From Anatilimnocola aggregata (GTDB lineage: Bacteria; Planctomycetota; Planctomycetia; Pirellulales; Pirellulaceae), in assembly GCF_007747655.1 (NCBI RefSeq), contig NZ_CP036274.1:2046001-2110000 (forward strand): a stretch of DNA of 64,000 nt, in the 5' to 3' direction. The notes beneath the pieces are model-generated. The model was not told the origin of the DNA and searched no databases. It was given only the letters and a program-made list of their open reading frames with translations. The position numbers were made by a program, and so were the translations under genes. Every line of letters begins with the position of its first letter. The first letter of the stretch is position 1. Positions 1 to 64,000 of the stretch are shown one piece after another.

Positions 1-534
1 ACTGAATGCGAGCGCGGTAACGTCATACTCGTTACCTTGCTCGAATCGGAGCAACGCGGCGGCATCGTTCGTGTCCCACACGACCAGGGTGTCGTCGGCG
101 CTGCCGGAGGCAAGGTATTTGCCAGTGGGATCGAATCGGATCGCGGTGACTGAATCCTTGTGGCCGTCGAACTTCCGTAGCAGCTTGCCGCTAGGCGCTG
201 CGAGCAATTGCAACTCGCCCGCGTAGGTTCCCACCGCAATACACTTGCCGTCGGGATGGAAGTCGACCGCAGTCACGGCACTGCCAAAGCGTTGCAACGT
301 GCGAGCAGCGTCGCCGGTCATGAGATTCCACAGCCGAAGCGTTTGATCGTCGGCCCCGGAAACAAGCCAGCGACCATCGGGACTGAATGCGACCGACAAG
401 ACCCAACGCTCGTGGCCGCGCAGCGTGTGGAGCAAGCGTGGTTGGTCCGCTGCGTCGTCGGCTCGCGCGGTCGCACAGGCCAGAGTGACGTAGAGTGCGA
501 GCATCAGTCGCGCTATGAAAACTTGTCTCTGCAT
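1..534 (-). CDS. WD40-repeat protein, exported, 3' end beyond window
   Basis: The first 177 codons of a beta-propeller protein that continues past base 1. The ATG at 534-532 opens a leader (about residues 1-25, ending near ARADDAADQP), so export is likely. Three WD40-type blades are visible, each with a GH near its start and a WD-type end: GHERWVLSVAFSPDG followed by LRLWNL, then VTAVDFHPDGK, then GHKDSVTAIRFDPTGKYLA followed by LVVWD. It starts 34 bases after the DUF1552 stop, so it is the last visible member of the right-to-left block. WD40 proteins are scaffolds; a specific partner cannot be named. The C-terminal part is not visible, so a fusion (for example to a cytochrome domain) cannot be excluded. 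Confidence 0.85.
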   Translation of the reverse strand, partial: MQRQVFIARLMLALYVTLACATARADDAADQPRLLHTLRGHERWVLSVAFSPDGRWLVSGADDQTLRLWNLMTGDAARTLQRFGSAVTAVDFHPDGKCIAVGTYAGELQLLAAPSGKLLRKFDGHKDSVTAIRFDPTGKYLASGSADDTLVVWDTNDAAALLRFEQGNEYDVTALAFS

Positions 535-568
535 TGAGTTCACCGTTTGTGCCTCGTAGCTACGTCGA

Positions 569-1903
569 TCAAACCAGCAGCTCGCTGAGCGGGCCTTTGC
601 TTTCCTTGAACGACTTCACCGGGCAGCGCAATTGCTGCAGGATCGTCAGGTACAGGTCCGACGCCGAGCGTTCGTTTCCCTTCCACTTGAGATGCTGGCC
701 ATGGCGGAAACCGAGCTTGTTGCCGCCCGCCAACAGCAGCGGGAAACTGCCGCCGGAATGGCTACTGATCTGCGAACCGCCAAGCAGCAGAACCGTGTGG
801 TCGAGCAACGTGCCGTCACTGGCTTCGATTGCGGCCAGCTTGTCCATCAGCCGCGATAGGCACTCGCAGTACATGCGGTCGCGGAGGCCGATCAGTTTCG
901 TATCCGGGTTGTCCACTCCGCGGTTGCCGGAGCCTTTGTGGTGGTAGTCGTGAACGCCTCGGGTCGGCGCTCCGGTGGCCTTCGACCAGTCCTTGTATTC
1001 GTCGTACGTCGGGCCGGCCTCGCCGCCGAGAGTCTGCGTGACCACACGGGTCATGTCGGTCTGGAACGACAACGCGATGAGGTCCATCATCAAGTCGATA
1101 TGCTCCCGCATACTCGTTTTGCTTTTCGGCTCGATCCGCACGCTCGCTTCGTCGAATTGCGGCCGCCCTTTCTTTAGGATCGCGTCGCGGTCGTCGAGCC
1201 GCTTTTCGACTTCGCGGATCGACGACAGGTACTGTTCCATCCGCTGCTGGTCGGTGTGGCCGAGCCGACGTTTCAGGTCGTTCACGTCGCTGACCGCCGT
1301 GTCGAGGATGCTGCGATTCAAGGCGATGCGGGCCTGGGCCTGTTTGAGGTGCGACGAGTCGGCGGGCGGGAAGAGGTTCTCGAACACGGACCTGTAGTCG
1401 CTGGTGGCCGGGATGTCGACGCCGAGGGCGTTGCGCGACAGCGTCGCAGCCCCGACGCCCGAAGTCCACGACAGAGCGAGCGACGGCAGGTAGGTCGGGC
1501 CGATGTACTGGGCAGCGACTTGGTCCATCGACACCGTATTGGTCATCACGCCGGGCGTGATGTTGATGTTATGCCCGGTGAGGAAGTTGTACGGGTGAGG
1601 ATGCCCGCTGATCCGGCCTTCGATGTGCGAGAGGCTGCTGAGCACCGAGAACCGCTGGCGATGATGGGCCAGGGGTTGATGTGATGGCGAGATCGTGTAG
1701 TCGAATCCGGTGTCCTCCGGGAACCAGTTGTAGTGGTTGATGCAGCCGGGAATATAGAAGCACGCCAGTCGCCCCGGATCGCGTTGGCCCTGAGTGGCGG
1801 CCAGCGTCTTGCCGGACATGATTTCCAGCCAGGGCAAAGCGATACTCGCGCCCAGGCCACCGAGGACGGTGCGGCGGGTGATGTGGGTTGATTTGTAATT
1901 CAC
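569..1903 (-). CDS. DUF1552 family exported protein
   Basis: A 444-residue protein of the DUF1552 family (function unknown, abundant in planctomycetes). The start is GTG at 1903, set by a strong AAGGAG site at 1915-1910. A twin-arginine-like leader (ITRRTVLGGLGASIALPWLE) precedes the mature domain. The family-typical ending is present: a serine/histidine-rich stretch (LLGGSQISSHSGG), then DLYLTILQQL and KGPLSELLV. It lies 83 bp after a DUF1592 gene, the classic DUF1592-DUF1552 pairing, which also occurs at 12215-8535 and in damaged form at 43635-39595. By pairing it probably acts outside the cytoplasmic membrane with the cytochrome-like DUF1592 protein; the substrate is unknown. Confidence 0.93.
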   Translation of the reverse strand: MNYKSTHITRRTVLGGLGASIALPWLEIMSGKTLAATQGQRDPGRLACFYIPGCINHYNWFPEDTGFDYTISPSHQPLAHHRQRFSVLSSLSHIEGRISGHPHPYNFLTGHNINITPGVMTNTVSMDQVAAQYIGPTYLPSLALSWTSGVGAATLSRNALGVDIPATSDYRSVFENLFPPADSSHLKQAQARIALNRSILDTAVSDVNDLKRRLGHTDQQRMEQYLSSIREVEKRLDDRDAILKKGRPQFDEASVRIEPKSKTSMREHIDLMMDLIALSFQTDMTRVVTQTLGGEAGPTYDEYKDWSKATGAPTRGVHDYHHKGSGNRGVDNPDTKLIGLRDRMYCECLSRLMDKLAAIEASDGTLLDHTVLLLGGSQISSHSGGSFPLLLAGGNKLGFRHGQHLKWKGNERSASDLYLTILQQLRCPVKSFKESKGPLSELLV

Positions 1904-1986
1904 CTCTATCTCCTTATTGAGTGGCAGACGTCGTTTGGTTTAAGGATCTTGATGCTGGATCGGTTCGAAATGCGCGGGCGCCGTCC

Positions 1987-4455
1987 CTACCTTGAGGCGC
2001 TTTCCAAGAACACCCTGGATCGCACTAAAGCCTTCAGCAAATTCCGCATCGGGTATTCCTTGTCGGCTTGTTCTCTTACGATGGCCCGAATCGTCACCAG
2101 ATCGAGCACGTCGGCCGGGCGGCCCGTGCCGTACAGCGTGAGTTTCTTAAGCAGGCCCCGCACGATGTCTTCAAGATAATTCCTGGCGAGCAACTCCTTG
2201 CATTCCTGAAAACTGGCGAACTTCTCGCCCCGCGGCAGATGGCCCGCCGTGTCCACCGGCCGCGCCTTGCCTTCGCCGCGCCACTCGATTTTGCCGTCCA
2301 GTTCCGCTCGGTGATATCGCTCGTGTTCGACGTTCCGCCAGCGGCCGCTCAGGTCGAAGTTCTGAAACGCGAAGCCCAGCGGGTCCATCTTCTTGTGACA
2401 CACCGAACATTTGCTGTCCGCTTGATGCTGGACGAGTAGCTCTCGGAAGCTCTTGCCTTGATTCGCCTTGTCGAACGGCAGCAACTCGGGCACTTCCAGC
2501 GGTGGTGCGGGAGGCGGATCGTCGAGGATATGAGTCAGCGCCCACGAGCCGCGATAGATCATCCAGTTGTCCCCCATCCAACACAGCATCGACTGAATGC
2601 CTGCGTGCCCCAGCACTCCGCCACCGCGCGGGTCGTCCTCGCGGGGATGCAGCATGACCTTCCGCAGCTTGCCGCCGTCGATCGCCGGATAGCCATAGTG
2701 AACGGCCAGGATGTCGTTCATCATCGTCCAGTCGCTCGTGATCAACTCCCGCGCATGCCGATTGTCGTCAAACAGCCGGGCGACGTACTGAATCGATTCT
2801 TCTTTCATTGACTCCTTGAGGTGCCGGCCAAACCTGAAATCCTGCTTCTTCAAACTCGACATTGTCAGTGTGACTGGTTGATTCAAATTCAGCCACTGCG
2901 TCACGAAGGGACGAAAGAAAGCGTCGCTCCGCGGATCGGCCAACAGACGGTCAACTTGAGCGTCCAGTACTTTCGGATCGCGAAGCTTCCCGGCGGCGGC
3001 CAGTTCACGCAGCTCGCGATCCGGCGGCGAGCCGACGAGCATGAAGCTCAAGCGCGACGCGATGGCGTGCTGAGCCACGACTGAATTCGCGTCGGCCGGC
3101 GAAGCCAGGTAGCGGAAAGGCCCGCCCATCAACACCGATTGAAAGGCGGCTCGCAGAGCTTCGTCGAACGAGACCTCTTTCCCACGAAGCTGCCTGTAGA
3201 GGGCAAAGAATTTCGCCTGTTCGTCGACGGACGCCGGCCGTCGCCACGCATGTTCCAGCCAAAGCGCGATCAGCCGCCGAGCACTCGCCTCGTCGTCCTT
3301 AGTCTCCTCGCGGGACGACAGGGGCCAGACCGCGCGGTGATCGTAATCGACTTCGATCGATTCGATGACGATCGACGGCACCGGCTGCACGTCGGGCGTT
3401 CGGAGAACCTTGCGGTCAAAGGCCGGTCGATAGACGCCGATGCCGCCGGGGAGGTTGTCCTCGGGCTTCGTGCGGTCATCGTTCTCGAAACCTTCGACCG
3501 CGTAGGGAACTTCGACAAACGATTGCAGCATCACCTTGAGCGCGCTGCCTTCGATCAAACAGTCTTCCATCCGCACGGCGTAGACTAGCGTCTGCGGCTC
3601 CTCGCCGATCGGCCGGTAGTCGATGTAGCTGCCGCCGACTTTTACCCACAACATCGGCAGCGGCAGGCCGGCCATGGGCCGCCGAGCGAAAACACGCATC
3701 GTCATCTTCAACGCCGCTCGCTTATCCGCCGGCGCGGGGAACGCAAGAAACGAATTGCCGGAATCGCCCGTCCATTGCGTCGGCAAGTAAAGTCCGACTC
3801 CCTTCTTGCAAAACAACCCCTTCGATCGCGTGAAGATGCCCGAGTCTTTGAAACTCGTTTCGACGAATTTAAAGTAATCGGTGAACTCGTGCTCGCGGAA
3901 GTCGACGCTGATTCTGCGGTCGCGTGCCGGCTCCAAAAAGCGAATGCTGTCGACGGCCCGGCGCGTCACTTCCAGCCACTGGTTCACGGAATCCGCCGCA
4001 TCTTGAAGCGCCGTCGCGCCGGTGTCGAAGCCGTCCACCTTCGCGTCTTCCGGCAACCCCGCCGCAAAGTCGATCGGCAAGCCGACCAAATCCTGTAGTG
4101 CCGTGGACAATTCACGACGATTCAACCGCCGTTGCGATCCGGCCATCACGGCCTTGTGACGAGCCGCTTGGTCGATGATCCACGACTGAATACGTTGTCT
4201 ATCTTCAGCCGTCGGTTGCGTTTCGCCCTTGGGCGGCATCTCGCCGCCGATCAATACTTCATGAACCGAGGTCCACAGGTGTTCGGTGGAACTGTCAAAC
4301 CCGGCGAGCCGATCGAAGCGAACCTGCGCCTGCTGCTCTTCCGCGCCGTGGCACCGCTGGCAATACTTGGCCAGCAGCGGCCGAACGGTATCGAGGTCGT
4401 CGGCCAACAACGCACTCGGCGCGACGAGTAAGATCAACACAAATCCACGGAGCAT
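1987..4455 (-). CDS. DUF1592/DUF1588/DUF1585 planctomycete cytochrome-type protein
   Basis: An 822-residue exported protein with the full planctomycete DUF1592 architecture. A signal peptide (about 1-18) is followed by a PSCyt1-like heme-c site (YCQRCHGAEE, Cys32/Cys35/His36), a DUF1587-like block beginning at RRLNRRELSTALQDLVGL (about 110-155), DUF1595 around residue 390 (IALWLEHAWRRPASVDEQAKF), DUF1592 (about 410-540), DUF1588 with a second CxxCH (CSVCHKKMDPLGF, near 690) and DUF1585 at the C-terminus (LARNYLEDIVRGLLKKLTLY). Two CxxCH sites suggest a multiheme electron carrier, though heme binding has not been shown for this family as far as I know. It sits 16 bp after the DUF1549/1553 gene and before its DUF1552 partner. 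Confidence 0.93.
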   Translation of the reverse strand: MLRGFVLILLVAPSALLADDLDTVRPLLAKYCQRCHGAEEQQAQVRFDRLAGFDSSTEHLWTSVHEVLIGGEMPPKGETQPTAEDRQRIQSWIIDQAARHKAVMAGSQRRLNRRELSTALQDLVGLPIDFAAGLPEDAKVDGFDTGATALQDAADSVNQWLEVTRRAVDSIRFLEPARDRRISVDFREHEFTDYFKFVETSFKDSGIFTRSKGLFCKKGVGLYLPTQWTGDSGNSFLAFPAPADKRAALKMTMRVFARRPMAGLPLPMLWVKVGGSYIDYRPIGEEPQTLVYAVRMEDCLIEGSALKVMLQSFVEVPYAVEGFENDDRTKPEDNLPGGIGVYRPAFDRKVLRTPDVQPVPSIVIESIEVDYDHRAVWPLSSREETKDDEASARRLIALWLEHAWRRPASVDEQAKFFALYRQLRGKEVSFDEALRAAFQSVLMGGPFRYLASPADANSVVAQHAIASRLSFMLVGSPPDRELRELAAAGKLRDPKVLDAQVDRLLADPRSDAFFRPFVTQWLNLNQPVTLTMSSLKKQDFRFGRHLKESMKEESIQYVARLFDDNRHARELITSDWTMMNDILAVHYGYPAIDGGKLRKVMLHPREDDPRGGGVLGHAGIQSMLCWMGDNWMIYRGSWALTHILDDPPPAPPLEVPELLPFDKANQGKSFRELLVQHQADSKCSVCHKKMDPLGFAFQNFDLSGRWRNVEHERYHRAELDGKIEWRGEGKARPVDTAGHLPRGEKFASFQECKELLARNYLEDIVRGLLKKLTLYGTGRPADVLDLVTIRAIVREQADKEYPMRNLLKALVRSRVFLESASR

Positions 4456-4471
4456 GATCGTCCTCTGTCAC

Positions 4472-6142
4472 TCAATGCACGAAGCGGAATTCGGGGCTGT
4501 TCAATAGCGCCCACACAAGATCACTGACGGCGGACTTCAGATCGCCAGCGGACTCCATGTACATCGAGCTGTCGGCGATTTCCTCGGCGGTCGGGCGTCG
4601 GGCCAGGATAGCGAGATAAGCCAATTCGATTCGGCGTTTGGCGTCGGACTCCGCCAGCAGGCGGTCGGCAAGATTAGGCGCCAGCGGCTTGTTTGGGGCC
4701 GGCTGGAGGATTTTCACCACAGCCGGATTGAAGGTCAGGAACAGGGCTTGGGATACGTTTGCTTGAAACGAATCACCGGACGCGACGAATTTTTCCACGA
4801 TCGCGTCGTATTCGGCTTCCTTCTCCCACCGCACGCGCAATGCCGGGTTGAGTGTCCCTTTCTCTGGAGCTGGTTTCAGTTCCTTGCCCCACTTCAGCAG
4901 AATCTGATCGATGAAGCCCGTTGAGGTGGCCAGTGACCAGGCGAGTTGATCGCCCGACAATGGCTTCAAGTTGGCGATCGCGTAAAGCTCGGCGGGCGGA
5001 CGCGCGTCGTCGCCTGGCAGGCGGCTGGCTCTCTGATAGGTTTCGCTGTGCAGGATGCCCGCCAACAGCCGCCGCAGATCGAAGCGGTGCGCGGCAAAAT
5101 CGTCGGCCAATCCGTCGAGCAATCGTGGATGCGAGGCCGGGTTCGCCGAGTGAATTTGATCGACCGGCTCGACGAGGCCGCGGCCGAGCAACTGCTTCCA
5201 AACACGGTTTACGAGGGACCGTTTGAAATATGGACTGTCGGGAGACAACGCGTGTTTAGTGAGCAACTCGCGACGATTGGCGGGCGGACCGTCGCGGGGC
5301 GGCTTCTTGCCGTCCTTTGCGGGCGAAGTGGCGTCGTCCAGCACCACGCTGTCAAAGAACATGGCGTCGGCGAGTCTTTCTTCCTTGCTCTTCGTGAGGT
5401 ATTTGACCTCGCCGTCCGGCCGCTCGCTGAACGGAAGGCCCTGTTCGGGCTTCCGTTCGAGGCGAGTGAAAAACGCCGCGATCCCGTAATAGTGGGCCTG
5501 CTTCCACTCGTCCACAAACGGGTGGTCATGACATTTCGCACATTGCATTTGGACCCCGAACAGACCACTGGCGACGGAGGTCGCGAAGTGGTCGAGGTTT
5601 TCTTCCTTACTGCGGTTCAGGCGGTTGGCAATGAAGTACGTCGCTCCTTTCTGATCCGCGTCGGTAGGGTTGGGGAGCAACAACTGGCGAACGAGTTGAT
5701 CCCAGGGCTTGTTGGCCGCCAGCGAACGCTCCAGAAAGTCGAGGTATTCCGGGTAGCCAACGCCACGGTTGTCACGCCCCAGATAGCCGTTTAGCCAGCC
5801 GTCAATAATCTTGCGCCAGTAGACCGGCATTTCGGGATGGACCAACAGCGTGTCGATCAGCCGCTGTGGTTTGTCTGGAGTCGAGTCCGCGAGGAAGGCT
5901 TCAGTTTCGGCAACGGTCGGCAACCGGCCGAGCGTATCGAGATACAGCCGGCGGAGCAGCGTGATGTCGTCGGCGCGGGGAGCAGGCGTGATTTTGTCCT
6001 GGACAAGCCGGGAGGAGATTTCGGCGTCGATCAATCGGCTGACGGTGTTCCTCTCGTCCGCAGCCAACTGGCTGCTGCCGAGCGAACAGAGGAACATGAC
6101 GACAAGGGTTCTTGGCCCAAGGGAAATCAACTCACTCAACAT
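4472..6142 (-). CDS. DUF1549/DUF1553 domain protein (short form)
   Basis: A 556-residue protein with DUF1549 near the N-terminus (LRRLYLDTLGRLPTVAETEAFL, about 50-75) and DUF1553 in the second half. Between them lies a CxxCH site, CAKCHDHPFVDEWKQ, typical of these proteins. I chose ATG 6142, which begins a hydrophobic leader (ISLGPRTLVVMFLCSLGSSQ) and overlaps the WD40 stop codon by 11 bp, implying translational coupling. It lacks the N-terminal PSCyt1 domain found in the two longer paralogues at 14064 and 18115 and matches 46174-47832 in layout. Probable envelope redox role, inferred only from the heme motif. Confidence 0.92.
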   Translation of the reverse strand: MLSELISLGPRTLVVMFLCSLGSSQLAADERNTVSRLIDAEISSRLVQDKITPAPRADDITLLRRLYLDTLGRLPTVAETEAFLADSTPDKPQRLIDTLLVHPEMPVYWRKIIDGWLNGYLGRDNRGVGYPEYLDFLERSLAANKPWDQLVRQLLLPNPTDADQKGATYFIANRLNRSKEENLDHFATSVASGLFGVQMQCAKCHDHPFVDEWKQAHYYGIAAFFTRLERKPEQGLPFSERPDGEVKYLTKSKEERLADAMFFDSVVLDDATSPAKDGKKPPRDGPPANRRELLTKHALSPDSPYFKRSLVNRVWKQLLGRGLVEPVDQIHSANPASHPRLLDGLADDFAAHRFDLRRLLAGILHSETYQRASRLPGDDARPPAELYAIANLKPLSGDQLAWSLATSTGFIDQILLKWGKELKPAPEKGTLNPALRVRWEKEAEYDAIVEKFVASGDSFQANVSQALFLTFNPAVVKILQPAPNKPLAPNLADRLLAESDAKRRIELAYLAILARRPTAEEIADSSMYMESAGDLKSAVSDLVWALLNSPEFRFVH

Positions 6143-7187
6143 TCCACACCTCCACGCTCCCGTTCGCCGAGCCCGTGGCGAGCCGCTTGTCATCGGACGA
6201 AAACGCCACGCCGAAGGCAAAATCCGAACGCTTGATCGGGGCGATCTCCCGGCCCGGAAATGGCGGCAGCGACGGCGGCGTGAGTTTTCCGTTGGGGTTC
6301 TTTTTCCACTCGGCCGACTGTGGCTTAAACTGACCCGAATCGTAGGTTTGTAACGTCATATTGTTCGAACTGCCGACCGCCAGCAGCGGACTTGTGTTGC
6401 CTGTGGCTACGTCCGCGCCGAATTGCTTGAACTCGCCGATCGCCATACCCGTCGCGAGTTCGTAGACATGGCTCAGGCGAGCAAACGCCAGCACCAGCCA
6501 ACGATCGTCGTGCGACAACGCCAGCCGAATGATTCCGCCCAGGCTCGGGTGCTGCCCTTGCTGGTCGCTTGTCTGACCAGTTTCGATGCGGCGAACTTCC
6601 TCCAATGTCATGGCATTCCAAACGATCGCCACGCCATCTTCGCCGCCTGTCACGATCCACTTCCCATCGCGAGAAAACGAGAGATCGCGCGGAATGCCCG
6701 AGTGCGCTGACACCGCTTTGATCGGCGTCAATCGAGCCGCGTCCCAGAGCTTCAACTGCCGGTCCGCACCCACAGTGGCCAGCCGCGCTCCGTCGGGTGA
6801 GAAAGCGACGCCTTCCACCCAGCCGTCGTGAGCCGCGATATCGCCGACCGGCGACTCGGTCGGTCCTTCGCCGTCCCATTTCCACAGCCGCCACCGGCGA
6901 TCGCTACCGCCGGTGGCGATCGCCTCCCCACGTGGATGCACATCGAACCCGCGAATCCAGCCGAGTTCGTGCGGGCAGACGAGTTTCCCCGGCACGCCCT
7001 CGCGGTTTTTCTCCTTGACCGGCTCGCCATCGAGGTCCCAAAGCGCCAGCCGACGATCGGCACAGGCCGCCAACACATGCCGCCCCGCCGGATGAAACCT
7101 GACGCGCGACATCGTCAGCGGACCGCGTTTCTCTCCGTCGGTAACGATGTATGACTTGTCACTTTTCGTGACTTTCCCGTCAGCCAT
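6132..7187 (-). CDS. WD40-repeat protein (cytoplasmic type)
   Basis: A 351-residue beta-propeller. The start ATG 7187 shares one base with the TGA of the upstream DUF1501 gene (TGATG), and a long open extension upstream is the DUF1501 gene read in another frame. WD40 blades run throughout: VRFHPAGRHVLAACADRRLALWDL, IRGFDVHPRGEAIATGGSD, HDGWVEGVAFSPDG, SAHSGIPRDLSFSRDGKWI and a final FSSDDKRLATGSANGSVEVW. No signal peptide is visible, unlike the WD40 protein at the left edge, so a cytoplasmic location is inferred. A matching DUF1501-WD40 pair occurs at 46156-43704, which argues that the association is functional. Confidence 0.92.
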   Translation of the reverse strand: MADGKVTKSDKSYIVTDGEKRGPLTMSRVRFHPAGRHVLAACADRRLALWDLDGEPVKEKNREGVPGKLVCPHELGWIRGFDVHPRGEAIATGGSDRRWRLWKWDGEGPTESPVGDIAAHDGWVEGVAFSPDGARLATVGADRQLKLWDAARLTPIKAVSAHSGIPRDLSFSRDGKWIVTGGEDGVAIVWNAMTLEEVRRIETGQTSDQQGQHPSLGGIIRLALSHDDRWLVLAFARLSHVYELATGMAIGEFKQFGADVATGNTSPLLAVGSSNNMTLQTYDSGQFKPQSAEWKKNPNGKLTPPSLPPFPGREIAPIKRSDFAFGVAFSSDDKRLATGSANGSVEVWNVE

Positions 7188-8500
7188 CACAGCACCTCCG
7201 CGATCGGCTTGCCGAGTTTGTTCTCGACCAGCGGCACCGGGCGGCCTTCGAAGGTCAGCTCCTCGTGCGGGTCGAGCCCCAGGACTGTGAAGAAAGTGCA
7301 GAACAGATCGTGGATCGTGACTGGCCGGTCCGCGATCTCCGTGCCGAGTTTGTTCGTCGCCCCGACCACGACACCTTCCTTCACGCCGCAGCCGCCGAAT
7401 GACAACGACCAGCTCTTCGACCAGTGATTCCGCCCCGGCGGACCTTGGCCGAGGATTTCCGGCGTGCGGCCGAATTCGCCCATCATCACGACCAGCGTTC
7501 GCTCCCACAGGCCGCGGTCGATCAGGTCGTCGATCAACGCCCCGGCCGCCGTATCGAATTCGGCCGTGATGTGCCGCTGGCTTTCGAACGCCTGCCGATG
7601 CTTGTCCCAGGCGAGCCCGTTTTGATGTTGCACGCGGACGAACGGTACGCCCTGCTCGACCAACTGCCGAGCGAGCAGGCAATCGCGGCCGAAGCGGCTC
7701 TGGCCGTAGCGATCCCGATCCGTCGGCGAGACATTCGCCAGATCGAAAATCTCCGTCGCGGCGAGTAGCTCGCCCATCTGCGAGTAGGCTGTGTCGTGTG
7801 CGTCGATCTTGTTCGCGTCGCGGGCCGAGCGGAACCGCTGACTCATACGGGTTCGCAGAGCTTCACGGCGTTGAAAGGCGTCAAGCGACACCGACCCCGC
7901 CGCGGGCAGATTCTCCGGCGGCTGCCCGTTCCCCGGACAAAACAGCCACTGATACTTCGCCCCGAGAAACCCCGGTCCGGGGCTGGTCAGAGCGTCGCCT
8001 TCTTTGTTGATGTTCACGAAATCCGGCAGATGGGGTTTCGCCGACGGCAGTTGGTGGGCCGCCATCGACAGCCAATGTGGCGGCGGAGCGATGACTCGGC
8101 TGGGCGGATGTCCGGTCTGGGCGAGGAACGAACCGGTCGAGTGATCGTTGTCGTTGGTCGACATGCTGCGAATGGTGGCCACGCGATTCGACAGCCGAGC
8201 CAGCTTCGGCATGAACTCATCGATGTGCAGTCCGAGCACTGACGTCGGAATCGACAAGTGTGGCCCGCCCGTGGGCATTCCGGGCTTGGGGTCCCAGGTC
8301 TCGAACTGACTCGGTCCGCCGCTCATCCAGAGCAGAATCACGTGTTTCTGCTGCTGAGCGGCGCGCTTCGCATTCTCGGCGGCAAACAGATTTCCGAATC
8401 CGCCAAACGCCATCCCGCCCGCGATGGCTCCCCGCAGCAGCGTCCGCCGAGAAACGAGGTGCTCAAGCCGATGTTGTTCGTCAATCAAATGGTCATCCAT
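7187..8500 (-). CDS. DUF1501 family exported protein
   Basis: A 437-residue DUF1501 protein. A twin-arginine-type leader (SRRTLLRGAIAGGMAFGGFG) is followed by the conserved motifs of the family: ILLWMSGGPSQFETWDPKPG, VMMGEFGRTPEI, GRNHW and FGGCGVKEG. DUF1501 is generally placed with alkaline-phosphatase-like hydrolases by fold; the reaction is unknown. The preceding DUF1552 gene ends 34 bp upstream and the following WD40 gene overlaps by one base, so it is within an operon. Start ATG 8500. Confidence 0.95.
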   Translation of the reverse strand: MDDHLIDEQHRLEHLVSRRTLLRGAIAGGMAFGGFGNLFAAENAKRAAQQQKHVILLWMSGGPSQFETWDPKPGMPTGGPHLSIPTSVLGLHIDEFMPKLARLSNRVATIRSMSTNDNDHSTGSFLAQTGHPPSRVIAPPPHWLSMAAHQLPSAKPHLPDFVNINKEGDALTSPGPGFLGAKYQWLFCPGNGQPPENLPAAGSVSLDAFQRREALRTRMSQRFRSARDANKIDAHDTAYSQMGELLAATEIFDLANVSPTDRDRYGQSRFGRDCLLARQLVEQGVPFVRVQHQNGLAWDKHRQAFESQRHITAEFDTAAGALIDDLIDRGLWERTLVVMMGEFGRTPEILGQGPPGRNHWSKSWSLSFGGCGVKEGVVVGATNKLGTEIADRPVTIHDLFCTFFTVLGLDPHEELTFEGRPVPLVENKLGKPIAEVL

Positions 8501-8534
8501 AAGTTTTCCAATGTTGGAGTCCCCGTTCTACCGA

Positions 8535-9920
8535 CTACCCAAGCAGTTCCTCCAGTGGACCGTGCTGGTTAAAGTCCTTCAGCCCCGGATCGGCCATGCC
8601 GAAGCTGTCGCGCGACGAGCCGGCCAAGTGCAATAGCGTCACGTACATGTTGGCGATCGTGCGGTGGCCGGGCTGGCCGTAGCCGGGGTAGTCGACGTAG
8701 CGGCCGGTCTTCAGCTTGCCGCCCAGGTCGCCGAGCACCACCATCGGCCACTCCCAGCAGCGGCTGTGATGCGCCTCGGCCCCGTCGCTCAGGTAGACGA
8801 TCAGCGTGTTGTCCAGCATCGTGCCGTCCCCTTCCTTCACCGCGTCGAGCTTTTTGCACAGGCCGGCGATCAGGTCGAAGTGGTAGCGCCGGATCATGTC
8901 GTACTGCTCTAGGTACGTCATGTTGTTCTGGCTTCCGCCGTGGCCCGTGTGGTGTTTCCCCTGTTTGAAGCCCAACCCGGTGAAGGTGATGTCGAAGTCT
9001 TGCTCACCGGCGGCGGACGAGATCGTCAGCACGTTGGTTAGTCCGCAAATCAACGCCGCGGCCCCGAGATCGAACTGGGCGTCAAGCCGATCGGTTTCGA
9101 CCTTGCTACGGTACTTGTCGTTGGTGACCGGGCCTTTCTCCCGCAGCGTGTGCTGAATCTCGTTCAGCCGACTCTGGCGGTGACGGAGTGTCTCGAACGT
9201 TTCGAGATACGCTCCGAATTGCTCGCGTTCCGGTCCGGCCAGGTTGGCCGCGGCCGCCTTTACGTCGTCCTTGAGGAAGTCGAGCACGTTGTTCTTGGCG
9301 AGGAATTCTTGTTTCGCCGATCCTTCCGCAACGCTGCCGAACAGGGCGTTGTAAGCCTGCATCGGCTGGCACATGATTGGCAGCATCTTCCCAGCACCCC
9401 AGGCCGAGATGCTGTAAACGACGTTGTTTTCCAGCCGCTTGGAGATGCCCAGACCGATGTGCGGAAAGATGCCTGGGACCGCTTTAGCAAGTGCGGCGTC
9501 GATCGTCTCGTGACATTCCGCCGGTCCCTTGCGACCGCCGGGGACGGCACCGAGCGCCCCGTGATCGTTCGAGTGCCCGCCGCCGCAAATGCGGCCTGAA
9601 AGCCCGTTGACGATCGTTAGCTTGTCCTGCCACGCCGCGACCGGTTCGAGCGAGAACGCCAGCTTTTTCCCGGACAGCGGCACGTCGATAAATTCCGCCG
9701 GACCGTTGAGCGGCTTCTGTTCGCGTTCCTTGCGGACAACGCCTTCGGGCGGCATCTGCTGCGGCTTCACGCCGTTGCTCTCGACGACGAATACGAACCG
9801 CTTGGCCGTGATCGGCTGTCCGGCGGCGTGGGCCTTTAATTGCGTCAAGATCGGGTGCAGGAATGTGGCGCCCGCAGACAGGCCGAGGGTTTTCAGGGCA
9901 TCGCGACGATTGAAAAACAT
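8535..9920 (-). CDS. DUF1552 family exported protein
   Basis: A 461-residue DUF1552 protein. ATG 9920 is preferred over an in-frame TTG at 9926 because GGAG lies at good spacing before it. The leader is NRRDALKTLGLSAGATFLHP. Family signatures include VFVVESNGVKPQQMPP near the N-terminus, GGGHSNDHGALGAV, and a C-terminal block LSDGAEAHHSRCWEWPMVV. It is closely similar in motif order to the DUF1552 protein at 47829-49220 (LSDG.EAHH against MSDSGEEHH) and less so to the one at 569. It follows its DUF1592 partner by 57 bp. Confidence 0.94.
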   Translation of the reverse strand: MFFNRRDALKTLGLSAGATFLHPILTQLKAHAAGQPITAKRFVFVVESNGVKPQQMPPEGVVRKEREQKPLNGPAEFIDVPLSGKKLAFSLEPVAAWQDKLTIVNGLSGRICGGGHSNDHGALGAVPGGRKGPAECHETIDAALAKAVPGIFPHIGLGISKRLENNVVYSISAWGAGKMLPIMCQPMQAYNALFGSVAEGSAKQEFLAKNNVLDFLKDDVKAAAANLAGPEREQFGAYLETFETLRHRQSRLNEIQHTLREKGPVTNDKYRSKVETDRLDAQFDLGAAALICGLTNVLTISSAAGEQDFDITFTGLGFKQGKHHTGHGGSQNNMTYLEQYDMIRRYHFDLIAGLCKKLDAVKEGDGTMLDNTLIVYLSDGAEAHHSRCWEWPMVVLGDLGGKLKTGRYVDYPGYGQPGHRTIANMYVTLLHLAGSSRDSFGMADPGLKDFNQHGPLEELLG

Positions 9921-9977
9921 GGCCAAATCTCCATCTAAAGGTTTGGGGGATTCGATATCTGTGAAATCAAAAGGGAT

Positions 9978-12215
9978 TTAGGAACTAGACTTCTTCAATT
10001 CGGCTTTGGGCGCCGCGTTCGGTTCCGGGGAAGCAGGGACACGGTGCAAGAACGATTCACTGGTCAGTAGCGCGGTGATGAGCGCTTTCATACTGCCGTC
10101 GCTCTCCTGATATGCCTGGTGCGCCGCTTGCAGACTGGCCGCATCGCCGGGCGATTCGTTCCGCCCCAGCCAATAGCGGAACGCATGCCGCACGAATACC
10201 TGTTCGACGCGCTCGGACGACGCCAGCCGCTTCATGAGCTCGACCGGACCGTTCACCGGCCCTTCCAGGCTCGGGTCGCCGACATGAGCCACCAGTCCGC
10301 TGACGTTCAGCGGCGCACCCCGCATCATTTGGCCGAGACTCTTTCCCTTCTTGTCGACGTTCTTCTCCGTCGCATCGGGATCGAGCACCTGCTCCGCAGT
10401 ACGGAAGCGGCCGAAGTGGTCGTACTGTTCGAACGGGTACGCCAGATCATTCATCAACTGGTGACACTTCCAGCAGTATTCCTGCTTCGTCACCGCCATC
10501 CGCTCGCGGAGCGTCTTTTCGGGAGCGATGGGGAGTTGCGCATCGACCGTGATCGGGATGTCGGGCACGACGTTCCCCAACAATCGTTCACGAATCCACT
10601 TGCCGCGGTGGATCGCGTGGTTGTCGAACGTCGTCGAATTCGCTACCAGCCACGACGGCTGCGTCAGAATCCCGGCCCGCTGATCGGCCGGCAGGTCCAC
10701 CGGCTGCTCGACGGGAAAATCGGCCAGCCCGTACGACTCGTAAATCAATTTCTGTTGCGGTTTGAACACTTTCCCTGCGTTCTTCACAGGATCCTTCTTG
10801 AGGTCTGCTTCGAACTTGGCCCGTGCTTCGGCAACCTTCTTTTTCGCCTCAGCCGCCGACTTGTATGCCACGAAGGACTTGTTCGTGGTGAGTAGTTCGC
10901 GGAGCACGTCGCGGTCCTGATCGAGCACGTACTGCACCAGCCGGTCGGTGTCCTCGACGAGCACCTGCGGCTCGTGCCCCGGATGATCGACGGCCGTCCC
11001 GCCGCCATTCGCTTCTTTGAAGACGTCGGTCGCCTTGTCGTAGCCAAAATACTCGCGGAAGAACCGCAGGATGCGGGGTTTGTCGGTCTTGGCGTCGTCG
11101 AGCAACCGCTGCACCTGCTGGGCGACTCCCTCATCGGTATCGAGCCCGCCCGTCGCCGCGGCCGCCAGAAGCTGCGAATCCGGCCCCTTGTCGGTCAGCG
11201 CGTAGGCGATCGCATACGCGATTTCGCGCGGAGCCAGCCGCAAGCGGCCCTTTTCATCGGGCTGGCCGCTGCCCACCTCCATCCGAAACACGGCCTCGGG
11301 CAGCATCAGCACCGTCGCCAGGGCATAGCGAGCGCCGACCACATGGCCCGCCTCATACATGTTCTTCTTGAGCAGCGCCACGAACTTCTCCCGCTCGCGG
11401 TCGGTCGGCGGGCGTTTGAGAATCTGTTTGAATTGGAAAGTGATCGCCGTTTCGAGCTGCGCGTCGGTCGGCGCGACCTGCGGATCGAACAGCGGCTGGA
11501 GTTCCCTGGCTCCATTCCATTTGACGATCTTGCCATTCTCGACCGTGTGGATCGTCTGCCCCTCAACGATCAACAGCGCGTTCTGAAATAGCGTGGCGGT
11601 GACCGGTTCGTCGATCGTCGGATCGCCCATATCCTTGAACGTCGTGCCGCCCACGGGCGAAAACGGCTGATTGGCGCCGGGCCGCTTGGCGGCGTCCTTG
11701 AGGAACGCACCATAGATTTCCGGGCTGACGCGACGGACGCGGCTCGCGCCGTCGAACGGCGGGATATTCTTCGGATCGAACAGCACAGAGTTCGGGATGA
11801 TGTTGCCGTTTTCGTACGCGGCGCGGCGGGTGAAGTTCCGGTTGGCGCGTTTCGACTCGGCGTGAGCCCAGCCGATCGTCGCTGCCAGGCCCACCGCATC
11901 CGGCCGCGGCTTCTCCTTCGGCGGCATCTCGCCCTTCGTGAGTTTCTCCACGATCGTCGCCCACCGCGCCCCGCTGGTGCTGGCCTTCATATCGGGGTCG
12001 AGCGTCGTCAGATCCAGTTCGCCCTCGGGATCTTTCGCACCGTGGCACTTGACGCAGTGCTTGACGAGGAACGGCTGGACCGACCGTTCGAACTCCGCCC
12101 GGCTCTCGTCGGCGTTGGTGAATTTCAGCTCGGCCGCGGATGCCAAGCGGAAGGGCAGTGCGAGCAGAAGCAGGCAGCCGGAAATTCGAAGCACGAAATC
12201 CGAGGCGGGTTGCAT
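9978..12215 (-). CDS. DUF1592-group cytochrome-type protein
   Basis: A 745-residue exported protein. Heme-c site CVKCHGAKDPEGELDL follows the leader, and a second CxxCH (YCWKCHQLMNDLAYPFEQYD) lies near the DUF1588/1585 boundary. Blocks typical of DUF1592 (LRLAPREIAYAIAYALTDKG; ILRFFREYFGYDKATDVFKE) lie between. The N-terminal block RRVSPEIYGAFLKDAA and the phrase LIVEGQT are shared with the LRR fusion at 39820, so these two form a subfamily distinct from the 822-residue paralogue. I place the start at ATG 12215 (MQPASDFVLRISG); ATG 12254 adds 13 residues. The leader is encoded by repeat-like DNA (see the 12181 repeat). Confidence 0.92.
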   Translation of the reverse strand: MQPASDFVLRISGCLLLLALPFRLASAAELKFTNADESRAEFERSVQPFLVKHCVKCHGAKDPEGELDLTTLDPDMKASTSGARWATIVEKLTKGEMPPKEKPRPDAVGLAATIGWAHAESKRANRNFTRRAAYENGNIIPNSVLFDPKNIPPFDGASRVRRVSPEIYGAFLKDAAKRPGANQPFSPVGGTTFKDMGDPTIDEPVTATLFQNALLIVEGQTIHTVENGKIVKWNGARELQPLFDPQVAPTDAQLETAITFQFKQILKRPPTDREREKFVALLKKNMYEAGHVVGARYALATVLMLPEAVFRMEVGSGQPDEKGRLRLAPREIAYAIAYALTDKGPDSQLLAAAATGGLDTDEGVAQQVQRLLDDAKTDKPRILRFFREYFGYDKATDVFKEANGGGTAVDHPGHEPQVLVEDTDRLVQYVLDQDRDVLRELLTTNKSFVAYKSAAEAKKKVAEARAKFEADLKKDPVKNAGKVFKPQQKLIYESYGLADFPVEQPVDLPADQRAGILTQPSWLVANSTTFDNHAIHRGKWIRERLLGNVVPDIPITVDAQLPIAPEKTLRERMAVTKQEYCWKCHQLMNDLAYPFEQYDHFGRFRTAEQVLDPDATEKNVDKKGKSLGQMMRGAPLNVSGLVAHVGDPSLEGPVNGPVELMKRLASSERVEQVFVRHAFRYWLGRNESPGDAASLQAAHQAYQESDGSMKALITALLTSESFLHRVPASPEPNAAPKAELKKSSS
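12181..12205. repeat. Degenerate GAAATYCGAAGCACGAAATCC-type dispersed repeat in leader
   Basis: A short stretch of GAAATTCGAAGCACGAAATC character. The same GAAGCACGAAAT/TCC words occur at 16468-16485 and, as part of a longer tract, at 20925-20950. In all three cases the repeat is read on the minus strand as part of the signal peptide (DFVLRIS, NFVLRIL, TFVFRIS). Confidence 0.6.
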
Positions 12216-12372
12216 CAAGGATGTCCTCGCGGCAGGAAGGATGGTATCTGGCATGGCGGGCCTTGATCCGAAGTTGGCCTATTCGACGTGGCTGCGGCTG
12301 GAAGTCCCAGCCACGTGCGGGTGAGCATCAGGCGATCTCAATCTCCAACTGTTATTGACGCAGGGGCCGAGC

Positions 12373-12394
12373 AACTTAGCAGTATTTTCGCGAA
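12373..12394 (-). promoter_or_regulatory. Candidate ECF-type promoter element, copy A
   Basis: On the minus strand TTCG, a 10-base spacer, then GCTAAGTT. The same pair with an 11-base spacer precedes the ECF sigma gene (23276-23298) and its relic (25053-25075). It lies about 160 bp upstream of the DUF1592 start at 12215. Promoter function is inferred from recurrence and placement only. Confidence 0.45.
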
Positions 12395-12440
12395 CACCTT
12401 TACTTTTACGTCCGTTGGCGCGGCAAATTGCCCTGGCAAA

Positions 12441-12504
12441 TAGCGGCGCGAGCCGCCCGGTATCGCGTGGCGTAAGCCACGGGGCGGCTTGCGCCGCGCC
12501 GCTA
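12441..12504. repeat. REP-like compound hairpin
   Basis: Three nested complementary words: TAGCGGCGCGAGCCGCCC at the left, a central CGTGGCGTAAGCCACG palindrome (12466-12481), and GGGCGGCTTGCGCCGCGCCG at the right. A decayed piece of the same element (CAGCTTGCGCCGCGCTGCTA) lies at 23339-23358. Both copies sit just upstream of a candidate promoter element. Confidence 0.7.
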
Positions 12505-12607
12505 CTTCTTGGTTGCGGCTTCTCCGCGTTAATCATTTGGAGTTTCAGGGTGGTCTGGTCAAGTCGGAGGGACGGCATTCACAATCTCCCGAATCTCGTA
12601 CGCAAGA

Positions 12608-14026
12608 TCACGCCAGGATGTCGCGAACCACTTCGCCATCGACGTCGGTCAACGTGTAGTCTCGGCCGCCGTAGCGGTAGGTCAGCTTCTGGTGGTCCAG
12701 GCCGAGCAGGTGCAGCACCGTGGCGTGCAGCTCGTGGACCTTCACTTTATTCTCCGCTGCGAAATAGCCCAGTTCGTCGGTCGCCCCGTAACGCAGGCCG
12801 CCTTTCACGCCGCCGCCGGCCAGCCAGTAGGTGAAACCGGCCCCGTTGTGGTCGCGGCCGTGATTGTTGTTCGGCTTTTGCTCGAGCACCGGCGTGCGGC
12901 CGAATTCACCGCCCCACACGAGCAGCGTGTCGTTCCACAGACCTCGCTGCTTCAAGTCGGTAATCAGACCGGCGATCGGTTGATCGATGCCGCGGCACGC
13001 ATTGGGGATGCCCGTAGCGATGCCGGCGTGATGATCCCAACCCCCTTGCGAGATCTCGATGAACCGTACTCCGGCCTCGGCCATCCGCCGCGCCAACAGG
13101 CACTGCACTGCGAAAGCGTTGCCGCTGCCATCGGATTTCAAGCCGTACAGTTCAAGGGTCTCCTTAGTCTCACTTCCTACTTCCAACAGCTCCGGCACGG
13201 CCGATTGCATGCGATAGGCCCGCTCGAACGACTCAATGACCGCGTCGATTTGGCTGTCGGACTGCTTCTGTTGCTGGTAGCGGACGTTGAGCCGCTGGAC
13301 GAAGTCCAACTGCCGGCGCTGCTCGCTGGTGGAGAGAATCGGGTTGTTGACGTTGCGGATCGGCGGCGACTTCTGGACGCCGAGCTTCGACACGCCGCGC
13401 ATGATCGTTGCGTGATGAACGGCGGGCAGGAAGGCGTTCGAGTAGCAGCCGCTCGACTCGTTGCGGTCGCGAGGATTGACCGAAACGTAGGCCGGCAGAT
13501 TCTCCGATTCGCTCCCTAGACCGTAGGTGATCCACGAACCGATCGACGGCCGCGTGAAACGAAACTCGCCAGTGTGCATCATCACGCAGCCCGCCTCGTG
13601 CAGGCCCGTGTCGTGGAACATGCCGTTGATCAAGCACAGGTCGTCGGCATGCCGGGCCAGATGCGGCAGCACTTCGGAAATCCAGAGTCCGCTTTCCCCG
13701 TGCTGAGCGAACTTGAATGGCGGCTTCATCAACTTCGGCTCTTTGCCGACCGTGCCGGCCTTCGGCTGCTCGTAGGGGAGAGCCTTGCCGTCCGCCTTAT
13801 AGAGTTCGGGCTTGTAGTCGAATGTATCGACGTGCGACGGTCCGCCTTCCATGAACATAAAGATCACCCGCTTCACCTTGGCGGGAAAGTGCGGCTGGCG
13901 CGCCGCGAGCGGACTGACGTAGCCGTCAGCGGCCTGGGCTTGCCGGCACAGAGCCGCCAGCGCGAGAGAACCGAAACCGGCGGCGCTGGTGCGCAGCGCG
14001 TCGCGGCGTGTCATGGAGGGGTTCAT
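12608..14026 (-). CDS. DUF1501 family exported protein
   Basis: A 472-residue DUF1501 protein with leader MTRRDALRTSAAGFGSLALA (an alternative ATG at 14014 begins exactly there). Family motifs: FMFMEGGPSHVDTFDYKPE, VWGGEFGRTPVLEQ, GRDHN and YWLAGGGVKGG, ending in LDHQKLTYRYGGRDY and a VDGEVVRDIL tail. It closely parallels the DUF1501 protein at 16650-18098 (same tail), and each follows a PSCyt1-DUF1549-DUF1553 gene, giving a duplicated two-gene unit. The spacing to the upstream stop is 37 bp. Confidence 0.95.
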   Translation of the reverse strand: MNPSMTRRDALRTSAAGFGSLALAALCRQAQAADGYVSPLAARQPHFPAKVKRVIFMFMEGGPSHVDTFDYKPELYKADGKALPYEQPKAGTVGKEPKLMKPPFKFAQHGESGLWISEVLPHLARHADDLCLINGMFHDTGLHEAGCVMMHTGEFRFTRPSIGSWITYGLGSESENLPAYVSVNPRDRNESSGCYSNAFLPAVHHATIMRGVSKLGVQKSPPIRNVNNPILSTSEQRRQLDFVQRLNVRYQQQKQSDSQIDAVIESFERAYRMQSAVPELLEVGSETKETLELYGLKSDGSGNAFAVQCLLARRMAEAGVRFIEISQGGWDHHAGIATGIPNACRGIDQPIAGLITDLKQRGLWNDTLLVWGGEFGRTPVLEQKPNNNHGRDHNGAGFTYWLAGGGVKGGLRYGATDELGYFAAENKVKVHELHATVLHLLGLDHQKLTYRYGGRDYTLTDVDGEVVRDILA

Positions 14027-14063
14027 GGTGTATTTCCTGATTATCTTCTTCCCGTTTGACGTA

Positions 14064-16574
14064 CTACCTCAAGAATCGAAACTCGGCCGAACAAAACAGT
14101 GCCTGACAGAACTCCGCCCAAACCTGCCGTTGAGCGAGTCGTCCATCTCCCGCCGCCGAGGTCTGGCCCAAAAATACCAGCCCTTCCTGTTGTTCGTCGG
14201 CCGTGGCTGAGCGGCCAAAGAACAGCGAGTATGCGAGCTGCACGCGCTCTTCGTCCGTCGCTGCCGAGTTCAACAGCCGCAGCGCCGCCCGGTTGGCATG
14301 CTCGAGCACCAGCGGGCTGTTCATCAGAAACAGCGATTGCGTCGGCACCGAGGGCGTTTCGCGCCGACCGATCACCAAGTCCGACGGCGGAAAGTTGAAC
14401 GCCGCCAACAGGTCGATCCTCGCGCCCCGATGCACGGGCAGAAAGACGGTGCGAAAATCGAGCCGGTCGAGCGTCCGCGCGTCGGTCATGCGGAAAGCGT
14501 GCAGGTCATTTTCGAAGCGCGTGGGCGGTCGGCGGATCAGACTGCCGCTGACGCACAGAATGCTGTCGCGCAGGGCCTCGCCGTCGAGTCGACGCGGACT
14601 GTGCCGCCACAGCAGCGCGTTGTCCGAATCCACTTGCCGATAGCGATCGCTCGGCGGGTCGGCCGCCGTCAATTGATATGCCCGGCTGAGCACGATCCGC
14701 CGCACGGTTTGCTTGAGCGAATAACCGTCGGCCACAAAGCGGCCGGCCAACCACTCCAGCAATTCGGGATGGGTCGGCCGTTCGCCCATCGTGCCGAAAT
14801 CGTCCACGGTCCGCACCAGGCCGCGGCCAAACAAGTGGTGCCACACACGATTGACCATCACGCGGGCAGCAAGCGGATGGTGCTCCAGCACTTCGGCCAG
14901 TTGCAGCCGGCCGCTCGACTTGGCCGGAATCTCCGGCGAGTCACCCGTGTACAGCACCTGCATGATCCCGCGCGGCACAACATCACCGAGATTGTCTTCG
15001 TTGCCGCGGATGCGAACTTGCAGGTCCTGCTTGTTGCCGGGCGCCAGACGATCGGTCGCCGACATCGTGTCGACGATCTCGGCGGGGGGCGATGCCAGCA
15101 GCTTCTCCAGTTCCGCTTCGGCCTTGGCCAGATCGGCCAACAGCGGCTCCAGCTTGGCCCGCTGGCCGGCATTCGGATAACGCTGCAGCGAGTCCTGCCA
15201 CGATTCGTCGGGCAGCTTCATCAAGCCGGCTTCGGCCAGCGCGTCTTCGAGTTTCGTCGTCACGCTGTGCATCGTGGCGAATGCCGCGCCTTCGATGGCC
15301 AGCCGCTTTTTCCCCTCGGGGCTCCGCCCGCGCGTGGCTGGCACGATCGGCGCGTCGTCGTTGACGCCCGTGTTGTTGAAGATCCCCGCCATCGCGTAGA
15401 AGTCGTGGGTCGTCACCGGATCAAACTTGTGATCGTGGCAGCGGGCACAGCCGATGGCGATCCCCAGCAGCGAACGACCGACCGTGTCGAGCTGCTCCGC
15501 GAGCACATCCATCCGCACGTTGCCGTCGGGTTTGCTGCCCAATGCCAGGAACGCCGTGGCCATCAGTTGCTCGTCGCGCTGCGCGTCGTTGTCGTAGGGC
15601 AACAGGTCGCCGGCAATCTGTTCGCGCAGGAATTGGTCGTACGGCTTGTCGGCGTTGAACGAGGCGATGACGTAATCGCGATAACGCCAAGCGGCGAACC
15701 ATTGATTGTTGTTCTTGGGCGCGCCGTTCGATTCGCCGTACCGGGCCACGTCGAGCCAGTGCCGGCCCCATCGTTCGCCGAAATGCGGCGACTTGAGCAA
15801 CTCATCCACCAGCGCCGCGACGGCCCCCTCGCGGTCGCGCTGGGCGGCGGCGAGGAACCGGTCGATCTCCTCCAATGTCGGCGGCAGCCCGAGCAAGTCG
15901 AAATACAACCGCCGCACCAGGTCGCGCGGCTCGGCGACGGCCAGCGGCGCCAGCGAGTTCTCCTCCAGCTTGCTCAGCACAAACCGATCGATCTCGCCGC
16001 GCGGCCACTTCGCATCGCGCACCTGCGGGACGGCGACCTCGGCCAGCGGGCGGAACGACCAGAACTTGCGCCCGGCTTCGATGTCGATCTCGTACTTCTT
16101 CACAACCGACGTACCGTCTCGCGGATCGGCCGCTCCCATCTCGATCCACTTCACGAAGTCGGCGATCACCGCCTCGGGCAATTTGCCCTTGGGGGGCATC
16201 TCAAACGACTCGTGCCGGATCGCCGAAATCAGCACGCTCTCCTTGACCTTGCCGGGAACAACCGCCGGCCCGCTCTCGCCCCCTTTGCGGATCCCGTCCC
16301 GCGTGTCGAGCAGCAAGTCTCCCTTGAGCTTCTTCGCCCGGGCGGCATCGGCCGAATGGCAGGCGTAGCAATGCTCGACCAGCACCGGGCGAATCTTCGC
16401 CTCGAAGAAGTCGGTTCCCTCGTCGGCCGCGGCAAATGAAGACGGCAAGATCACCAGGGCCAAGATGCGAAGCACGAAATTCAAAGTCAGAAACAACTTC
16501 GATGTTCGAACGTCCATCGGCCGAATGGCGCTCGGGCCGCGTTGCTTCGTTTGGGGCATGGGGATTTTCGCCAT
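14064..16574 (-). CDS. PSCyt1-DUF1549-DUF1553 planctomycete cytochrome-type protein
   Basis: An 836-residue exported protein. The leader ends near residue 50, followed by the PSCyt1 heme site HCYACHSADA, LLLDTRDGIRKGGESGPAVV and FEMPPKGKLPEAVI. DUF1549 follows at about 220-420 (LVRRLYFDLLGLPPTLEEID; HFGERWGRHWLDVARYGES), with a second heme-like site CARCHDHKFDP, then DUF1553 to the end (HPLAARVMVNRVWHHLFGRG; HSPRRLDGEALRDSIL). The start ATG 16574 is supported by alignment with the paralogue at 18115, which begins similarly (MAKIPMPQTKQ against MSEIPITKTKT). Likely an envelope electron-transfer protein, inferred. Confidence 0.94.
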   Translation of the reverse strand: MAKIPMPQTKQRGPSAIRPMDVRTSKLFLTLNFVLRILALVILPSSFAAADEGTDFFEAKIRPVLVEHCYACHSADAARAKKLKGDLLLDTRDGIRKGGESGPAVVPGKVKESVLISAIRHESFEMPPKGKLPEAVIADFVKWIEMGAADPRDGTSVVKKYEIDIEAGRKFWSFRPLAEVAVPQVRDAKWPRGEIDRFVLSKLEENSLAPLAVAEPRDLVRRLYFDLLGLPPTLEEIDRFLAAAQRDREGAVAALVDELLKSPHFGERWGRHWLDVARYGESNGAPKNNNQWFAAWRYRDYVIASFNADKPYDQFLREQIAGDLLPYDNDAQRDEQLMATAFLALGSKPDGNVRMDVLAEQLDTVGRSLLGIAIGCARCHDHKFDPVTTHDFYAMAGIFNNTGVNDDAPIVPATRGRSPEGKKRLAIEGAAFATMHSVTTKLEDALAEAGLMKLPDESWQDSLQRYPNAGQRAKLEPLLADLAKAEAELEKLLASPPAEIVDTMSATDRLAPGNKQDLQVRIRGNEDNLGDVVPRGIMQVLYTGDSPEIPAKSSGRLQLAEVLEHHPLAARVMVNRVWHHLFGRGLVRTVDDFGTMGERPTHPELLEWLAGRFVADGYSLKQTVRRIVLSRAYQLTAADPPSDRYRQVDSDNALLWRHSPRRLDGEALRDSILCVSGSLIRRPPTRFENDLHAFRMTDARTLDRLDFRTVFLPVHRGARIDLLAAFNFPPSDLVIGRRETPSVPTQSLFLMNSPLVLEHANRAALRLLNSAATDEERVQLAYSLFFGRSATADEQQEGLVFLGQTSAAGDGRLAQRQVWAEFCQALFCSAEFRFLR

Positions 16575-16620
16575 TGGAATCTATTTTGGATGGATTTCGA
16601 TCTGCGGGTTACGGATTTAA
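16461..16620. repeat. Dispersed repeat relic spanning a gene start and leader
   Basis: Words of the TTCGAACGTCC, GAAGCACGAAAT and TTGGAATCTATTTTGGATGG type run from inside the leader of the DUF1549 gene to beyond its start codon. A corresponding, better preserved tract lies at 20800-20950 upstream of the paralogue, including the shared GGGATTT..GCCATT/GACATTTGAAT start region. Confidence 0.6.
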
Positions 16621-16649
16621 TGCCGGCTGTTCATCGCCTGCGCTGCGGA

Positions 16650-18098
16650 TTAAACGAGGATGTCGCGGATCACCTCGCCATGCACGTCGGTCAGGCGATA
16701 GTCGCGGCCGCTGTAGCGGTAGGTGAGCTTTTCGTGGTCGAGACCCATGAGGTGCAACATGGTGGCATGCAGATCGTGAACGTGGACTCGATTCTCCACC
16801 GCCTTGAAGCCGAACTCATCGGTGGCACCGTAGGCGAGCCCGCCACGTACCCCGCCTCCCGCCAGCCACATCGAGAAACCGTAGTGGTTGTGGTCGCGGC
16901 CATTACTTCCTTGCGTCGTCGGGGTGCGGCCGAATTCGCCGCCCCAGACAACCAGCGTGTCCTCGAGCAATCCACGCTGTTTGAGATCCGTGAGCAACCC
17001 CGCGATGGGTTGATCGACGTTCCCCGCAAGGCTTTGATGGGCCGAGGAGTTGTTGCCGTGCGTGTCCCAGGGCTGCTGATTGCCGTAGTAGATCTGGATG
17101 ACGCGAACACCTCGCTCCGCAAGCCGACGTGCGAGCAGGCAGTTGCGGGCAAAGGTCGTTCGGCGAAGGTCGTTCTTGGCATTGGGGGGCGCGCCGGCGT
17201 TGAGCCCCGTCAAACCGTAGAGATCGAGAATCTGCTGGGATTCGCCGCGGCTGTCGAACGCCTCGGCCGCCGAAATCTGCATGCGATACGCCAATTCCAT
17301 CGAATCCATGCGTGCCCCAAAGGCGTTCTCGGCGCCCACTCGCTCGCGATGTAGGTCGTTGAGCCGTTGCGTGAAGTCGAGTTCCCGACGCTGCCCTTGC
17401 AGGGATAGGCTTGCGTTGTGCAGATTCGCGAGCGCATTTTCCGGTCGATAATCGCCGGGAAGCACGACCTGGCAACCCTGATAAATTCCCGGCAGAAATC
17501 GGCTGCTCCAGTTGGACGGCCCGTTGACCGGCTGACCTTCGCCCAAAACGATGAAGCCGGGAAGGTTCTCGTTTTCCGTCCCCAGACCATACAGCAGCCA
17601 GGAACCATACGCAGGCCGAATCGGCTGTACGTTACCGGTGAACATCAACCAATTGGATGCCTCGTGAACCGGCGTGTTCGTGTGCATCGAGCGGATTACA
17701 CACAGGTCGTCGGCATGGCGGGCGACGTGCGGAAAGAGTTCGCTGATTTCCAGGCCCGACTGTCCATGCCGGGTGAACCGAAACGGCGACGGCATCAGTC
17801 CGCCCGTCCCGTTCTGCGTGGTGAGCCCGATGGTGCTTTCGGGACGCTGGCCGGCGTATTTCTGGAGAGCCGGCTTGGGGTCGAACGTGTCGACCTGCGA
17901 TGGGCCGCCGTTCATCCAGAGATGGATGATGCGTTTGGCTCGCGCGGGGAAGTGCGGCGGCCGAGCCGCCAACGGGGTCACGCTGGCCTCCGAGTGGCCG
18001 GCCAGTACCGACGCAAGGCCGATCATGCCGACTCCATAGGTCGTCTGGGCCAACAAATCGCGGCGAGAAAGGCGGAAACGATTTTCAAACGTCGACAT
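16650..18098 (-). CDS. DUF1501 family exported protein
   Basis: A 482-residue DUF1501 protein from ATG 18098 (MSTFENRFRLSRRDLLAQ); an in-frame start at 18125 would overlap the upstream gene and adds only nine poorly hydrophobic residues. The twin-arginine-like leader is RLSRRDLLAQTTYGVGMIGL. Motifs: HLWMNGGPSQVDTFDPKPAL, VWGGEFGRTPTTQG, GRDHNHYGF, AGGGVRGGLAYGATDEFG, and a tail VHGEVIRDILV nearly identical to the paralogue ending at 12608. It starts 16 bp after the DUF1549/1553 stop. Confidence 0.95.
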   Translation of the reverse strand: MSTFENRFRLSRRDLLAQTTYGVGMIGLASVLAGHSEASVTPLAARPPHFPARAKRIIHLWMNGGPSQVDTFDPKPALQKYAGQRPESTIGLTTQNGTGGLMPSPFRFTRHGQSGLEISELFPHVARHADDLCVIRSMHTNTPVHEASNWLMFTGNVQPIRPAYGSWLLYGLGTENENLPGFIVLGEGQPVNGPSNWSSRFLPGIYQGCQVVLPGDYRPENALANLHNASLSLQGQRRELDFTQRLNDLHRERVGAENAFGARMDSMELAYRMQISAAEAFDSRGESQQILDLYGLTGLNAGAPPNAKNDLRRTTFARNCLLARRLAERGVRVIQIYYGNQQPWDTHGNNSSAHQSLAGNVDQPIAGLLTDLKQRGLLEDTLVVWGGEFGRTPTTQGSNGRDHNHYGFSMWLAGGGVRGGLAYGATDEFGFKAVENRVHVHDLHATMLHLMGLDHEKLTYRYSGRDYRLTDVHGEVIRDILV

Positions 18099-18114
18099 TA
18101 TCCACTCCCCAGTG

Positions 18115-20910
18115 TCATGGCACAAATGTGAACTCGTTCGTCGTCAGAAGCGAATGACAGAGACGTTCCCACGGCCCGAGTTTTTCCTCCGAGGCAGCGG
18201 CTTCGCGCAAGAATTCTTGGGCTACAACCGTCTCTCGCTCGGTCGTCAGCCGCCCGAACGCCAGTTGCCACGCCAAAAGCAAGCGACGCTCCTCCGATTG
18301 TTCCGACGCGTTGAGACGTTCCGCGAACGATCGGGCCATCGCCAAAACGAACGGGCTATTGATGGCAAACAACTGCTGTTGCGGGATCGTCGTTACCGTC
18401 CGTTGATCGCTTGTCACGTTCGGCTCGGGGAAATCGAAAAGCGTCAATGTCGGATTCGGCTTGAAGCGACTGATGAAGCCATAGATCGTCCGCCGCCGAT
18501 TCTCGGGATCCTCGGGATGCAACTGCACTTTCCCTTGCGGATCGCGGTAAGGCTGTCCACCAATTTCGGGATCGAGCTTTCCAGCGACCGCCAGCATGGA
18601 GTCGCGCCAGGCTTCGAAATCGAGCCGCCGCGGCGACACGCGCCAGAGGTAATGGTTGTCGGCATCCTTGGCGAGATTCTTCGCCTCGGGGACGCTGCTG
18701 AGCCCATACGTGGCCGACAGCATGATCTCGCGATGGAGCCATTTGGTGGACCAGCCGTTTTCCATGAAGCGAACCGCGAGCGTGTCGAGCAATTCCGGGT
18801 GCGTGGGCCGATCCCCCAGTTGACCGAAGTTGCTGGTCGTGCCCACGATGCCCCGGCCAAAATGATAATGCCAGACGCGATTGACGAAGACGCGGGCCGT
18901 CAGCGGGTTGTTCCGATCCACGATGGCGTCGGCCAATTCGAGTCGCGACAACGATGTCGCGGAGGCGCTTGAATCGCGCCGCAAGATGGTGAGGAATCCA
19001 GGAGTCGCCACCGGGCCGAGCACGTCGGCATTTCCGCGAACATTGATCTGCAACGGTTGCCCTCCCCCGATCACCGCTGGCGCCCTCGCGACTGCGGCGG
19101 GGGCTGACGCCTGAAGCCGCTGCAACTTCGCGTCCCACTCGTCGTACTGGAGGCGGTCGGCGGCCGAGAGATATGCGATCGCATCCTTGCCGCGAAGCTG
19201 AAACGCGGCCCCGTCGTTCGACAAATGCGCCTTAATGAACGATTCGGCCGCGGGGGGCAGCTTCGACTTGGCCCCCTCGGATTCGGACAAGGCACGCAGC
19301 GCGTCGTCAGCTTTAGATTTCGCTTTCGCCGAAGCGTCGCGCAGTTCCTGAGGTGGTTCCACGGGGTCGTTCATCGCGGCCGTCTCGCTTGCTTTCAGCG
19401 CGGCGGCGTGCCACGCTTCGAGCAACGGTATGCCCTTTGGATTCGCCAGCGCCTTGGTCCAGCGAACGAGGAAGAAGGAATTGAGGTTCGACTCGCGGGC
19501 AACGGCCTCGGCGTCGGCGGGCTGTTTGCGCTCGGCACGCACGTGCAACTTCCAGGCCGCTAGTAAGTATTCATCCAGCCGGGCAAGTTCCTGTCGGCCT
19601 AGTCGACGACCTTCGTCGGCGGTGAGCTTGTCCATTTTTGCCTGTAATTCGGCGGCCTCCTTTTTCCGTTGCGCCTCAGCCGCCACCTGGGCCGGAGATG
19701 CCAGAGCAATTTCAGCGCTCAGATTGGCTCCGTTGTAAGCCGCCGCCAGCGAGTAGTAGTCGACGGTCGGAATCGGATCGAACTTGTGGTCGTGACAGCG
19801 GGCACACGACACCGTTAGCCCGAGCAGGGCCCGCGTGACCGTGTCGACGCGATCGTCGAGTTCGTCGGCCACCTTCTTTTTGACCATGCCAACAGCGTTG
19901 CCGCTGAAGCGTTGGCCGAGACCTTGAAAACCGAGCCCGCCGAGCCGTTCCGTAAAATCCTTGGCAGGCTCCCGAATCAGATTGCCTGCCAGTTGAAGGC
20001 GAACGAACTGATCGTACGGCATATCACGGTTGAACGCTTGGACGACCCAATCGCGATACCGAAATGCCGTCGGCGCAAGCACGGGCCCCACGGTTCCGCC
20101 GAGATCGTCCGTGTAGCGAGCGAGATCGAGCCAATAGCGTCCCCAGCGTTCTCCATAATGGGGCGATTCGAGCAAGCGATCTACCACCTTGGCGAGGACT
20201 TCGGGAGATTCGTCCTTTTCGAACGCGTCAACTTCTTCGGGCGTGGGCGGCAAACCGATCAGGTCAAAGGTTGCCCGGCGAATCCACTCATGCTTCGTGG
20301 CGGCCCGAACCGGCGTCAGTCCGCGTTTCTCCAGTTCCGCCAGAACGAAGTGATCCATCTCCTTCCTTGGCCACAGTGCGTTCTTGACCCGTGGAGGAGC
20401 GTGGGCCTTGGGCTTCTGAAACGCCCAGAATTCGCGTGCCTTTTGCCAGTCGATCTTCTCCGTTTGAACCACCGACGTGCCGTCACGCGGATCGGGAGCA
20501 CCCAGTTCGATCCACTTCACAAAGTCGGCGATCACCGCCTCGGGCAATTTGCCCTTGGGCGGCATCTTGAACGACTCGTGCCGGATCGCGGCAATCAGCG
20601 CGCTCTCGTCGACCTTGTCGGGAACAACCGCCGGTCCGCTCTCGCCACCCTTGCGGATCCCCTCACGCGTGTCGAGAAGCAGTCCCCCCTTGAGCTTTTT
20701 CTGTAGAGCCGCATCGGCTGAATGGCACGCGTAGCAATGCTCGACCAGCACGGGGCGAATCTTCGCCTCGAAGAAGTCGGTTCCCTCGTCGGTGCTGGCC
20801 ACCGATGCGAATGTCACAATCCAAAATCCGAACATCGAAATCCGAAATACGAATGTGCGAAACGCACTCGCACCGGGTGTCTTCGTTTTGGTTATTGGGA
20901 TTTCCGACAT
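18115..20910 (-). CDS. PSCyt1-DUF1549-DUF1553 planctomycete cytochrome-type protein (long form)
   Basis: A 931-residue protein from ATG 20910. This start was chosen because it aligns with the paralogue at 16574; a GTG at 20952 overlapping the FecR gene stop is an alternative. Domains in order: leader FRTFVFRISMFGFWIVTFAS, PSCyt1 with HCYACHSADA, DUF1549 (WIRRATFDLIGLPPTPEEVD; HYGERWGRYWLDLARYTDD), CARCHDHKFDPIPTVDYYSL, a roughly 200-residue charged segment rich in Ala, Lys and Glu (about 420-640), then DUF1553 (NPLTARVFVNRVWHYHFGRG). The charged insertion is the main difference from the 836-residue paralogue. It is the first structural gene after the sigma/FecR pair. Confidence 0.93.
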   Translation of the reverse strand: MSEIPITKTKTPGASAFRTFVFRISMFGFWIVTFASVASTDEGTDFFEAKIRPVLVEHCYACHSADAALQKKLKGGLLLDTREGIRKGGESGPAVVPDKVDESALIAAIRHESFKMPPKGKLPEAVIADFVKWIELGAPDPRDGTSVVQTEKIDWQKAREFWAFQKPKAHAPPRVKNALWPRKEMDHFVLAELEKRGLTPVRAATKHEWIRRATFDLIGLPPTPEEVDAFEKDESPEVLAKVVDRLLESPHYGERWGRYWLDLARYTDDLGGTVGPVLAPTAFRYRDWVVQAFNRDMPYDQFVRLQLAGNLIREPAKDFTERLGGLGFQGLGQRFSGNAVGMVKKKVADELDDRVDTVTRALLGLTVSCARCHDHKFDPIPTVDYYSLAAAYNGANLSAEIALASPAQVAAEAQRKKEAAELQAKMDKLTADEGRRLGRQELARLDEYLLAAWKLHVRAERKQPADAEAVARESNLNSFFLVRWTKALANPKGIPLLEAWHAAALKASETAAMNDPVEPPQELRDASAKAKSKADDALRALSESEGAKSKLPPAAESFIKAHLSNDGAAFQLRGKDAIAYLSAADRLQYDEWDAKLQRLQASAPAAVARAPAVIGGGQPLQINVRGNADVLGPVATPGFLTILRRDSSASATSLSRLELADAIVDRNNPLTARVFVNRVWHYHFGRGIVGTTSNFGQLGDRPTHPELLDTLAVRFMENGWSTKWLHREIMLSATYGLSSVPEAKNLAKDADNHYLWRVSPRRLDFEAWRDSMLAVAGKLDPEIGGQPYRDPQGKVQLHPEDPENRRRTIYGFISRFKPNPTLTLFDFPEPNVTSDQRTVTTIPQQQLFAINSPFVLAMARSFAERLNASEQSEERRLLLAWQLAFGRLTTERETVVAQEFLREAAASEEKLGPWERLCHSLLTTNEFTFVP

Positions 20911-20950
20911 TTGAATTTGTTTCGGATTTGGTGCTTCGGATTTCGGATTC
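20800..20950. repeat. AT-richer dispersed repeat (CGGATTTCGGATT type) at gene start
   Basis: About 150 bp of alternating ATCCGAAATCCGAA-like words on one strand (TTCGGATTTCGG on the other), clearly lower in GC than the flanking genes. It covers the start codon, the leader and the region back to the stop of the FecR-WD40 gene. Read in the coding direction it yields NPKSEAPNPKQIQMSEIP and FRTFVFRISMFGF. Confidence 0.7.
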
Positions 20951-22718
20951 ACTCTTCCCGCTGCCAGAGCTTGACGAGCCCTTTGTCGGCGACCGTTGCC
21001 AGACTGCGCCCATCGTTAGAAACCGCCAACGATATGACTCGCGCGTCGCCCGTCGGCAACACGAAGGTCGCTTCGCCGGTCCCGGTCGACCAACCGCGAA
21101 CCAGACCGTCCGCCATCGCGGCAATCAGCTCACGACCATCTCGCGAGAAACGCAGGCAGTTCACCCTCGCGCTGTCGCTGGGCCACAAGGTTCTTTGTTC
21201 GCCGGATTCCGTGTCCAGAATCAACAGGCCGGTTGCATTTCCGTAGCCGCACAACTGGCGGCCGTCGTCGGACAACGCCAGGACGTGCAATTCCGAGCGA
21301 AATCGGTAACGAGCCAGTTCGCTGCCCGTTTCGGCATCCCAGATGACCGTCGTGCCGTTCAAGTTGCTGGCGACGGCTCGCGGGCCCTGCGATGTCGCGG
21401 CGATCGCCACGCTGCCCATTTTCATGGGGATCGACCTGACCAGCGAAATCTCCCCCGCGTCATCCACTTGCCAGATCGGCAAATGGCCCACGTCAGCATC
21501 GGTTGTCTGAGCGAACCACCGTCCGTCGCTCGAAACGGCGCAGCGTCGCAGGTTCCCGGTGGTGGTCTTCAGTTCCCTGGGCTGCGGTTCCCTGTCCTGC
21601 GGCGACGCCGCGCCGAGCGGCCAATACAAGACCTTGCCACTGTCGCCGATCGCCACAAGCGTTTCGTTGGACGGAGCAAATGCGAGGCAGTCAAACCGCG
21701 TCATCTTGGCAGCCATCTGTTGCAATTCGCCCGTGGCGACGTTCCACAGCTTGATCCGATCGGCGTCGGCCGTTGCAATTTTCGCTCCGTCGTGCGAAAA
21801 AGCGACGCGCGCCCCTGCACGCTGCAGTGTCTGGCGTAACCGCCAATCGGAGACCAGCGGTTCGGCCGCCAGCGGCTTGGCCGGCGCGGCGTCGGCGACC
21901 GCGAATTGCCCTGCGGCGACCTCCACGGTCTGGCCGTCTGACTGCCGTTCGAATTGCACCTTGCCTTCTTCCAACTCAACGCGAGAATCCGAGTCGCTGG
22001 CGTACAGCCGAAACTCCGTCCCCAGCACCGTCAGCCGCGCTTGCTCCGTGGTGATGACCAGCGGTCGGTCGGGCGATTGCGGGGCGGCTGCCACCTCCAT
22101 AGACCCGCGTTCAAGCCGCAAGGTCCGGTCGAGTTCATCAAATCGCTGAAATTGGAGCACCGAATCGGCGCTCAACACGATGCGTGTGCCATCGGCGAGC
22201 GTCACTTCCGCGGCGCTCACTTCCCCCACATGCACACGGTCTCCTGAATAGAACGATTGGGCGGAGGCCGCTTTGACCGACTTCTGCCGTGCATCGGTGA
22301 GCCACACTTCACCCATGAGCGAACTTAACGTCGCGGTCGGTTCTCCCATCGTCGCGGATTCTCGCAGCGAAGATGGCTTCTGGAGGAAGTTGCCGACCAG
22401 GAAAAAAACTAACGCCAGCAGGATGCCACCAGCCGGCAGCCAGAGACCGAGTGGCCAGGCCGCTTTCGACGTTGGGATGTCAGCCTGCCCCAGTGGCTGT
22501 CCAACCGATAGATCATTCGCGGCCATGCGGGCTAGGTCCCGACCGGCCGACTCGCACACGACGTCTTGCAGCAGCGCGTCCTGCTCGACGAGTTCCCAGT
22601 AGAGACGACGGGCCTCAGCCGACGTGCGGAGCCGGGCAGCCAGTTCTTCCTGGTCGGACGCCGAGAGCCGTTCGTCCAGCAATCCCTCGATCAGACTTTG
22701 CAGTCGTTCCTCGTTCAT
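20949..22718 (-). CDS. FecR-domain membrane protein with C-terminal WD40 propeller (putative anti-sigma regulator)
   Basis: A 589-residue protein. Residues 1-75 are a helical cytoplasmic region (MNEERLQSLIEGLLDERLSA) resembling anti-sigma N-termini. A transmembrane segment follows (about 78-96, LWLPAGGILLALVFFLVGNF), then a FecR-like domain (about 110-265: VHVGEVSAAEVTLADGTRIV; LTVLGTEFRLY) and WD40 blades to the end (ARVAFSHDGAKIATADADRI; VISLAVSNDGRSLATVADKG). The start ATG overlaps the sigma-factor stop by 4 bp (ATGA), so the two are co-translated. By analogy with FecR systems it would hold or activate the sigma factor in response to an envelope signal, with the propeller as candidate sensor. 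Confidence 0.92.
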   Translation of the reverse strand: MNEERLQSLIEGLLDERLSASDQEELAARLRTSAEARRLYWELVEQDALLQDVVCESAGRDLARMAANDLSVGQPLGQADIPTSKAAWPLGLWLPAGGILLALVFFLVGNFLQKPSSLRESATMGEPTATLSSLMGEVWLTDARQKSVKAASAQSFYSGDRVHVGEVSAAEVTLADGTRIVLSADSVLQFQRFDELDRTLRLERGSMEVAAAPQSPDRPLVITTEQARLTVLGTEFRLYASDSDSRVELEEGKVQFERQSDGQTVEVAAGQFAVADAAPAKPLAAEPLVSDWRLRQTLQRAGARVAFSHDGAKIATADADRIKLWNVATGELQQMAAKMTRFDCLAFAPSNETLVAIGDSGKVLYWPLGAASPQDREPQPRELKTTTGNLRRCAVSSDGRWFAQTTDADVGHLPIWQVDDAGEISLVRSIPMKMGSVAIAATSQGPRAVASNLNGTTVIWDAETGSELARYRFRSELHVLALSDDGRQLCGYGNATGLLILDTESGEQRTLWPSDSARVNCLRFSRDGRELIAAMADGLVRGWSTGTGEATFVLPTGDARVISLAVSNDGRSLATVADKGLVKLWQREE

Positions 22719-23248
22719 AACGCCTCACCGCTTGCCAGCACTTGTTGAGTACATTCGCGCAGAAAAGCCCGCGCCCGGGACAGCGCGACGTGGACCGCAT
22801 TGGTCGTCCAGGCGAGCTGCTCGGCAATCTTCGGTGGGGTCAGCGCATGATCGCCGTAGCGCAAATCGACGATCTCCCGGGCTCGCGGCGCTAACCGCTC
22901 GAGGCACTTCGTCAACGCCTCCCGCCGCTGCTCCAGGATTTGGTCGGAATCTTCCGCAGAGTCCGCCAGCAAATTGAGCAACTCCTCGTCGAACGGCAGG
23001 GGCACCTTGCGTTGCCGCCGGTAATGCTCCAGCACCTTGTTGCGAGCGATGCCGCGGACCCAGGCAAGAAAGTTCCCCTCCCCCCGAAAATCCGCCCCTC
23101 GCCGCGTGACCGTCAGAAAGACCTCTTGCAAAACGTCATCCGCTGCCGCCCGATTTGGCACCAGTCCTCTCACAAACCCGCGCACCGCCGCCGCATGCTG
23201 CAGGAACAGCGTTTCTATGGTTGGCTGGGCTGGGTTGTTCGCAGTCAT
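22715..23248 (-). CDS. ECF-type RNA polymerase sigma factor
   Basis: A 177-residue sigma-70 family protein of ECF type from ATG 23248 (the GTG one codon earlier is less likely). Region 2 is at about 10-80 (ADDVLQEVFLTVTRRGADF; NFLAWVRGIARNKVLEHYRR) and region 4 at about 120-165 (CLERLAPRAREIVDLRYGDH; ALTPPKIAEQLAWTTNAVHV). It lacks regions 1 and 3, as usual for ECF factors. It leads a long co-oriented block and overlaps the FecR-WD40 gene by ATGA. A candidate autoregulatory promoter element lies about 28-50 bp upstream, and a decayed copy of this promoter and start exists near 24900-25080. Confidence 0.96.
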   Translation of the reverse strand: MTANNPAQPTIETLFLQHAAAVRGFVRGLVPNRAAADDVLQEVFLTVTRRGADFRGEGNFLAWVRGIARNKVLEHYRRQRKVPLPFDEELLNLLADSAEDSDQILEQRREALTKCLERLAPRAREIVDLRYGDHALTPPKIAEQLAWTTNAVHVALSRARAFLRECTQQVLASGEAL

Positions 23249-23513
23249 CACTAATCATTGACCCAAACGACCGAAAACTTAGCAGCAATCAATCCGAATA
23301 CCTGCCGATGCGGCGTTGGCGATCGACGCGACACCGGGCAGCTTGCGCCGCGCTGCTACTCATTTGTTCGAACCGTCAGGTGGTCTCGGCGAAAGTCGTT
23401 ACCAATTCCAGAGTTAAGACCAGCTGAGCATTAGGGCAGCGACGGAGTCGCTGCGGACAATCGCCGCGCCGAAGATGGCCAGCGAATGTTGGCTTCCGGC
23501 AGACCGGACGATG
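23249..23513. other. Intergenic region upstream of sigma-factor gene
   Basis: Holds promoter element copy B (23276-23298) and a REP-like fragment (23339-23358). The remaining 150 bp towards the DUF1501 stop show nothing I recognise. Confidence 0.6.
23276..23298 (-). promoter_or_regulatory. Candidate ECF promoter element, copy B
   Basis: Minus strand TTCG, an 11-base spacer, then GCTAAGTT, followed by TTCGG and 27 bases later the sigma-factor ATG. Matching elements lie at copies A and C. The position suggests autoregulation by the sigma factor it precedes; this is inference. Confidence 0.5.
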
Positions 23514-24863
23514 CTACACCAGTTCGCGAATCTTCTCCCGGTTGTCGAGTACATAGAGGGGACGGCCATTGTGGTTCAAATACGTTTGCGCCGGGGCGAT
23601 GCCCAATACGTTGTCGTAAAGCGTCGCCAACAAGTTCGAGGGGACGTAGGGAGTGCCGACCGAACGCTCCCCATTTTGCGTCGTCTGTCCGATCACCTGG
23701 CCCATCTTCAATCCACCGCCGGAAACCAGTCCGAACCCCACCTCATTCCAGTGGTCGCGACCGCCGGCGCCGTTGATTCGTGGCGTGCGGCCCATCTCAC
23801 CCCAGACCACCACGGCCACCTCCTGATCCATTCCACGTTGATGCAGATCGCTGATCAGGGCGAAAAGGCTTTGGTCGAGTTCCGGCAACAGACTCCGCAT
23901 TTTTGTGAAATTGCCCCCGTGCGTGTCCCATGGGCCCGCCAGGTACCAAGTCTTCGACTCCTTGTTAGCGGTGAGGGTGACCGCTTGCACGCCTGCTTCC
24001 ACCAAGCGGCGTGCCTGGAGAAACTGCGTCCCTCCCGTGCCGTACATGGAGCGGACGTGCTCGGGTTCCTGGCTAATGTCGAAGGCGTCCCGCGCTTTGG
24101 GCGACGTAATAATATCCAATGCGCGCTCCTGGAAAGAGTCCATCGCCGCCAGGCTGCCATGCGCGTCATTCGCGTGCTGTAACACGTCCAACGAACGCAA
24201 AAGTCCCTTGCGCTCGGTGGTGCGATCGAGCGTCATACCTCCCATGGGGCCAAGGGAATTCAGTTGAGCGTCCGGAACGAAAGGACGATGGGCCATGCCC
24301 AGATAGTCAACCGAACTGCCGCCGTTGTAGATACCGTCAAAGGCAACGTACGGGGGCATGCCACGGACGGCGTCGCCGCGAATCTTGCTGACCACGGAGC
24401 CAAACGTCGGACGGTGGTTCGGATTTGAATCGGTGTTGGGACCGATATCGCTGGTCGGGTAGCCGGTGTATACCAGTGGCGCGTTGTGGCCAACCAAATA
24501 TTCACGGAAACTGATGTTGCGGATTACTGCCATCTTGTCCGCAACCGTGGCCAACTTCGGCATCAACTCGCAGATCTCCAGCCCCGGCACGTTCGTTCGA
24601 ATGGGATTAAACTCACCCCGAAATTCCATGGGGGCGTCCGGCTTCATGTCGAACATATCCAAATGAGGCGGTCCGCCGTGCAGATAGACCATAATTACGG
24701 ACTTCTGCGACTGACTCCGCTGCGACCCCTGCGCCCGCAATTGCAACAGATTGGCGAGCGTCAGCCCGCCGAGGCCGAGCGCCCCGACCTGCAAAAAACC
24801 TCGCCGGCCCAAGCGACGGCTCGAAGTGCTGGATTCGGAAACGGTGAACATGATCTTCTCCAT
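23514..24863 (-). CDS. DUF1501 family exported protein (isolated)
   Basis: A 449-residue DUF1501 protein. ATG 24863 or ATG 24851 (MFTVSESSTSSRRLG) could start it; the twin-arginine-type leader is RRLGRRGFLQVGALGLGGLT. Motifs: IMVYLHGGPPHLDMFDMKPD, VVWGEMGRTPRINGAGGRDH and LVSGGGLKMGQVIG. It resembles the DUF1501 proteins at 49378 and 53454 (MKPDAP, INKDAGRDH types) more than those in the left block. There is no DUF1549/1553 gene next to it, which is unusual, and a sigma-gene relic lies directly upstream. Confidence 0.94.
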   Translation of the reverse strand: MEKIMFTVSESSTSSRRLGRRGFLQVGALGLGGLTLANLLQLRAQGSQRSQSQKSVIMVYLHGGPPHLDMFDMKPDAPMEFRGEFNPIRTNVPGLEICELMPKLATVADKMAVIRNISFREYLVGHNAPLVYTGYPTSDIGPNTDSNPNHRPTFGSVVSKIRGDAVRGMPPYVAFDGIYNGGSSVDYLGMAHRPFVPDAQLNSLGPMGGMTLDRTTERKGLLRSLDVLQHANDAHGSLAAMDSFQERALDIITSPKARDAFDISQEPEHVRSMYGTGGTQFLQARRLVEAGVQAVTLTANKESKTWYLAGPWDTHGGNFTKMRSLLPELDQSLFALISDLHQRGMDQEVAVVVWGEMGRTPRINGAGGRDHWNEVGFGLVSGGGLKMGQVIGQTTQNGERSVGTPYVPSNLLATLYDNVLGIAPAQTYLNHNGRPLYVLDNREKIRELV

Positions 24864-24899
24864 GAAATGGGGATCAAGGACGATTAACTGTCATTGTCA

Positions 24900-25045
24900 G
24901 ATGGTCTCGTTGTAGTGAGCAGGAAAGTTCCAGTGCCCGTTCCCGCGCCACCCCTTCCAACAAGAGCGCGCTGCCGCCACTTGAAAACACGCTCCGATGG
25001 TCGGTGGGCTGGCTGTTCGCAGTCATCAATGACCATTGATTCAAA
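24900..25045 (-). pseudogene. Relic of an ECF sigma-factor gene 5' end
   Basis: Reading on the minus strand, the promoter element is followed by TTGATGACTGCGAACAGCCA and CCGACCATCGGAGCGTGTTT. This parallels the start of the intact sigma gene at 23248 (ATGACTGCGAACAACCCAGC, ACCATAGAAACGCTGTTC). Similarity continues weakly to about codon 35 (CTTGTTGGAAGGGGTGGC against TTTGTGAGAGGACTGGTGCC) and the frame is not maintained. The rest of the gene is absent; the isolated DUF1501 gene begins 40 bp further on. Confidence 0.65.
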
Positions 25046-25052
25046 AACCGAG

Positions 25053-25075
25053 AACTTAGCAGCGATAATTTCGAA
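25053..25075 (-). promoter_or_regulatory. Candidate ECF promoter element, copy C
   Basis: Minus strand TTCG, 11 bases, GCTAAGTT, then CTCGG. It has the same spacing as copy B and the same distance class to the relic ATG. It may still drive the DUF1501 gene that starts about 190 bp downstream. Confidence 0.45.
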
Positions 25076-25457
25076 CGCCTTGCAGATCGCGACGCAACTT
25101 GAATTCCGAAAGAGACTTACGAATGCCATAAATCCAGCGACCGTAGGAGCCCGGCTCCATTTCGGATCATCCACCCGAAAACGGTCGCAACCCTCTTTGA
25201 ATTTTTTACTCGGCAGCTATCCCGGCTCGTCGATGAACAGCCCCCAGTGACCTTGGGCCAACGCTCGGCAGAACGACACGCACGGAGGGTGATGAGGGGG
25301 CGGCGAGGGGCGATGGCATCACGCTCAACCTGCCACGAATAGGCTTGTCTGATTCGGTCGCTGCAGGGGCGAAGTGGCGAGAAGTCGCTCCGAAAAGTAC
25401 AGAATATCGTGACACAGCCAGACAGTTCTTCACAGCGAAAGCTCGTGCACCTCATGG

Positions 25458-26432
25458 TTAGATCGACCTGTTTTCGATTAAGTCGGCGAATCGGGGAGCG
25501 CTCCCAAATCGGGCGCGAAAGAAGAGTTCGGGCTCAACCCCTTCGCACTCGGAAAGAAGTGCTCCTGCGGGAGTCTCGATAACGTCAATTCGCAGGTAAA
25601 GTGGCATGCGGCAGGAGCCAACTCCGGAATTCGCGAATGCACGCGGAACGGCGGCGGCGGACCGATCACCCAGCTCGCGCACGACCGCTGGCGGATCGGC
25701 GAAGCGGAGCGAACCTCCCCGCTCGGCATGTACCATGATCTGGCTGCGAGCGGGGAGCTTGTGAATGCCGTGACTGTACTCGCCGCCAAAATACACGAGC
25801 GACCATTCGCCATTCGTCTGAATCTCGGGCAGAAAGGGCTGCACCAATTGAGCCCCGCGCTGACAGCGATCCACGAACTCTTGCTGAAATGCCTGTGCCG
25901 CCTGACGATTAGGTAGGAATTCCAACCCCGCGCCGGCGGCCGAAACGGCGGGCTTGATGACGGCGGCGATGTGTTGCTCGACGAGGGCTTCGAGATCCAA
26001 TGTCTCGCCAACCGGGATCAACTGCGTGGGAACGATCGGCACGCCAACCGCCGCAAAGTCGAGCAAGTAGCACTTATCCATCAGCCAAAGCATCACTGGC
26101 AGTTCGTTCTCAACGGCAATGCCCGTTGCGCCGAGCCCTTCGAGCCAGCGCAGAAAACCCTTGCGCTGCTCGTCACTATCCATGTAGTCCCACGGGGAGC
26201 GGACGATGAGTCGATCATACCGATCCATGAGTTGTGAGGTTTCCACTCCCCAGACAACCGCCGAGACGTGGTGCCCGCGTCGCCGGAGTTCATCGACCAG
26301 CAATTGGTCGTCGGGGGTAAACGGCGGCTCGGTTGGAACGAACGCCGGCTCAGCGGCAGTGGGAAAATAGTCGGCCAGCTTTTCGGCGCCGCTGGTCACG
26401 ATACCGATACGCTGGGAAGGCGGTCTGATCAT
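25458..26432 (-). CDS. ATP-grasp domain protein (RimK/DcsG-like ligase)
   Basis: A 324-residue protein of the ATP-grasp superfamily, probably ligating a carboxylate to an amine or related nucleophile. The N-terminal Rossmann-like part begins at RIGIVTSGAEKLADYF, and RLIVRSPWDYMDSDEQRKGF is typical of small-molecule ATP-grasp enzymes. Then come a lysine in the ATP-binding region (HIAAVIKPAVSAAGAGLEFL), the adenine-contact/acidic strand (AQLVQPFLPEIQTNGEWSLV; YFGGEYSHGIHKLP) and a metal-binding end (LLSECEGVEPELFF). ATG 26432 was preferred over 26489 because the fold starts directly there. The substrate is unknown. It is flanked by unrelated genes. Confidence 0.85.
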   Translation of the reverse strand: MIRPPSQRIGIVTSGAEKLADYFPTAAEPAFVPTEPPFTPDDQLLVDELRRRGHHVSAVVWGVETSQLMDRYDRLIVRSPWDYMDSDEQRKGFLRWLEGLGATGIAVENELPVMLWLMDKCYLLDFAAVGVPIVPTQLIPVGETLDLEALVEQHIAAVIKPAVSAAGAGLEFLPNRQAAQAFQQEFVDRCQRGAQLVQPFLPEIQTNGEWSLVYFGGEYSHGIHKLPARSQIMVHAERGGSLRFADPPAVVRELGDRSAAAVPRAFANSGVGSCRMPLYLRIDVIETPAGALLSECEGVEPELFFRARFGSAPRFADLIENRSI

Positions 26433-26515
26433 AAGGGTGAGCGATCTCAAAAAACCGGGGACAATCGTTGAAGATGCCTTCGTCGGCATCCTGGTTTGTC
26501 GCCCCTATCAGTTAT

Positions 26516-26537
26516 CGCCGCAATCGTTGTTGCGGCG
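26516..26537 (-). terminator. Hairpin downstream of SUMF1-type gene (possible terminator)
   Basis: CGCCGCAA (26516-26523) and TTGCGGCG (26530-26537) can pair around a six-base loop, 51 bp after the stop of the gene at 26588. There is no T-run, so an intrinsic terminator is only possible. Confidence 0.35.
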
Positions 26538-26587
26538 ACGCGATCTTCCAATCCGTCGTACCGGTAAGTTCTTATCAGCCGCTCGCC

Positions 26588-29026
26588 TTAGCGCGCGGGG
26601 CTCAGTGTGAACGACTTGATCGCCACTCCGTATTGCGGCGGATTCGTCCGCGAGAAGCGCAGGACATTCTTGCCCTGCCGGAGCATGAGTGTCACCGGCT
26701 GGCAGTCCTGCCACTGGCCGCAGGTGTAAGGCATCTCCATCGCGATGTCCGACGCGGCGTCATTCACGGAAACATCGAGCCGCTGGTTGTAGTTGGCCGT
26801 AACCACTTGCGCCGTCAGCGCGTACTTGCCTGCTTGCGGTGCGTCGATCTCGTACTCGAAGCGCGACTTCTGGCCCAGGCTCGGCCCGGTCGGGTCTTCT
26901 TTGGGACTCTTGGCATAGTAGTCTTTTGCATATCGGTCCGACACGCGCTCGTAGACGTTGCCGTAGATGTCGTAGAGACCCCACGGATTGGGTTTCTTCT
27001 GGCCGACCGGATGCGACTTCCCGCCATCGTTGTCTCTGAACCAAGCGTAGTCACCAAACTTGGAGGGATCGTCGCCGAAGAACCACTCTGTCTTGGTCCC
27101 CGCGCGGCAGGCGTATTCCCATTCGGCCTCGGTGGGAAGCCGCACTTCTTGGCCGGTCTTCTCGACGACCTTCGCGCAGAATTCCGTCGCGTCGGTCTCG
27201 CCAATTGTGTCCACCGGACAGCTTGGGTCCTTGGTCGCCCCACTGGGGTTCGATCCCATGATCAGCTGGTACTGCGCCTGAGTCACTTCGTACTTACCCA
27301 GGTAGAACCCTTTGGTGAGCGTGACCTCGTGCTTCGGCATGTCAACGCACTCGAACCGCCCCTCCTTCGCGCTTTCGCCACCCATCACGAAGGTGCCGGG
27401 CTGGATGTAAACGAGTTCCAAGTTCACGCCCTCTCCAAGATCGAGTTTCAGAGTGGCGGGAGGATTGATGTCGGCAGGAGTCACAGCCACACGGAATCCC
27501 CAGTTGTTGTATTTGCCGTAGCCAGCACTTTGCATGCGACTCCCGGTCTTCGTGATGTCGGTCCTCCACGCCCCGCCCCGCAGGATCGTCAGCCCCTCGG
27601 TGGAGAAACGCGGTAGGAAAATCTGCATACCACCGCCAAAACTCTTCATCGCCACGACGTCGCCTGTGTTGCCGACCGGCTTGCTGTAGGCGGTTGCCGG
27701 GATCGCGATGACGCCGTTCTTGCCATAGCCGATTTTCTTATCCTCGGGCGAGACGGGCTCGGCCAGCACCTTCTTAGCCACGGTCGGACCATTGGCCTCG
27801 CCAAGCTCCGTGCCGAGCGCGGCGAGCGTCAGGACCTTGGATTGCTCGATGATCGCACGCTGCGTGCGGAGCGACACGCCGTTCCAGAACGCTGGTTTTT
27901 CGCCGTGCTCCCCATAGACCCGTTTCTCTTCGAGCACGTCGCCGATCCATTGTGCCCGCTTGACCTTCAGATAGGCGTCTCTGTTGCTGCGGGCCTGCGT
28001 GCTGGCGAGGAAGTCGAGGTCATTTTTGTAAACGGTCGCGGTCCAGCCGCTCCCCCAACCTCCGCCGAGACACGGCACCCAACCATTGGGCGTGCAATGC
28101 ACTAGTGCGCCATGGCCGCTCTGCGGGCGGGCGGTAGTCGGGACGCCGAAGGCCCGCAGGATGAATCGCCCAAAGAACGCGCGACGGCCGCAGATGCCGC
28201 CATTCATGAGGATGTTCTGATAGTTCTGCAACTCCGGCCGGTCGTACTTGACGTCACCCGATCCGTACCGGACGTCGCTGCTAACAAGCCCCACATAACG
28301 CCAACCTGGGTCCGAGTTGTAGATGTGGTCAGGACGGTAGTTCCTCAGCATCTCGCGTCCCCAGACGAGGGTCCAATCCGGTTCGTCCCCATCGACGACA
28401 AAACGCAGGTTCCAGGTGTCCTGACGCTCGAAATCCTGATCCAACTCGCCGCCCAGGTACGCCTTCTCGAATTGCGCGTAACGCTTCACCGGATCAATGG
28501 TCTTGGGAGCGTCGATGTCGGCCTGGGGATTTCCCTGCGCCATCGGGACCGCGTGGACCAGACTGATCGCCAGCGCGAGCCGCTGCAGGACACCCTTGTC
28601 AGCCTTCTGGCTCGCCCTCCGGATGTCGCTATAGATCTTCATTGCTGGACCGTACTGGCCGTCTTTCGCGCCATCCGCGACCAGCATCTGTTGCATCAGT
28701 TCGGCATCCCCGAGCAATCGCTCGACCAGCGCTTCCTGCTCCTTGCCCTGCTGGGCGAATTCTGCCAGACCCTTCGGTGTGGCCTCGGTCAGAACCACGT
28801 ATTTCGCGAGCTTAGCGTCCAGCGCATTGCTCGCCAGGAATTTGTTGACCTCTTGCTCGTTCTCGGACGTCGGCACCTTGGCGGCGAGGTCCGTCCGCAA
28901 CTCATTCAGCATGCCGGTGTAGGGCGTGGGCAGTCCTCCGTCCGCCTCCGCACCCCAAGCCCGATTCAGCAGGAGCAACGCGATGGTGAGGATTAGGGGC
29001 AGGATGTGTGTCCGTTGTAATTTCAC
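26588..29026 (-). CDS. Mosaic exported protein: transglutaminase-like region, SUMF1/FGE-type domain, C-terminal beta sandwich
   Basis: An 812-residue protein starting at GTG 29026 with a signal peptide (KLQRTHILPLILTIALLLLN). Residues about 270-340 contain GGICGRRAFFGRFILRAFGV and ARPQSGHGALVHCTPNGW, a Cys and His arrangement like transglutaminase/peptidase-like folds. At about 490-530 a SUMF1-style LTILRGGAWRTDITKTGSRM..NNWGFRVAV occurs. The rest of a SUMF1 domain follows (VYIQPGTFVMGGES; YLGKYEVTQAQYQLIMGSNP; RLPTEAEWEYACRAGTKTEW; NPWGLYDIYGNVYERVSDRY). Instead of the usual closing RGGSW..GFR it then enters a beta-sandwich (about 700-812) like carbohydrate-binding modules. A role in surface carbohydrate or glycoprotein handling is inferred. 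Confidence 0.8.
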   Translation of the reverse strand: MKLQRTHILPLILTIALLLLNRAWGAEADGGLPTPYTGMLNELRTDLAAKVPTSENEQEVNKFLASNALDAKLAKYVVLTEATPKGLAEFAQQGKEQEALVERLLGDAELMQQMLVADGAKDGQYGPAMKIYSDIRRASQKADKGVLQRLALAISLVHAVPMAQGNPQADIDAPKTIDPVKRYAQFEKAYLGGELDQDFERQDTWNLRFVVDGDEPDWTLVWGREMLRNYRPDHIYNSDPGWRYVGLVSSDVRYGSGDVKYDRPELQNYQNILMNGGICGRRAFFGRFILRAFGVPTTARPQSGHGALVHCTPNGWVPCLGGGWGSGWTATVYKNDLDFLASTQARSNRDAYLKVKRAQWIGDVLEEKRVYGEHGEKPAFWNGVSLRTQRAIIEQSKVLTLAALGTELGEANGPTVAKKVLAEPVSPEDKKIGYGKNGVIAIPATAYSKPVGNTGDVVAMKSFGGGMQIFLPRFSTEGLTILRGGAWRTDITKTGSRMQSAGYGKYNNWGFRVAVTPADINPPATLKLDLGEGVNLELVYIQPGTFVMGGESAKEGRFECVDMPKHEVTLTKGFYLGKYEVTQAQYQLIMGSNPSGATKDPSCPVDTIGETDATEFCAKVVEKTGQEVRLPTEAEWEYACRAGTKTEWFFGDDPSKFGDYAWFRDNDGGKSHPVGQKKPNPWGLYDIYGNVYERVSDRYAKDYYAKSPKEDPTGPSLGQKSRFEYEIDAPQAGKYALTAQVVTANYNQRLDVSVNDAASDIAMEMPYTCGQWQDCQPVTLMLRQGKNVLRFSRTNPPQYGVAIKSFTLSPAR

Positions 29027-29089
29027 TGTCAGTTCCTCGGTGAGGATTAGGGTGAGGATGTGAGTTCGTTGTATTTGATTGTCAGTTCC
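28985..29089. repeat. 53-54 bp imperfect tandem duplication over a gene start
   Basis: GGTGAGGATTAGGG..AGGATG at 28985 is repeated at 29039, and GTCAGTTCC at 29028 recurs at 29081. The first copy encodes the GTG start and first codons of the SUMF1-type gene; the second is the untranslated upstream copy with an ATC in place of the GTG. Confidence 0.75.
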
Positions 29090-29116
29090 GCGTCATCACG
29101 ATGCCGATGAGTCTCT

Positions 29117-32032
29117 TCATTTTGTGTCTTTCGAATGAGCTGCACGGAAAGCAGTCCCAAGCCGGACCGCCAGCTCTCGCAACCCCCGCGGCCATTCGTC
29201 GAATTCCGCAGAGGTAGCATTCGCGATCTTCGGCTGGGCAACTCCCGGGACCAGCTTGGCAGAGGGCTGCGCGTAGAGGAACGGCACCTTCTCCTGCCCA
29301 TAAGTAGCCGGCAGGCTGCGGGCGTAGATTTCCAGTTCGGCGGAGTAATCCGCAGGCATGTAGCCAAGATTGGCAGGACTGGGCACCCAGATCACGCCTG
29401 CAACAGCCATCGGCGTGAGCGGGCTGACGCACCAGTTGTAGGCCAAGGTCGGAACCGTATCGGGCTTGATCTCACCGTCGCGCCCGGGTTCGGGGAACGG
29501 CGGGAACTGCAACGGCGCATCGGACAGGTCTGCGCCCTTTCGAGCCAGTTCGATGATCTTCGCGACTTCCGTCTTCACGGCCTGCACATATTCGGAGGTT
29601 GCCTTCTTGGAGACGTCCGAACTGGGATCCTGGAGGAGCAACGCACTCAGGCGAGGCTGAAACGCAGGGTTTGTCGCGTCTTTGATCCCTTCGTAGGATG
29701 TCCACGACAACGGTGAAGCCATCTGTGCGCCTTGCCCGGACGACATGGTCACAAAGCCCTGGGGGATGCCGGGCCGGTGGAGCGTCTTGGCGAACTCATA
29801 GGCGAACATAGAAACGCAGTCTTCCGGAGCCGTGAAATCAGCGGTCTGCCAAAACGTTCGATATTTGCCGCCACCCACCTCGAAGCCGCGTTTTCTGGGA
29901 ACGTGGTTCGTGCTCGCGGCCGTTCGTCGCCGGAACTCGTGGACCAGCGGCATAGCCTCTGGAGCGGCGGCTTGTTTGTCGCGCCGATCGTAGGCAGGTT
30001 CGGAGGTCAGGAGCGTACTGCCCGTCAGGAACCAAACATCGCCGACCAGAATATTGGTAATTGTTCTGTTGTGACCATGACTCGCCTTCACAGCCAGAGT
30101 GATCGGCTGGTTGGAAGCTTTCAGGGCCGGAAAGGAAACTGACCACTGCTGCTTGTCGTTGGCCACGGCGGACCGAGTCACACCGCCGAGCGTCACGGTC
30201 ACTTCGACGCCCTTGTTGGCATGCCCCCAGACAGGAATCGGTTGGCCGCGCTGAATGATCGCGCCGTCGCGATAGTATTCCGCTACTTGGAGAATCGGGT
30301 AATCGGGATCGGTATAAGGGGCATACTTCGCCTTGATCGCCGCCACCTTCTGCGCGTCGTCTTCCTCAAAGACCAGCTCGCCATCGACGGCCGAAAAAGG
30401 CGTCGCCGGAAGCCCGGCCTTGTTGTAGAGGTTCGCGTTCTGCGGAGCCTCGCTGTAAGCGTATTGCACGCCGACCGGCTCAGGCACGTCCTTCGACGTC
30501 ACCACCACCGTGTCCCCGACGATCACGGCTTCGGCGGCGTGCCATTTCCGATCTTTGCCACACAGCCGAAAGTGGTTGAGCTTTTCGCCGGGCGTCGGCC
30601 GAGCCGGTTCGACGAACTTGCCGGGGTCCTGCTGAAAATCTTTTTCGAGTCCCTTGCTGCCGATCATCAGTCCGTCGAAAAGGCTGTCCTTCTCGAACGA
30701 AACGATCGCCTTGTTCCCGTCGATTGTGTAACGCTCATAGATCGGACCGGTGTACGCGATAGTGCGTCCATAATCCTTGGCCAGGGCCCAACGCGCCAGC
30801 CGCATCCCGGGATGGAGCTTGTTCTGGTAGTGAATGTTGCCCGGAGCCGCCGGGTTTAGATCCGTCTGGACCACCATTCCGACATGGCTGCGGTTTTTCA
30901 TGAAGAACAGTTGCTGGACCTGGCGGATGTCGGCGTAGCCGACGTCCGGGGAATCCGCCGTGCCGTAGTTTTGCATTTGGGTGAAGTAGAACGGCATATC
31001 GGGAAGGCCCCAGGCTTCGCGCCATCCCTGCACGAGCGCTTCCATCCGGGCGGCATAGATGCGACCATCGCCGGAATTGGATTCTCCCTGGCACCAGATC
31101 GAACCGCGAATGGCGAAGGGCACGACCGGTGCGATCTTGCCGTTGAAAAATTGCGAGGGCCCGCGCCATTCACCCGCGATCCCCGGCAGATTCGGTCGCT
31201 TCAGCGGTCGCTCCACGGGGAAACCCTGCTCAGCCGACGCCGTCTGCCAAGCTGCCAGATCTCGGTAGTACTTCTCGAAGGCGGCGTGCCCCTGTTCGGT
31301 GCTGACATCCCCGTCATGAATCAAGTCGGCATCCACCTTGAGCCCCGGGTGGGCCTCAATCGCCTTGCGCGCGGTGAACGCCTCAATGCGCGTGTTGCTG
31401 TGGGAAGTGAGCAAGATGCCGACCGGCACCTTCAACTCTTTGTGGAGTTCATAGGCAAAGGACAACGCGAGGGCCGAGAAATCGCCCGCCGTTCGGCTGG
31501 TTTTCCAGTTTTTTTCCGAGGCCACCCGTTGCTGTGGGTACAACGCCGACACGGTGTCGGTCCTGAATTCCCGGATCGGGACCTCGTCCTTCGCACGACT
31601 GATTTCCTGCGCCAAAGCGCTGCACATGCTGCGGTTGGCAAACCACTCCATGTTGGATTGGCCGGAAGCATGCCAGACCTCGCCAACCAGGATGTTCTTC
31701 AGGGCAACCTTCGCGCCTTCAATATTGCTGACAAGTAACTCGGCGGGTTCGGCGCTGCCCTTGAGTGGCTTGAGCTTGAGCAGCCACCGGCCGTCCGGGC
31801 CGGCCTTGGCGGTTTCCTTTTGGCCAGCGAACTCGACCGTGACCGAAGTGCCCGGCTTGCTCCAGCCCCAGACGGGAAGATGCGTGTCCCGTTGCAGGAT
31901 CGCGTGATCGCAAAAAGGCGCGCCGAGTTCGATAGCCGGCGCGGGATTGTCGTCGGCTGCCAGTGCTGTCAGGACAGAAAACGACAGCGCTACGGCAAGG
32001 CATAATTTCAACTTCATGGTTGGTCTCTTCAT
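29117..32032 (-). CDS. Sialate O-acetylesterase-like protein, tandem SGNH/SASA repeats
   Basis: A 971-residue exported protein (signal peptide LKLCLAVALSFSVLTALA). The first half has the full layout of sialate/acetyl-xylan O-acetylesterases: LQRDTHLPVWGWSKPGTSVT beta-sandwich, then VGEVWHASGQSNMEWFANRS with the GQSN nucleophile, and SIWCQGESNSGDGRIYAARM. The second half repeats the layout (IIQRGQPIPVWGHANKGVEV; ILVGDVWFLTGSTLLTSEPA), but SGQSN is replaced by TGSTL, so the second domain is probably inactive. It overlaps the metallopeptidase-like gene by ATGA. Likely removes acetyl esters from glycans outside the cell. Confidence 0.88.
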   Translation of the reverse strand: MKRPTMKLKLCLAVALSFSVLTALAADDNPAPAIELGAPFCDHAILQRDTHLPVWGWSKPGTSVTVEFAGQKETAKAGPDGRWLLKLKPLKGSAEPAELLVSNIEGAKVALKNILVGEVWHASGQSNMEWFANRSMCSALAQEISRAKDEVPIREFRTDTVSALYPQQRVASEKNWKTSRTAGDFSALALSFAYELHKELKVPVGILLTSHSNTRIEAFTARKAIEAHPGLKVDADLIHDGDVSTEQGHAAFEKYYRDLAAWQTASAEQGFPVERPLKRPNLPGIAGEWRGPSQFFNGKIAPVVPFAIRGSIWCQGESNSGDGRIYAARMEALVQGWREAWGLPDMPFYFTQMQNYGTADSPDVGYADIRQVQQLFFMKNRSHVGMVVQTDLNPAAPGNIHYQNKLHPGMRLARWALAKDYGRTIAYTGPIYERYTIDGNKAIVSFEKDSLFDGLMIGSKGLEKDFQQDPGKFVEPARPTPGEKLNHFRLCGKDRKWHAAEAVIVGDTVVVTSKDVPEPVGVQYAYSEAPQNANLYNKAGLPATPFSAVDGELVFEEDDAQKVAAIKAKYAPYTDPDYPILQVAEYYRDGAIIQRGQPIPVWGHANKGVEVTVTLGGVTRSAVANDKQQWSVSFPALKASNQPITLAVKASHGHNRTITNILVGDVWFLTGSTLLTSEPAYDRRDKQAAAPEAMPLVHEFRRRTAASTNHVPRKRGFEVGGGKYRTFWQTADFTAPEDCVSMFAYEFAKTLHRPGIPQGFVTMSSGQGAQMASPLSWTSYEGIKDATNPAFQPRLSALLLQDPSSDVSKKATSEYVQAVKTEVAKIIELARKGADLSDAPLQFPPFPEPGRDGEIKPDTVPTLAYNWCVSPLTPMAVAGVIWVPSPANLGYMPADYSAELEIYARSLPATYGQEKVPFLYAQPSAKLVPGVAQPKIANATSAEFDEWPRGLRELAVRLGTAFRAAHSKDTK

Positions 32033-32751
32033 TTCGCGGGAGCCATCCCCGGCAGCGGACCCCAGATGTCGGCGAGCAGTGCGAAGATATCCGGATCGGC
32101 CTGCTTCAGCTCACCCGCGACGAACGGATAAAAATCATTCGAACCGAAATAGCACTCGGTCATTTCGGCGAAGAACTCCTTCGCGTCGGTCACTCCATAG
32201 TGCTCGTGCATCTTGCCGGAGGCGGTGAGGACGGATTTGTACTTCCCGCAGTCGCGGAACTTTTTCCAGGCTGAGGCCACGCGGGGTTCGTCGAATCCGA
32301 TGATCTGGTCATGGAAGCCGTGTGCGAGTTCGTGCAGTACAACCCACCTCTGGCTGTGGATTCCCTCGGGATCTAGGAAATCGTTGATCTCCGGAATATG
32401 AACGCACCTCGCAAGCTGTTCGCTATAGCCATGCTCCTTCAGCCAGCCGGCGTCGGGGTGATACTGCATCGCGAGCAGATCACCGTAGTCGAGATCCAGC
32501 TGAATGGTGATGGTGCGGAGCTTGGCAAGCGCCTTCTCCGGCACAACCACCGTGATGGCGACCAACCGCGCCTCAAGCAGTTTCAACGCGCGGGCCCCAA
32601 CCGCCGCGTGTTCGCCTGTCAGTAGGCGATCATCCACGCGAACGGTCCAACCTTCGATGGCGCGCGTCGTATGAGCGGTGGGCAGCGTCTTTTTCTCCGC
32701 CGCAAGTGAGGATACGGACATCAAGGCTAGGATGATAAGTGCGTATTTCAT
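32029..32751 (-). CDS. Exported zinc-metallopeptidase-like protein
   Basis: A 240-residue protein from ATG 32751, chosen because KYALIILALMSVSSLAAEKK is a good signal peptide; ATG 32781 adds ten charged residues. A zinc-binding HExxH is present (VVLHELAHGFHDQII, about residue 120), and about 60 residues later EFFAEMTECYFGSNDFYPF offers the glutamate expected as third ligand in gluzincin-type peptidases. The remainder, including an N-terminal WTVRVDDRLL region, matches no family I can name. The stop overlaps the esterase start by 4 bp, so the two proteins are made together, probably for extracellular polymer breakdown. Confidence 0.8.
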   Translation of the reverse strand: MKYALIILALMSVSSLAAEKKTLPTAHTTRAIEGWTVRVDDRLLTGEHAAVGARALKLLEARLVAITVVVPEKALAKLRTITIQLDLDYGDLLAMQYHPDAGWLKEHGYSEQLARCVHIPEINDFLDPEGIHSQRWVVLHELAHGFHDQIIGFDEPRVASAWKKFRDCGKYKSVLTASGKMHEHYGVTDAKEFFAEMTECYFGSNDFYPFVAGELKQADPDIFALLADIWGPLPGMAPAK

Positions 32752-32830
32752 ACGAATCGGCCGATCAATGACGGAGCCCAAGGATTATCCACAGCGCCGG
32801 ACTTCCACCCGAGTCCATTGGATCGCGATG

Positions 32831-33091
32831 TTAACCAGCCTGCGAAACGGCGGAGGACCGGAGTGATTCCTCCAGTTGATCAACGCGGGCTTGCAGAGCG
32901 CTGATCGCTTGCGAGGCACGCTTCTGCTCGGCCGCGATCATCCACAAGACCGCGGGAAGGAAACAATAAAACACAACGGCCATTGGATTCTGGCGACCGC
33001 CGGAAACAATGTCGCCGCCCAACATTAGCAGGCACAGTACCGCGGCGAAGGCGACTGGCTTGGCAGGCCTCCAGTCACTTGATCCGTACAT
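32831..33091 (-). CDS. Small membrane protein with coiled-coil tail
   Basis: An 86-residue hypothetical protein from ATG 33091. Two hydrophobic segments (about 13-30, VAFAAVLCLLMLGGDIV, and 37-53, MAVVFYCFLPAVLWMIA) are followed by a charged heptad-like helix (QKRASQAISALQARVDQLEE). It sits 14 bp after the sialate-esterase-like gene, in the same direction, and before the metallopeptidase-like gene. No family recognised. The two-TM plus coiled-coil pattern supports a real protein. Confidence 0.6.
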   Translation of the reverse strand: MYGSSDWRPAKPVAFAAVLCLLMLGGDIVSGGRQNPMAVVFYCFLPAVLWMIAAEQKRASQAISALQARVDQLEESLRSSAVSQAG

Positions 33092-33105
33092 GTTTCGTCC
33101 TTTAG

Positions 33106-34221
33106 CTACTTGTTCTTCAACAGCTCCACCATCGCTTGGCCCATCGCCTCGCCGACATCCATATAGACCTCGGCCTTGCCACCGTAGTGGCCATTGCCGC
33201 TGCCGCCTTGCGCCATCGGGTTGGTGTAGATGGTGGCGACGTTGCCCTTGAACTCGGGATACTTGCCCGTGGCACCGTCCACGGCCAGATGGGCGTTGAG
33301 AACATCAGCGCTAGGACCAGAGCTGCCTTTAACCGCTTCGCCCAGAGTGCCGCAGACGAACTTCGCCTGGGGGGAGTTGAATTCCTTCCGTAGCGCCTTG
33401 ATGAAAGCCACGAGGTTTTTCTCGTAATGGGCGGCGTGACCGGCGTTGCCGGCGTCTCGCTCGCCCTGCCAAAAGAAGAAGCCAGCGACCTCGTAGCCCT
33501 TCGCTCCCGGATAGTGTTTTTCCAGATCGGTCAGGGCCTTTTTCGCATCGCCGATGTCGAAGTCCCATTGCTTGCCGGCATACCAGTCGATCGGCTTGCC
33601 ATTCTTGTCCAACCAGGGCGCGGGTTCGGTTTTGAGGCCCTTGGCCGGGTCCATTTCCCAGAATTCGGGTTTGTCCTTGTAGCCGGCATAAACGAGCTTC
33701 TTTTCTACGCCCGCTTTATCCTTGGCCACAAACTCGGAACGCTCACTGCCCGGCGGCAGGAGATCCCAGCCCAGAGCCCGGTTGCCGATGCAGCACTTGA
33801 GGATCATCACGGGTGCGTCGATCGAGTTACCCAGTGGATGGCCGATCCCGAATTCCGGGCCGAGTGTGTTGCCGCTAACAGTCATCCATTCGTTGTTGAG
33901 CGGCCCCTTGCCAGACATGTACCGTACAAAACGTACGTCCTGCCGCACGGTCCAAGCTCCCGCATCATCCACAAGGTACTGGTATTTCTTCTTCTCCTTG
34001 ACAGCATGCTCCAACGAGATGTCGCTTCCCTTCACTTTGCCGAGGCCGACCATGTTGGACTGGCCAAGCAGAATGAAGACCTGGACAGGCTTGGTCATGT
34101 CGGCCGGCTTGCCGTTGTGCCGGGGAATGGTCTTGGAGTTGTCCTGAGCCAGCGCGGTAATCGTCGCCATAGCGAGAACCGCAACAGCCGTCATTACGAA
34201 TCGACTGATAAACACCTTCAT
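33106..34221 (-). CDS. Sialate O-acetylesterase (SASA/SGNH) family protein
   Basis: A 371-residue exported esterase. ATG 34221 is set by AGGAG seven bases upstream and opens a signal peptide (VFISRFVMTAVAVLAMATIT). The SGNH nucleophile block is QVFILLGQSNMVGLGKVKGS; the mid-domain FFFWQGERDAGNAGHAAHYE and the terminal NGHYGGKAEVYMDVGEAMGQ supply the remaining conserved positions, so it looks catalytically intact. It is a single domain, unlike the tandem protein at 29117. The divergent XylR-type regulator starts 216 bp away and could control this operon. Confidence 0.9.
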   Translation of the reverse strand: MKVFISRFVMTAVAVLAMATITALAQDNSKTIPRHNGKPADMTKPVQVFILLGQSNMVGLGKVKGSDISLEHAVKEKKKYQYLVDDAGAWTVRQDVRFVRYMSGKGPLNNEWMTVSGNTLGPEFGIGHPLGNSIDAPVMILKCCIGNRALGWDLLPPGSERSEFVAKDKAGVEKKLVYAGYKDKPEFWEMDPAKGLKTEPAPWLDKNGKPIDWYAGKQWDFDIGDAKKALTDLEKHYPGAKGYEVAGFFFWQGERDAGNAGHAAHYEKNLVAFIKALRKEFNSPQAKFVCGTLGEAVKGSSGPSADVLNAHLAVDGATGKYPEFKGNVATIYTNPMAQGGSGNGHYGGKAEVYMDVGEAMGQAMVELLKNK

Positions 34222-34437
34222 GAAATCTCCTGAATGGTTAGTTTTGAACTCGACCTCACGTTGAATACTTGCCCGGCGAGCGGAGGGTGTACGGTGCTCG
34301 TAAGCATGCGGGGAGCGTCTCGACTGCGTCGCAGCGGCCAATGGGCCTGCAAGGGCTACTGGCTGGCGCAGAAGCCGAAACAATACACGGGGAGTTTCGT
34401 ACGTTGGATGGTGATTATACTCATCTCATAGTTTGAA
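34222..34437. other. Divergent intergenic region between esterase and XylR-type regulator
   Basis: 216 bp carrying both gene starts. The half nearer the regulator is AT-richer (around 34380-34437), consistent with promoters, but no operator symmetry could be assigned by eye. Confidence 0.4.
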
Positions 34438-35667
34438 ATGACGACAAAAAAGACCTGTTTGCCGACAGGCCCTTTCATGAATCAGCCACTCCGTGTCGCC
34501 CTGAAGCTCGACCTCCGCTGGCCGCTAAAGAGGCACGCTCATATCTTCGCGGGCACTCAGCGCTATGCCGACGAGCATGGCTGGGAGTCGATCATCGATG
34601 AGTATGCCGATGAGCATCTGTCCGATGCCTCGGTGAAGTCACCGCCATTCGACGGCGTGATCGCTCGCGTGAACGCGAAACTCGCGAACGGATGTCGGCG
34701 TTTGGCACTGCCGCTGGTGAATGTGTGGTTTAACTCGCCGGCGAAGGACGACTTTCCGGGAGTCTTTCCCGACATGACGGCCGTCGGTCGCTTGAGGGCC
34801 GAGCATCTCCTGTCACGCGGGTTGCGTCGCTTCGCCGTGCTGACAAGCGAAGACGATGCAGAGAAAGTCGCGGCAGAGTCATTCCGCACAACGATCGCAG
34901 CTGTCGACGGCAAATGCCTCCGCGAAAAGATCCCTCTCGATCCCAGCCGCACATTCGCTGCCTGGCAGCGCACCGAGCAACGGATCGAAGCCTGGATGGA
35001 GCGTTGGCAGTTACCGATCGGCGTCTCGATTGCCAGCGAAGAAGTGGGCCGCATGGTGATTCAGATTTGCCGACACCGCGGCTGGCGCGTGCCAGGAGAC
35101 GTGGCAATCATCGCCGGCACCAATGAAGATGTGCTGTGCGATCATCCGCGTCCCTCACTCACCAGCGTGGAGATCGGCTATGAGCGGATCGGCTACCAAG
35201 CGGCTCGACTGCTCGACGAACAGATGCGGTCGCCAAACAAACGGCGCGGGGCTCGAAACCAACCGCCGCGCCATATGCTCGTGCCGCCGCACGGGCTGAT
35301 CGTCCGCGAGTCAACCGACTTTTACGCCGTAGACGATGAAGTCGTCACGCAGGCTTTGCGCTTTATCGCCGCCAACAGCCACCGCCACATCAACGTTGAT
35401 GACGTTGCGAGGGCGGCCGGCTTGCACCCCCGCACGCTGCAACGCCGCATTCGCCAGGTGGTCGATTGGCCAATTGCCGACGAAATTCGCCGTGTGCGAA
35501 TTGAACGCGCGAAACGCGAACTCGCTGAATCCAAACGCAGCATGGCCGAGATCGCACGCGATGTTGGTTTCGGTGATCGTAAGCGGATGTATGATGTCTT
35601 TCGCCGCGAAGTTGGCATCACGCCCGCAGCTTACCGCAAGCAGCGACGACTGGAATCACCTTTTTGA
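34438..35667 (+). CDS. XylR-type (LacI-like sensor plus AraC HTH) transcriptional regulator
   Basis: A 409-residue regulator, the only large gene on this strand. Residues about 17-285 form a periplasmic-binding-protein-like sensor (RVALKLDLRWPLKRHAHIFA; GLRRFAVLTSEDDAEKVAAE; IIAGTNEDVLCDHPRPSLTS; GYERIGYQAARLLDEQM). Residues about 300-405 are an AraC-type double HTH (INVDDVARAAGLHPRTLQRR; MAEIARDVGFGDRKRMYDVF; VGITPAAYRKQRR). The start may be ATG 34438 or ATG 34477. XylR-type proteins respond to sugars, so it probably governs the flanking esterase and SUMF1-type genes. Its last 12 bases overlap the convergent gene at 35656. Confidence 0.93.
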   Translation: MTTKKTCLPTGPFMNQPLRVALKLDLRWPLKRHAHIFAGTQRYADEHGWESIIDEYADEHLSDASVKSPPFDGVIARVNAKLANGCRRLALPLVNVWFNSPAKDDFPGVFPDMTAVGRLRAEHLLSRGLRRFAVLTSEDDAEKVAAESFRTTIAAVDGKCLREKIPLDPSRTFAAWQRTEQRIEAWMERWQLPIGVSIASEEVGRMVIQICRHRGWRVPGDVAIIAGTNEDVLCDHPRPSLTSVEIGYERIGYQAARLLDEQMRSPNKRRGARNQPPRHMLVPPHGLIVRESTDFYAVDDEVVTQALRFIAANSHRHINVDDVARAAGLHPRTLQRRIRQVVDWPIADEIRRVRIERAKRELAESKRSMAEIARDVGFGDRKRMYDVFRREVGITPAAYRKQRRLESPF

Positions 35668-36666
35668 GTCGAACTGCGGATGCGCCCAAATGTGTCCGCC
35701 GTTCATCACACGCAGCCCGGCAGGCATCTTATTGGCAGGTGTTGATTCCGGATCCTTGGCCCGCGGGAACCCCGCGTGACGATATGTCGACACCGTCTCC
35801 CAGGCGATGTTTTGCAGAATTGCCTGTTGTTCGTCAGTGATGCCTTCCATCGACTGAAGGCCCGGGCCTTTACCGCTGCCGCCGTAAGTGACCTTCGAGA
35901 AATCCGGCTTTAGCCCCACGGGCGTAATGCCGTACATTGTGGCCACGTTGCAATAGGCAGTGAGTGCCAGCACGTGACGGTTGGAATGCATATTGAACTC
36001 GGTCCACAGGTCGGCAGGGTCGGCGATACCGGGGAATTTATTGTCGGCGACCATTTTCACAAGCTTGATCGTGGCCTCGCCGACTGGCGAGATCAGCACG
36101 ACCTGTTTTCCGTGTATCCTATTGATCGCGTCGGCCAGCTCTTCGAGTTCCTTCAGCGGTTCTTGGTCGGCCCGCTTCTTCGTGGCGGCCACGTCGAGCG
36201 TCTTCTTGCCGTCCTTCGGCGTCTGACCGACGGGCCAAACATACGTCTGCCACACGATGCGGAACTTCGGGTTGTTCTTCACGCCAAGAGCCGCGAAGCC
36301 CGCCAGCGTCGAGTCGTCGGGCCCGAGGTGATTCTTCCACGCTTCGGCGTTGGGATAGGACATGAGCGTGCCGATCATCATCAAGTCGATGTCGCCTCGC
36401 TCGACCGGATCGAGCCGACCGGGCTGAATCTGGTCCAACCCTTGGACGAACGAATGCCAAGTGCCGACATACGGCGGGTTCACGCTCTCGTGACCTTCGA
36501 TGTTCGCCGCCTTAACGACGGCGTCGTGTACCGCGCCGTTCACGAGCAACATGTAGGTTACCCGCCCGCCGGTCGGCAGCTTCGTGTCCTGAGCGGCCAC
36601 TTGTGAATGCCCGGCATGCATCCCAAGCAAGGCGAGACATGAAATAGCGAACGCAATGCGGCTCAT
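35656..36666 (-). CDS. Exported SGNH-hydrolase-like protein, possibly inactive
   Basis: A 336-residue protein with signal peptide (RIAFAISCLALLGMHAGHSQ). It is homologous to the central part of the 941-residue protein next door: NPKFRIVWQTYVWPVGQTP against NPKFRLLWQAGWNVHDGL; GKQVVLISPVGEATIKLVKM against GKTVVYLVPVGDAFVKLRAM; EQQAILQNIAWETVS in both. In the neighbour the late motif reads DDMPH, the DxxH of SGNH hydrolases; here it is EFNMH, so the acid is displaced. A catalytic role is therefore doubtful. A 99-bp gap separates it from the neighbour's stop. Confidence 0.7.
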   Translation of the reverse strand: MSRIAFAISCLALLGMHAGHSQVAAQDTKLPTGGRVTYMLLVNGAVHDAVVKAANIEGHESVNPPYVGTWHSFVQGLDQIQPGRLDPVERGDIDLMMIGTLMSYPNAEAWKNHLGPDDSTLAGFAALGVKNNPKFRIVWQTYVWPVGQTPKDGKKTLDVAATKKRADQEPLKELEELADAINRIHGKQVVLISPVGEATIKLVKMVADNKFPGIADPADLWTEFNMHSNRHVLALTAYCNVATMYGITPVGLKPDFSKVTYGGSGKGPGLQSMEGITDEQQAILQNIAWETVSTYRHAGFPRAKDPESTPANKMPAGLRVMNGGHIWAHPQFDSKR

Positions 36667-36743
36667 CGCTTGAATCTTTCGGTTGAAGTTCGTGGGATAA
36701 GCTTCCAGCCTGTCAGAATTGTTCCGAATTGGCTTACCACTCC

Positions 36744-36762
36744 GACAGGCAAGTTGCCTGTC
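36744..36762. terminator. GACAGGCAA hairpin just after the SUMF1-SGNH gene
   Basis: GACAGGCAA and TTGCCTGTC flank a single base, giving a 19-base palindrome that begins 3 bp beyond the TAG stop at 36766. The surrounding text (CAGCCTGTC at 36706-36714, CCACTCCGACAGGC at 36738) looks like a dispersed planctomycete repeat. It could serve as a terminator. Confidence 0.5.
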
Positions 36763-36765
36763 ACA

Positions 36766-39591
36766 CTACGGCATACAAAGTACGCGGAAACCGCCCGTGG
36801 CGTAGCGTCCGGTCGAGCCGACGATGAAGCGGTTGGCGCAACGGCAATCACTGCCCGTCAAATGCCACGCGCCGCCACGCATGACCGGGCGGATTTCGCC
36901 TTGGACGACCGTTTGCAGTGCGTTGCGTTCCTTGGGGAGAGCGGCGTACTTGCCGTAGTGATCCTCGCAAAACTCCCACACGTTGCCGTGCATGTCGTAG
37001 AGCCCGAAGGGATTGGGCTTGAGCCTGCCGACCGGCGCGGAGAAAGGAAAACCGTCGCGGCCGTTGAGCGTGACGGGAGCCAGATTCTTCTCACGGGCCG
37101 CTGCGTCTGCCACGTTCGCGAACTCGACGAGCTGTTCGTCGTTGTCGCCGAAATGGAAGCGAGTTTGGCTGCCGGCTCGGCAGGCGAACTCCCACTCGGC
37201 CTCGCCGGGCAACCGGACCTCGCGAATCTTCACGCGACCATCACAATTCTTGTGTAGCCACTTACAGAACTCGCGAGCGTCGTCGATCGCCACATTCACC
37301 ACGGGATAGTCGTCGGTTTGAAAGTCGAGGCCCGTGTCGCGCCAGCTAAACCGCTTGACGGCTCCGATGAACTTCTTTTCTTTCGCGTCCCAGCCTTTGC
37401 CGCCGTCGGTGAGTTCCGGAATCGTCTGGTAACCCGTCTCCTCCACGAATCGTCGGAACTGCCCGCGGGTCACCTCGAACTGCCCCAGATAGAAATCATC
37501 GGTGAGCGTCACGGCGTGCTCGTCCTCCATCGCGAGCTTCCCCTGCTGCTTGCCGTTGAAGTACTTCGCGTTCACCGCCTCTTGTTCCTGCTTCGACGAG
37601 CCGATGCGAAACGTCTGCCCCTGGGCCTTCACTTTGACCAACCGCAACTCGACGCCCTTCCCAAGATCGAAGACGAGGTATTCGAACTCCTTGTCGAGCT
37701 TAGCTTCGCGAGACGTGCTGACTTGGGGATTGGCAGATGCAACACGAGCCACGCCGGCGGGCGGATACTTCGACACCGTCTCCCACGCGATTTTCTGCAA
37801 CAGCGCGGCCTGTTCGTCGGAGATCGCTGGATCGAGCGTCACTTTCAGACCCTCGGGCGACCGGTGATACAGCGCGGCGAAGACACAGTAATCCTGCAGG
37901 AGAGAACCGAGCCGACCTTGATGCGGCATGTCGTCGTTGTATAAATCCGACTGCTTCTTCACGCCGGGAAACTGCCCGTCCACCACCATCGCTCGTAACT
38001 TCACGAACGCATCGCCGACGGGAACGAGGTAGACCACGGTCTTCCCGAGCTTCTTGTTGATCGCCTCCACGCGAGCTTCAACCGCCTGCCGATTCTTGTC
38101 GAGTGCCGCTTGCAGGTCGGCGATCTTGACGGCATCGCGAACCGGCCCGTTCTTGCTGATGCCGAGCCCGTCATGGACGTTCCAGCCGGCTTGCCACAGC
38201 AGCCTGAACTTCGGGTTGTGCTGCGAACCGAACTCGGCGATCTCATCGGCGATGTCGGTTTCGTGCCAGCCTGAATGCGTGTACGTGAAGACCTCGATCT
38301 GTTGCTCGACGAGCCGCGTCTTCAGCGTCGTCGTTTCGCGAGCCGGCTTTTTTCCGCCGTTGAGACAACCGGGGAAGTACACCGGACCGGGCTTGCCGTC
38401 GATGACTTCGGAGCTAGGGTAATACGTGCCTTCCGGAATGCCCGCCGCCTTTTCGATCGCGCGGAGGCGGGACACGTTGTAGCTCCAGCTATTGCCCTGC
38501 GTCTGGATTCGAAGCGACGATGCCGCGACGGCATCGCGACCAGTGCCCGCGGGTTGAGCGGCTCGCTCCGACCCTTTTTCCAGCACCACGCGGAACCCCT
38601 GGTAGCAACCGCGATAGGCCACCCAATCGCGGCCGATACGGGCCGCGGAACGCATCCGCCTGAAGTCGCTCGACCATCCGCCACCGCGTTGCACCTTCGC
38701 TTTACCTGTCGCCGGCCCAGTCGGATCAACCTGCTTCTCGTTCGAATAGCCGTTAGGCACGTACCAATCTTCGCACCATTCCCAGACATTGCCGTGCATG
38801 TCGTACAGGCCGAACGGGTTCGCTTTGAACTGACCGACCGGGGCGGTGAAGAGGTGGCCGTCCTGTCCCTTGATGCCGATCGACCAGGCGGGGAACTTGG
38901 CTCGCGCGGTGGCGTCGGCCCCGTTGCCGCCGGTCGCCAGGCCTTCGGGATCGTCGCTATACGCGTACGCCGTCGTCGTGCCGGCGCGACACGCGTACTC
39001 CCACTCGGCCTCCGTCGCCATCCGATAGGTCTTCTTCTCCTTTTCGCTCAGCCAATTGCAAAACGCCTTGGCATCGCTCCACGACACATCGACCACCGGA
39101 TGATCGTCGGTCTGTTCGAACCCAGGGGTCTTCCAGTTGAACCGGGCGTGCATCTCTTCGATCTTGCCTGCCTCGTTGGCGCCGTAGGCCCCTTTGCCGT
39201 CGCGTTCGCCGTCCGTCTGATAATTCGTGTCGGCCACAAATTGTTTGAATTGACCGACGGTGACCTCATGAACGCCCATGTAATAACCATTGGTCAACTC
39301 CACCTCGTGCGGAGTTTCCTGCGCCTCGCGCCCCGCTTCAGTTTCCGGCGAACCCATCGTGAACTTGCCGGGTGGAATGTACACGAGCTTCATACCCAGG
39401 CTGTTGTTGATCTCCTTCGCGTCGAGCGCTTCGGCACCATGGCCTTCCAGGATCATCGCCAAGACGAAAGTAACAGCGGTGCAAATGGCACCAGCCCACT
39501 GCACAAGCAAGGGCAAATACTTCCCGCTCGCTGGCGCGTCGGGCTGGTGTACATCGAACTGTGAGTCGGTCATATGCGTCATGTTCATCAT
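36766..39591 (-). CDS. SUMF1-SGNH-like-SUMF1 three-domain exported protein
   Basis: A 941-residue mosaic. An N-terminal segment with a hydrophobic stretch (LPLLVQWAGAICTAVTFVLA) is followed by SUMF1/FGE-type domain 1 (about 60-350: MKLVYIPPGKFTMGSPETEA; RMATEAEWEYACRAGTTTAY; NPFGLYDMHGNVWEWCEDWY; QRGGGWSSDFRRMRSAARIG). An SGNH-like segment (about 370-630, with VVYLVPVGDAFVKL and YNDDMPHQG) comes next, then SUMF1-type domain 2 (about 650-941: LPGEAEWEFACRAGSQTRFH; NPFGLYDMHGNVWEFCEDHY; MRGGAWHLTGSDCRCANRF). Domain 1 lacks cysteines in the closing motif, so formylglycine formation is unlikely there. A repeat encodes the leader, and the gene follows a truncated DUF1552 remnant. Confidence 0.87.
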   Translation of the reverse strand: MMNMTHMTDSQFDVHQPDAPASGKYLPLLVQWAGAICTAVTFVLAMILEGHGAEALDAKEINNSLGMKLVYIPPGKFTMGSPETEAGREAQETPHEVELTNGYYMGVHEVTVGQFKQFVADTNYQTDGERDGKGAYGANEAGKIEEMHARFNWKTPGFEQTDDHPVVDVSWSDAKAFCNWLSEKEKKTYRMATEAEWEYACRAGTTTAYAYSDDPEGLATGGNGADATARAKFPAWSIGIKGQDGHLFTAPVGQFKANPFGLYDMHGNVWEWCEDWYVPNGYSNEKQVDPTGPATGKAKVQRGGGWSSDFRRMRSAARIGRDWVAYRGCYQGFRVVLEKGSERAAQPAGTGRDAVAASSLRIQTQGNSWSYNVSRLRAIEKAAGIPEGTYYPSSEVIDGKPGPVYFPGCLNGGKKPARETTTLKTRLVEQQIEVFTYTHSGWHETDIADEIAEFGSQHNPKFRLLWQAGWNVHDGLGISKNGPVRDAVKIADLQAALDKNRQAVEARVEAINKKLGKTVVYLVPVGDAFVKLRAMVVDGQFPGVKKQSDLYNDDMPHQGRLGSLLQDYCVFAALYHRSPEGLKVTLDPAISDEQAALLQKIAWETVSKYPPAGVARVASANPQVSTSREAKLDKEFEYLVFDLGKGVELRLVKVKAQGQTFRIGSSKQEQEAVNAKYFNGKQQGKLAMEDEHAVTLTDDFYLGQFEVTRGQFRRFVEETGYQTIPELTDGGKGWDAKEKKFIGAVKRFSWRDTGLDFQTDDYPVVNVAIDDAREFCKWLHKNCDGRVKIREVRLPGEAEWEFACRAGSQTRFHFGDNDEQLVEFANVADAAAREKNLAPVTLNGRDGFPFSAPVGRLKPNPFGLYDMHGNVWEFCEDHYGKYAALPKERNALQTVVQGEIRPVMRGGAWHLTGSDCRCANRFIVGSTGRYATGGFRVLCMP
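39500..39562. repeat. Dispersed CGCTGGCGCGTCGGGCTGG repeat inside coding start
   Basis: CTTCCCGCTCGCTGGCGCG and TCGGGCTGGTGTACATCG, read on the minus strand as VHQPDAPASGKYLPLL, resemble a dispersed planctomycete repeat I recall from other genomes (QPDAPASG-like readings). It forms the N-terminal region of the SUMF1-SGNH gene. Confidence 0.55.
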
Positions 39592-39594
39592 GTT

Positions 39595-39805
39595 GTGCGA
39601 GGATCTCCGTCAGCGGACGGGCGGTGTCGATGTCGTTGAGTGCCAAAAGCCGTTGGCCTCGACAACGAAGACGATTCGTGATGGCAGGGTCTCGCCCCGG
39701 GCCTCGGCGGCTAGGGCTTCCAGGATGGCTGGAGCGCCACCGCCACCGCGCCGAGCGAACCCCTTTGAGAACTGAGCGGCGGTCGAGACTTTTAGGTGTG
39801 ATCAT
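39595..39805 (-). pseudogene. Truncated, frameshifted DUF1552 gene
   Basis: From ATG 39805 the frame reads MITPKSLDRRSVLKG, matching ITPDQLKRRTVLKG of the intact DUF1552 protein at 49220. A frame change then occurs near 39760, after which LEALAAEARGETLPSRIVFV and VEANGFWHS continue the DUF1552 pattern (LNALAAEARGEAPPLRVVFV, MNGNGLWPH). A TGA and the start of the SUMF1-SGNH gene end it after about 70 codons of a normal 460. It follows a DUF1592-type gene by 14 bp, exactly where a DUF1552 partner is expected. Confidence 0.8.
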
Positions 39806-39819
39806 GCTTGTCGAGATTG

Positions 39820-42800
39820 TCAGTTCTTGGCTACCTCGGTGGGAACTGTTCGATATAGGAAGGACTCCGATGACAGCAGCGATACCAGCAACGCCTTGAA
39901 GCTGCCGCCGCTCTCCAAATACGCCTTTTCAGCTTCTTGCAGGCTGACGGCGTCGCCGGGGGTTTCATTCCGGCCGAGGAAATAACGGAACACATGACGA
40001 ATAAAGACCTGCCGCACGCGGTCAGACTCGGCCAGGCGACGGAGCATCTCAGGCGCGTCGCGGACCGGGCCGTCGAGGGCCGGATCGCCGCTGTAAGCGA
40101 TCGTGCCAGTGGTATCAAGCGGCACGTCGCGGTAGATCTTCTGGTCTTTGCTTTTTGCTTTTTCGTTTGCCACGGCCGTCGCTGCGAGATCGAGCACATT
40201 TTCGCCGCGACGACGCATCCCGTAATGGTCGAGATCTTCAAACGGTAGGCCGAGTTCATCCATCTTGACATGGCATTTCCAGCACTCCGAAGCGCGCGTG
40301 ACCATCTGTCGCTGGCGCAACGTGTGGTGCGGATCATCGGGGACCATCGCTGCCGCGTTAATGGGTAGATCGGGGACGCGGCCACCCAGCAGATGCTCGC
40401 GCACCCAACGGCCGCGGCGGACAATGTCGTTATGGAAGTTGGTCGACCAGGCGACGTGCCAACTCGGTTGCATGAGGATGCCGATGCGTTCATTGTTGGA
40501 AAAAGTTGCAGTGCTGTCCCCCTTCGCCTCGGAGCGTGAACCACTTGGGGGCTGCCTTCCAAGATGGTCGAGTGCATATGGACCGAACGAGCGGAACAAG
40601 GCCTCACCGGTACGAAGACCGTCGAGCGTACCATTCGGGCCGAACAACTCGTGCGTGTTGAACGACTCGGTCGTCGTCAACAACTCCTTCAGCACGTCCT
40701 TGTCCTTCGACAAGATGCGGAGTACCAGCACATCCGTATTGTCGACGAGGCCCCGAGGGTTGTAGTGTTGGCCGCGGCGTGTCAAATAATCCGGCAGCGG
40801 ATCTTTGAAGACTTCGGGAGCACGGTAGTAATCGAAGTATTCGCGGAAGAATCCGATCACCAGCGGCTTGCTGATTTTCGGGTCATCTAAGATACGACGG
40901 ACACTCTCAGCGACATCCTCTCGCGTCGTAAGCTTGCCGGCGGCGGCGGCAGATAGCAGTCCGGGATCGCGCTTCGTGGACAAAGCCAGGCTGATTGCCA
41001 ATGCCGTTTCGCGTGGCGAAAGCGAGCGAACCCCTGATCGAATCTCGGGACCCAAGCCAACTTCGAATCGTAGGATCGCCTCGGGGGTCATCAATGGCGC
41101 CATTAGGATGGTCTTACCGGCGATCGAATAATCTCCGTCGACAGCGATTGTCGCGTAGAGTGCGACAACGCTCGCCAATTCTTGCTCGCTGGGTGGTCGA
41201 GCCAAGGCGGACTGATACTGTTGACGAATCGCTCTTTCCAACTCCTCGCGGGTAGCCTTGACGTGCGGGTGCAGTACGGGGGCGAAAACACCATTGCCCT
41301 GCCGCACCCGTAAGCCCGATTTCAGCGCCGCTTGTTCGGCCGCAGAAGCCAACTTCGCTCGGGACTCGGTCGGCCAGAGGATCTCCTTACCGGCTTCTGG
41401 TTTTTCATTCACGTTTACGAGCGAATGGCCACGGGTTTGACCCTCTACGATCAGTTCGGCATTGGCCAGCAATAAACCTGTCGCCCCTTCGTCGGGCGTG
41501 TAGAGTGCTGCAAAATCTCTAATTCCCGTTTCCTGAATCACCCCGAATGGCTGTTGCAGACCGCTGGCTGAAGAATTGAATTCGCCGGTCCACTTGGTGT
41601 ACGCAGCCGGCGACAACCGCCAGAGCCGCGGCGGCGGCGGGACACTCGGACCGCGTGGTCCGCCGAAGAGAATTGCGTTCGGCAGGCGATTGCCGTCAAT
41701 TGGTTTCTCCTGCACGGCGTAATGCTCGGGCGGTGCAACGAGTGGCGAATTGAGTTTCGCTGAGATCCAGGCGGTCACATGGGCCACGTCATCTGGTTTT
41801 GGACGCGGTTCCGAGGTTGGCGGCATATCACCGGCGCGGAGCCGCTCAAGAACCAAAGCGAAATCGACTCGGCCAGCGACGTTGTCTTTCGCGAGTCGAT
41901 CAAGCGTAAACTCGCCTTCTTTCGCTCCGCCATCGTGGCACTCGGCGCAGTGCGATGCGAGAAACGATCGGAAGAATGTCTCGTTTGTTGCAACCGGTTG
42001 ACGAATTGCCAGCGTCCGGAATTTCGCCGGAATCGCTACTTTTGAGTTCACGCTTATTACTGTGGCGGCTTCGGGCGACAGTGATTTCACGCCGAGCAGC
42101 GTTACTACTCCCTTCCGCTGCGCAAACGCCTTCGCAGCCTCGCCATCCAGCGTTTCCACGCCGTCCAGAGTCAACCAGTCTCCCTTGTGCGTGGCGAGCG
42201 ACTGGGCCGCGCCGCTGGAAAGCGCAGTCAGCCCGCCAAGCGAAAGCCGACCCTCATGCTTGGCGAGTGCCGCAGCCGATTTGTCCGTGAGACTTTTCAA
42301 CCCATTGAGCGACAGTGTGCCGCCATGATGCTGCGCCAGCGCTACCGCGACGTCGTCGGCCAACACCGTCATGCCATCAAGTGAGAGGTTCCCTTCTCGC
42401 TGCCCAAGAGATGCCGCAGAATCGAGCGAAATTGTCTTCACTGCCGGAAGATTCCCATCCCACCTCCGTGATGCCGCCAGCGCCATGGCGACCTTCTTCG
42501 AGAGAGTCGATATTGCTGGGATTTCGCCGCTCCACTTAGGCCAAGCCGCCAGGATCGCGGCACCGTCATCCGAGAGCGTTGTCAAACCTTGCAGATGAAC
42601 GATCGGCCGCGCAAATCCGGGGGCTTTGTGCTCGGTAAGGGCATAGAGCGTGTCGTCGGTGATCGTAGTGAGCCCGTTGAGATACAAATCTCCTTCGCGC
42701 TGGCAGATCGCCTTCGCCGCGACCGGCGTCAGTACGCTCAGTCCATCGAGGTGCAGGTTGCCACGGCTCTCCTTTCCGCCTATGGCCTGGGCAACGTCGT

Positions 42801-43635
42801 CGGGCAGGGACTTGAGGCCATCCAGATTGAGCGTGCGATGGAATTGACCTGGGACGGGGCCAGCGATCGCTTTCGCCGATTCCACATTTAGCGTAGTTAA
42901 TCGCGGCAGATTTCCTCCGAGTTTTCCCGCCAGCGCCTTGGCCACGTCGTCCGAAATCGTGGTCAGCCCTGGCATCGACAGCCCTCCTGCACGTTTCGCC
43001 AGCGCCTGAGCTACGTCAACCGATATCGTTTTGAACCCCGGCAAATTGCCGTGCCAGTTGTGACCATGAGATTCCGCCATCGCCGCCGCGCCCTCGGGAG
43101 TCAACGAGGTCAGGCCATCCAGGAACACGGCTTGGTACGGGCCTCCCCCCTTGCGCGCCGCGAGCGCTTTGGCTGCGTCGGTAGACAACGTCGTCAGTCC
43201 CTTCAGCATCAACCGCCCGCCGGTGTGTTTGCCCAGCGACCGCGCCGATTCATCCGAGATCGCCGTCAGTCCATTCAGCGACAACTCGCCTCGATGCCCC
43301 GCCAGCGCAGCGGCGGTCGCCTCGGAAACCTTGGCGAGACCATTCAGTTGCAAATCGCCCTTGTGTTGCCCGAGCGCCGCGGCGGCGTCATCCGAAATCT
43401 CCTTCAATCCGTTGAGCGACAGCCACCCTTGGTGTTTTGCCAACTCCTTGGCTGCCTCGGGTGCGAGCGTCTTCAGCCCGTCGAGCGCCAGCCGCCCCGA
43501 CTTGTCTTGCGCCAGTTTTTGGGACTCTTCAACCGTCAGTTGTTGAAGCTGCTGCGTGTCGTTCGCGTGAAGCGTCTCAATGCAGATCACACCCAGACCG
43601 AATAGACAGAACAAGTTGAGCAGCAGGTTTCGCAT
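39820..43635 (-). CDS. LRR-like repeat protein fused to DUF1592-group cytochrome-type domains
   Basis: A 1271-residue exported protein (leader NLLLNLFCLFGLGVICIETL). Residues about 40-540 are some 20 copies of a 22-27 residue unit of the form LSLNGLxxISDDAAxALxxHxG, for example WLSLNGLKEISDDAAAALGQ, DLQLNGLAKVSEATAAALAG and NLHLDGLSVLTPVAAKAI. From about 560 it is a DUF1592-group protein: heme site HCAECHDGGAKEGEFTLDRL, RLWRLSPAAYTKW and LIVEGQT (both shared with the protein at 9978), IGFFREYFDYYRAPEVFKDP, then a second heme site CWKCHVKMDELGLPFEDLDH and a DUF1585 ending VFRYFLGRNETPGDAVSL. The repeat arm suggests binding to a surface partner. Confidence 0.9.
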   Translation of the reverse strand: MRNLLLNLFCLFGLGVICIETLHANDTQQLQQLTVEESQKLAQDKSGRLALDGLKTLAPEAAKELAKHQGWLSLNGLKEISDDAAAALGQHKGDLQLNGLAKVSEATAAALAGHRGELSLNGLTAISDESARSLGKHTGGRLMLKGLTTLSTDAAKALAARKGGGPYQAVFLDGLTSLTPEGAAAMAESHGHNWHGNLPGFKTISVDVAQALAKRAGGLSMPGLTTISDDVAKALAGKLGGNLPRLTTLNVESAKAIAGPVPGQFHRTLNLDGLKSLPDDVAQAIGGKESRGNLHLDGLSVLTPVAAKAICQREGDLYLNGLTTITDDTLYALTEHKAPGFARPIVHLQGLTTLSDDGAAILAAWPKWSGEIPAISTLSKKVAMALAASRRWDGNLPAVKTISLDSAASLGQREGNLSLDGMTVLADDVAVALAQHHGGTLSLNGLKSLTDKSAAALAKHEGRLSLGGLTALSSGAAQSLATHKGDWLTLDGVETLDGEAAKAFAQRKGVVTLLGVKSLSPEAATVISVNSKVAIPAKFRTLAIRQPVATNETFFRSFLASHCAECHDGGAKEGEFTLDRLAKDNVAGRVDFALVLERLRAGDMPPTSEPRPKPDDVAHVTAWISAKLNSPLVAPPEHYAVQEKPIDGNRLPNAILFGGPRGPSVPPPPRLWRLSPAAYTKWTGEFNSSASGLQQPFGVIQETGIRDFAALYTPDEGATGLLLANAELIVEGQTRGHSLVNVNEKPEAGKEILWPTESRAKLASAAEQAALKSGLRVRQGNGVFAPVLHPHVKATREELERAIRQQYQSALARPPSEQELASVVALYATIAVDGDYSIAGKTILMAPLMTPEAILRFEVGLGPEIRSGVRSLSPRETALAISLALSTKRDPGLLSAAAAGKLTTREDVAESVRRILDDPKISKPLVIGFFREYFDYYRAPEVFKDPLPDYLTRRGQHYNPRGLVDNTDVLVLRILSKDKDVLKELLTTTESFNTHELFGPNGTLDGLRTGEALFRSFGPYALDHLGRQPPSGSRSEAKGDSTATFSNNERIGILMQPSWHVAWSTNFHNDIVRRGRWVREHLLGGRVPDLPINAAAMVPDDPHHTLRQRQMVTRASECWKCHVKMDELGLPFEDLDHYGMRRRGENVLDLAATAVANEKAKSKDQKIYRDVPLDTTGTIAYSGDPALDGPVRDAPEMLRRLAESDRVRQVFIRHVFRYFLGRNETPGDAVSLQEAEKAYLESGGSFKALLVSLLSSESFLYRTVPTEVAKN

Positions 43636-43703
43636 GATCGCGTGTCGTTATCTTTGGAAGACATCATCGGACTGGGGTCATAAGCGGTTCTACAAGAAAC
43701 CTC

Positions 43704-44807
43704 TCATGCGGTTGCCAGCGAATAAATCAAAACCTGCCCGAGGCCGTCGGCGATGGCCAGCAACTTGCCGCCGGGGGCAATCGAAATCGCATGGTAATAG
43801 GGGGGAAACTGGTCCTTTTTGTCCGTCGGATTGAACTCCCGGACCAGCCCGCCATCGCTGAGCCGCCAGATCTTGAACGCTCGGTCGCGACCGCACGTGA
43901 AGAGGTGCTGGCCGTCCGGGTGGAAGGCCAAATCGGTGGAACCGCGTTGATGCGATGGGGTCAGCTCGCGGACTCTTTCCCCGGTGGCCGGGTCGAGGAG
44001 AAAAACCTTTCCCGACATCCCGTCGCGGTCGATGGGGCCGACACAGAACGCCAGGTGCTTCCCATCGTCCGAAAAACGCACCGTCGACACCGGACCAGAC
44101 AGCCCTTTGCTGGCATCGAACTTCAGCTCGCCGGTTTGGGCGTTCCAGCCGCGCAGGCCTGCCTGAACATCTTTGTCATTCGTTTGGGGAAAATGCTCCG
44201 CCGTCACCACGAGCTTCCCGTCCGGGGAGATATCGAGCGAGCGAATCCACTGCTTCACGCTCCAGCGGCGTTGTTCGGCGCCCGTTTGTACGTCCGACAG
44301 GATCACCGATTTCGATTCGTCGCCGGTGACCAGCGTCTTTCCGTCGCGGGAAATGGAGAGTCCCCAGATCCACTCTTTGTGGCCCGTGAATTCGCGGAGC
44401 GGCTTCTGCTCGACGACGTTCGCGACCATCGGCGGCGGTGGGTCCGGCAGCTTCGCCACTTTTTCCGTGACCCCCACGAACCGGAAACCGTCGTTCAAGA
44501 CGATCTTGCCGGGTTCGCCGTCGGTCTTGAGTGCGTCCCAGAATTTGACCGTTCGATCGTTACCCGCCGAGATCAGCGTCTTGCCGTCGGGACTCAGCAG
44601 AAGGCGATTGACCGCGCCGGTATGACCGACTAGCCGCCGAACCGGATCGGGGGTCTTGTCGCCGGACGCGGGGAGGTTCCAGATCAGGATGTCGCCGCGT
44701 CGGTTGGCGGCCGCGACCGAGTCATTGCCGACGAACGCGACGGCGGAGACGACATCGCTGTTCCAGGGGAGCGTGAACAGTAATTTGGCTTCGGCAAAGT
44801 CGTTCAT
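43704..44807 (-). CDS. WD40-repeat protein (cytoplasmic type)
   Basis: A 367-residue propeller from ATG 44807 (MNDFAEAKLLFTLPWNSDVV); a longer open frame upstream is the DUF1501 gene in another frame. Blades include VVSAVAFVGNDSVAAANRRG, GHTGAVNRLLLSPDGKTLIS, GHKEWIWGLSISRDGKTLVT, WIRSLDISPDGKLVVTAEHF and STDLAFHPDGQHLFTCGRDR. No signal peptide. It lies 59 bp after a DUF1501 gene, the same pairing as 8500-6132, and 68 bp before the LRR-DUF1592 gene. Confidence 0.92.
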   Translation of the reverse strand: MNDFAEAKLLFTLPWNSDVVSAVAFVGNDSVAAANRRGDILIWNLPASGDKTPDPVRRLVGHTGAVNRLLLSPDGKTLISAGNDRTVKFWDALKTDGEPGKIVLNDGFRFVGVTEKVAKLPDPPPPMVANVVEQKPLREFTGHKEWIWGLSISRDGKTLVTGDESKSVILSDVQTGAEQRRWSVKQWIRSLDISPDGKLVVTAEHFPQTNDKDVQAGLRGWNAQTGELKFDASKGLSGPVSTVRFSDDGKHLAFCVGPIDRDGMSGKVFLLDPATGERVRELTPSHQRGSTDLAFHPDGQHLFTCGRDRAFKIWRLSDGGLVREFNPTDKKDQFPPYYHAISIAPGGKLLAIADGLGQVLIYSLATA

Positions 44808-44866
44808 GATTGTCAACCTCGTTGCTTCCTCGGCTATTGCTGGCAAACGAAAGTGGCGCTGTCCAA

Positions 44867-46156
44867 CTACCGAATCAATTCCATAATCGGCTTGGAGTCT
44901 TCCGGGGTCGCCCAGATCGGACGGGCGCCGAGGAAGTGCTTGGCGCGATGGTCGACGCCCATGATCTTGTAGATGGTCGCCATATAGTCCGCTTCGCCTA
45001 CTGGATTCTCCGCGACCTCGAAACCGTCGCGGTCGCTCGAACCGTAATACTGTCCCCCCTTGATGCCGCCGCCGGCCAGGACAACCGTCCACGCGCGGCC
45101 AAAATGGTCGCGGCCACCGCGGTTGTTGATTGCGGGCGTGCGGCCGAACTCGCTCGTCCAGACGACCAGCGTGTCCTGCAACAGGCCGCGCTGCGTCAGA
45201 TCTTCCAGCAGCGATCCCCAGGCAGGATCCATGATGGAGTACAGCGCCTTAGAGATCGGGAAGTTGTCCATGTGTGTGTCGTGGCCGCCATGGGAAACCT
45301 CCACGAATGACACGCCAGCTTCGACGAGCTTCAGCGCGGTGAAACAACCGCGGCCGAACTTGCTGTCGCCGTAGCGGTCCTTGGCCTTTTCCCACTCGGC
45401 GCTGACGTCGAACGTCTGGCGGGCTCGCATCAGGCGGATCGCGCGTAGTTCCGCCGAGCGATGAGCGGCGAAAGGGTCGCCGGAACGACTCTCCGCGAAT
45501 CGTTGCTCCATGAAGCTCAGCAGCTCACCGCGCCGGCCCTGAATCTCCGGCGATACGGACGGATTAGCGAACCCCGGGAGTTTACCGTCGTCGGCCACAA
45601 CAAGCGGCTCGTACTGCGGGCCAAGATAACCCGCGCCGTAGATCCCGCTGCCGCTCCCGATCTTGACGAAGCTCGGCAGGTCGCTTTCCGGGTTTTCGCA
45701 ATACTTGGCGATCATTGCGCCGGCTTCAGGATGCGGGAATCGCTCGCTCGGATGGTAACCGGTGTGCATGTAGTAACCGCCGGGTCCGTGATCGGGCGTT
45801 TTCGTTCGCATGCTGCGAATGATTCCGAGCCTGTCGGCATGGCGGGCAATGTTTGGCAGAAATTCGCAGACCTGAATGCCGGGCACCTTGGTCTGGACTG
45901 GGCGGAACTCGCCGGCAGTCGGCCGGCCTGGCTTCATATCGAAGGTGTCGATTTGGCTCACACCCCCTTCCATGTAGAGCATGATGCAGCGCTTTCCCGT
46001 TCGCTTCGCCTCGGCCGCGATCGTCTGCGAATGGGTCAGCGCGCCCCAGTTGGCGACGGCCAAACCGCCAGCCGTGGTTAGCAGCCCCTTCATCAGCGAG
46101 CGACGGTTCAAATGCTGAACCGCGTTGCACGTGCCCAGTTGGAAGTTCGTATTCAT
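44867..46156 (-). CDS. DUF1501 family exported protein
   Basis: A 429-residue DUF1501 protein from ATG 46156 (MNTNFQLGTCNAVQHLNRRS); the upstream open frame is a shadow of the DUF1549 gene. Leader core: NRRSLMKGLLTTAGGLAVAN. Motifs: IMLYMEGGVSQIDTFDMKPG, VVWTSEFGRTPAINNRGGRD and VVLAGGGIKGGQYYGSSDRD. The usual GGPS is GGVS here and GEFGRTP is SEFGRTP. It starts 17 bp after the DUF1549/1553 stop, so the two are one unit. Confidence 0.94.
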   Translation of the reverse strand: MNTNFQLGTCNAVQHLNRRSLMKGLLTTAGGLAVANWGALTHSQTIAAEAKRTGKRCIMLYMEGGVSQIDTFDMKPGRPTAGEFRPVQTKVPGIQVCEFLPNIARHADRLGIIRSMRTKTPDHGPGGYYMHTGYHPSERFPHPEAGAMIAKYCENPESDLPSFVKIGSGSGIYGAGYLGPQYEPLVVADDGKLPGFANPSVSPEIQGRRGELLSFMEQRFAESRSGDPFAAHRSAELRAIRLMRARQTFDVSAEWEKAKDRYGDSKFGRGCFTALKLVEAGVSFVEVSHGGHDTHMDNFPISKALYSIMDPAWGSLLEDLTQRGLLQDTLVVWTSEFGRTPAINNRGGRDHFGRAWTVVLAGGGIKGGQYYGSSDRDGFEVAENPVGEADYMATIYKIMGVDHRAKHFLGARPIWATPEDSKPIMELIR

Positions 46157-46173
46157 CTTTTTTTCCAACCTGA

Positions 46174-47832
46174 CTAGCGGTTGAATCGAAACTCCGAACC
46201 CGACACCAACACCCACAGCGCGTCTTCCATGCGCTGAGCAGTCTGCTTTGGGTCTTTCGCGTCCACGCTCAGGTACTGAACGAATCGCTCGCGCTCCTCG
46301 CTGGTAGCGGGCCGGCTGAGTACTGACAGGAACATCCGCTCGACCTTCTCGTTCCAATCCTCGGCGCCCAGGACCAACTTCTCCGGCAGGTTGCCTTTAT
46401 TGGGCCGGCACATCGCGCGGAAGCCTTCGCCGTTGTGCAGATACAAATGCTCTGACAGGCTCCCTTGGAATCGGCCCTGACCGTCCGTGGGCTCCCCCAG
46501 GTATTGCATCATTTGCTGGTTCGGTTCGGTCTTGAGAGCCGCTTCGACGCCCAGCCCCATTGCAATGTGCAGCGACGATGTCAACTCCTCGATGGTCAAG
46601 GGGCGAATCCGGGCACGCTCATAGAACCGCGGCAAGGCATCTGCCACCGCGCCTAAGTCGCTTGCCTGATAGGTCTCGCTGTTGACGATTTCGCGAACCA
46701 GCCATTTGACGTCGAATTTGTGAGCCACCAATTCGGTCTCGATTGCCTTGAGTAACTCCGGCAGGCTGGGATCGTTGCTCGAATTGAAATCGTCGACGGG
46801 ATGCACGAAGCCGCGCCCCATGAATTGAGCCCAGACGCGATTGGCCACCGCCTTCGCGAAGAACGGATTGTCCTTCGCGATCATCCACTCGATGAACTTC
46901 TCGCGGCGGGAAAAGGCCGGCTTCGGCGGCAGTTCACCGGCCTTCAGTTTCGGCTCGACGTAATCTTGCGGCGGTTCGGGTTCCGCCAGTTCCTCGCCGC
47001 TGAGAAACTTCGGCTTGATGGGGACCGTCTTTTTCTTCTTGGTCTTCGCGTCGATTTCTTCCAGCGAAAACAACGCTTCGCCGACCATCTTCTCGCCGAC
47101 CAGGTAAAGGTTGCCCGTTTGATTCGTGATCTCCGGCTTGCCCGGAACGTCCACGGCCATCGTGCGGACGAAGAAGCCCGACAGGCCGTGGTAATCCTTC
47201 TGCGTCCACGACTCATAGGGGTGATCGTGGCACTTGGCACATTGAATTTGCGTGGCGAGGAAGAACCGCGAGACCGCGTTGACCATTTCGTCCGGGTCGC
47301 GGTGCGCGGCGAAAAAGAGCTGCGAACCCTCTTCCTCGGCTTGGAGAATCTTGGCGGCGATGCGATCCAACGGCTCATTCGCCACGAACTGCTTGGCCAG
47401 CCAGACGCGGAACCGGCCTCGGTTTCGATAGCCCACCGTGCCATCCACGAGCTTGTTCTTCCGACCCAGCATGGCCAGGTCCCACACTTGGGCTTGCTGC
47501 CGAGCGTGTCGGGGGTCGGCCAACAGCTTGTCGATCAGTTTTTCGCGCTTCTGCGGATCGCTGTCGTTGAGAAACGTCGTCGCTTCTTCGTAACTCGGAA
47601 TCATGCCGACAAGATCGAGATTCACTCGCCGCAAAAATACGGCGTCTGTCGATCTGGGAGGCGGCGTGAGCTTTTCCTTTTCCCACGCGGCTCTGACTTC
47701 GCGATCAATCGAATTGCGGAGACTGCCATCTTGGGCGCACACTAACGTCGGCCCCAGGCACATCGCAGCGACGAACAATCCGATTGCGATTCGATCCACG
47801 GGCACGTTTTGTTCTCCGGCGGAATTGATCAT
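46174..47832 (-). CDS. DUF1549/DUF1553 domain protein (short form)
   Basis: A 552-residue protein. ATG 47832 overlaps the DUF1552 stop (ATGA) and opens a leader (VDRIAIGLFVAAMCLGPTLV). DUF1549: VFLRRVNLDLVGMIPSYEEA. Heme-like site: QIQCAKCHDHPYESWTQKDY. A lysine-rich linker (DAKTKKKKTVPIKPK) precedes DUF1553: NPFFAKAVANRVWAQFMGRG and IRPLTIEELTSSLHIAMGLG. It matches the short-form paralogue at 4472 in length and layout, with no PSCyt1 domain. Confidence 0.93.
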   Translation of the reverse strand: MINSAGEQNVPVDRIAIGLFVAAMCLGPTLVCAQDGSLRNSIDREVRAAWEKEKLTPPPRSTDAVFLRRVNLDLVGMIPSYEEATTFLNDSDPQKREKLIDKLLADPRHARQQAQVWDLAMLGRKNKLVDGTVGYRNRGRFRVWLAKQFVANEPLDRIAAKILQAEEEGSQLFFAAHRDPDEMVNAVSRFFLATQIQCAKCHDHPYESWTQKDYHGLSGFFVRTMAVDVPGKPEITNQTGNLYLVGEKMVGEALFSLEEIDAKTKKKKTVPIKPKFLSGEELAEPEPPQDYVEPKLKAGELPPKPAFSRREKFIEWMIAKDNPFFAKAVANRVWAQFMGRGFVHPVDDFNSSNDPSLPELLKAIETELVAHKFDVKWLVREIVNSETYQASDLGAVADALPRFYERARIRPLTIEELTSSLHIAMGLGVEAALKTEPNQQMMQYLGEPTDGQGRFQGSLSEHLYLHNGEGFRAMCRPNKGNLPEKLVLGAEDWNEKVERMFLSVLSRPATSEERERFVQYLSVDAKDPKQTAQRMEDALWVLVSGSEFRFNR

Positions 47833-49220
47833 GCCAAGACCTCCGCTAGAGGGCCAGCTTGCGCGGCGGCTGGCATTTTCGAATCGAGTTCGCCGAAGTT
47901 CTCTCGCTTGTCTCCCACGGCGTGAAGCAGAGCCAGGTAGAAATTGCGGACAGTTCGATTCGCCGTTTCCTTCGCGTCCTCCTGATAGTCCGGGAATTGC
48001 AGGAAGCGGCCGGCTGTCTTCAATCGCCCGCCGAGGTTGCCGAGCGTCACCAGCGGCCATTCCGCACAGAAGCCGTGGTGCTCTTCGCCCGAGTCGCTCA
48101 TCCAGACGATCAGCGTGTTGTCGAGCACCGTGCCGTTCCCTTCCTTCACTGCGTCGAGCCGGCGGGCGATGTCGGCGATCCGTTCCGCGTGGAACTTGCG
48201 AATCGGGATGCAGAGCTTGTCCCGCTCCGGATTGTCCGGATGCATGTGCCCAATGGCGTGGCCATCGGTCATCACACCGAGTTCCTTCCAGGTGTAATAG
48301 GCGAGTGGCGACGCATCGAGATTCACAACATTCGTCAGTCCCGACGCAATCGCCGCCGCCGTGATGGCACATTGAGCCTCGAACCGCTCGGTCACGAGTT
48401 TGCTGTTGAATTTGTCGATCGACGGCACGTTGGCCTTCAGCCGATCGCGCATCGTGGCGACTTGATCTTGCCGAGTCCGCATCTGCTCGAACGTGTCGAG
48501 ATAGACATCGAGCTTCTCACGATCCATCGCCGGCAGTTCGCGTTGAACTCGCTTGACGTCCGAGCGGATCCAATCGAGCAGCTTGTTCCGCGCCTGGAAT
48601 GTCTTGCCCGCGTTCCCTTCCGCGACGCTGCCGAAGAGCGACTGAAAGGCGATTTCCGGATTGCAGACCATCGGCTGTGGCCGTTTGGGGCCGCTGGCCG
48701 ACACCGTATTTTCGACAACTGCCGCCGGCGAACCACTGACCCCCAGCCCAACCACCGGAATTACACTCGGCCGCGCCGACGCAATCGCGTGATCGATCGT
48801 CTGTCCCGCCACGTCGCGCCGCCAATTGAAACAGCCCAGCGCGCCATACTTCTTGCCGTGATCGCCGCCACCAGAAATCTTGTGCGACAGCTTCTGTATA
48901 ATTCCTAACCGATTCTTGAACGGCTCCAGCGCCGCGATCGGCTCCGGCAATTCGAGTTCGCTCAGCGGCCGGTCGACGAGCTTATCGGACTTCTTCCGGT
49001 CCACCCCCTTGGGCTGAATGTGATGCGGCCACAGCCCGTTGCCATTCATCACGAAAACGACCCGCAACGGCGGCGCTTCGCCGCGAGCCTCGGCCGCGAG
49101 AGCATTCAGAAACGGCTGGAGCACAACCGCCCCCGCGCCCAACGTGACGCCTTTGAGGACCGTTCGGCGTTTGAGCTGGTCCGGTGTAATCAGCTTGAGC
49201 GCGTTGTTAGCGTTCTTCAT
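47829..49220 (-). CDS. DUF1552 family exported protein
   Basis: A 463-residue DUF1552 protein from ATG 49220 (MKNANNALKLITPDQLKRRT). The leader VLKGVTLGAGAVVLQPFLNA precedes VVFVMNGNGLWPHHIQPKGV, KISGGGDHGKKYGALGCFNW, and the C-terminal WMSDSGEEHHGFCAEWPLVT. It is the best intact relative of the DUF1552 remnant at 39595. It overlaps the following DUF1549/1553 gene by ATGA, a different neighbour order from the left block, where DUF1552 follows DUF1592. Confidence 0.94.
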   Translation of the reverse strand: MKNANNALKLITPDQLKRRTVLKGVTLGAGAVVLQPFLNALAAEARGEAPPLRVVFVMNGNGLWPHHIQPKGVDRKKSDKLVDRPLSELELPEPIAALEPFKNRLGIIQKLSHKISGGGDHGKKYGALGCFNWRRDVAGQTIDHAIASARPSVIPVVGLGVSGSPAAVVENTVSASGPKRPQPMVCNPEIAFQSLFGSVAEGNAGKTFQARNKLLDWIRSDVKRVQRELPAMDREKLDVYLDTFEQMRTRQDQVATMRDRLKANVPSIDKFNSKLVTERFEAQCAITAAAIASGLTNVVNLDASPLAYYTWKELGVMTDGHAIGHMHPDNPERDKLCIPIRKFHAERIADIARRLDAVKEGNGTVLDNTLIVWMSDSGEEHHGFCAEWPLVTLGNLGGRLKTAGRFLQFPDYQEDAKETANRTVRNFYLALLHAVGDKRENFGELDSKMPAAAQAGPLAEVLA

Positions 49221-49315
49221 TTGGACTCTTTGGTAATAGAGGGTACGGTTCGGTATAAGTCCGGCAACGGCCCGGCGAAATCGTCGATCAATTCGGCGGC
49301 CGACCATTTGTTCAT
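49217..49315 (-). CDS. Possible 32-residue leader-type ORF overlapping a DUF1552 start
   Basis: ATG 49315 gives MNKWSAAELIDDFAGPLPDL then YRTVPSITKESK, whose TGA overlaps the DUF1552 ATG (ATGA). The overlap mimics the translational coupling used between other genes here, and the frame stays open further upstream without a clear start. It may be a real small gene, a remnant C-terminus, or chance. Confidence 0.3.
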   Translation of the reverse strand: MNKWSAAELIDDFAGPLPDLYRTVPSITKESK

Positions 49316-49377
49316 CGGTCGCGATCGCTTCGCCGTAGCGTGAAGGTGAATCGTGGCATGAGTTATTTCTGGAAGCG

Positions 49378-50718
49378 TCAGACAACCAGCTCGCGAATCG
49401 TCTCCGTATGTTCCAGGAGATTCATCGTGCGGTCGAGGATTCGCATCGCAGGATCGAGGCCCAGGTGCCGATACAGAGTGGCGAACAACTGTTGATAGTG
49501 GATCGGACGATTCGACGGGTGCTCTCCGTAGCGGTTCGTGCTGCCGATCACCTGGCCGACCTTAAGCCCGCCGCCGAACAACAGTGCGGAGGCCGCCGGC
49601 GCATAGTGATCTCGTCCCGCGTCCTTGTTGATTCGCGGCGTGCGGCCAAACTCGCCCCACACCAGCACGAGCACATCTTCAAGCATCCCCCGCGTTTCGA
49701 GATCATCGAAGAACGCACTCAGGCCGATGTCGAACGACGGCAACAATTCGTATTTTAGGGCATTGAAGTTGTCGCGGTGCGTATCCCAACGCCGTTCGCC
49801 ACCCTCTTCCCAGGTTAGGTTGACGCATCTCGCACCACATTCGATCAACCGCCGAGCCATCAAAAACCGGGCATTCTGCAACCCGAGTTTGATCTTCGAC
49901 ACCGGACTGTTGCCGAGGTCGGCGCAATAGCGGCTTCGCACTTCCGGCGGCTCGCGCGTGATGTCTAGGGCGTGGGCAAACTCGCGCGACGTCACGAACT
50001 GAAAGGCCCGTTCGGCGTAGGTATCCATCGCCGCCATGTTGCCGCGGGCGTCGACATCGCGACGCAGGGTGTCCAACTGCGACAGAAGAGACCGCCGCTC
50101 GGGCGTGATATTCCGCGTCAGCAGGTTGGCCCGTCCCTCTGCACTGTCGGGCATGTAGCAGTCGAACGCCGGGCCCAGAAACCCCGCGGAGCGAAAGTAC
50201 GCCTGCTCACTGGGGTTGTAAGCCGAGAGCATCGCCACAGCGGTCGGGACATTGCCGTTGGTCGGGCCCTGAAACTTCGCCACGACCGATCCGATATTCG
50301 GCCGTCCGCCGAGGTTCTTCAAACTGCCCGGCGGATAGCCCGTCGCACACATGGCCCCGTCATGCGAGTCCACGGTTCCCATCAGCGAGCGGATGAGGAC
50401 CATCCGATCCAATCGTTCAGCGAGACGCGGCAGATGCTCGCAGATTTGCACGCCGGGCGTCCGCGTGGCAATCGGCTGAAAGACTCCACGAATCTCCGCC
50501 GGAGCGTCCGGCTTCATATCGAAGGTGTCCAGGTGAGAAGCACCGCCCGCCAACCAGACGTTGACGATCGATCGCTTCCGATATGCGGGATCGAGCGTTG
50601 AGCGTTCGTCGGCGCGAAGGAAATCGGCGAGAGTCAGTCCGCTGAGAGCCGCGGCCCCAGTTTGAAGCAGCTCGCGCCGGTGCAGGCCGTTGCAACGACC
50701 GTGTTGATTGCTGGTCAT
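49378..50718 (-). CDS. DUF1501 family exported protein
   Basis: A 446-residue DUF1501 protein from ATG 50718 (MTSNQHGRCNGLHRRELLQT). Leader core: HRRELLQTGAAALSGLTLAD. Motifs: VNVWLAGGASHLDTFDMKPD, VLVWGEFGRTPRINKDAGRD and LLFGGGLKVGQVIGSTNRYG. GGPS is replaced by GGAS. It follows the DUF2961 gene by 56 bp and has no adjoining DUF1549/1553 gene of its own upstream. Confidence 0.94.
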   Translation of the reverse strand: MTSNQHGRCNGLHRRELLQTGAAALSGLTLADFLRADERSTLDPAYRKRSIVNVWLAGGASHLDTFDMKPDAPAEIRGVFQPIATRTPGVQICEHLPRLAERLDRMVLIRSLMGTVDSHDGAMCATGYPPGSLKNLGGRPNIGSVVAKFQGPTNGNVPTAVAMLSAYNPSEQAYFRSAGFLGPAFDCYMPDSAEGRANLLTRNITPERRSLLSQLDTLRRDVDARGNMAAMDTYAERAFQFVTSREFAHALDITREPPEVRSRYCADLGNSPVSKIKLGLQNARFLMARRLIECGARCVNLTWEEGGERRWDTHRDNFNALKYELLPSFDIGLSAFFDDLETRGMLEDVLVLVWGEFGRTPRINKDAGRDHYAPAASALLFGGGLKVGQVIGSTNRYGEHPSNRPIHYQQLFATLYRHLGLDPAMRILDRTMNLLEHTETIRELVV

Positions 50719-50774
50719 GGTTAATCCGTTTGTGGGTGAAGTTTCGTCTTTGCGTCGCCGAGCGGGTTTGCTGT

Positions 50775-51854
50775 CTACGGAGGTGCCGCGCCCGCGTTGG
50801 ACTTCGTCGTAAATCCCGCCGTGCGAATCTCGGCATCTTGAATGTCGGGCAGGCTGTTCGCCGGCTTGTCCAGGTAGAAGAACGCGGTGCAGCTCCAGTC
50901 GGACAGGCCGACGTCGAATCCCAACCCGGTCAGGCGGTACGAAACGTTCTCGTGAAACCAGACGGCATCTTTGACGTGGTAGCGGTACATCACGATGGAT
51001 AGGCGATCGCCGGCCTCGTGAACATAGGGGCGTCCCGCGTGGCGATGCGAGTAGGGCAGATGCGACTCTTCCCGCGACCACCAACCGGAGAGCAGATAGT
51101 CGTCAATAGAATTGATTTTGAGCGTCGGGGCGTCGGTGTCGTTCATCTTGTCCGTGAAGATCAGGCTCCGCCTGTCGTACCATGTCCAATTCTTTCCGGG
51201 CCGATCTTGGTGGACCGCCCAGTGAGTTCCCAGGTATCGTCCCTTGCCGGCAACTTCCGGCAGCACGACGATCGAATCCTGTTTGCTGACGTTGCTCTGC
51301 CGTCTCCAGTGGGCGTGCAGATACAAGGCGTCTTCTCCCACCGGCTTGCAATCAACATGCACCAGATGAAAGAAATCGATCTTCCTGTCGGAGTCGTTCA
51401 CCACTTCAATTCGAGCCGACTTGCGAAAGGGCATGGGAATCGAGCAGTCGAAGACGCAGAACCGGTTCGAGGACGCGAAGAATTCGTTTTCGATCGCTTG
51501 CAGTTCGAGCGGCTGGCAGAAGAAATCCGACAGCGGAGCGGACACCGCGGGTTTTCCGCTGCCGTCCCAATAGATGTTGATGACCAGGAGGCGGCAAAGA
51601 CGATTGTCGAGGCCCAGCTGTTTGGAAGGACCAAAGGTTGCCCAGAACCGGGTGATCACGCCTGGGTCCTTGAGATCCACGATATCGGTCCTGCTTCCGG
51701 GGGCAAGAACCATGCCCGACCAGTCGACCTGAGTCTTCTGTCCGGACGGCATCTGATAAAGCGGCGCGGGATTTGGGGTTTCAGCCTGCACGCATCGGCA
51801 AAGGCCAAGAAGCCCAATCAGTCCCATTACGAAGCGAATGTCGAATCGTTTCAT
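50775..51854 (-). CDS. DUF2961 (GH172-like) exported protein
   Basis: A 359-residue protein with a signal peptide (RFDIRFVMGLIGLLGLCRCV). DUF2961 features: GVITRFWATF, VINIYWDGSGKPAVSAPLSD, PFRKSARIEVVNDSDRKIDF, VAGKGRYLGTHWAV and DDYLLSGWWS, ending with HENVSYRLTGLGFDVGLSDW. DUF2961 includes the glycoside hydrolase family GH172 active on fructofuranosides and arabinofuranosides in characterised members. It is the only recognisable glycosidase-type gene in the right block and may point to the substrate side of that system. It starts 75 bp after a DUF1501 stop. Confidence 0.88.
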   Translation of the reverse strand: MKRFDIRFVMGLIGLLGLCRCVQAETPNPAPLYQMPSGQKTQVDWSGMVLAPGSRTDIVDLKDPGVITRFWATFGPSKQLGLDNRLCRLLVINIYWDGSGKPAVSAPLSDFFCQPLELQAIENEFFASSNRFCVFDCSIPMPFRKSARIEVVNDSDRKIDFFHLVHVDCKPVGEDALYLHAHWRRQSNVSKQDSIVVLPEVAGKGRYLGTHWAVHQDRPGKNWTWYDRRSLIFTDKMNDTDAPTLKINSIDDYLLSGWWSREESHLPYSHRHAGRPYVHEAGDRLSIVMYRYHVKDAVWFHENVSYRLTGLGFDVGLSDWSCTAFFYLDKPANSLPDIQDAEIRTAGFTTKSNAGAAPP

Positions 51855-51929
51855 GTTGTTTACAAATCAATGGCAGTCACTTGTCAGCCAAAACGTTGCA
51901 AGTGCGAACGCTTGTTGTGTTTGTCGTAT

Positions 51930-53342
51930 CTACAACGTGAGTCCGGTAATCGGCTCGGCGGCGGTGGCGATTCGGATCACCTCCTGAAATTGGGTTTGCA
52001 ATCGCAACTGCCCGATGTCCAGCAGCGTGTGCAGCATGGTCGCGTGCAGGTTCTCGACCGTTACCGGCTCCGTCGCCGGCTGGCCCGCGTCGCGCGTCGA
52101 TTGGCCGATCACCTGGCCCATCGGCAGGCCACCGCCGGCGAGCAGCAGCGGCGCGCTGTGGGGCCAGTGATTGCGTCCGCCGTCCGACTGAAGTTTTGGC
52201 GTCCGCCCCATCTCCCCCGTCGCGACCAGCAGCACCTTGTCTTCCAGCCCGCGTTCGCGCAGGTCGTCGAGAAAGACCGACACCGCGTGATCGAACACGG
52301 CCCCCGAAAAATTCATGCCTTCCTTCATGGCAGGATTATTGCCGTCGGCGTGGTGGTCCCAGGCAAAATTCGTCGTCACCGTGATGAACCCGCACCCCGC
52401 TTCCACCAGCCGACGGGCCAGCAGGAGTTCCTTGCCCAGCGTCTTGCCGTGGTCGACATAGCGGGGATAAAAGCCCTTTTGTTTCCCGTCTGGCCCCAGC
52501 CGGACCGATTCCGGATTGCAGAGACGGCTCGTGTCGTATCGATCGATCACCCTCTGGTCCTCCTGCGACAGATCAAACGCTTTTCCCACGCCGCCAATAA
52601 TCGTCTCGAAAGCCTGCCGCCGATAGTCGTCGAACTCGGGAACTTGCAACTGCCGCTTCACGCCGTCGAGGCTGGCTAACAATTGCCGGCGGCCGTCCAG
52701 CCGATCGAGGGGCAGCGTCAGTTGCATGTCCTGCTGCAGGGAGCCGCCGCTGCTGACGGTACCGGGGATCAGCGGCGCGTAGGCCGCGCCGAACGGCCCG
52801 GTACTGTCGAATCGGCCCCACACGACGTTATTATTCGGGCCTGCCGTAGGATCGACCGACCGCGGGAACAGCACGACGTTGGTGGGCATGCCCGTGCCGG
52901 GCCGGATAGCACCGACGACTCGGGAATAACACGTACCGAGATTGGCGTCGAGCGATTCCCTGCCGGCGATCGGCCGGAGGTCGTGGTCGCTGCGGCCTCC
53001 GAACGTGAACGAGCGGACGATCGCCAGTCGGTCCGCTCGCTCAGCCAACTGCGGAAACGTGCCGCCGAACGTCACGCCGGGGAGCTTCGTTTGTACTTCG
53101 CCGGTGACGCTGCGGATCTCCGCCGGGGCCGACATTTTCGGATCGAAGGTTTCGATTTGGCTGGGGCCGCCGTGCATAAATAAGAAGACGACCGCTTTGT
53201 CGCGGAGCACCTTCGCATTAGCCGCCCCCGCCGCCTTGGCGGCCAGCAACTGCGGTAGAGCGAGCCCGCCCAAGGCCAGACTACCAACTTGCAAAAAGGA
53301 CCGGCGCGAGAAGCCACGACGACTATCGATCAAGGTCAACAT
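51930..53342 (-). CDS. DUF1501 family exported protein
   Basis: A 470-residue DUF1501 protein from ATG 53342. Leader: RGFSRRSFLQVGSLALGGLA. Motifs: VVFLFMHGGPSQIETFDPKM, LLVATGEMGRTPKLQSDGGR, NHWPHSAPLLLAGGGLPMGQ and a short tail EPITGLTL. GEMGRTP replaces GEFGRTP, as in the isolated protein at 23514. It follows another DUF1501 gene directly, separated by 111 bp that contain a 15-bp tandem repeat. Confidence 0.94.
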   Translation of the reverse strand: MLTLIDSRRGFSRRSFLQVGSLALGGLALPQLLAAKAAGAANAKVLRDKAVVFLFMHGGPSQIETFDPKMSAPAEIRSVTGEVQTKLPGVTFGGTFPQLAERADRLAIVRSFTFGGRSDHDLRPIAGRESLDANLGTCYSRVVGAIRPGTGMPTNVVLFPRSVDPTAGPNNNVVWGRFDSTGPFGAAYAPLIPGTVSSGGSLQQDMQLTLPLDRLDGRRQLLASLDGVKRQLQVPEFDDYRRQAFETIIGGVGKAFDLSQEDQRVIDRYDTSRLCNPESVRLGPDGKQKGFYPRYVDHGKTLGKELLLARRLVEAGCGFITVTTNFAWDHHADGNNPAMKEGMNFSGAVFDHAVSVFLDDLRERGLEDKVLLVATGEMGRTPKLQSDGGRNHWPHSAPLLLAGGGLPMGQVIGQSTRDAGQPATEPVTVENLHATMLHTLLDIGQLRLQTQFQEVIRIATAAEPITGLTL

Positions 53343-53359
53343 GAAGAAAACTCTGGTGG

Positions 53360-53419
53360 GGCTGGGTTGTACGTGGCTGGGTTGTACGTGGCTGGGTTGT
53401 ACGTGGCTGGGTTGTACGT
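53360..53419. repeat. Perfect 15-bp tandem repeat, four copies
   Basis: Unit GGCTGGGTTGTACGT repeated four times without mismatch (53360-53374, 53375-53389, 53390-53404, 53405-53419) in the gap between two DUF1501 genes. No stem-loop or promoter role is evident; copy number may vary between strains. Confidence 0.95.
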
Positions 53420-53453
53420 CTCTAGAAGGGCCGGCCGCCCTGTCCTACTTCTC

Positions 53454-54842
53454 CTACACCAGCTCCCGAATCGGCTCTCCAAACGGCAGCAAATGCTGCG
53501 GGCGGCCCGTGTAATCGAGGATCGCGTCGTGTTGGTTGATGCCAAGATGCTTGTAGACCGTTGCCCAGAGGTCGTTGGGCGTGAGCTCGCGCTCGTGTGG
53601 GTGCTCACCCTTGCTGTTGGTCGAGCCAATCACTTGCCCGTGCCGCATGCCGCCGCCGCTCACAAGAACCGACATCGCCTGCGGCCAATGCTCGCGGCCG
53701 TAACGCATTCCCTTCGCCCCACCGCTGGATTGGCTGATCCTTGGCGAGCGGCCAAATTCGCCCGTGACCACCAGCAGCACCTTCTTGTCCAGTCCGCGGG
53801 CGTACAGATCTTCGACGAGCGCCGTGACCACTTGGTCGTAGAGTGGCAAACGCTGTCGCATGTCGATGAAGTTGTCATGGTTCACGGCGTGCGTGTCCCA
53901 GTTGTAAAACGTGTTCGGCAGATTCGGATTCTCCAGCACGCAAGTAACGAAGCTGCACCCGGCCTCCACAAGCCGCCGCGAGAGCAGCGCCCGCTGCCCC
54001 CAGGAGTTTCGGCCGTAGCGATCCCGGAGTGCATCGGGTTCCTGCGAGAGATCGAACGCCTCGCGCGTCCGCGGGCTGGTCATGATGCTGATCGCCTTTT
54101 GATGGAAGCTGTCCATGGCCCCCATTGTGCCGCTGGCGTCGACCTGCCGCCGGAGGTGATCAAAGCTCTGCAGCAATTGCATGCGGTCATCGAGGCGCCC
54201 CTCGACATTTTTGTGCAGTGTGACGTTTTTGATCTCGAAGTTCGGCTGATTGGGATTGCCGCCGACTCCAAAAGCGTTGTATTTCGGCCCCAGGTAGGCC
54301 GGCCCCTGAGCATACGTATGCACACTCTCCCGTCCGCCATCAGCCGCGATCACACAATTCGGCAGGCCGAGATCGAGCTGCTCGCGCATCTTGGCGACGA
54401 TCGAGATCACCGATGGGGCATCGTTGACCGTCTCGGTCGGCGTGGCCGGAATTCGCCCGGTCATGAACCGTTTGCTGCCGCCCCCGTGGTCGTTGAACGT
54501 GTGGGCGATGCTGCGGATGACGGTGTACTTGTCCGCGATCTTCGTATGCAGTGGCATCAGCTCGCACACCTCCAGCCCCGGCACCGTCGTCTCGATCGGC
54601 TGAAACGGACCGCGATACTCCTCGGGCGCGTTGGGCTTCATGTCGTACATGTCCAGGTGCGGCGGGCCACCGGCCAACCAGACGAACAGCACCGCCGTAT
54701 CCGGCGCGTGGCTCGCCTGCCCCGCGGCCGCTCGCAACCGCAGCAGATCCGCCATGCAGATCCCGCTGACACCCAGCGTCCCCATTTGCAACAACGATCG
54801 CCGCGAAAATGGTCCGTTACAAGATTTCAAGTTCATTCGCAC
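53454..54842 (-). CDS. DUF1501 family exported protein
   Basis: A 462-residue DUF1501 protein from ATG 54842. Leader: NGPFSRRSLLQMGTLGVSGI. Motifs: VLFVWLAGGPPHLDMYDMKP, LLVVTGEFGRSPRISQSSGG, REHWPQAMSVLVSGGGMRHG and tail FGEPIRELV. It has GEFGRSP where GEFGRTP is usual. It is the first gene after the FecR-LamG protein (46 bp), so its expression is probably under the sigma factor at 57002. Confidence 0.95.
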   Translation of the reverse strand: MRMNLKSCNGPFSRRSLLQMGTLGVSGICMADLLRLRAAAGQASHAPDTAVLFVWLAGGPPHLDMYDMKPNAPEEYRGPFQPIETTVPGLEVCELMPLHTKIADKYTVIRSIAHTFNDHGGGSKRFMTGRIPATPTETVNDAPSVISIVAKMREQLDLGLPNCVIAADGGRESVHTYAQGPAYLGPKYNAFGVGGNPNQPNFEIKNVTLHKNVEGRLDDRMQLLQSFDHLRRQVDASGTMGAMDSFHQKAISIMTSPRTREAFDLSQEPDALRDRYGRNSWGQRALLSRRLVEAGCSFVTCVLENPNLPNTFYNWDTHAVNHDNFIDMRQRLPLYDQVVTALVEDLYARGLDKKVLLVVTGEFGRSPRISQSSGGAKGMRYGREHWPQAMSVLVSGGGMRHGQVIGSTNSKGEHPHERELTPNDLWATVYKHLGINQHDAILDYTGRPQHLLPFGEPIRELV

Positions 54843-54888
54843 TACTCCTCAGTCTGTAAGTCTTGATTTGTCCGGGCACAAGATTCAG

Positions 54889-56484
54889 CTACTTGTCGCT
54901 TCCCAGCATTCCCGGACGTCCTACCTCGAACAGCTTCTTGATTTCATCCACCGACAAATTGCGGTTCCAGATCGCCAGTTCGTCCACCCGGCCGCGTAGC
55001 GCGCGGGTTGTCACCTGATCACCTTCAAGAGCAAGCCAATTCCCCAGCCGACACGAACCGGGATGTAGGACTTGGTCTGTTCTCCAGTGTCGCTCAAGTG
55101 CCAGAATGCCGTTCACGTACACGCGGTGCGAACGCGTTTCTCGCGACAGCACCGAGGCAACGTGAGTCCACTGACCTAGGGGAACTGGACTCCCAACGAG
55201 CCGGTCCTCATACTGCCCCGCGACCGCCACGCCGCCGCGAGGATGTCCTTGTCGCGTCAACTGCAAGTGAACGTGCCCCAGGTCGTATCCGTCGGAGTTA
55301 AGAATCGCATTGAACACGAAATCAAGCCGATCGAGTTTCAGCCAAACAGCGATCGTCAGTTCGTCATGTTCGCCGGGAATGTTTAGCTGCACGAAATCCG
55401 TGTCTCGATCAAAGAGCAACGCCTCTTTGCCCGGCCAACGTCCGGTCGTCCAGCGTGCGCCCTCGATCCGACCGGCGGGCATTTCAGTTTCGGTGCGCGA
55501 ATTGACCAACGCACTCTCGTCCGAAGTGCGGCGAAACGGATAAAACGCCAACAGCCGATTATCCGCTCGCATCTCTTGTTCGTATTGCTGCCAACGCTGA
55601 AATCCAATCGCTCCAGGGGTCGGGAACGCCTGCTCGTCAATTTCTGGCACCGTCTCGGCTGCACCGTCCACATAACGCGACGACTCACCCTCCATGACTT
55701 CGGACAACACTTTTCCCGTCCGAGGATCCGCGACATTCACTTGCCCGTCGAACACATACAGGTCGCTCGCGCCATTCCGATGATCGACGCGCAGACCAAA
55801 CTCCGTTCCCAGGTCCACGTAGTCTGCCGCGTCGGTTGCGATCGTGAAACCCCGCGCGGTTGACGGAGCCGTGACGCGCACGTTGCCATAGACCAGCCGA
55901 GTATGTTGTGCGTCGCGGACATCCAGTCGCGCCGGACTGGCGATGACGACGTCCGCTCCCTGGGCGAATCGTAAATGCACTATTCCTTTGAGCAACTCGT
56001 ACTCGCCCGGACCAATGCGAATCCCATCGGGCGCTCGACCTTCCGCAAATTCAGCTCCTACTTGATCGACCAAGAGTGCCGCAATGACATCGGTCTTGGG
56101 CGCGGGATTCGTGGTTTCTCGCGGTTGGTGTGTCGCAACGATTTCATTCGGAGCACGATCAACATTCGTCCTCGGCCAGAAAATTGCAACGACGCTGGCA
56201 ATGATTGTTCCGGCCGCGAAAGCCAGCATCCAGCCCATTGGCGATGCTGGAAACGAAACGGCAGGCGGCGACTTCAGCGAATTTTTGCCTGCGACTTCTG
56301 GCGATAACGCGGCCACAAAATCCCAATGAAGGGCTGCATGCAAACTCATGAATTCCCGATATGCGCGGCGAACTTCGGGGCGGGAGCGTAACAATTCGCC
56401 CAGCTGTTTCTCGTCCGCTTCCGAAGCAATGCCATCCACGAGTCGATTAAACAGGGCTTCGAGGTCTCCATCGATCGTATTCAT
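54889..56484 (-). CDS. FecR-domain membrane protein with C-terminal LamG domain (putative anti-sigma regulator)
   Basis: A 531-residue protein whose ATG 56484 overlaps the sigma-factor stop (ATGA). The N-terminal helical region (DGDLEALFNRLVDGIASEAD; SRPEVRRAYREFMSLHAALH) is followed by a transmembrane segment (about 92-112, GWMLAFAAGTIIASVVAIFW), a FecR-like domain (about 150-290: DVVIASPARLDVRDAQHTRL; DLGTEFGLRVDHRNGASDLY) and a concanavalin/LamG-like sandwich (about 335-520: LTIAVWLKLDRLDFVFNAIL; GQWTHVASVLSRETRSHRVY; GRVDELAIWNRNLSVDEIKK). It differs from the protein at 20949 only in its sensor domain type, and the likely role is the same: transmitting an envelope signal to the sigma factor. 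Confidence 0.92.
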   Translation of the reverse strand: MNTIDGDLEALFNRLVDGIASEADEKQLGELLRSRPEVRRAYREFMSLHAALHWDFVAALSPEVAGKNSLKSPPAVSFPASPMGWMLAFAAGTIIASVVAIFWPRTNVDRAPNEIVATHQPRETTNPAPKTDVIAALLVDQVGAEFAEGRAPDGIRIGPGEYELLKGIVHLRFAQGADVVIASPARLDVRDAQHTRLVYGNVRVTAPSTARGFTIATDAADYVDLGTEFGLRVDHRNGASDLYVFDGQVNVADPRTGKVLSEVMEGESSRYVDGAAETVPEIDEQAFPTPGAIGFQRWQQYEQEMRADNRLLAFYPFRRTSDESALVNSRTETEMPAGRIEGARWTTGRWPGKEALLFDRDTDFVQLNIPGEHDELTIAVWLKLDRLDFVFNAILNSDGYDLGHVHLQLTRQGHPRGGVAVAGQYEDRLVGSPVPLGQWTHVASVLSRETRSHRVYVNGILALERHWRTDQVLHPGSCRLGNWLALEGDQVTTRALRGRVDELAIWNRNLSVDEIKKLFEVGRPGMLGSDK

Positions 56485-57002
56485 GAGAAGGCCTCCTCGG
56501 CGATAGTCCTCTCGATACACTCCAGAAGTGCGTGTCGTATGCGCCTGAGCCGATCCGAAAATGCCTTAGCAGTCACTCCGCCGGCCGCGGCCAGTGCAGT
56601 CACCGTTGCCTCCGGTTCATAGCGCCGAGCAATGAGTTCGCGTTGCTCTGGCCTCAGCTTTTGCAGACATGACGCGAGCGCATTACGCCGGGCCTCAAAC
56701 ATCTGCTCATCCGCTGCCGCCTCGTCCGCCAGCAACTTCGCGAGATCGTCGTCGATCACCACCCGTTGCTGCTGCCGCCTGCGCGTCTTTAGCCACGCAA
56801 GGGCCTGCCATTGAGCAAACTGCATCGCCCAGGGGAGAAAAGGGCGAGTGGCGTCAAACTCCGCCGCCTTTCCCCAAAGCACCAGGTTTGTCTGCTGTAA
56901 GATGTCATCCGCTTCGGTGGCGTTCCAAACCATCGACAGGATGAAGGCGTGCAGCTGCCGTTGCACTCGGGTGATCTGTGCTACAAACTCAGCGGATGCC
57001 AT
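56481..57002 (-). CDS. ECF-type sigma factor (planctomycete/verrucomicrobial group)
   Basis: A 173-residue sigma-70 family factor from ATG 57002; a GTG at 57035 would add eleven residues. Region 2: LHAFILSMVWNATEADDILQ then QTNLVLWGKAAEFDATRPFL and AMQFAQWQALAWLKTRRRQQ. Region 4: LQKLRPEQRELIARRYEPEA and VTAKAFSDRLRRIRHALLEC. The DDILQQTNLVLW wording is typical of a sigma subfamily found in Rhodopirellula- and Verrucomicrobium-type bacteria. It heads the right block and is co-translated with the FecR-LamG protein. Confidence 0.95.
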   Translation of the reverse strand: MASAEFVAQITRVQRQLHAFILSMVWNATEADDILQQTNLVLWGKAAEFDATRPFLPWAMQFAQWQALAWLKTRRRQQQRVVIDDDLAKLLADEAAADEQMFEARRNALASCLQKLRPEQRELIARRYEPEATVTALAAAGGVTAKAFSDRLRRIRHALLECIERTIAEEAFS

Positions 57003-57035
57003 CAGCGGCCAGCCTCGCCGATCAGAATCGGTCAC

Positions 57036-57562
57036 GGGAGCGGGAAATCATTCGTTATTAGAACTTAGCCGAACACCGCAGAATCCCGCGGATATTTTTC
57101 ATGGCCATGGATGTTAGCCAGCCTGCTATTCGCCATGAATGATCGCAAGTGCTGTCAAGGCAACATATTGCGTTAGCATGAGAGATCTCGGCGGGATCAC
57201 TTGGCCCACGATGGCCGGACCCTCACTAAGTTGTACCGACGAGTTGCCAAGCAAAGCATGATGCCGCAGGAGGTAGCCTTTTAGAGACAGCACCCTGCTC
57301 GACATAGGTGTCGAACAACGCCGCCAAGGGAGCTAGATTGGCGTTGCGCTGGCTCGCACGCCATCACCATAACGCGGACAGAATTCGGAAACCCTTTGCG
57401 ATGCGCATCGGGTTGTAATTGAACGGCTTACGGCGAGGGGCGATTTCAGGGGGAGTTGGCAAACCGGAGACTAGTTATTATCTGTGAAATAGTTCTGATA
57501 GTTAAAGAGAAAAGGCAGGAGGGCGGAGGCTTTCGCCCCCGCCCCCCTGGCTACGCTGCTAA
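57036..57562. other. 527-bp spacer upstream of second sigma factor
   Basis: Apart from the AACTTAGC word near 57062 and a C-rich run at the right (CTTTCGCCCCCGCCCCCCTG, 57530-57549) I see no gene, repeat or RNA in it. Confidence 0.5.
57062..57073 (-). promoter_or_regulatory. Weak relative of the ECF promoter element, copy D
   Basis: Minus strand TTCGGCTAAGTT, that is GCTAAGTT directly preceded by TTCG with no spacer. It lies 60 bp before the sigma-factor ATG. Only the core word matches copies A-C, so it may be unrelated. Confidence 0.25.
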
Positions 57563-57868
57563 CTAAGCAGCATCAGATTGATCGTTGACTTGAGGATCGT
57601 GCTGAGTTGAATCGGTTTGATTCGCCTCAGTTTTCGCAAAATTTAGGGCTTTGCGAATCGTTGGCTCAGTCTTGCCGAAATGTGCAAATGCCATTTTCAT
57701 GCTGACGTTTGGCTGGCCCATGAAGTCGGTCACGGCTTGAGCATTGGCGCGGGACCAGTTCGGCAAATTTGGACGGCTGACCGACTTTCCGAACGCCTCG
57801 ATGCCGAATTTCTCCCTTGCATACCGGCGTGTTGATTTAGTCGAGTTTTGGAAAATAACGGAAGTTCA
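57563..57868 (-). pseudogene. HTH-like gene remnant 1
   Basis: An open stretch without an ATG near its start; the first possible start is a TTG at 57766. It encodes RRYAREKFGIEAFGKS, then QAVTDFMGQPNVSMKMAFAH and FGKTEPTIRKALNFAKTEA. The pattern QAV..F....N.SM..A..HFGKT.PTIR.AL recurs in the neighbouring remnant and looks like a helix-turn-helix of the Tn/Hin type, though I cannot name a family. It ends at a TAA at 57563 after a polar tail. Confidence 0.45.
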
Positions 57869-57944
57869 TGATCCACTAACTCATTTATTGGAAAGATACT
57901 TTCCATTGTTTGCGAATTCGACTAAATCAACACGCCGATACCGG
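57822..57944. repeat. Inverted repeat (about 23-bp arms) between HTH-like remnants
   Basis: ACCGGCGTGTTGATTTAGTC (from 57825) reappears inverted as GACTAAATCAACACGCCGAT (from 57921). The arms, one mismatch apart, enclose about 75 bp. Both arms encode YRRVDLVEF, in opposite directions. This suggests an inverted partial duplication. Confidence 0.8.
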
Positions 57945-58398
57945 AGGGCTGCCCGGATTGTTGGCACCGTCTTGCCGAAGTGCTTTGCCGTGACTTCCAT
58001 AGAGGCATGATGATTAAGCCGAAACTCCGCCACCGCCTGCAATTTGTCTTGGCCCAGGATAATGTCTCCGGCACGTCGAAATGGTCCTCGGCAAACCATT
58101 CCGGCCCTAGTCCAGCAAACCGGTCCGTATCCACGGCGAATTCATTCGCTTCGATTTCCGCTTCGTCGTCGTCAATGGCACCGTTGATGTCCAAGCGCGC
58201 CCGTCGGCGTGGCTTGGCGCAGAACTTTGCCGGCACCGCATCAGATGCGGAGCCTTGCGGGCGACTGGAATCGGTGATGAAGAGCGTCAGATCGCCAGCC
58301 AGCGCGCCGAGCTTGCAGGTACGAATGACCACATGGCCTGTATCGTCGCACCAGATCGTATCGATGTGGTGCGAGAGCATCAGGTTCGCCCATGGCAC
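57881..58398 (-). pseudogene. HTH-like gene remnant 2, frameshifted
   Basis: The upstream part reads GDLTLFITDSSRPQGSASDA, FCAKPRRRARLDINGAIDDD and RFAGLGPEWFAEDHFDVP in one frame. Near 58060 the coding sense appears to shift to another frame that reads AGDIILGQDKLQAVAEF, NHHASMEVTAKHFGKTVPTI and RAALRYRRVDLVEF before a TGA at 57881. The second part parallels remnant 1. No function assigned; it may be an unusual short regulator or an integrated-element leftover. Confidence 0.45.
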
Positions 58399-58509
58399 GC
58401 AGCAACTCGTGCCGCGAGCAAGCGGTTCAAGATCTCACGACCCGAAAAGTTGACCGGAATTCCCCTTGTCTTGTGACGAGCCCAACTCACAAGTCAAAGG
58501 AATGCACCG

Positions 58510-58818
58510 ATGGCCGACGATTTCCTGCAACCGCGAGAGGCCGCGCGTCGCTTAGGGATCACGGTCACGACCCTTTATGACTGGCTCAGTCAATCAGACT
58601 ATGGGTTGCTCAGAATCCGCGGCGAACGCGTCACCGTTGCTTACCTGCAAGCAGGTCCGTCAGGCCATGGGCGGATTCGTATCTCGGAGAGCGAAGTAGA
58701 GCGGCTGCTGGAGTTCATGCGAGTGAAACCGAAACGGATCGTCACGCGGCACCCTCCTACCCAGCGGACTGCTTTCCCTGGTATTACTGTTCCGTTAGGC
58801 CGACCGAATCAGACCTAA
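58510..58818 (+). CDS. Excisionase/MerR-like helix-turn-helix protein
   Basis: A 102-residue DNA-binding protein with AAAGGA upstream of ATG 58510. The N-terminal FLQPREAARRLGITVTTLYD WL is the classic winged-HTH start of excisionase-family (helix_turn_helix_17-like) proteins; ISESEVERLLEFMR closes the domain. The LLRIRGERVTVAYLQAGPSG stretch in the middle is longer than the usual wing. Such proteins bind promoters or recombination sites of mobile elements. No integrase lies nearby. Confidence 0.8.
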   Translation: MADDFLQPREAARRLGITVTTLYDWLSQSDYGLLRIRGERVTVAYLQAGPSGHGRIRISESEVERLLEFMRVKPKRIVTRHPPTQRTAFPGITVPLGRPNQT

Positions 58819-58911
58819 CCATGAGTTCACCGCAGTGCACTCCTGCCGCCACCGGGGCCGCAACTCGGTGCGGAATACCTTTTTGGTGACGACAGGCAGT
58901 GCAAGGATTCC

Positions 58912-59130
58912 TCAGCCAGAATGTCCTTGGCCGCGCTTTCGATTCTGGTGACGCCGGTCCTCCTCAACTAGATCGCGCCTTTCCAAGGCGTTGAAGAACG
59001 ACAGCAAGTAATACAAGGCAACGGCCGCACCCAGCGCTCCCCACCAGCCTGCCGCAGGTGCTGAGAGGAGAGTTGCAGCAACAATTACGATGGCCACATG
59101 TCCAAAATGACGGGCGCCGTCGAAGGGCAT
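58912..59130 (-). CDS. Small two-TM membrane protein, hypothetical
   Basis: A 72-residue protein from ATG 59130 (MPFDGARHFGHVAIVIVAAT). Two hydrophobic segments: VAIVIVAATLLSAPAAGWWG and ALGAAVALYYLLSFFNAL. The tail is highly charged (RRDLVEEDRRHQNRKRGQGH). No family recognised, and a chance frame cannot be excluded in this gene-poor stretch. Confidence 0.4.
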   Translation of the reverse strand: MPFDGARHFGHVAIVIVAATLLSAPAAGWWGALGAAVALYYLLSFFNALERRDLVEEDRRHQNRKRGQGHSG

Positions 59131-59421
59131 GTGGTCACCGTCGCCCCGGCACAAATGATCGGATGATCTGCGCCAAAGTCTTCAAAATCGCGTCGAGGCA
59201 GTCCTCCAGCCACTGGAGCTGCGGAACATTCTTCTTTTTCATTCGCCTGCAGTGCATAAACATCTCCTTTCAATCCTGAGAAACATGGCATTAGAGACTC
59301 GCCGCTTCTCCGGCTGAATTCCGGAGAGGGCGCAGAAAGGCTACCCGCGGCATAACATCCCCCCCTTACGGAGCACGCACTTGATGCGGGCAGCAATTAT
59401 TCGATTGACCAGACGCGCCCG
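59131..59421. other. Gene-free stretch
   Basis: Short open frames on both strands, none with recognisable product, repeat or RNA features. Confidence 0.45.
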
Positions 59422-60182
59422 TTACGCCACGTGCTGCAACTGCTTGAGTGAGTCGAGGGCCAGCTTCAGGGACTTCTGGCTTCGCTTCTCGTTTTTGAGG
59501 GACCCAATCAACTCCTTGCTGCTGGCCAGAACTTCCCGCAACTGATCCCGTAGGGAAATGGCCTGTTCCAGCGCGCTGGTTGCCTTGCCAGGGACTCGTT
59601 GTTTGCGGCGGCGAACGACTTGCGCTCCCTCGGACGCTTCTTGCTGAGTCGCGAGCTGGGTTGCCGGCTGCGAGGGTGCCGCGGGCTGCGGCTGACTGAT
59701 CGACGGTGTAATCCGGTTCACGGGGGTTTCCTTTCGGGGTCTTGGAGGTGGTGAAATACGATGGCCATAATCCAGAGGGGATTCAATCCGCAGACAATCG
59801 TCCGAGGGCTTGAGCGCCTCTTTTGGATCGAGCAGCATCCAGAGAAAGGTGCGATTCGCATCCTGGGCGACTGCAGGCGACACGTTGTCGGGCAGATGGA
59901 TCTCCGAGAATCCCATCGCAGCGGCCCGAGCAAGGAAATTTCGGTCCGTACAAATGCGGATGTCGTCGCCCTGCTTGCTGGAGTTGCGCAGGATCATCTC
60001 CGCGGGGCGCGGCGTGCTGATCGACGTAGCTCGCAGGATGATGCTGCCGTTGAGGTCGATGGTCAATTCCCGGTGAGTATTGCCATTGGGGAGCCGGTGC
60101 AGATTATCAACCAGGAACTTGGCATCCGCAGGCGAAAGCTGCAGCGTCGATTTGCTGTAGCGGGTTGAGGGAATGATCTGAT
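59422..60182 (-). pseudogene. Hypothetical protein gene, 5' end removed by IS21 element
   Basis: The frame stays open from 59422 to the IS boundary at 60183 and beyond into the IS end, but no ATG or GTG occurs between 60066 and the boundary. Visible product: STLQLSPADAKFLVDNLHRL, ELTIDLNGSIILRATSISTP, FLARAAAMGFSEIHLPDNVS, then a Pro/Gln-rich linker (ISQPQPAAPSQPATQLATQQ) and a basic, coiled-coil tail (RRRKQRVPGKATSALEQAIS; LKNEKRSQKSLKLALDSLKQ). Translation may begin at the TTG at 60066. No family recognised. The genuine N-terminus was probably lost. Confidence 0.6.
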
Positions 60183-60217
60183 TGTAAACGACGGTCGAAT
60201 AGTGCAGCGCGCGGCGG
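60183..60217 (+). repeat. IS21 left terminal inverted repeat
   Basis: Begins TGTAAACGACGGTCGAATAG and ends GCGCGCGGCGG; exact reverse complement of 62777-62811. Confidence 0.92.
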
Positions 60218-60286
60218 TTGAAAAGTGTGGCGCTGAGGTGGGGAAGGGTCTCAGTCTAAATCAGGGTGTTGGGGCATTCCAGTAAG

Positions 60287-60316
60287 AATCCTTCCTCCTC
60301 CGGAGGAGGAAGGATT
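60287..60316. terminator. Perfect 30-bp palindrome downstream of istB
   Basis: AATCCTTCCTCCTCC followed immediately by GGAGGAGGAAGGATT, 15-bp arms with no loop. It lies 20 bp after the istB stop and could end IS transcription or form a cruciform; a T-run is lacking. Confidence 0.55.
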
Positions 60317-60335
60317 GCGACGGTTGTAACGACGG

Positions 60336-61157
60336 CTAGGATTCTGCCGTTTCATCGGCGGGTGACAAGGATGAGGTCGCCGGTTTCGGGCGCGATCCTT
60401 TGCGGCGGCGCCGCGCGTCTTGCAAGCGATAACTTTCGCCGGTCGATTCGAGGATGTGGCAGCGGTGTGTCAGCCGATCGAGCACGGCGCCGGTCAGGCG
60501 CTCGCTGCCCAGGACTTCGGTCCATTGCTCGAACGGCAGATTGGTGGTCACGATCAACGATTGGCGTTCGTAAGCGCTACTGATGACCTCGAAGAGCAAC
60601 TCCGCGCCCAGCTTACTGGCGGGGACGTAACCCAGTTCATCGAGGATCAGCAGATCGAACTTGGCTAGTGACGACTTCATCCGCAGCAGCGTCCGTTCTT
60701 CTCGGGCTTCCATAAGTTGCGTGATCAGTTCCGTCACGCGGCAGAAGCGGACCCGTTTGCCCCGCTGACAGGCGGCAATGCCAAGCGCGATGGCCAGGTG
60801 CGTCTTCCCCGTGCCCGGATGCCCGAGAAAGATCACCGACTCGCGGCGTTCCACGAACTCGCACCGCAGTAGTTCTGCCACCAGCACGCGATTGAGCGAG
60901 GGCTGGGCGGCGAAGTCGAAATCACCAGGCGATTTCAGGTTGGGAAAGCGCGCTGACTTGAGCCGCCGCTCGCTGGCACGCTTCTCACGGTTGAGTAACT
61001 CCAGCTCACACAGTTGCAGCAGAAAGCCCAGATGATCGACGTTCTCCGTCGCACACCGCTGGGCCGTTTTCTCGCAGCCCTCCAGGAACGACGGCAACCG
61101 TAGGGCCTTCAAGTGATGCTTGAGCAGCACCGTGCTTTTGGTTTCGAGAGATTTCAT
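60336..61157 (-). CDS. istB: IS21-family helper ATPase IstB
   Basis: A 273-residue AAA+ protein that helps the IstA transposase choose and open its target. Walker A GHPGTGKTHLAIALGI (about 113-128), Walker B FDLLILDELGYVPASK, and sensor-type VTTNLPFEQWTEVLG are all present. The N-terminal helical region KHHLKALRLPSFLEG is typical for IstB. The start ATG overlaps istA by 4 bp. The C-terminal tail is basic and longer than usual (RRRRKGSRPKPATSS), but the core looks intact. Confidence 0.96.
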   Translation of the reverse strand: MKSLETKSTVLLKHHLKALRLPSFLEGCEKTAQRCATENVDHLGFLLQLCELELLNREKRASERRLKSARFPNLKSPGDFDFAAQPSLNRVLVAELLRCEFVERRESVIFLGHPGTGKTHLAIALGIAACQRGKRVRFCRVTELITQLMEAREERTLLRMKSSLAKFDLLILDELGYVPASKLGAELLFEVISSAYERQSLIVTTNLPFEQWTEVLGSERLTGAVLDRLTHRCHILESTGESYRLQDARRRRKGSRPKPATSSLSPADETAES

Positions 61158-62668
61158 AACACACCTCCCGTCGTCAGCGCGCAGGTCAGTTCACGGTAAG
61201 ACAGGAGATTGGGAGGAGGGATCGAGTGCGACTGCAGATGCGGATGATTGTCCAGCCGAAACCACCGCGTCGGCTCTTCCAGTCCCTGCTGCACGAGCAG
61301 CCGAATCGCATCGACGGCCAGAACGTCGATCTCCAGTGCCCGCTCAATCGCCGCAGTTAATGCAGCCAGCGAGATAGTCTCCAGCAGCCGCAAGGTTTTG
61401 ATGAACTCCCGGCGGCCGTGTGCGCCGCCATCTGCTTCCAGACGCCGCCGGAGGAGATCGAAACAGTCCGGCAAGCCCCAGTTTTCCAGGGGTTTCGCGA
61501 AGTCCAAGCCCCCTGGCTTCCGCTCCAAGAGTGCCAGGTAATGCAGCGGGTTGTAATGGACCTGCTCCTTCGACCAGTCGCGTGGATGCTGGGCAACCAA
61601 CTTGTCGTTAACGACCAGCCGAACTTCCTCCAGGCCGCCAATTGCGGTCACTTTCTGATGAGCATACTGCGTCGGCACCGAGTAATCGTTGCCGTCGAAG
61701 CGAACCAAGGAAAGAGAGTTGGCCTGGGCCGGTTCGACTCGCCGCGCTTCAAAGCCCGACTTCGGCAGCGGCAACAACGCAGCCTGCTCCTCTGCCAACA
61801 ACGTGGCTTTGTTCGCCGGTTGTCCGCGTAACTGGCGTTCCAGATCTTCACAGCACTGCCGCTCGAGTTCGGCATTCAGCACTTCCAGGCTGCCGGTCCG
61901 TGGTACCGGCACCAGGAAGTTCCGCCGCGCGAAACCGATGAGGTTCTCCGTATGCCCCTTCTCCATCGGCCGTCGCACCAGGCAGAAGTGATGCTCAAAC
62001 AGATAATGACTCTGCAGCCGTAGGAACTCACGCGTCGGCGTGTCACCCCGTTTCCCCACGAACCGGGCCACAGCAATCCGGCTGTTGTCGTAGCTGATCC
62101 GGCGGGGCACGCCGCCGAAGAACTCAAAGGCCCGCTGATGGCCCGCTTGAAACGTCTCGGTGCATTCGCGAGGAAAGACCTGCACGAAGAACGCGTCGCT
62201 GTACGGCAACGACATGACGCAGTACGCGACTTTCGTCGGCATGCCTTGCAGCACCACCTCCGCTTCGCCGAAGTCGAACTGGGCTTCGCCCGGTTGATGC
62301 GACAAGGGTAAGAACACCTCCGCCGTGGTCGTTCGCCACTCCCGCACGACCTCGCCGACCACCGTGATCCCGCCGGTGTAGCCATGCTCGGCACGCAGGC
62401 GGTCGAAGATCCGTTTAGTGGTGTGGCGCTGCTTGCGGGGCGCCGTTTTGTCCTGCTCCAGGATCTCGTGGATGATCGGCAGGAACGGATCGAGTTTGGG
62501 CCGCTCCCGGGGCAGACGTTGTCGATAACCGGGCGGCTCAGGGTGCTGCAGGATCTTTTCGAGGGTCTGCCAGTGAAGGGAAAATTCCCTGCAAACCGCT
62601 CGTTTGGATTTCTTCTCGGTCAGGACAAGACGACGGATTTCGGTCCAGTTATGCATATCTCGCAGCAT
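61154..62668 (-). CDS. istA: IS21-family transposase IstA
   Basis: A 504-residue DDE transposase. The N-terminal HTH (EIRRLVLTEKKSKRAVCREF) precedes the rve-type catalytic core: QPGEAQFDFGEAEV supplies the first acid, then RISYDNSRIAVARFVGKRGD the second, and PMEKGHTENLIGFARRNFLV the glutamate. The C-terminal region has RFDGNDYSVPTQYAHQKVTA. It starts at 62668, inside the right inverted end region, and is full length for the family. Confidence 0.96.
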   Translation of the reverse strand: MLRDMHNWTEIRRLVLTEKKSKRAVCREFSLHWQTLEKILQHPEPPGYRQRLPRERPKLDPFLPIIHEILEQDKTAPRKQRHTTKRIFDRLRAEHGYTGGITVVGEVVREWRTTTAEVFLPLSHQPGEAQFDFGEAEVVLQGMPTKVAYCVMSLPYSDAFFVQVFPRECTETFQAGHQRAFEFFGGVPRRISYDNSRIAVARFVGKRGDTPTREFLRLQSHYLFEHHFCLVRRPMEKGHTENLIGFARRNFLVPVPRTGSLEVLNAELERQCCEDLERQLRGQPANKATLLAEEQAALLPLPKSGFEARRVEPAQANSLSLVRFDGNDYSVPTQYAHQKVTAIGGLEEVRLVVNDKLVAQHPRDWSKEQVHYNPLHYLALLERKPGGLDFAKPLENWGLPDCFDLLRRRLEADGGAHGRREFIKTLRLLETISLAALTAAIERALEIDVLAVDAIRLLVQQGLEEPTRWFRLDNHPHLQSHSIPPPNLLSYRELTCALTTGGVL

Positions 62669-62776
62669 GGGCTACGCTCGCGGATCGTAAGGCTTGAGAC
62701 GCTGGGAAGCCTCAAATCTGCCTTACGGATTCTCACGAGCAGGGCTAGCGCTGCACTTTTCGACCGACCATCGGCT

Positions 62777-62811
62777 CCGCCGCGCGCTGCACTATTCGAC
62801 CGTCGTTTACA
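62777..62811 (-). repeat. IS21 right terminal inverted repeat
   Basis: Ends CTATTCGACCGTCGTTTACA; exact reverse complement of 60183-60217. Confidence 0.92.
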
Positions 62812-63152
62812 GTAAGTGTCCGAACTGCGGAAGCGTATTGAACTCTGGTGCGAATAATACCTTTCGCCAGGGAGATTCTCGTGTCTGCCCAGTCTGCCAC
62901 ACTCAGTTCACGGTTTCCCTGCCTCTGCCGCCGTTGGACAATATTAAATTTGGGTGTTCACTGGCCGAGCGGGTAGCCAACTTCCTTCAGGCAGGCGGCG
63001 AGATCCCAAGTCGCCACCCATATTTTGACGAGGCTTGCCTCGCCCGAATCGGCAGTGAGTTTTTGTACGGTTACGCGAATGAGGCCCGAGCACCGCATTT
63101 TTTGACACGACGCCAGTCATCGATCGGTTCGCAAACCGAGCGCCATTGGTAG
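62812..63152 (+). pseudogene. Zinc-ribbon protein gene, 5' end removed by IS21 element
   Basis: Immediately outside the IS the plus-strand frame reads KCPNCGSVLNSGANNTFRQG and VCPVCHTQFTVSLPLPP, two CxxC pairs forming a zinc ribbon, then LAERVANFLQAGGEIPSRHP to a TAG at 63152. The frame is open back into the IS end to an ATG at 62694, giving a chimeric protein if translated. The natural start was probably lost on insertion. No family name can be given. Confidence 0.6.
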
Positions 63153-63230
63153 ATTGGCTGGCGAATAATAGCGACCATAGTTTGAACCGGGGATCAAACA
63201 CAGGCCTACGGTCCTCCGAGGAGATTGGAG

Positions 63231-63704
63231 TCACGCGGCAAGTGCCTGAAGCGGCAGTTGGTATTGAACCGGCGAGGACAGCTGAGAGCGGCAGGTAGGG
63301 TAGCAACGCCACTTTACTTTGCGCTCCCCAGTTAGTATCAGCGTTCCGACCATTACTTTTTTTGGTTGATGTTCCGCGTCAGGACGCGGAAGTGCCGCAA
63401 TTGTACGTCGAACCTCCTCATCAGTCGGTCTGACTAATTCGGCGATTACATGCCCATCGTGCAGCACGATAAATGTTGGCCAAAGCTTGACCCGAAAGGA
63501 TCGTCCGAGTGGCTTGCCTCGTCCGTCGGCGATTCGTATGTGCAGGACGTCACTGCGCTTCTCAAGTACTTCTCTGATGGCCGGTTCTAACGCCAGGCAG
63601 TGGCCGCACCAGCCAGCGCCAAATTCTAGGAGCACTAATCCGGTGCCTTCATCGAGTTGCTGGCGCGCGGGTTGGATCTCGCTGTAAGGGGAAGAGATGG
63701 GCAT
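63231..63704 (-). CDS. Thioredoxin-fold protein with CGHC active site
   Basis: A 157-residue thioredoxin-like protein. VLLEFGAGWCGHCLALEPAI contains the redox site WCGHC; the cis-Pro region is FRVKLWPTFIVLHDGHVIAE. The typical 105-residue core is followed by a roughly 50-residue extension with ERKVKWRCYPTCRS, two further cysteines. ATG 63704 directly abuts the SelO stop codon (63705-63707), so translation is coupled. The pairing of a thiol-disulfide protein with the redox-responsive SelO is functionally sensible. No signal peptide, so cytoplasmic. Confidence 0.92.
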   Translation of the reverse strand: MPISSPYSEIQPARQQLDEGTGLVLLEFGAGWCGHCLALEPAIREVLEKRSDVLHIRIADGRGKPLGRSFRVKLWPTFIVLHDGHVIAELVRPTDEEVRRTIAALPRPDAEHQPKKVMVGTLILTGERKVKWRCYPTCRSQLSSPVQYQLPLQALAA

Positions 63705-64000
63705 TTAAGTACCACAAAACGTTCGATAGTTGCATTCACTGGCGGGTGGTTCTCTGTACGATTGCCCCCCTGTGGCATCATAGGGTCGCTTCAGAACTTC
63801 CAGCAGCCGATGCAGCGGCGACAAATCGCCTGAATCCTCGGCGGCAGACAATGCTTCTTCAACGCGGTGATTACGAGGAATGAACGCCGGATTGACGATC
63901 CGCATGCCGGCGTAGATTGAGCTGTGCGGTTTTTGTTCACAGTTCAATCGTTCCTGCCACCGCGCGTACCAAGCTTGGAAGTCGGGCTGGTTGTAATAAT
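63705..64000 (-). CDS. selO: SelO (YdiU/UPF0061) protein adenylyltransferase, C-terminal end
   Basis: The last 97 codons of a gene entering from the right edge. The C-terminal signature is clear: YYNQPDFQAWYARWQERLN, RIVNPAFIPRNHRVEEALSA, LHRLLEVLKRPYDATGGQS and the closing ECNYRTFCGT. Characterised SelO is a pseudokinase that AMPylates proteins during oxidative stress and uses a redox-sensitive C-terminal cysteine; the cysteine of the terminal FCGT is present here. The catalytic part lies outside the window. Confidence 0.93.
   Translation of the reverse strand, partial: YYNQPDFQAWYARWQERLNCEQKPHSSIYAGMRIVNPAFIPRNHRVEEALSAAEDSGDLSPLHRLLEVLKRPYDATGGQSYREPPASECNYRTFCGT

Follow-up and report, generated by a model that had tools for sequence, protein, structure and literature searches.

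Dispersed repeats with a 7-bp unit are known from cyanobacteria, whose heptanucleotide STRR repeats form plain tandem arrays. Small palindromic repeats of the REP families GTAG and CGTC, 20–40 bp in length, have been reported also in Planctomycetes (PMC3733652). The Rickettsia palindromic elements (RPEs), of approximately 150 bp, are described as lying in frame within the coding sequences of unrelated genes (PMC10969869), and RU-2, a MITE-like enterobacterial repeat located in YPO1552 of Yersinia, represents a predicted case of a small repeat within a signal peptide (Delihas 2007, PMC2759123). As these two sources describe them, both a small repeat in a signal peptide and palindromic elements inside genes already have predicted precedents.

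The window (the whole 64,000-nucleotide stretch of DNA analysed, situated inside one 9.01-Mb contig of the host genome G000) contains a minus-strand cluster with three exported-type genes, g1, g2 and g3 (Table 1). The leaders of these ORFs carry the stretches SDFVLRIS, LNFVLRIL and TFVFRIS, respectively, ahead of a hydrophobic core and a PSCyt1 domain (PF07635, "planctomycete cytochrome C"). We consider it probable, from comparisons of sequence, that a MITE-like palindromic element sits in such PSCyt-type signal peptides with the start codon inside it, and that the leader was spread by recombination. Among the papers listed in open-access literature searches, none dealt with this element or these leaders. 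By description only, the element resembles the STRR repeats in being dispersed with a 7-bp unit, and differs in its inverted arms and centre. Set likewise beside the descriptions of the other families, it is small and palindromic like the REPs but exceeds their length, and it shares with the RPEs a palindromic structure of about 150 bp lying in frame within genes, although RPEs are described in metabolic genes and this element lies in leaders. In contrast to RU-2 as described, it was found in ten leaders of two genomes and in several protein architectures, with element-free paralogues and a heptad structure open in all frames.

Table 1. Features of the window and of the element copies within it
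Feature	Positions	Strand	Description
g1	9978..12254	(-)	exported-type PSCyt1 + DUF1592/DUF1588/DUF1585; ATG at 12254 or 12215
g1 leader piece	12175..12215	(-)	distal right arm of the element; encodes SDFVLRIS
DUF1501 partner gene	12608..14026	(-)	downstream of g2
g2	14064..16574	(-)	exported-type PSCyt1 + DUF1549 + DUF1553
g2 element copy	16460..16604	(-)	degenerate left arm, ATG (MAKIPMPQTK), right arm encoding LNFVLRIL
DUF1501 partner gene	16650..18092	(-)	downstream of g3
g3	18115..20910	(-)	exported-type PSCyt1 + DUF1549 + DUF1553
g3 element copy	20813..20950	(-)	left arm (NPKSE reading) upstream of ATG; centre MSEIPITKTKTPGASAFR; right arm TFVFRISMFGFWI
Near-identity block vs G424	12400..20350	(.)	98–100% in most 200-bp bins, lowest 95.5%

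The sequence-only reading had derived the leaders of g1, g2 and g3 from one repeat family, and this was borne out by the presence of the quoted peptides, by a 21-mer of the repeat and by a leader model. With up to three mismatches, the 21-mer has five matches in the 9.01-Mb genome, four of them in the three leaders (g3 twice), and its reversed control none; the fifth (8319566) lies within a long ORF, CTP synthase-like by eye, and has no model match. The model R1, trained on seven leaders from two genomes, detects its training members g2 and g3 with E values of 1e-32 and 2e-30. R1 does not match g1, which retains the distal right arm only; the upstream half of the g1 leader is unlike that of b, its 82% identical orthologue in G424 (a genome of another genus in the same family), and adjoins a rearrangement junction at ~12201–12294. 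The accompanying claim that the repeat is AT-richer than its surroundings holds for g2 (50% GC, local mean 63%) and g3 (44%, local 61%) and fails for the 31-bp piece of g1, whose 52% is not unusual.

In total, the element was recognized in ten leaders: g1, g2, g3 and x of G000, and a to e and y of G424. They belong to genes of the PSCyt1+DUF1592 type and of the PSCyt1+DUF1549/1553 type, and to y, a DUF1549/1553 gene with PF07583/PF07587 alone and no PSCyt1 match. PF07635 scores above the Pfam cut-off in g1, g2, g3, a and x; the PSCyt1 search matches a, c, d and e; c, d and e are assigned by that search only, and b as the orthologue of g1. Seven full-length copies (g2, g3, a to e) align across 161 columns, over which g2 and d are identical, whereas in x the left arm, which would precede the ATG, is missing and the coding part is retained (model positions 45–152). 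The leaders are very likely repeat-derived.

The element is an inverted repeat of about 145 bp whose arms are runs of the 7-bp unit CGAANNN. It is short, has inverted terminal arms and contains no transposase gene, which are among the features by which a MITE is recognized. Palindromic copies often give model matches on both strands at one place, and across 100 loci of element-rich genomes 59 of the 121 arm clusters show a plus arm first and a minus arm behind it. The length is ~60 bp in G121 and 112–187 bp for most long matches elsewhere; in the G121 loci L190–L214, several ~60-bp heptad elements are nested in another inverted repeat (TAGCCCGAAGCGCAAGCGAGGGAAATGCGGCCGCAAG...). Repeated in tandem, AATCCGA encodes NPKSEIR in each of the three frames and SDFGFRI on the opposite strand; whatever the frame or orientation, a gene running out of the element at either end is read from the hydrophobic strand. 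Stop codons occur in 3 of the 64 possible CGAANNN tandems on each strand; the common unit CGAATGA has one on the hydrophilic strand. Stop-freeness was rejected as a special trait of the unit, since one strand is free of stops in 69% of random tandem 7-mers, compared with 61/64 CGAANNN units. The earlier suggestion that copies be tested for a bias in frame and orientation was also dropped, because an inverted repeat with a tandem 7-bp unit yields one cyclic peptide in three frames. An Rfam search of eight loci gave no match, and a consensus fold calculated for the leaders (19 pairs, -3.7 kcal/mol) was set aside as evidence.

The description of the repeat as dispersed does not apply to its own genome. 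R1 yields only four matches in G000, corresponding to g2, g3 (both strands) and x, a further PSCyt leader located 37 kb from the window; genome-wide dispersion was rejected because these matches are PSCyt leaders only. The 11-mer CGAAATCCGAA occurs there 11 times, against 4 for its reversed control. No R1 match was found in G406, of the same genus. Among 60 relatives, at least 18 have matches at E up to 0.05 under strict filters. Outside the training set, the R1 matches number 49 in G304 (best 1e-18) and 41 in G409 (best 3e-15), the places being fewer since palindromic copies often match on both strands; the copies in element-rich relatives are mostly intergenic, among the contexts examined. 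In G424, the R1 matches listed (13 of 14) fall at eight places: leaders a to e, leader y, a 5' leader fragment (5874784) and a degenerate copy (15140). The last (L360, ~4140–4284) follows a DUF1501-like gene and lies near an IS66-orf2-like ORF, both identified by eye. G424 also contains a weak match of 17.9 bits (L326, 11528–11650; joined coordinates ~31429–31551) in the leader of a further PSCyt1-type gene, and a partial weak match of 20.3 bits (L325, 1273–1327).

Over the phylum, a 24-mer of the element with up to two mismatches was detected in 17 of 294 genomes, with 42 matches in G088 and none for the controls; in loci L017–L045 (G088, G248, G142 and others) it is dispersed in distant families, in several of them beside a GGCGCGGCCTTTGGCCGC-type repeat. 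A four-heptad pattern was found in 47 of the 117 genomes of the order, an upper figure because the pattern is not fully specific and its reversed control exceeds it in G350 (5 vs 54), G367 (10 vs 25) and G382 (1 vs 12).

The leader of y permits a comparison of genes with and without the element. It is flanked by a WD40-type gene (by eye) and by the DUF1549/1553 part of y itself, and contains a near-perfect palindrome with 146 bp between the inverted termini, situated between the start and the hydrophobic core and scoring 69.8 and 69.1 bits on the two strands with R1, for which y was outside the training set. The order is ATGTGG, the element and then VCCLIFVAASLCQAADP, and the 195-bp frame from ATG to ADP is open throughout. 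The same ATGTGG is the start of the paralogue L399 (MWCKSTLSAVLLLAST...), and in y it is in frame through the element. The homologous gene begins MWCKSTLSAVLLLASTAPVLAADP across the end of the WD40 gene in L399 (G424, 67%) and MRRISKTLGAAIIGG in L400 (G000, 75%). An R1 search of the paralogues L399, L400, L327 and L401, which are 45–75% identical, found no element, so that y presents the arrangement by which RPEs are recognized, an element in frame in a coding gene whose homologues lack it. The simplest reading of these sequences is an insertion of the element into the n-region of y. Compared with the leader of L399, that of y has 132 extra bp, fewer than the 146 bp of the element, and the flanking bases must consequently have changed too.

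Several observations point to recombination as a route by which the leaders multiplied. The near-identity block has its breakpoint inside g3, and within it the mature part of g2 is 99.9% identical to its G424 orthologue d, whereas orthologues flanking the block are far more diverged and mature dS reaches.77 for a/x and.55 for b/g1; for this reason, the ~8 kb block was probably exchanged recently between genera. The 5' ends are mosaic: among g2, g3, c and e, PSCyt1 columns 51–150 are 77–97% identical, the leader columns 57–95% (57–74% except g2/c) and the later columns 31–77% in all pairs but g3/e. Since the PSCyt1 columns are alike and the later parts diverged, 5'-end shuffling accounts for much of the copy number. 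We infer that leader and PSCyt1 domain travelled jointly, even though the leader columns are less alike than the PSCyt1 columns. In G424, an element leader and a homologue of the 3' end of the DUF1501 gene upstream of g2 lie upstream of b. Elsewhere in the window, the DUF1501 gene at 23514–24863 is 92% identical to a G424 gene located between c and d, a difference in position that marks a local rearrangement.

Tests of selection, which span whole leaders and include the non-repeat core, give a weak indication of constraint. For b/g1, pS is.58 and pN.28 (p.008), with a poorly alignable start included; for a/x, 48 codons align without a gap at dS.65 (p.059). The pairs c/d (7 nonsynonymous and 1 synonymous changes, p.68) and g3/e (pN.29, pS.19, p.33) show no sign of constraint.

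The most serious alternative is that fusion occurred only once and that one ancestral element leader was multiplied through tandem duplication and gene conversion, all later copies being inherited. The near-identical 5' ends of g2, c and d and the 3' end of the upstream DUF1501 gene common to b and g2 would fit such a history. We nevertheless regard it as a possibility of clearly lower probability, because the genes upstream of the element leaders vary (DUF1501, DUF1552, FecR/WD40 and WD40, several labels by eye), as do the downstream architectures, and because the near-perfect palindrome of y stands between a WD40-type gene and the usual DUF1549 partner. In our preferred reading, leader and PSCyt1 domain spread together among neighbouring genes of the window's lineage by recombination and crossed between genera, and capture of the element would reflect tolerance rather than advantage.

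In this preferred reading, PSCyt-type signal peptides harbour, between start codon and hydrophobic core, a small palindromic MITE-like element whose arms consist of heptanucleotides. As its arms are nearly stop-free in any frame on either strand and its central ATGs are in frame with the mature protein, a fused gene would stay open and translation would most likely start inside the element; in y, the upstream ATG common to a paralogue would also be usable. The centre encodes M-x-x-I-P-x-x-K-T-K or a variant in most copies, and the seven full-length copies together contain 14 ATGs, 13 of which share the frame of the mature domain. In the nine leaders other than d, with the boundary between repeat and non-repeat drawn by us, only hydropathy and charge considered and cleavage sites placed by eye, the repeat encodes the start codon and a mostly basic n-region of net charge 0 to +7, and contributes 0 to 6 residues to the most hydrophobic decapeptide. 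The repeat thus mainly supplies start and n-region, and much of the hydrophobic core lies outside it, in the resident h-region into which the element-encoded n-region would run. That repeat DNA forms part of the leaders was correctly recognized from the letters alone; that it encodes the hydrophobic signal peptide was largely not.

These leaders are likely translated, although a GTG or TTG behind the repeat might serve as the start. It is improbable that translation starts downstream and that the repeat belongs to the 5' untranslated region, lengthening the frame only through its open arms. Such an arrangement may be common elsewhere, as an ATG follows the element in 27 of the 31 genes of other genomes whose frame runs open into it; however, in all seven full-length leaders the stretch from the element to the mature domain is free of in-frame ATGs, the ATG frame is constant among copies of different length, and the non-repeat remainder contains only 0 or 1 K/R in the nine leaders.

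Those genomes were surveyed at 172 loci (100 + 72), picked non-randomly at pattern or model matches and partly overlapping, with genes counted once by key and L085–L114, mostly overlapping, left out. Gene calls relied on home-made codon scores with score, distance and hydropathy cuts set by us, and genes scoring under 25 were dropped from the outward-gene analysis. Most arm clusters lie outside coding cores (115 of 121 outside and 6 inside, in four genomes; 5 of 64 inside in the second set). One hundred outward genes (69 + 31) have a coding core no more than 300 bp from a copy: the frame is closed in 69, open with an ATG after the element in 27 and open without one in 4. All four of the latter have a hydrophobic N-terminus, vs 19 of the 96 others (p.002), in a small class defined after the first sample. 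The products are one SBP_bac_3 protein that also has PAS domains, one DUF4350 protein in which a lipobox-like stretch was noted by eye, and two N_methyl proteins, one of them with DUF1559; because each of the four genes has GTG or TTG codons either beyond the element or within the core, they are regarded as candidates. A comparison of 10/12 with 4/185, which mixes two ways of finding copies and related loci, is descriptive only. In L146 (G368), the leader of an N_methyl protein is built of several different heptanucleotide tandems.

We consider doubtful, though conceivable, the wider idea that palindromic heptad elements, with arms that when read outward encode a hydrophobic, Arg-containing peptide whatever the frame and orientation, have repeatedly served planctomycetes as a source of export leaders, taken up independently by cytochrome-like proteins, a sensor protein, a lipoprotein and pilin-like proteins.

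That the element actively seeds exported proteins, its right arm being pre-adapted to signal peptides and its repeated capture expanding secreted families, as first suggested for this DNA, is the least probable account: the unit tandem does read SDFGFRI or SFVIRHS in all frames and the four genes without an ATG have export- or pilin-type N-termini, but copies are mostly located outside coding cores, the majority of open genes possess an ATG of their own, 5'-end shuffling and intergeneric transfer account for much of the spread, no exported gene lacking an exported homologue turned up incidentally, element-bearing leaders are few among the 113 and 148 PSCyt1 matches of the two genomes, and R1 has no match at E up to 1 around named g3 homologues (80 loci, 922,502 bases, flanks included, four loci matching only from residue 158 on), while recovering the known copies. 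The R1 search replaced an earlier 0/80 from a heptad-arm pattern that finds only g3, a and e among eight leaders.

The PSCyt leaders would provide a concrete case in which a bacterial repeat has come to form the beginning of exported proteins, and element-free paralogues are available for comparison. N-termini of the NPKSE and FVLRIS types occur in planctomycete annotations. The present results suggest that many of them would be intergenic repeat upstream of the true start and a few would be real leaders, and that the presence or absence of an ATG after the repeat may help to separate the two.
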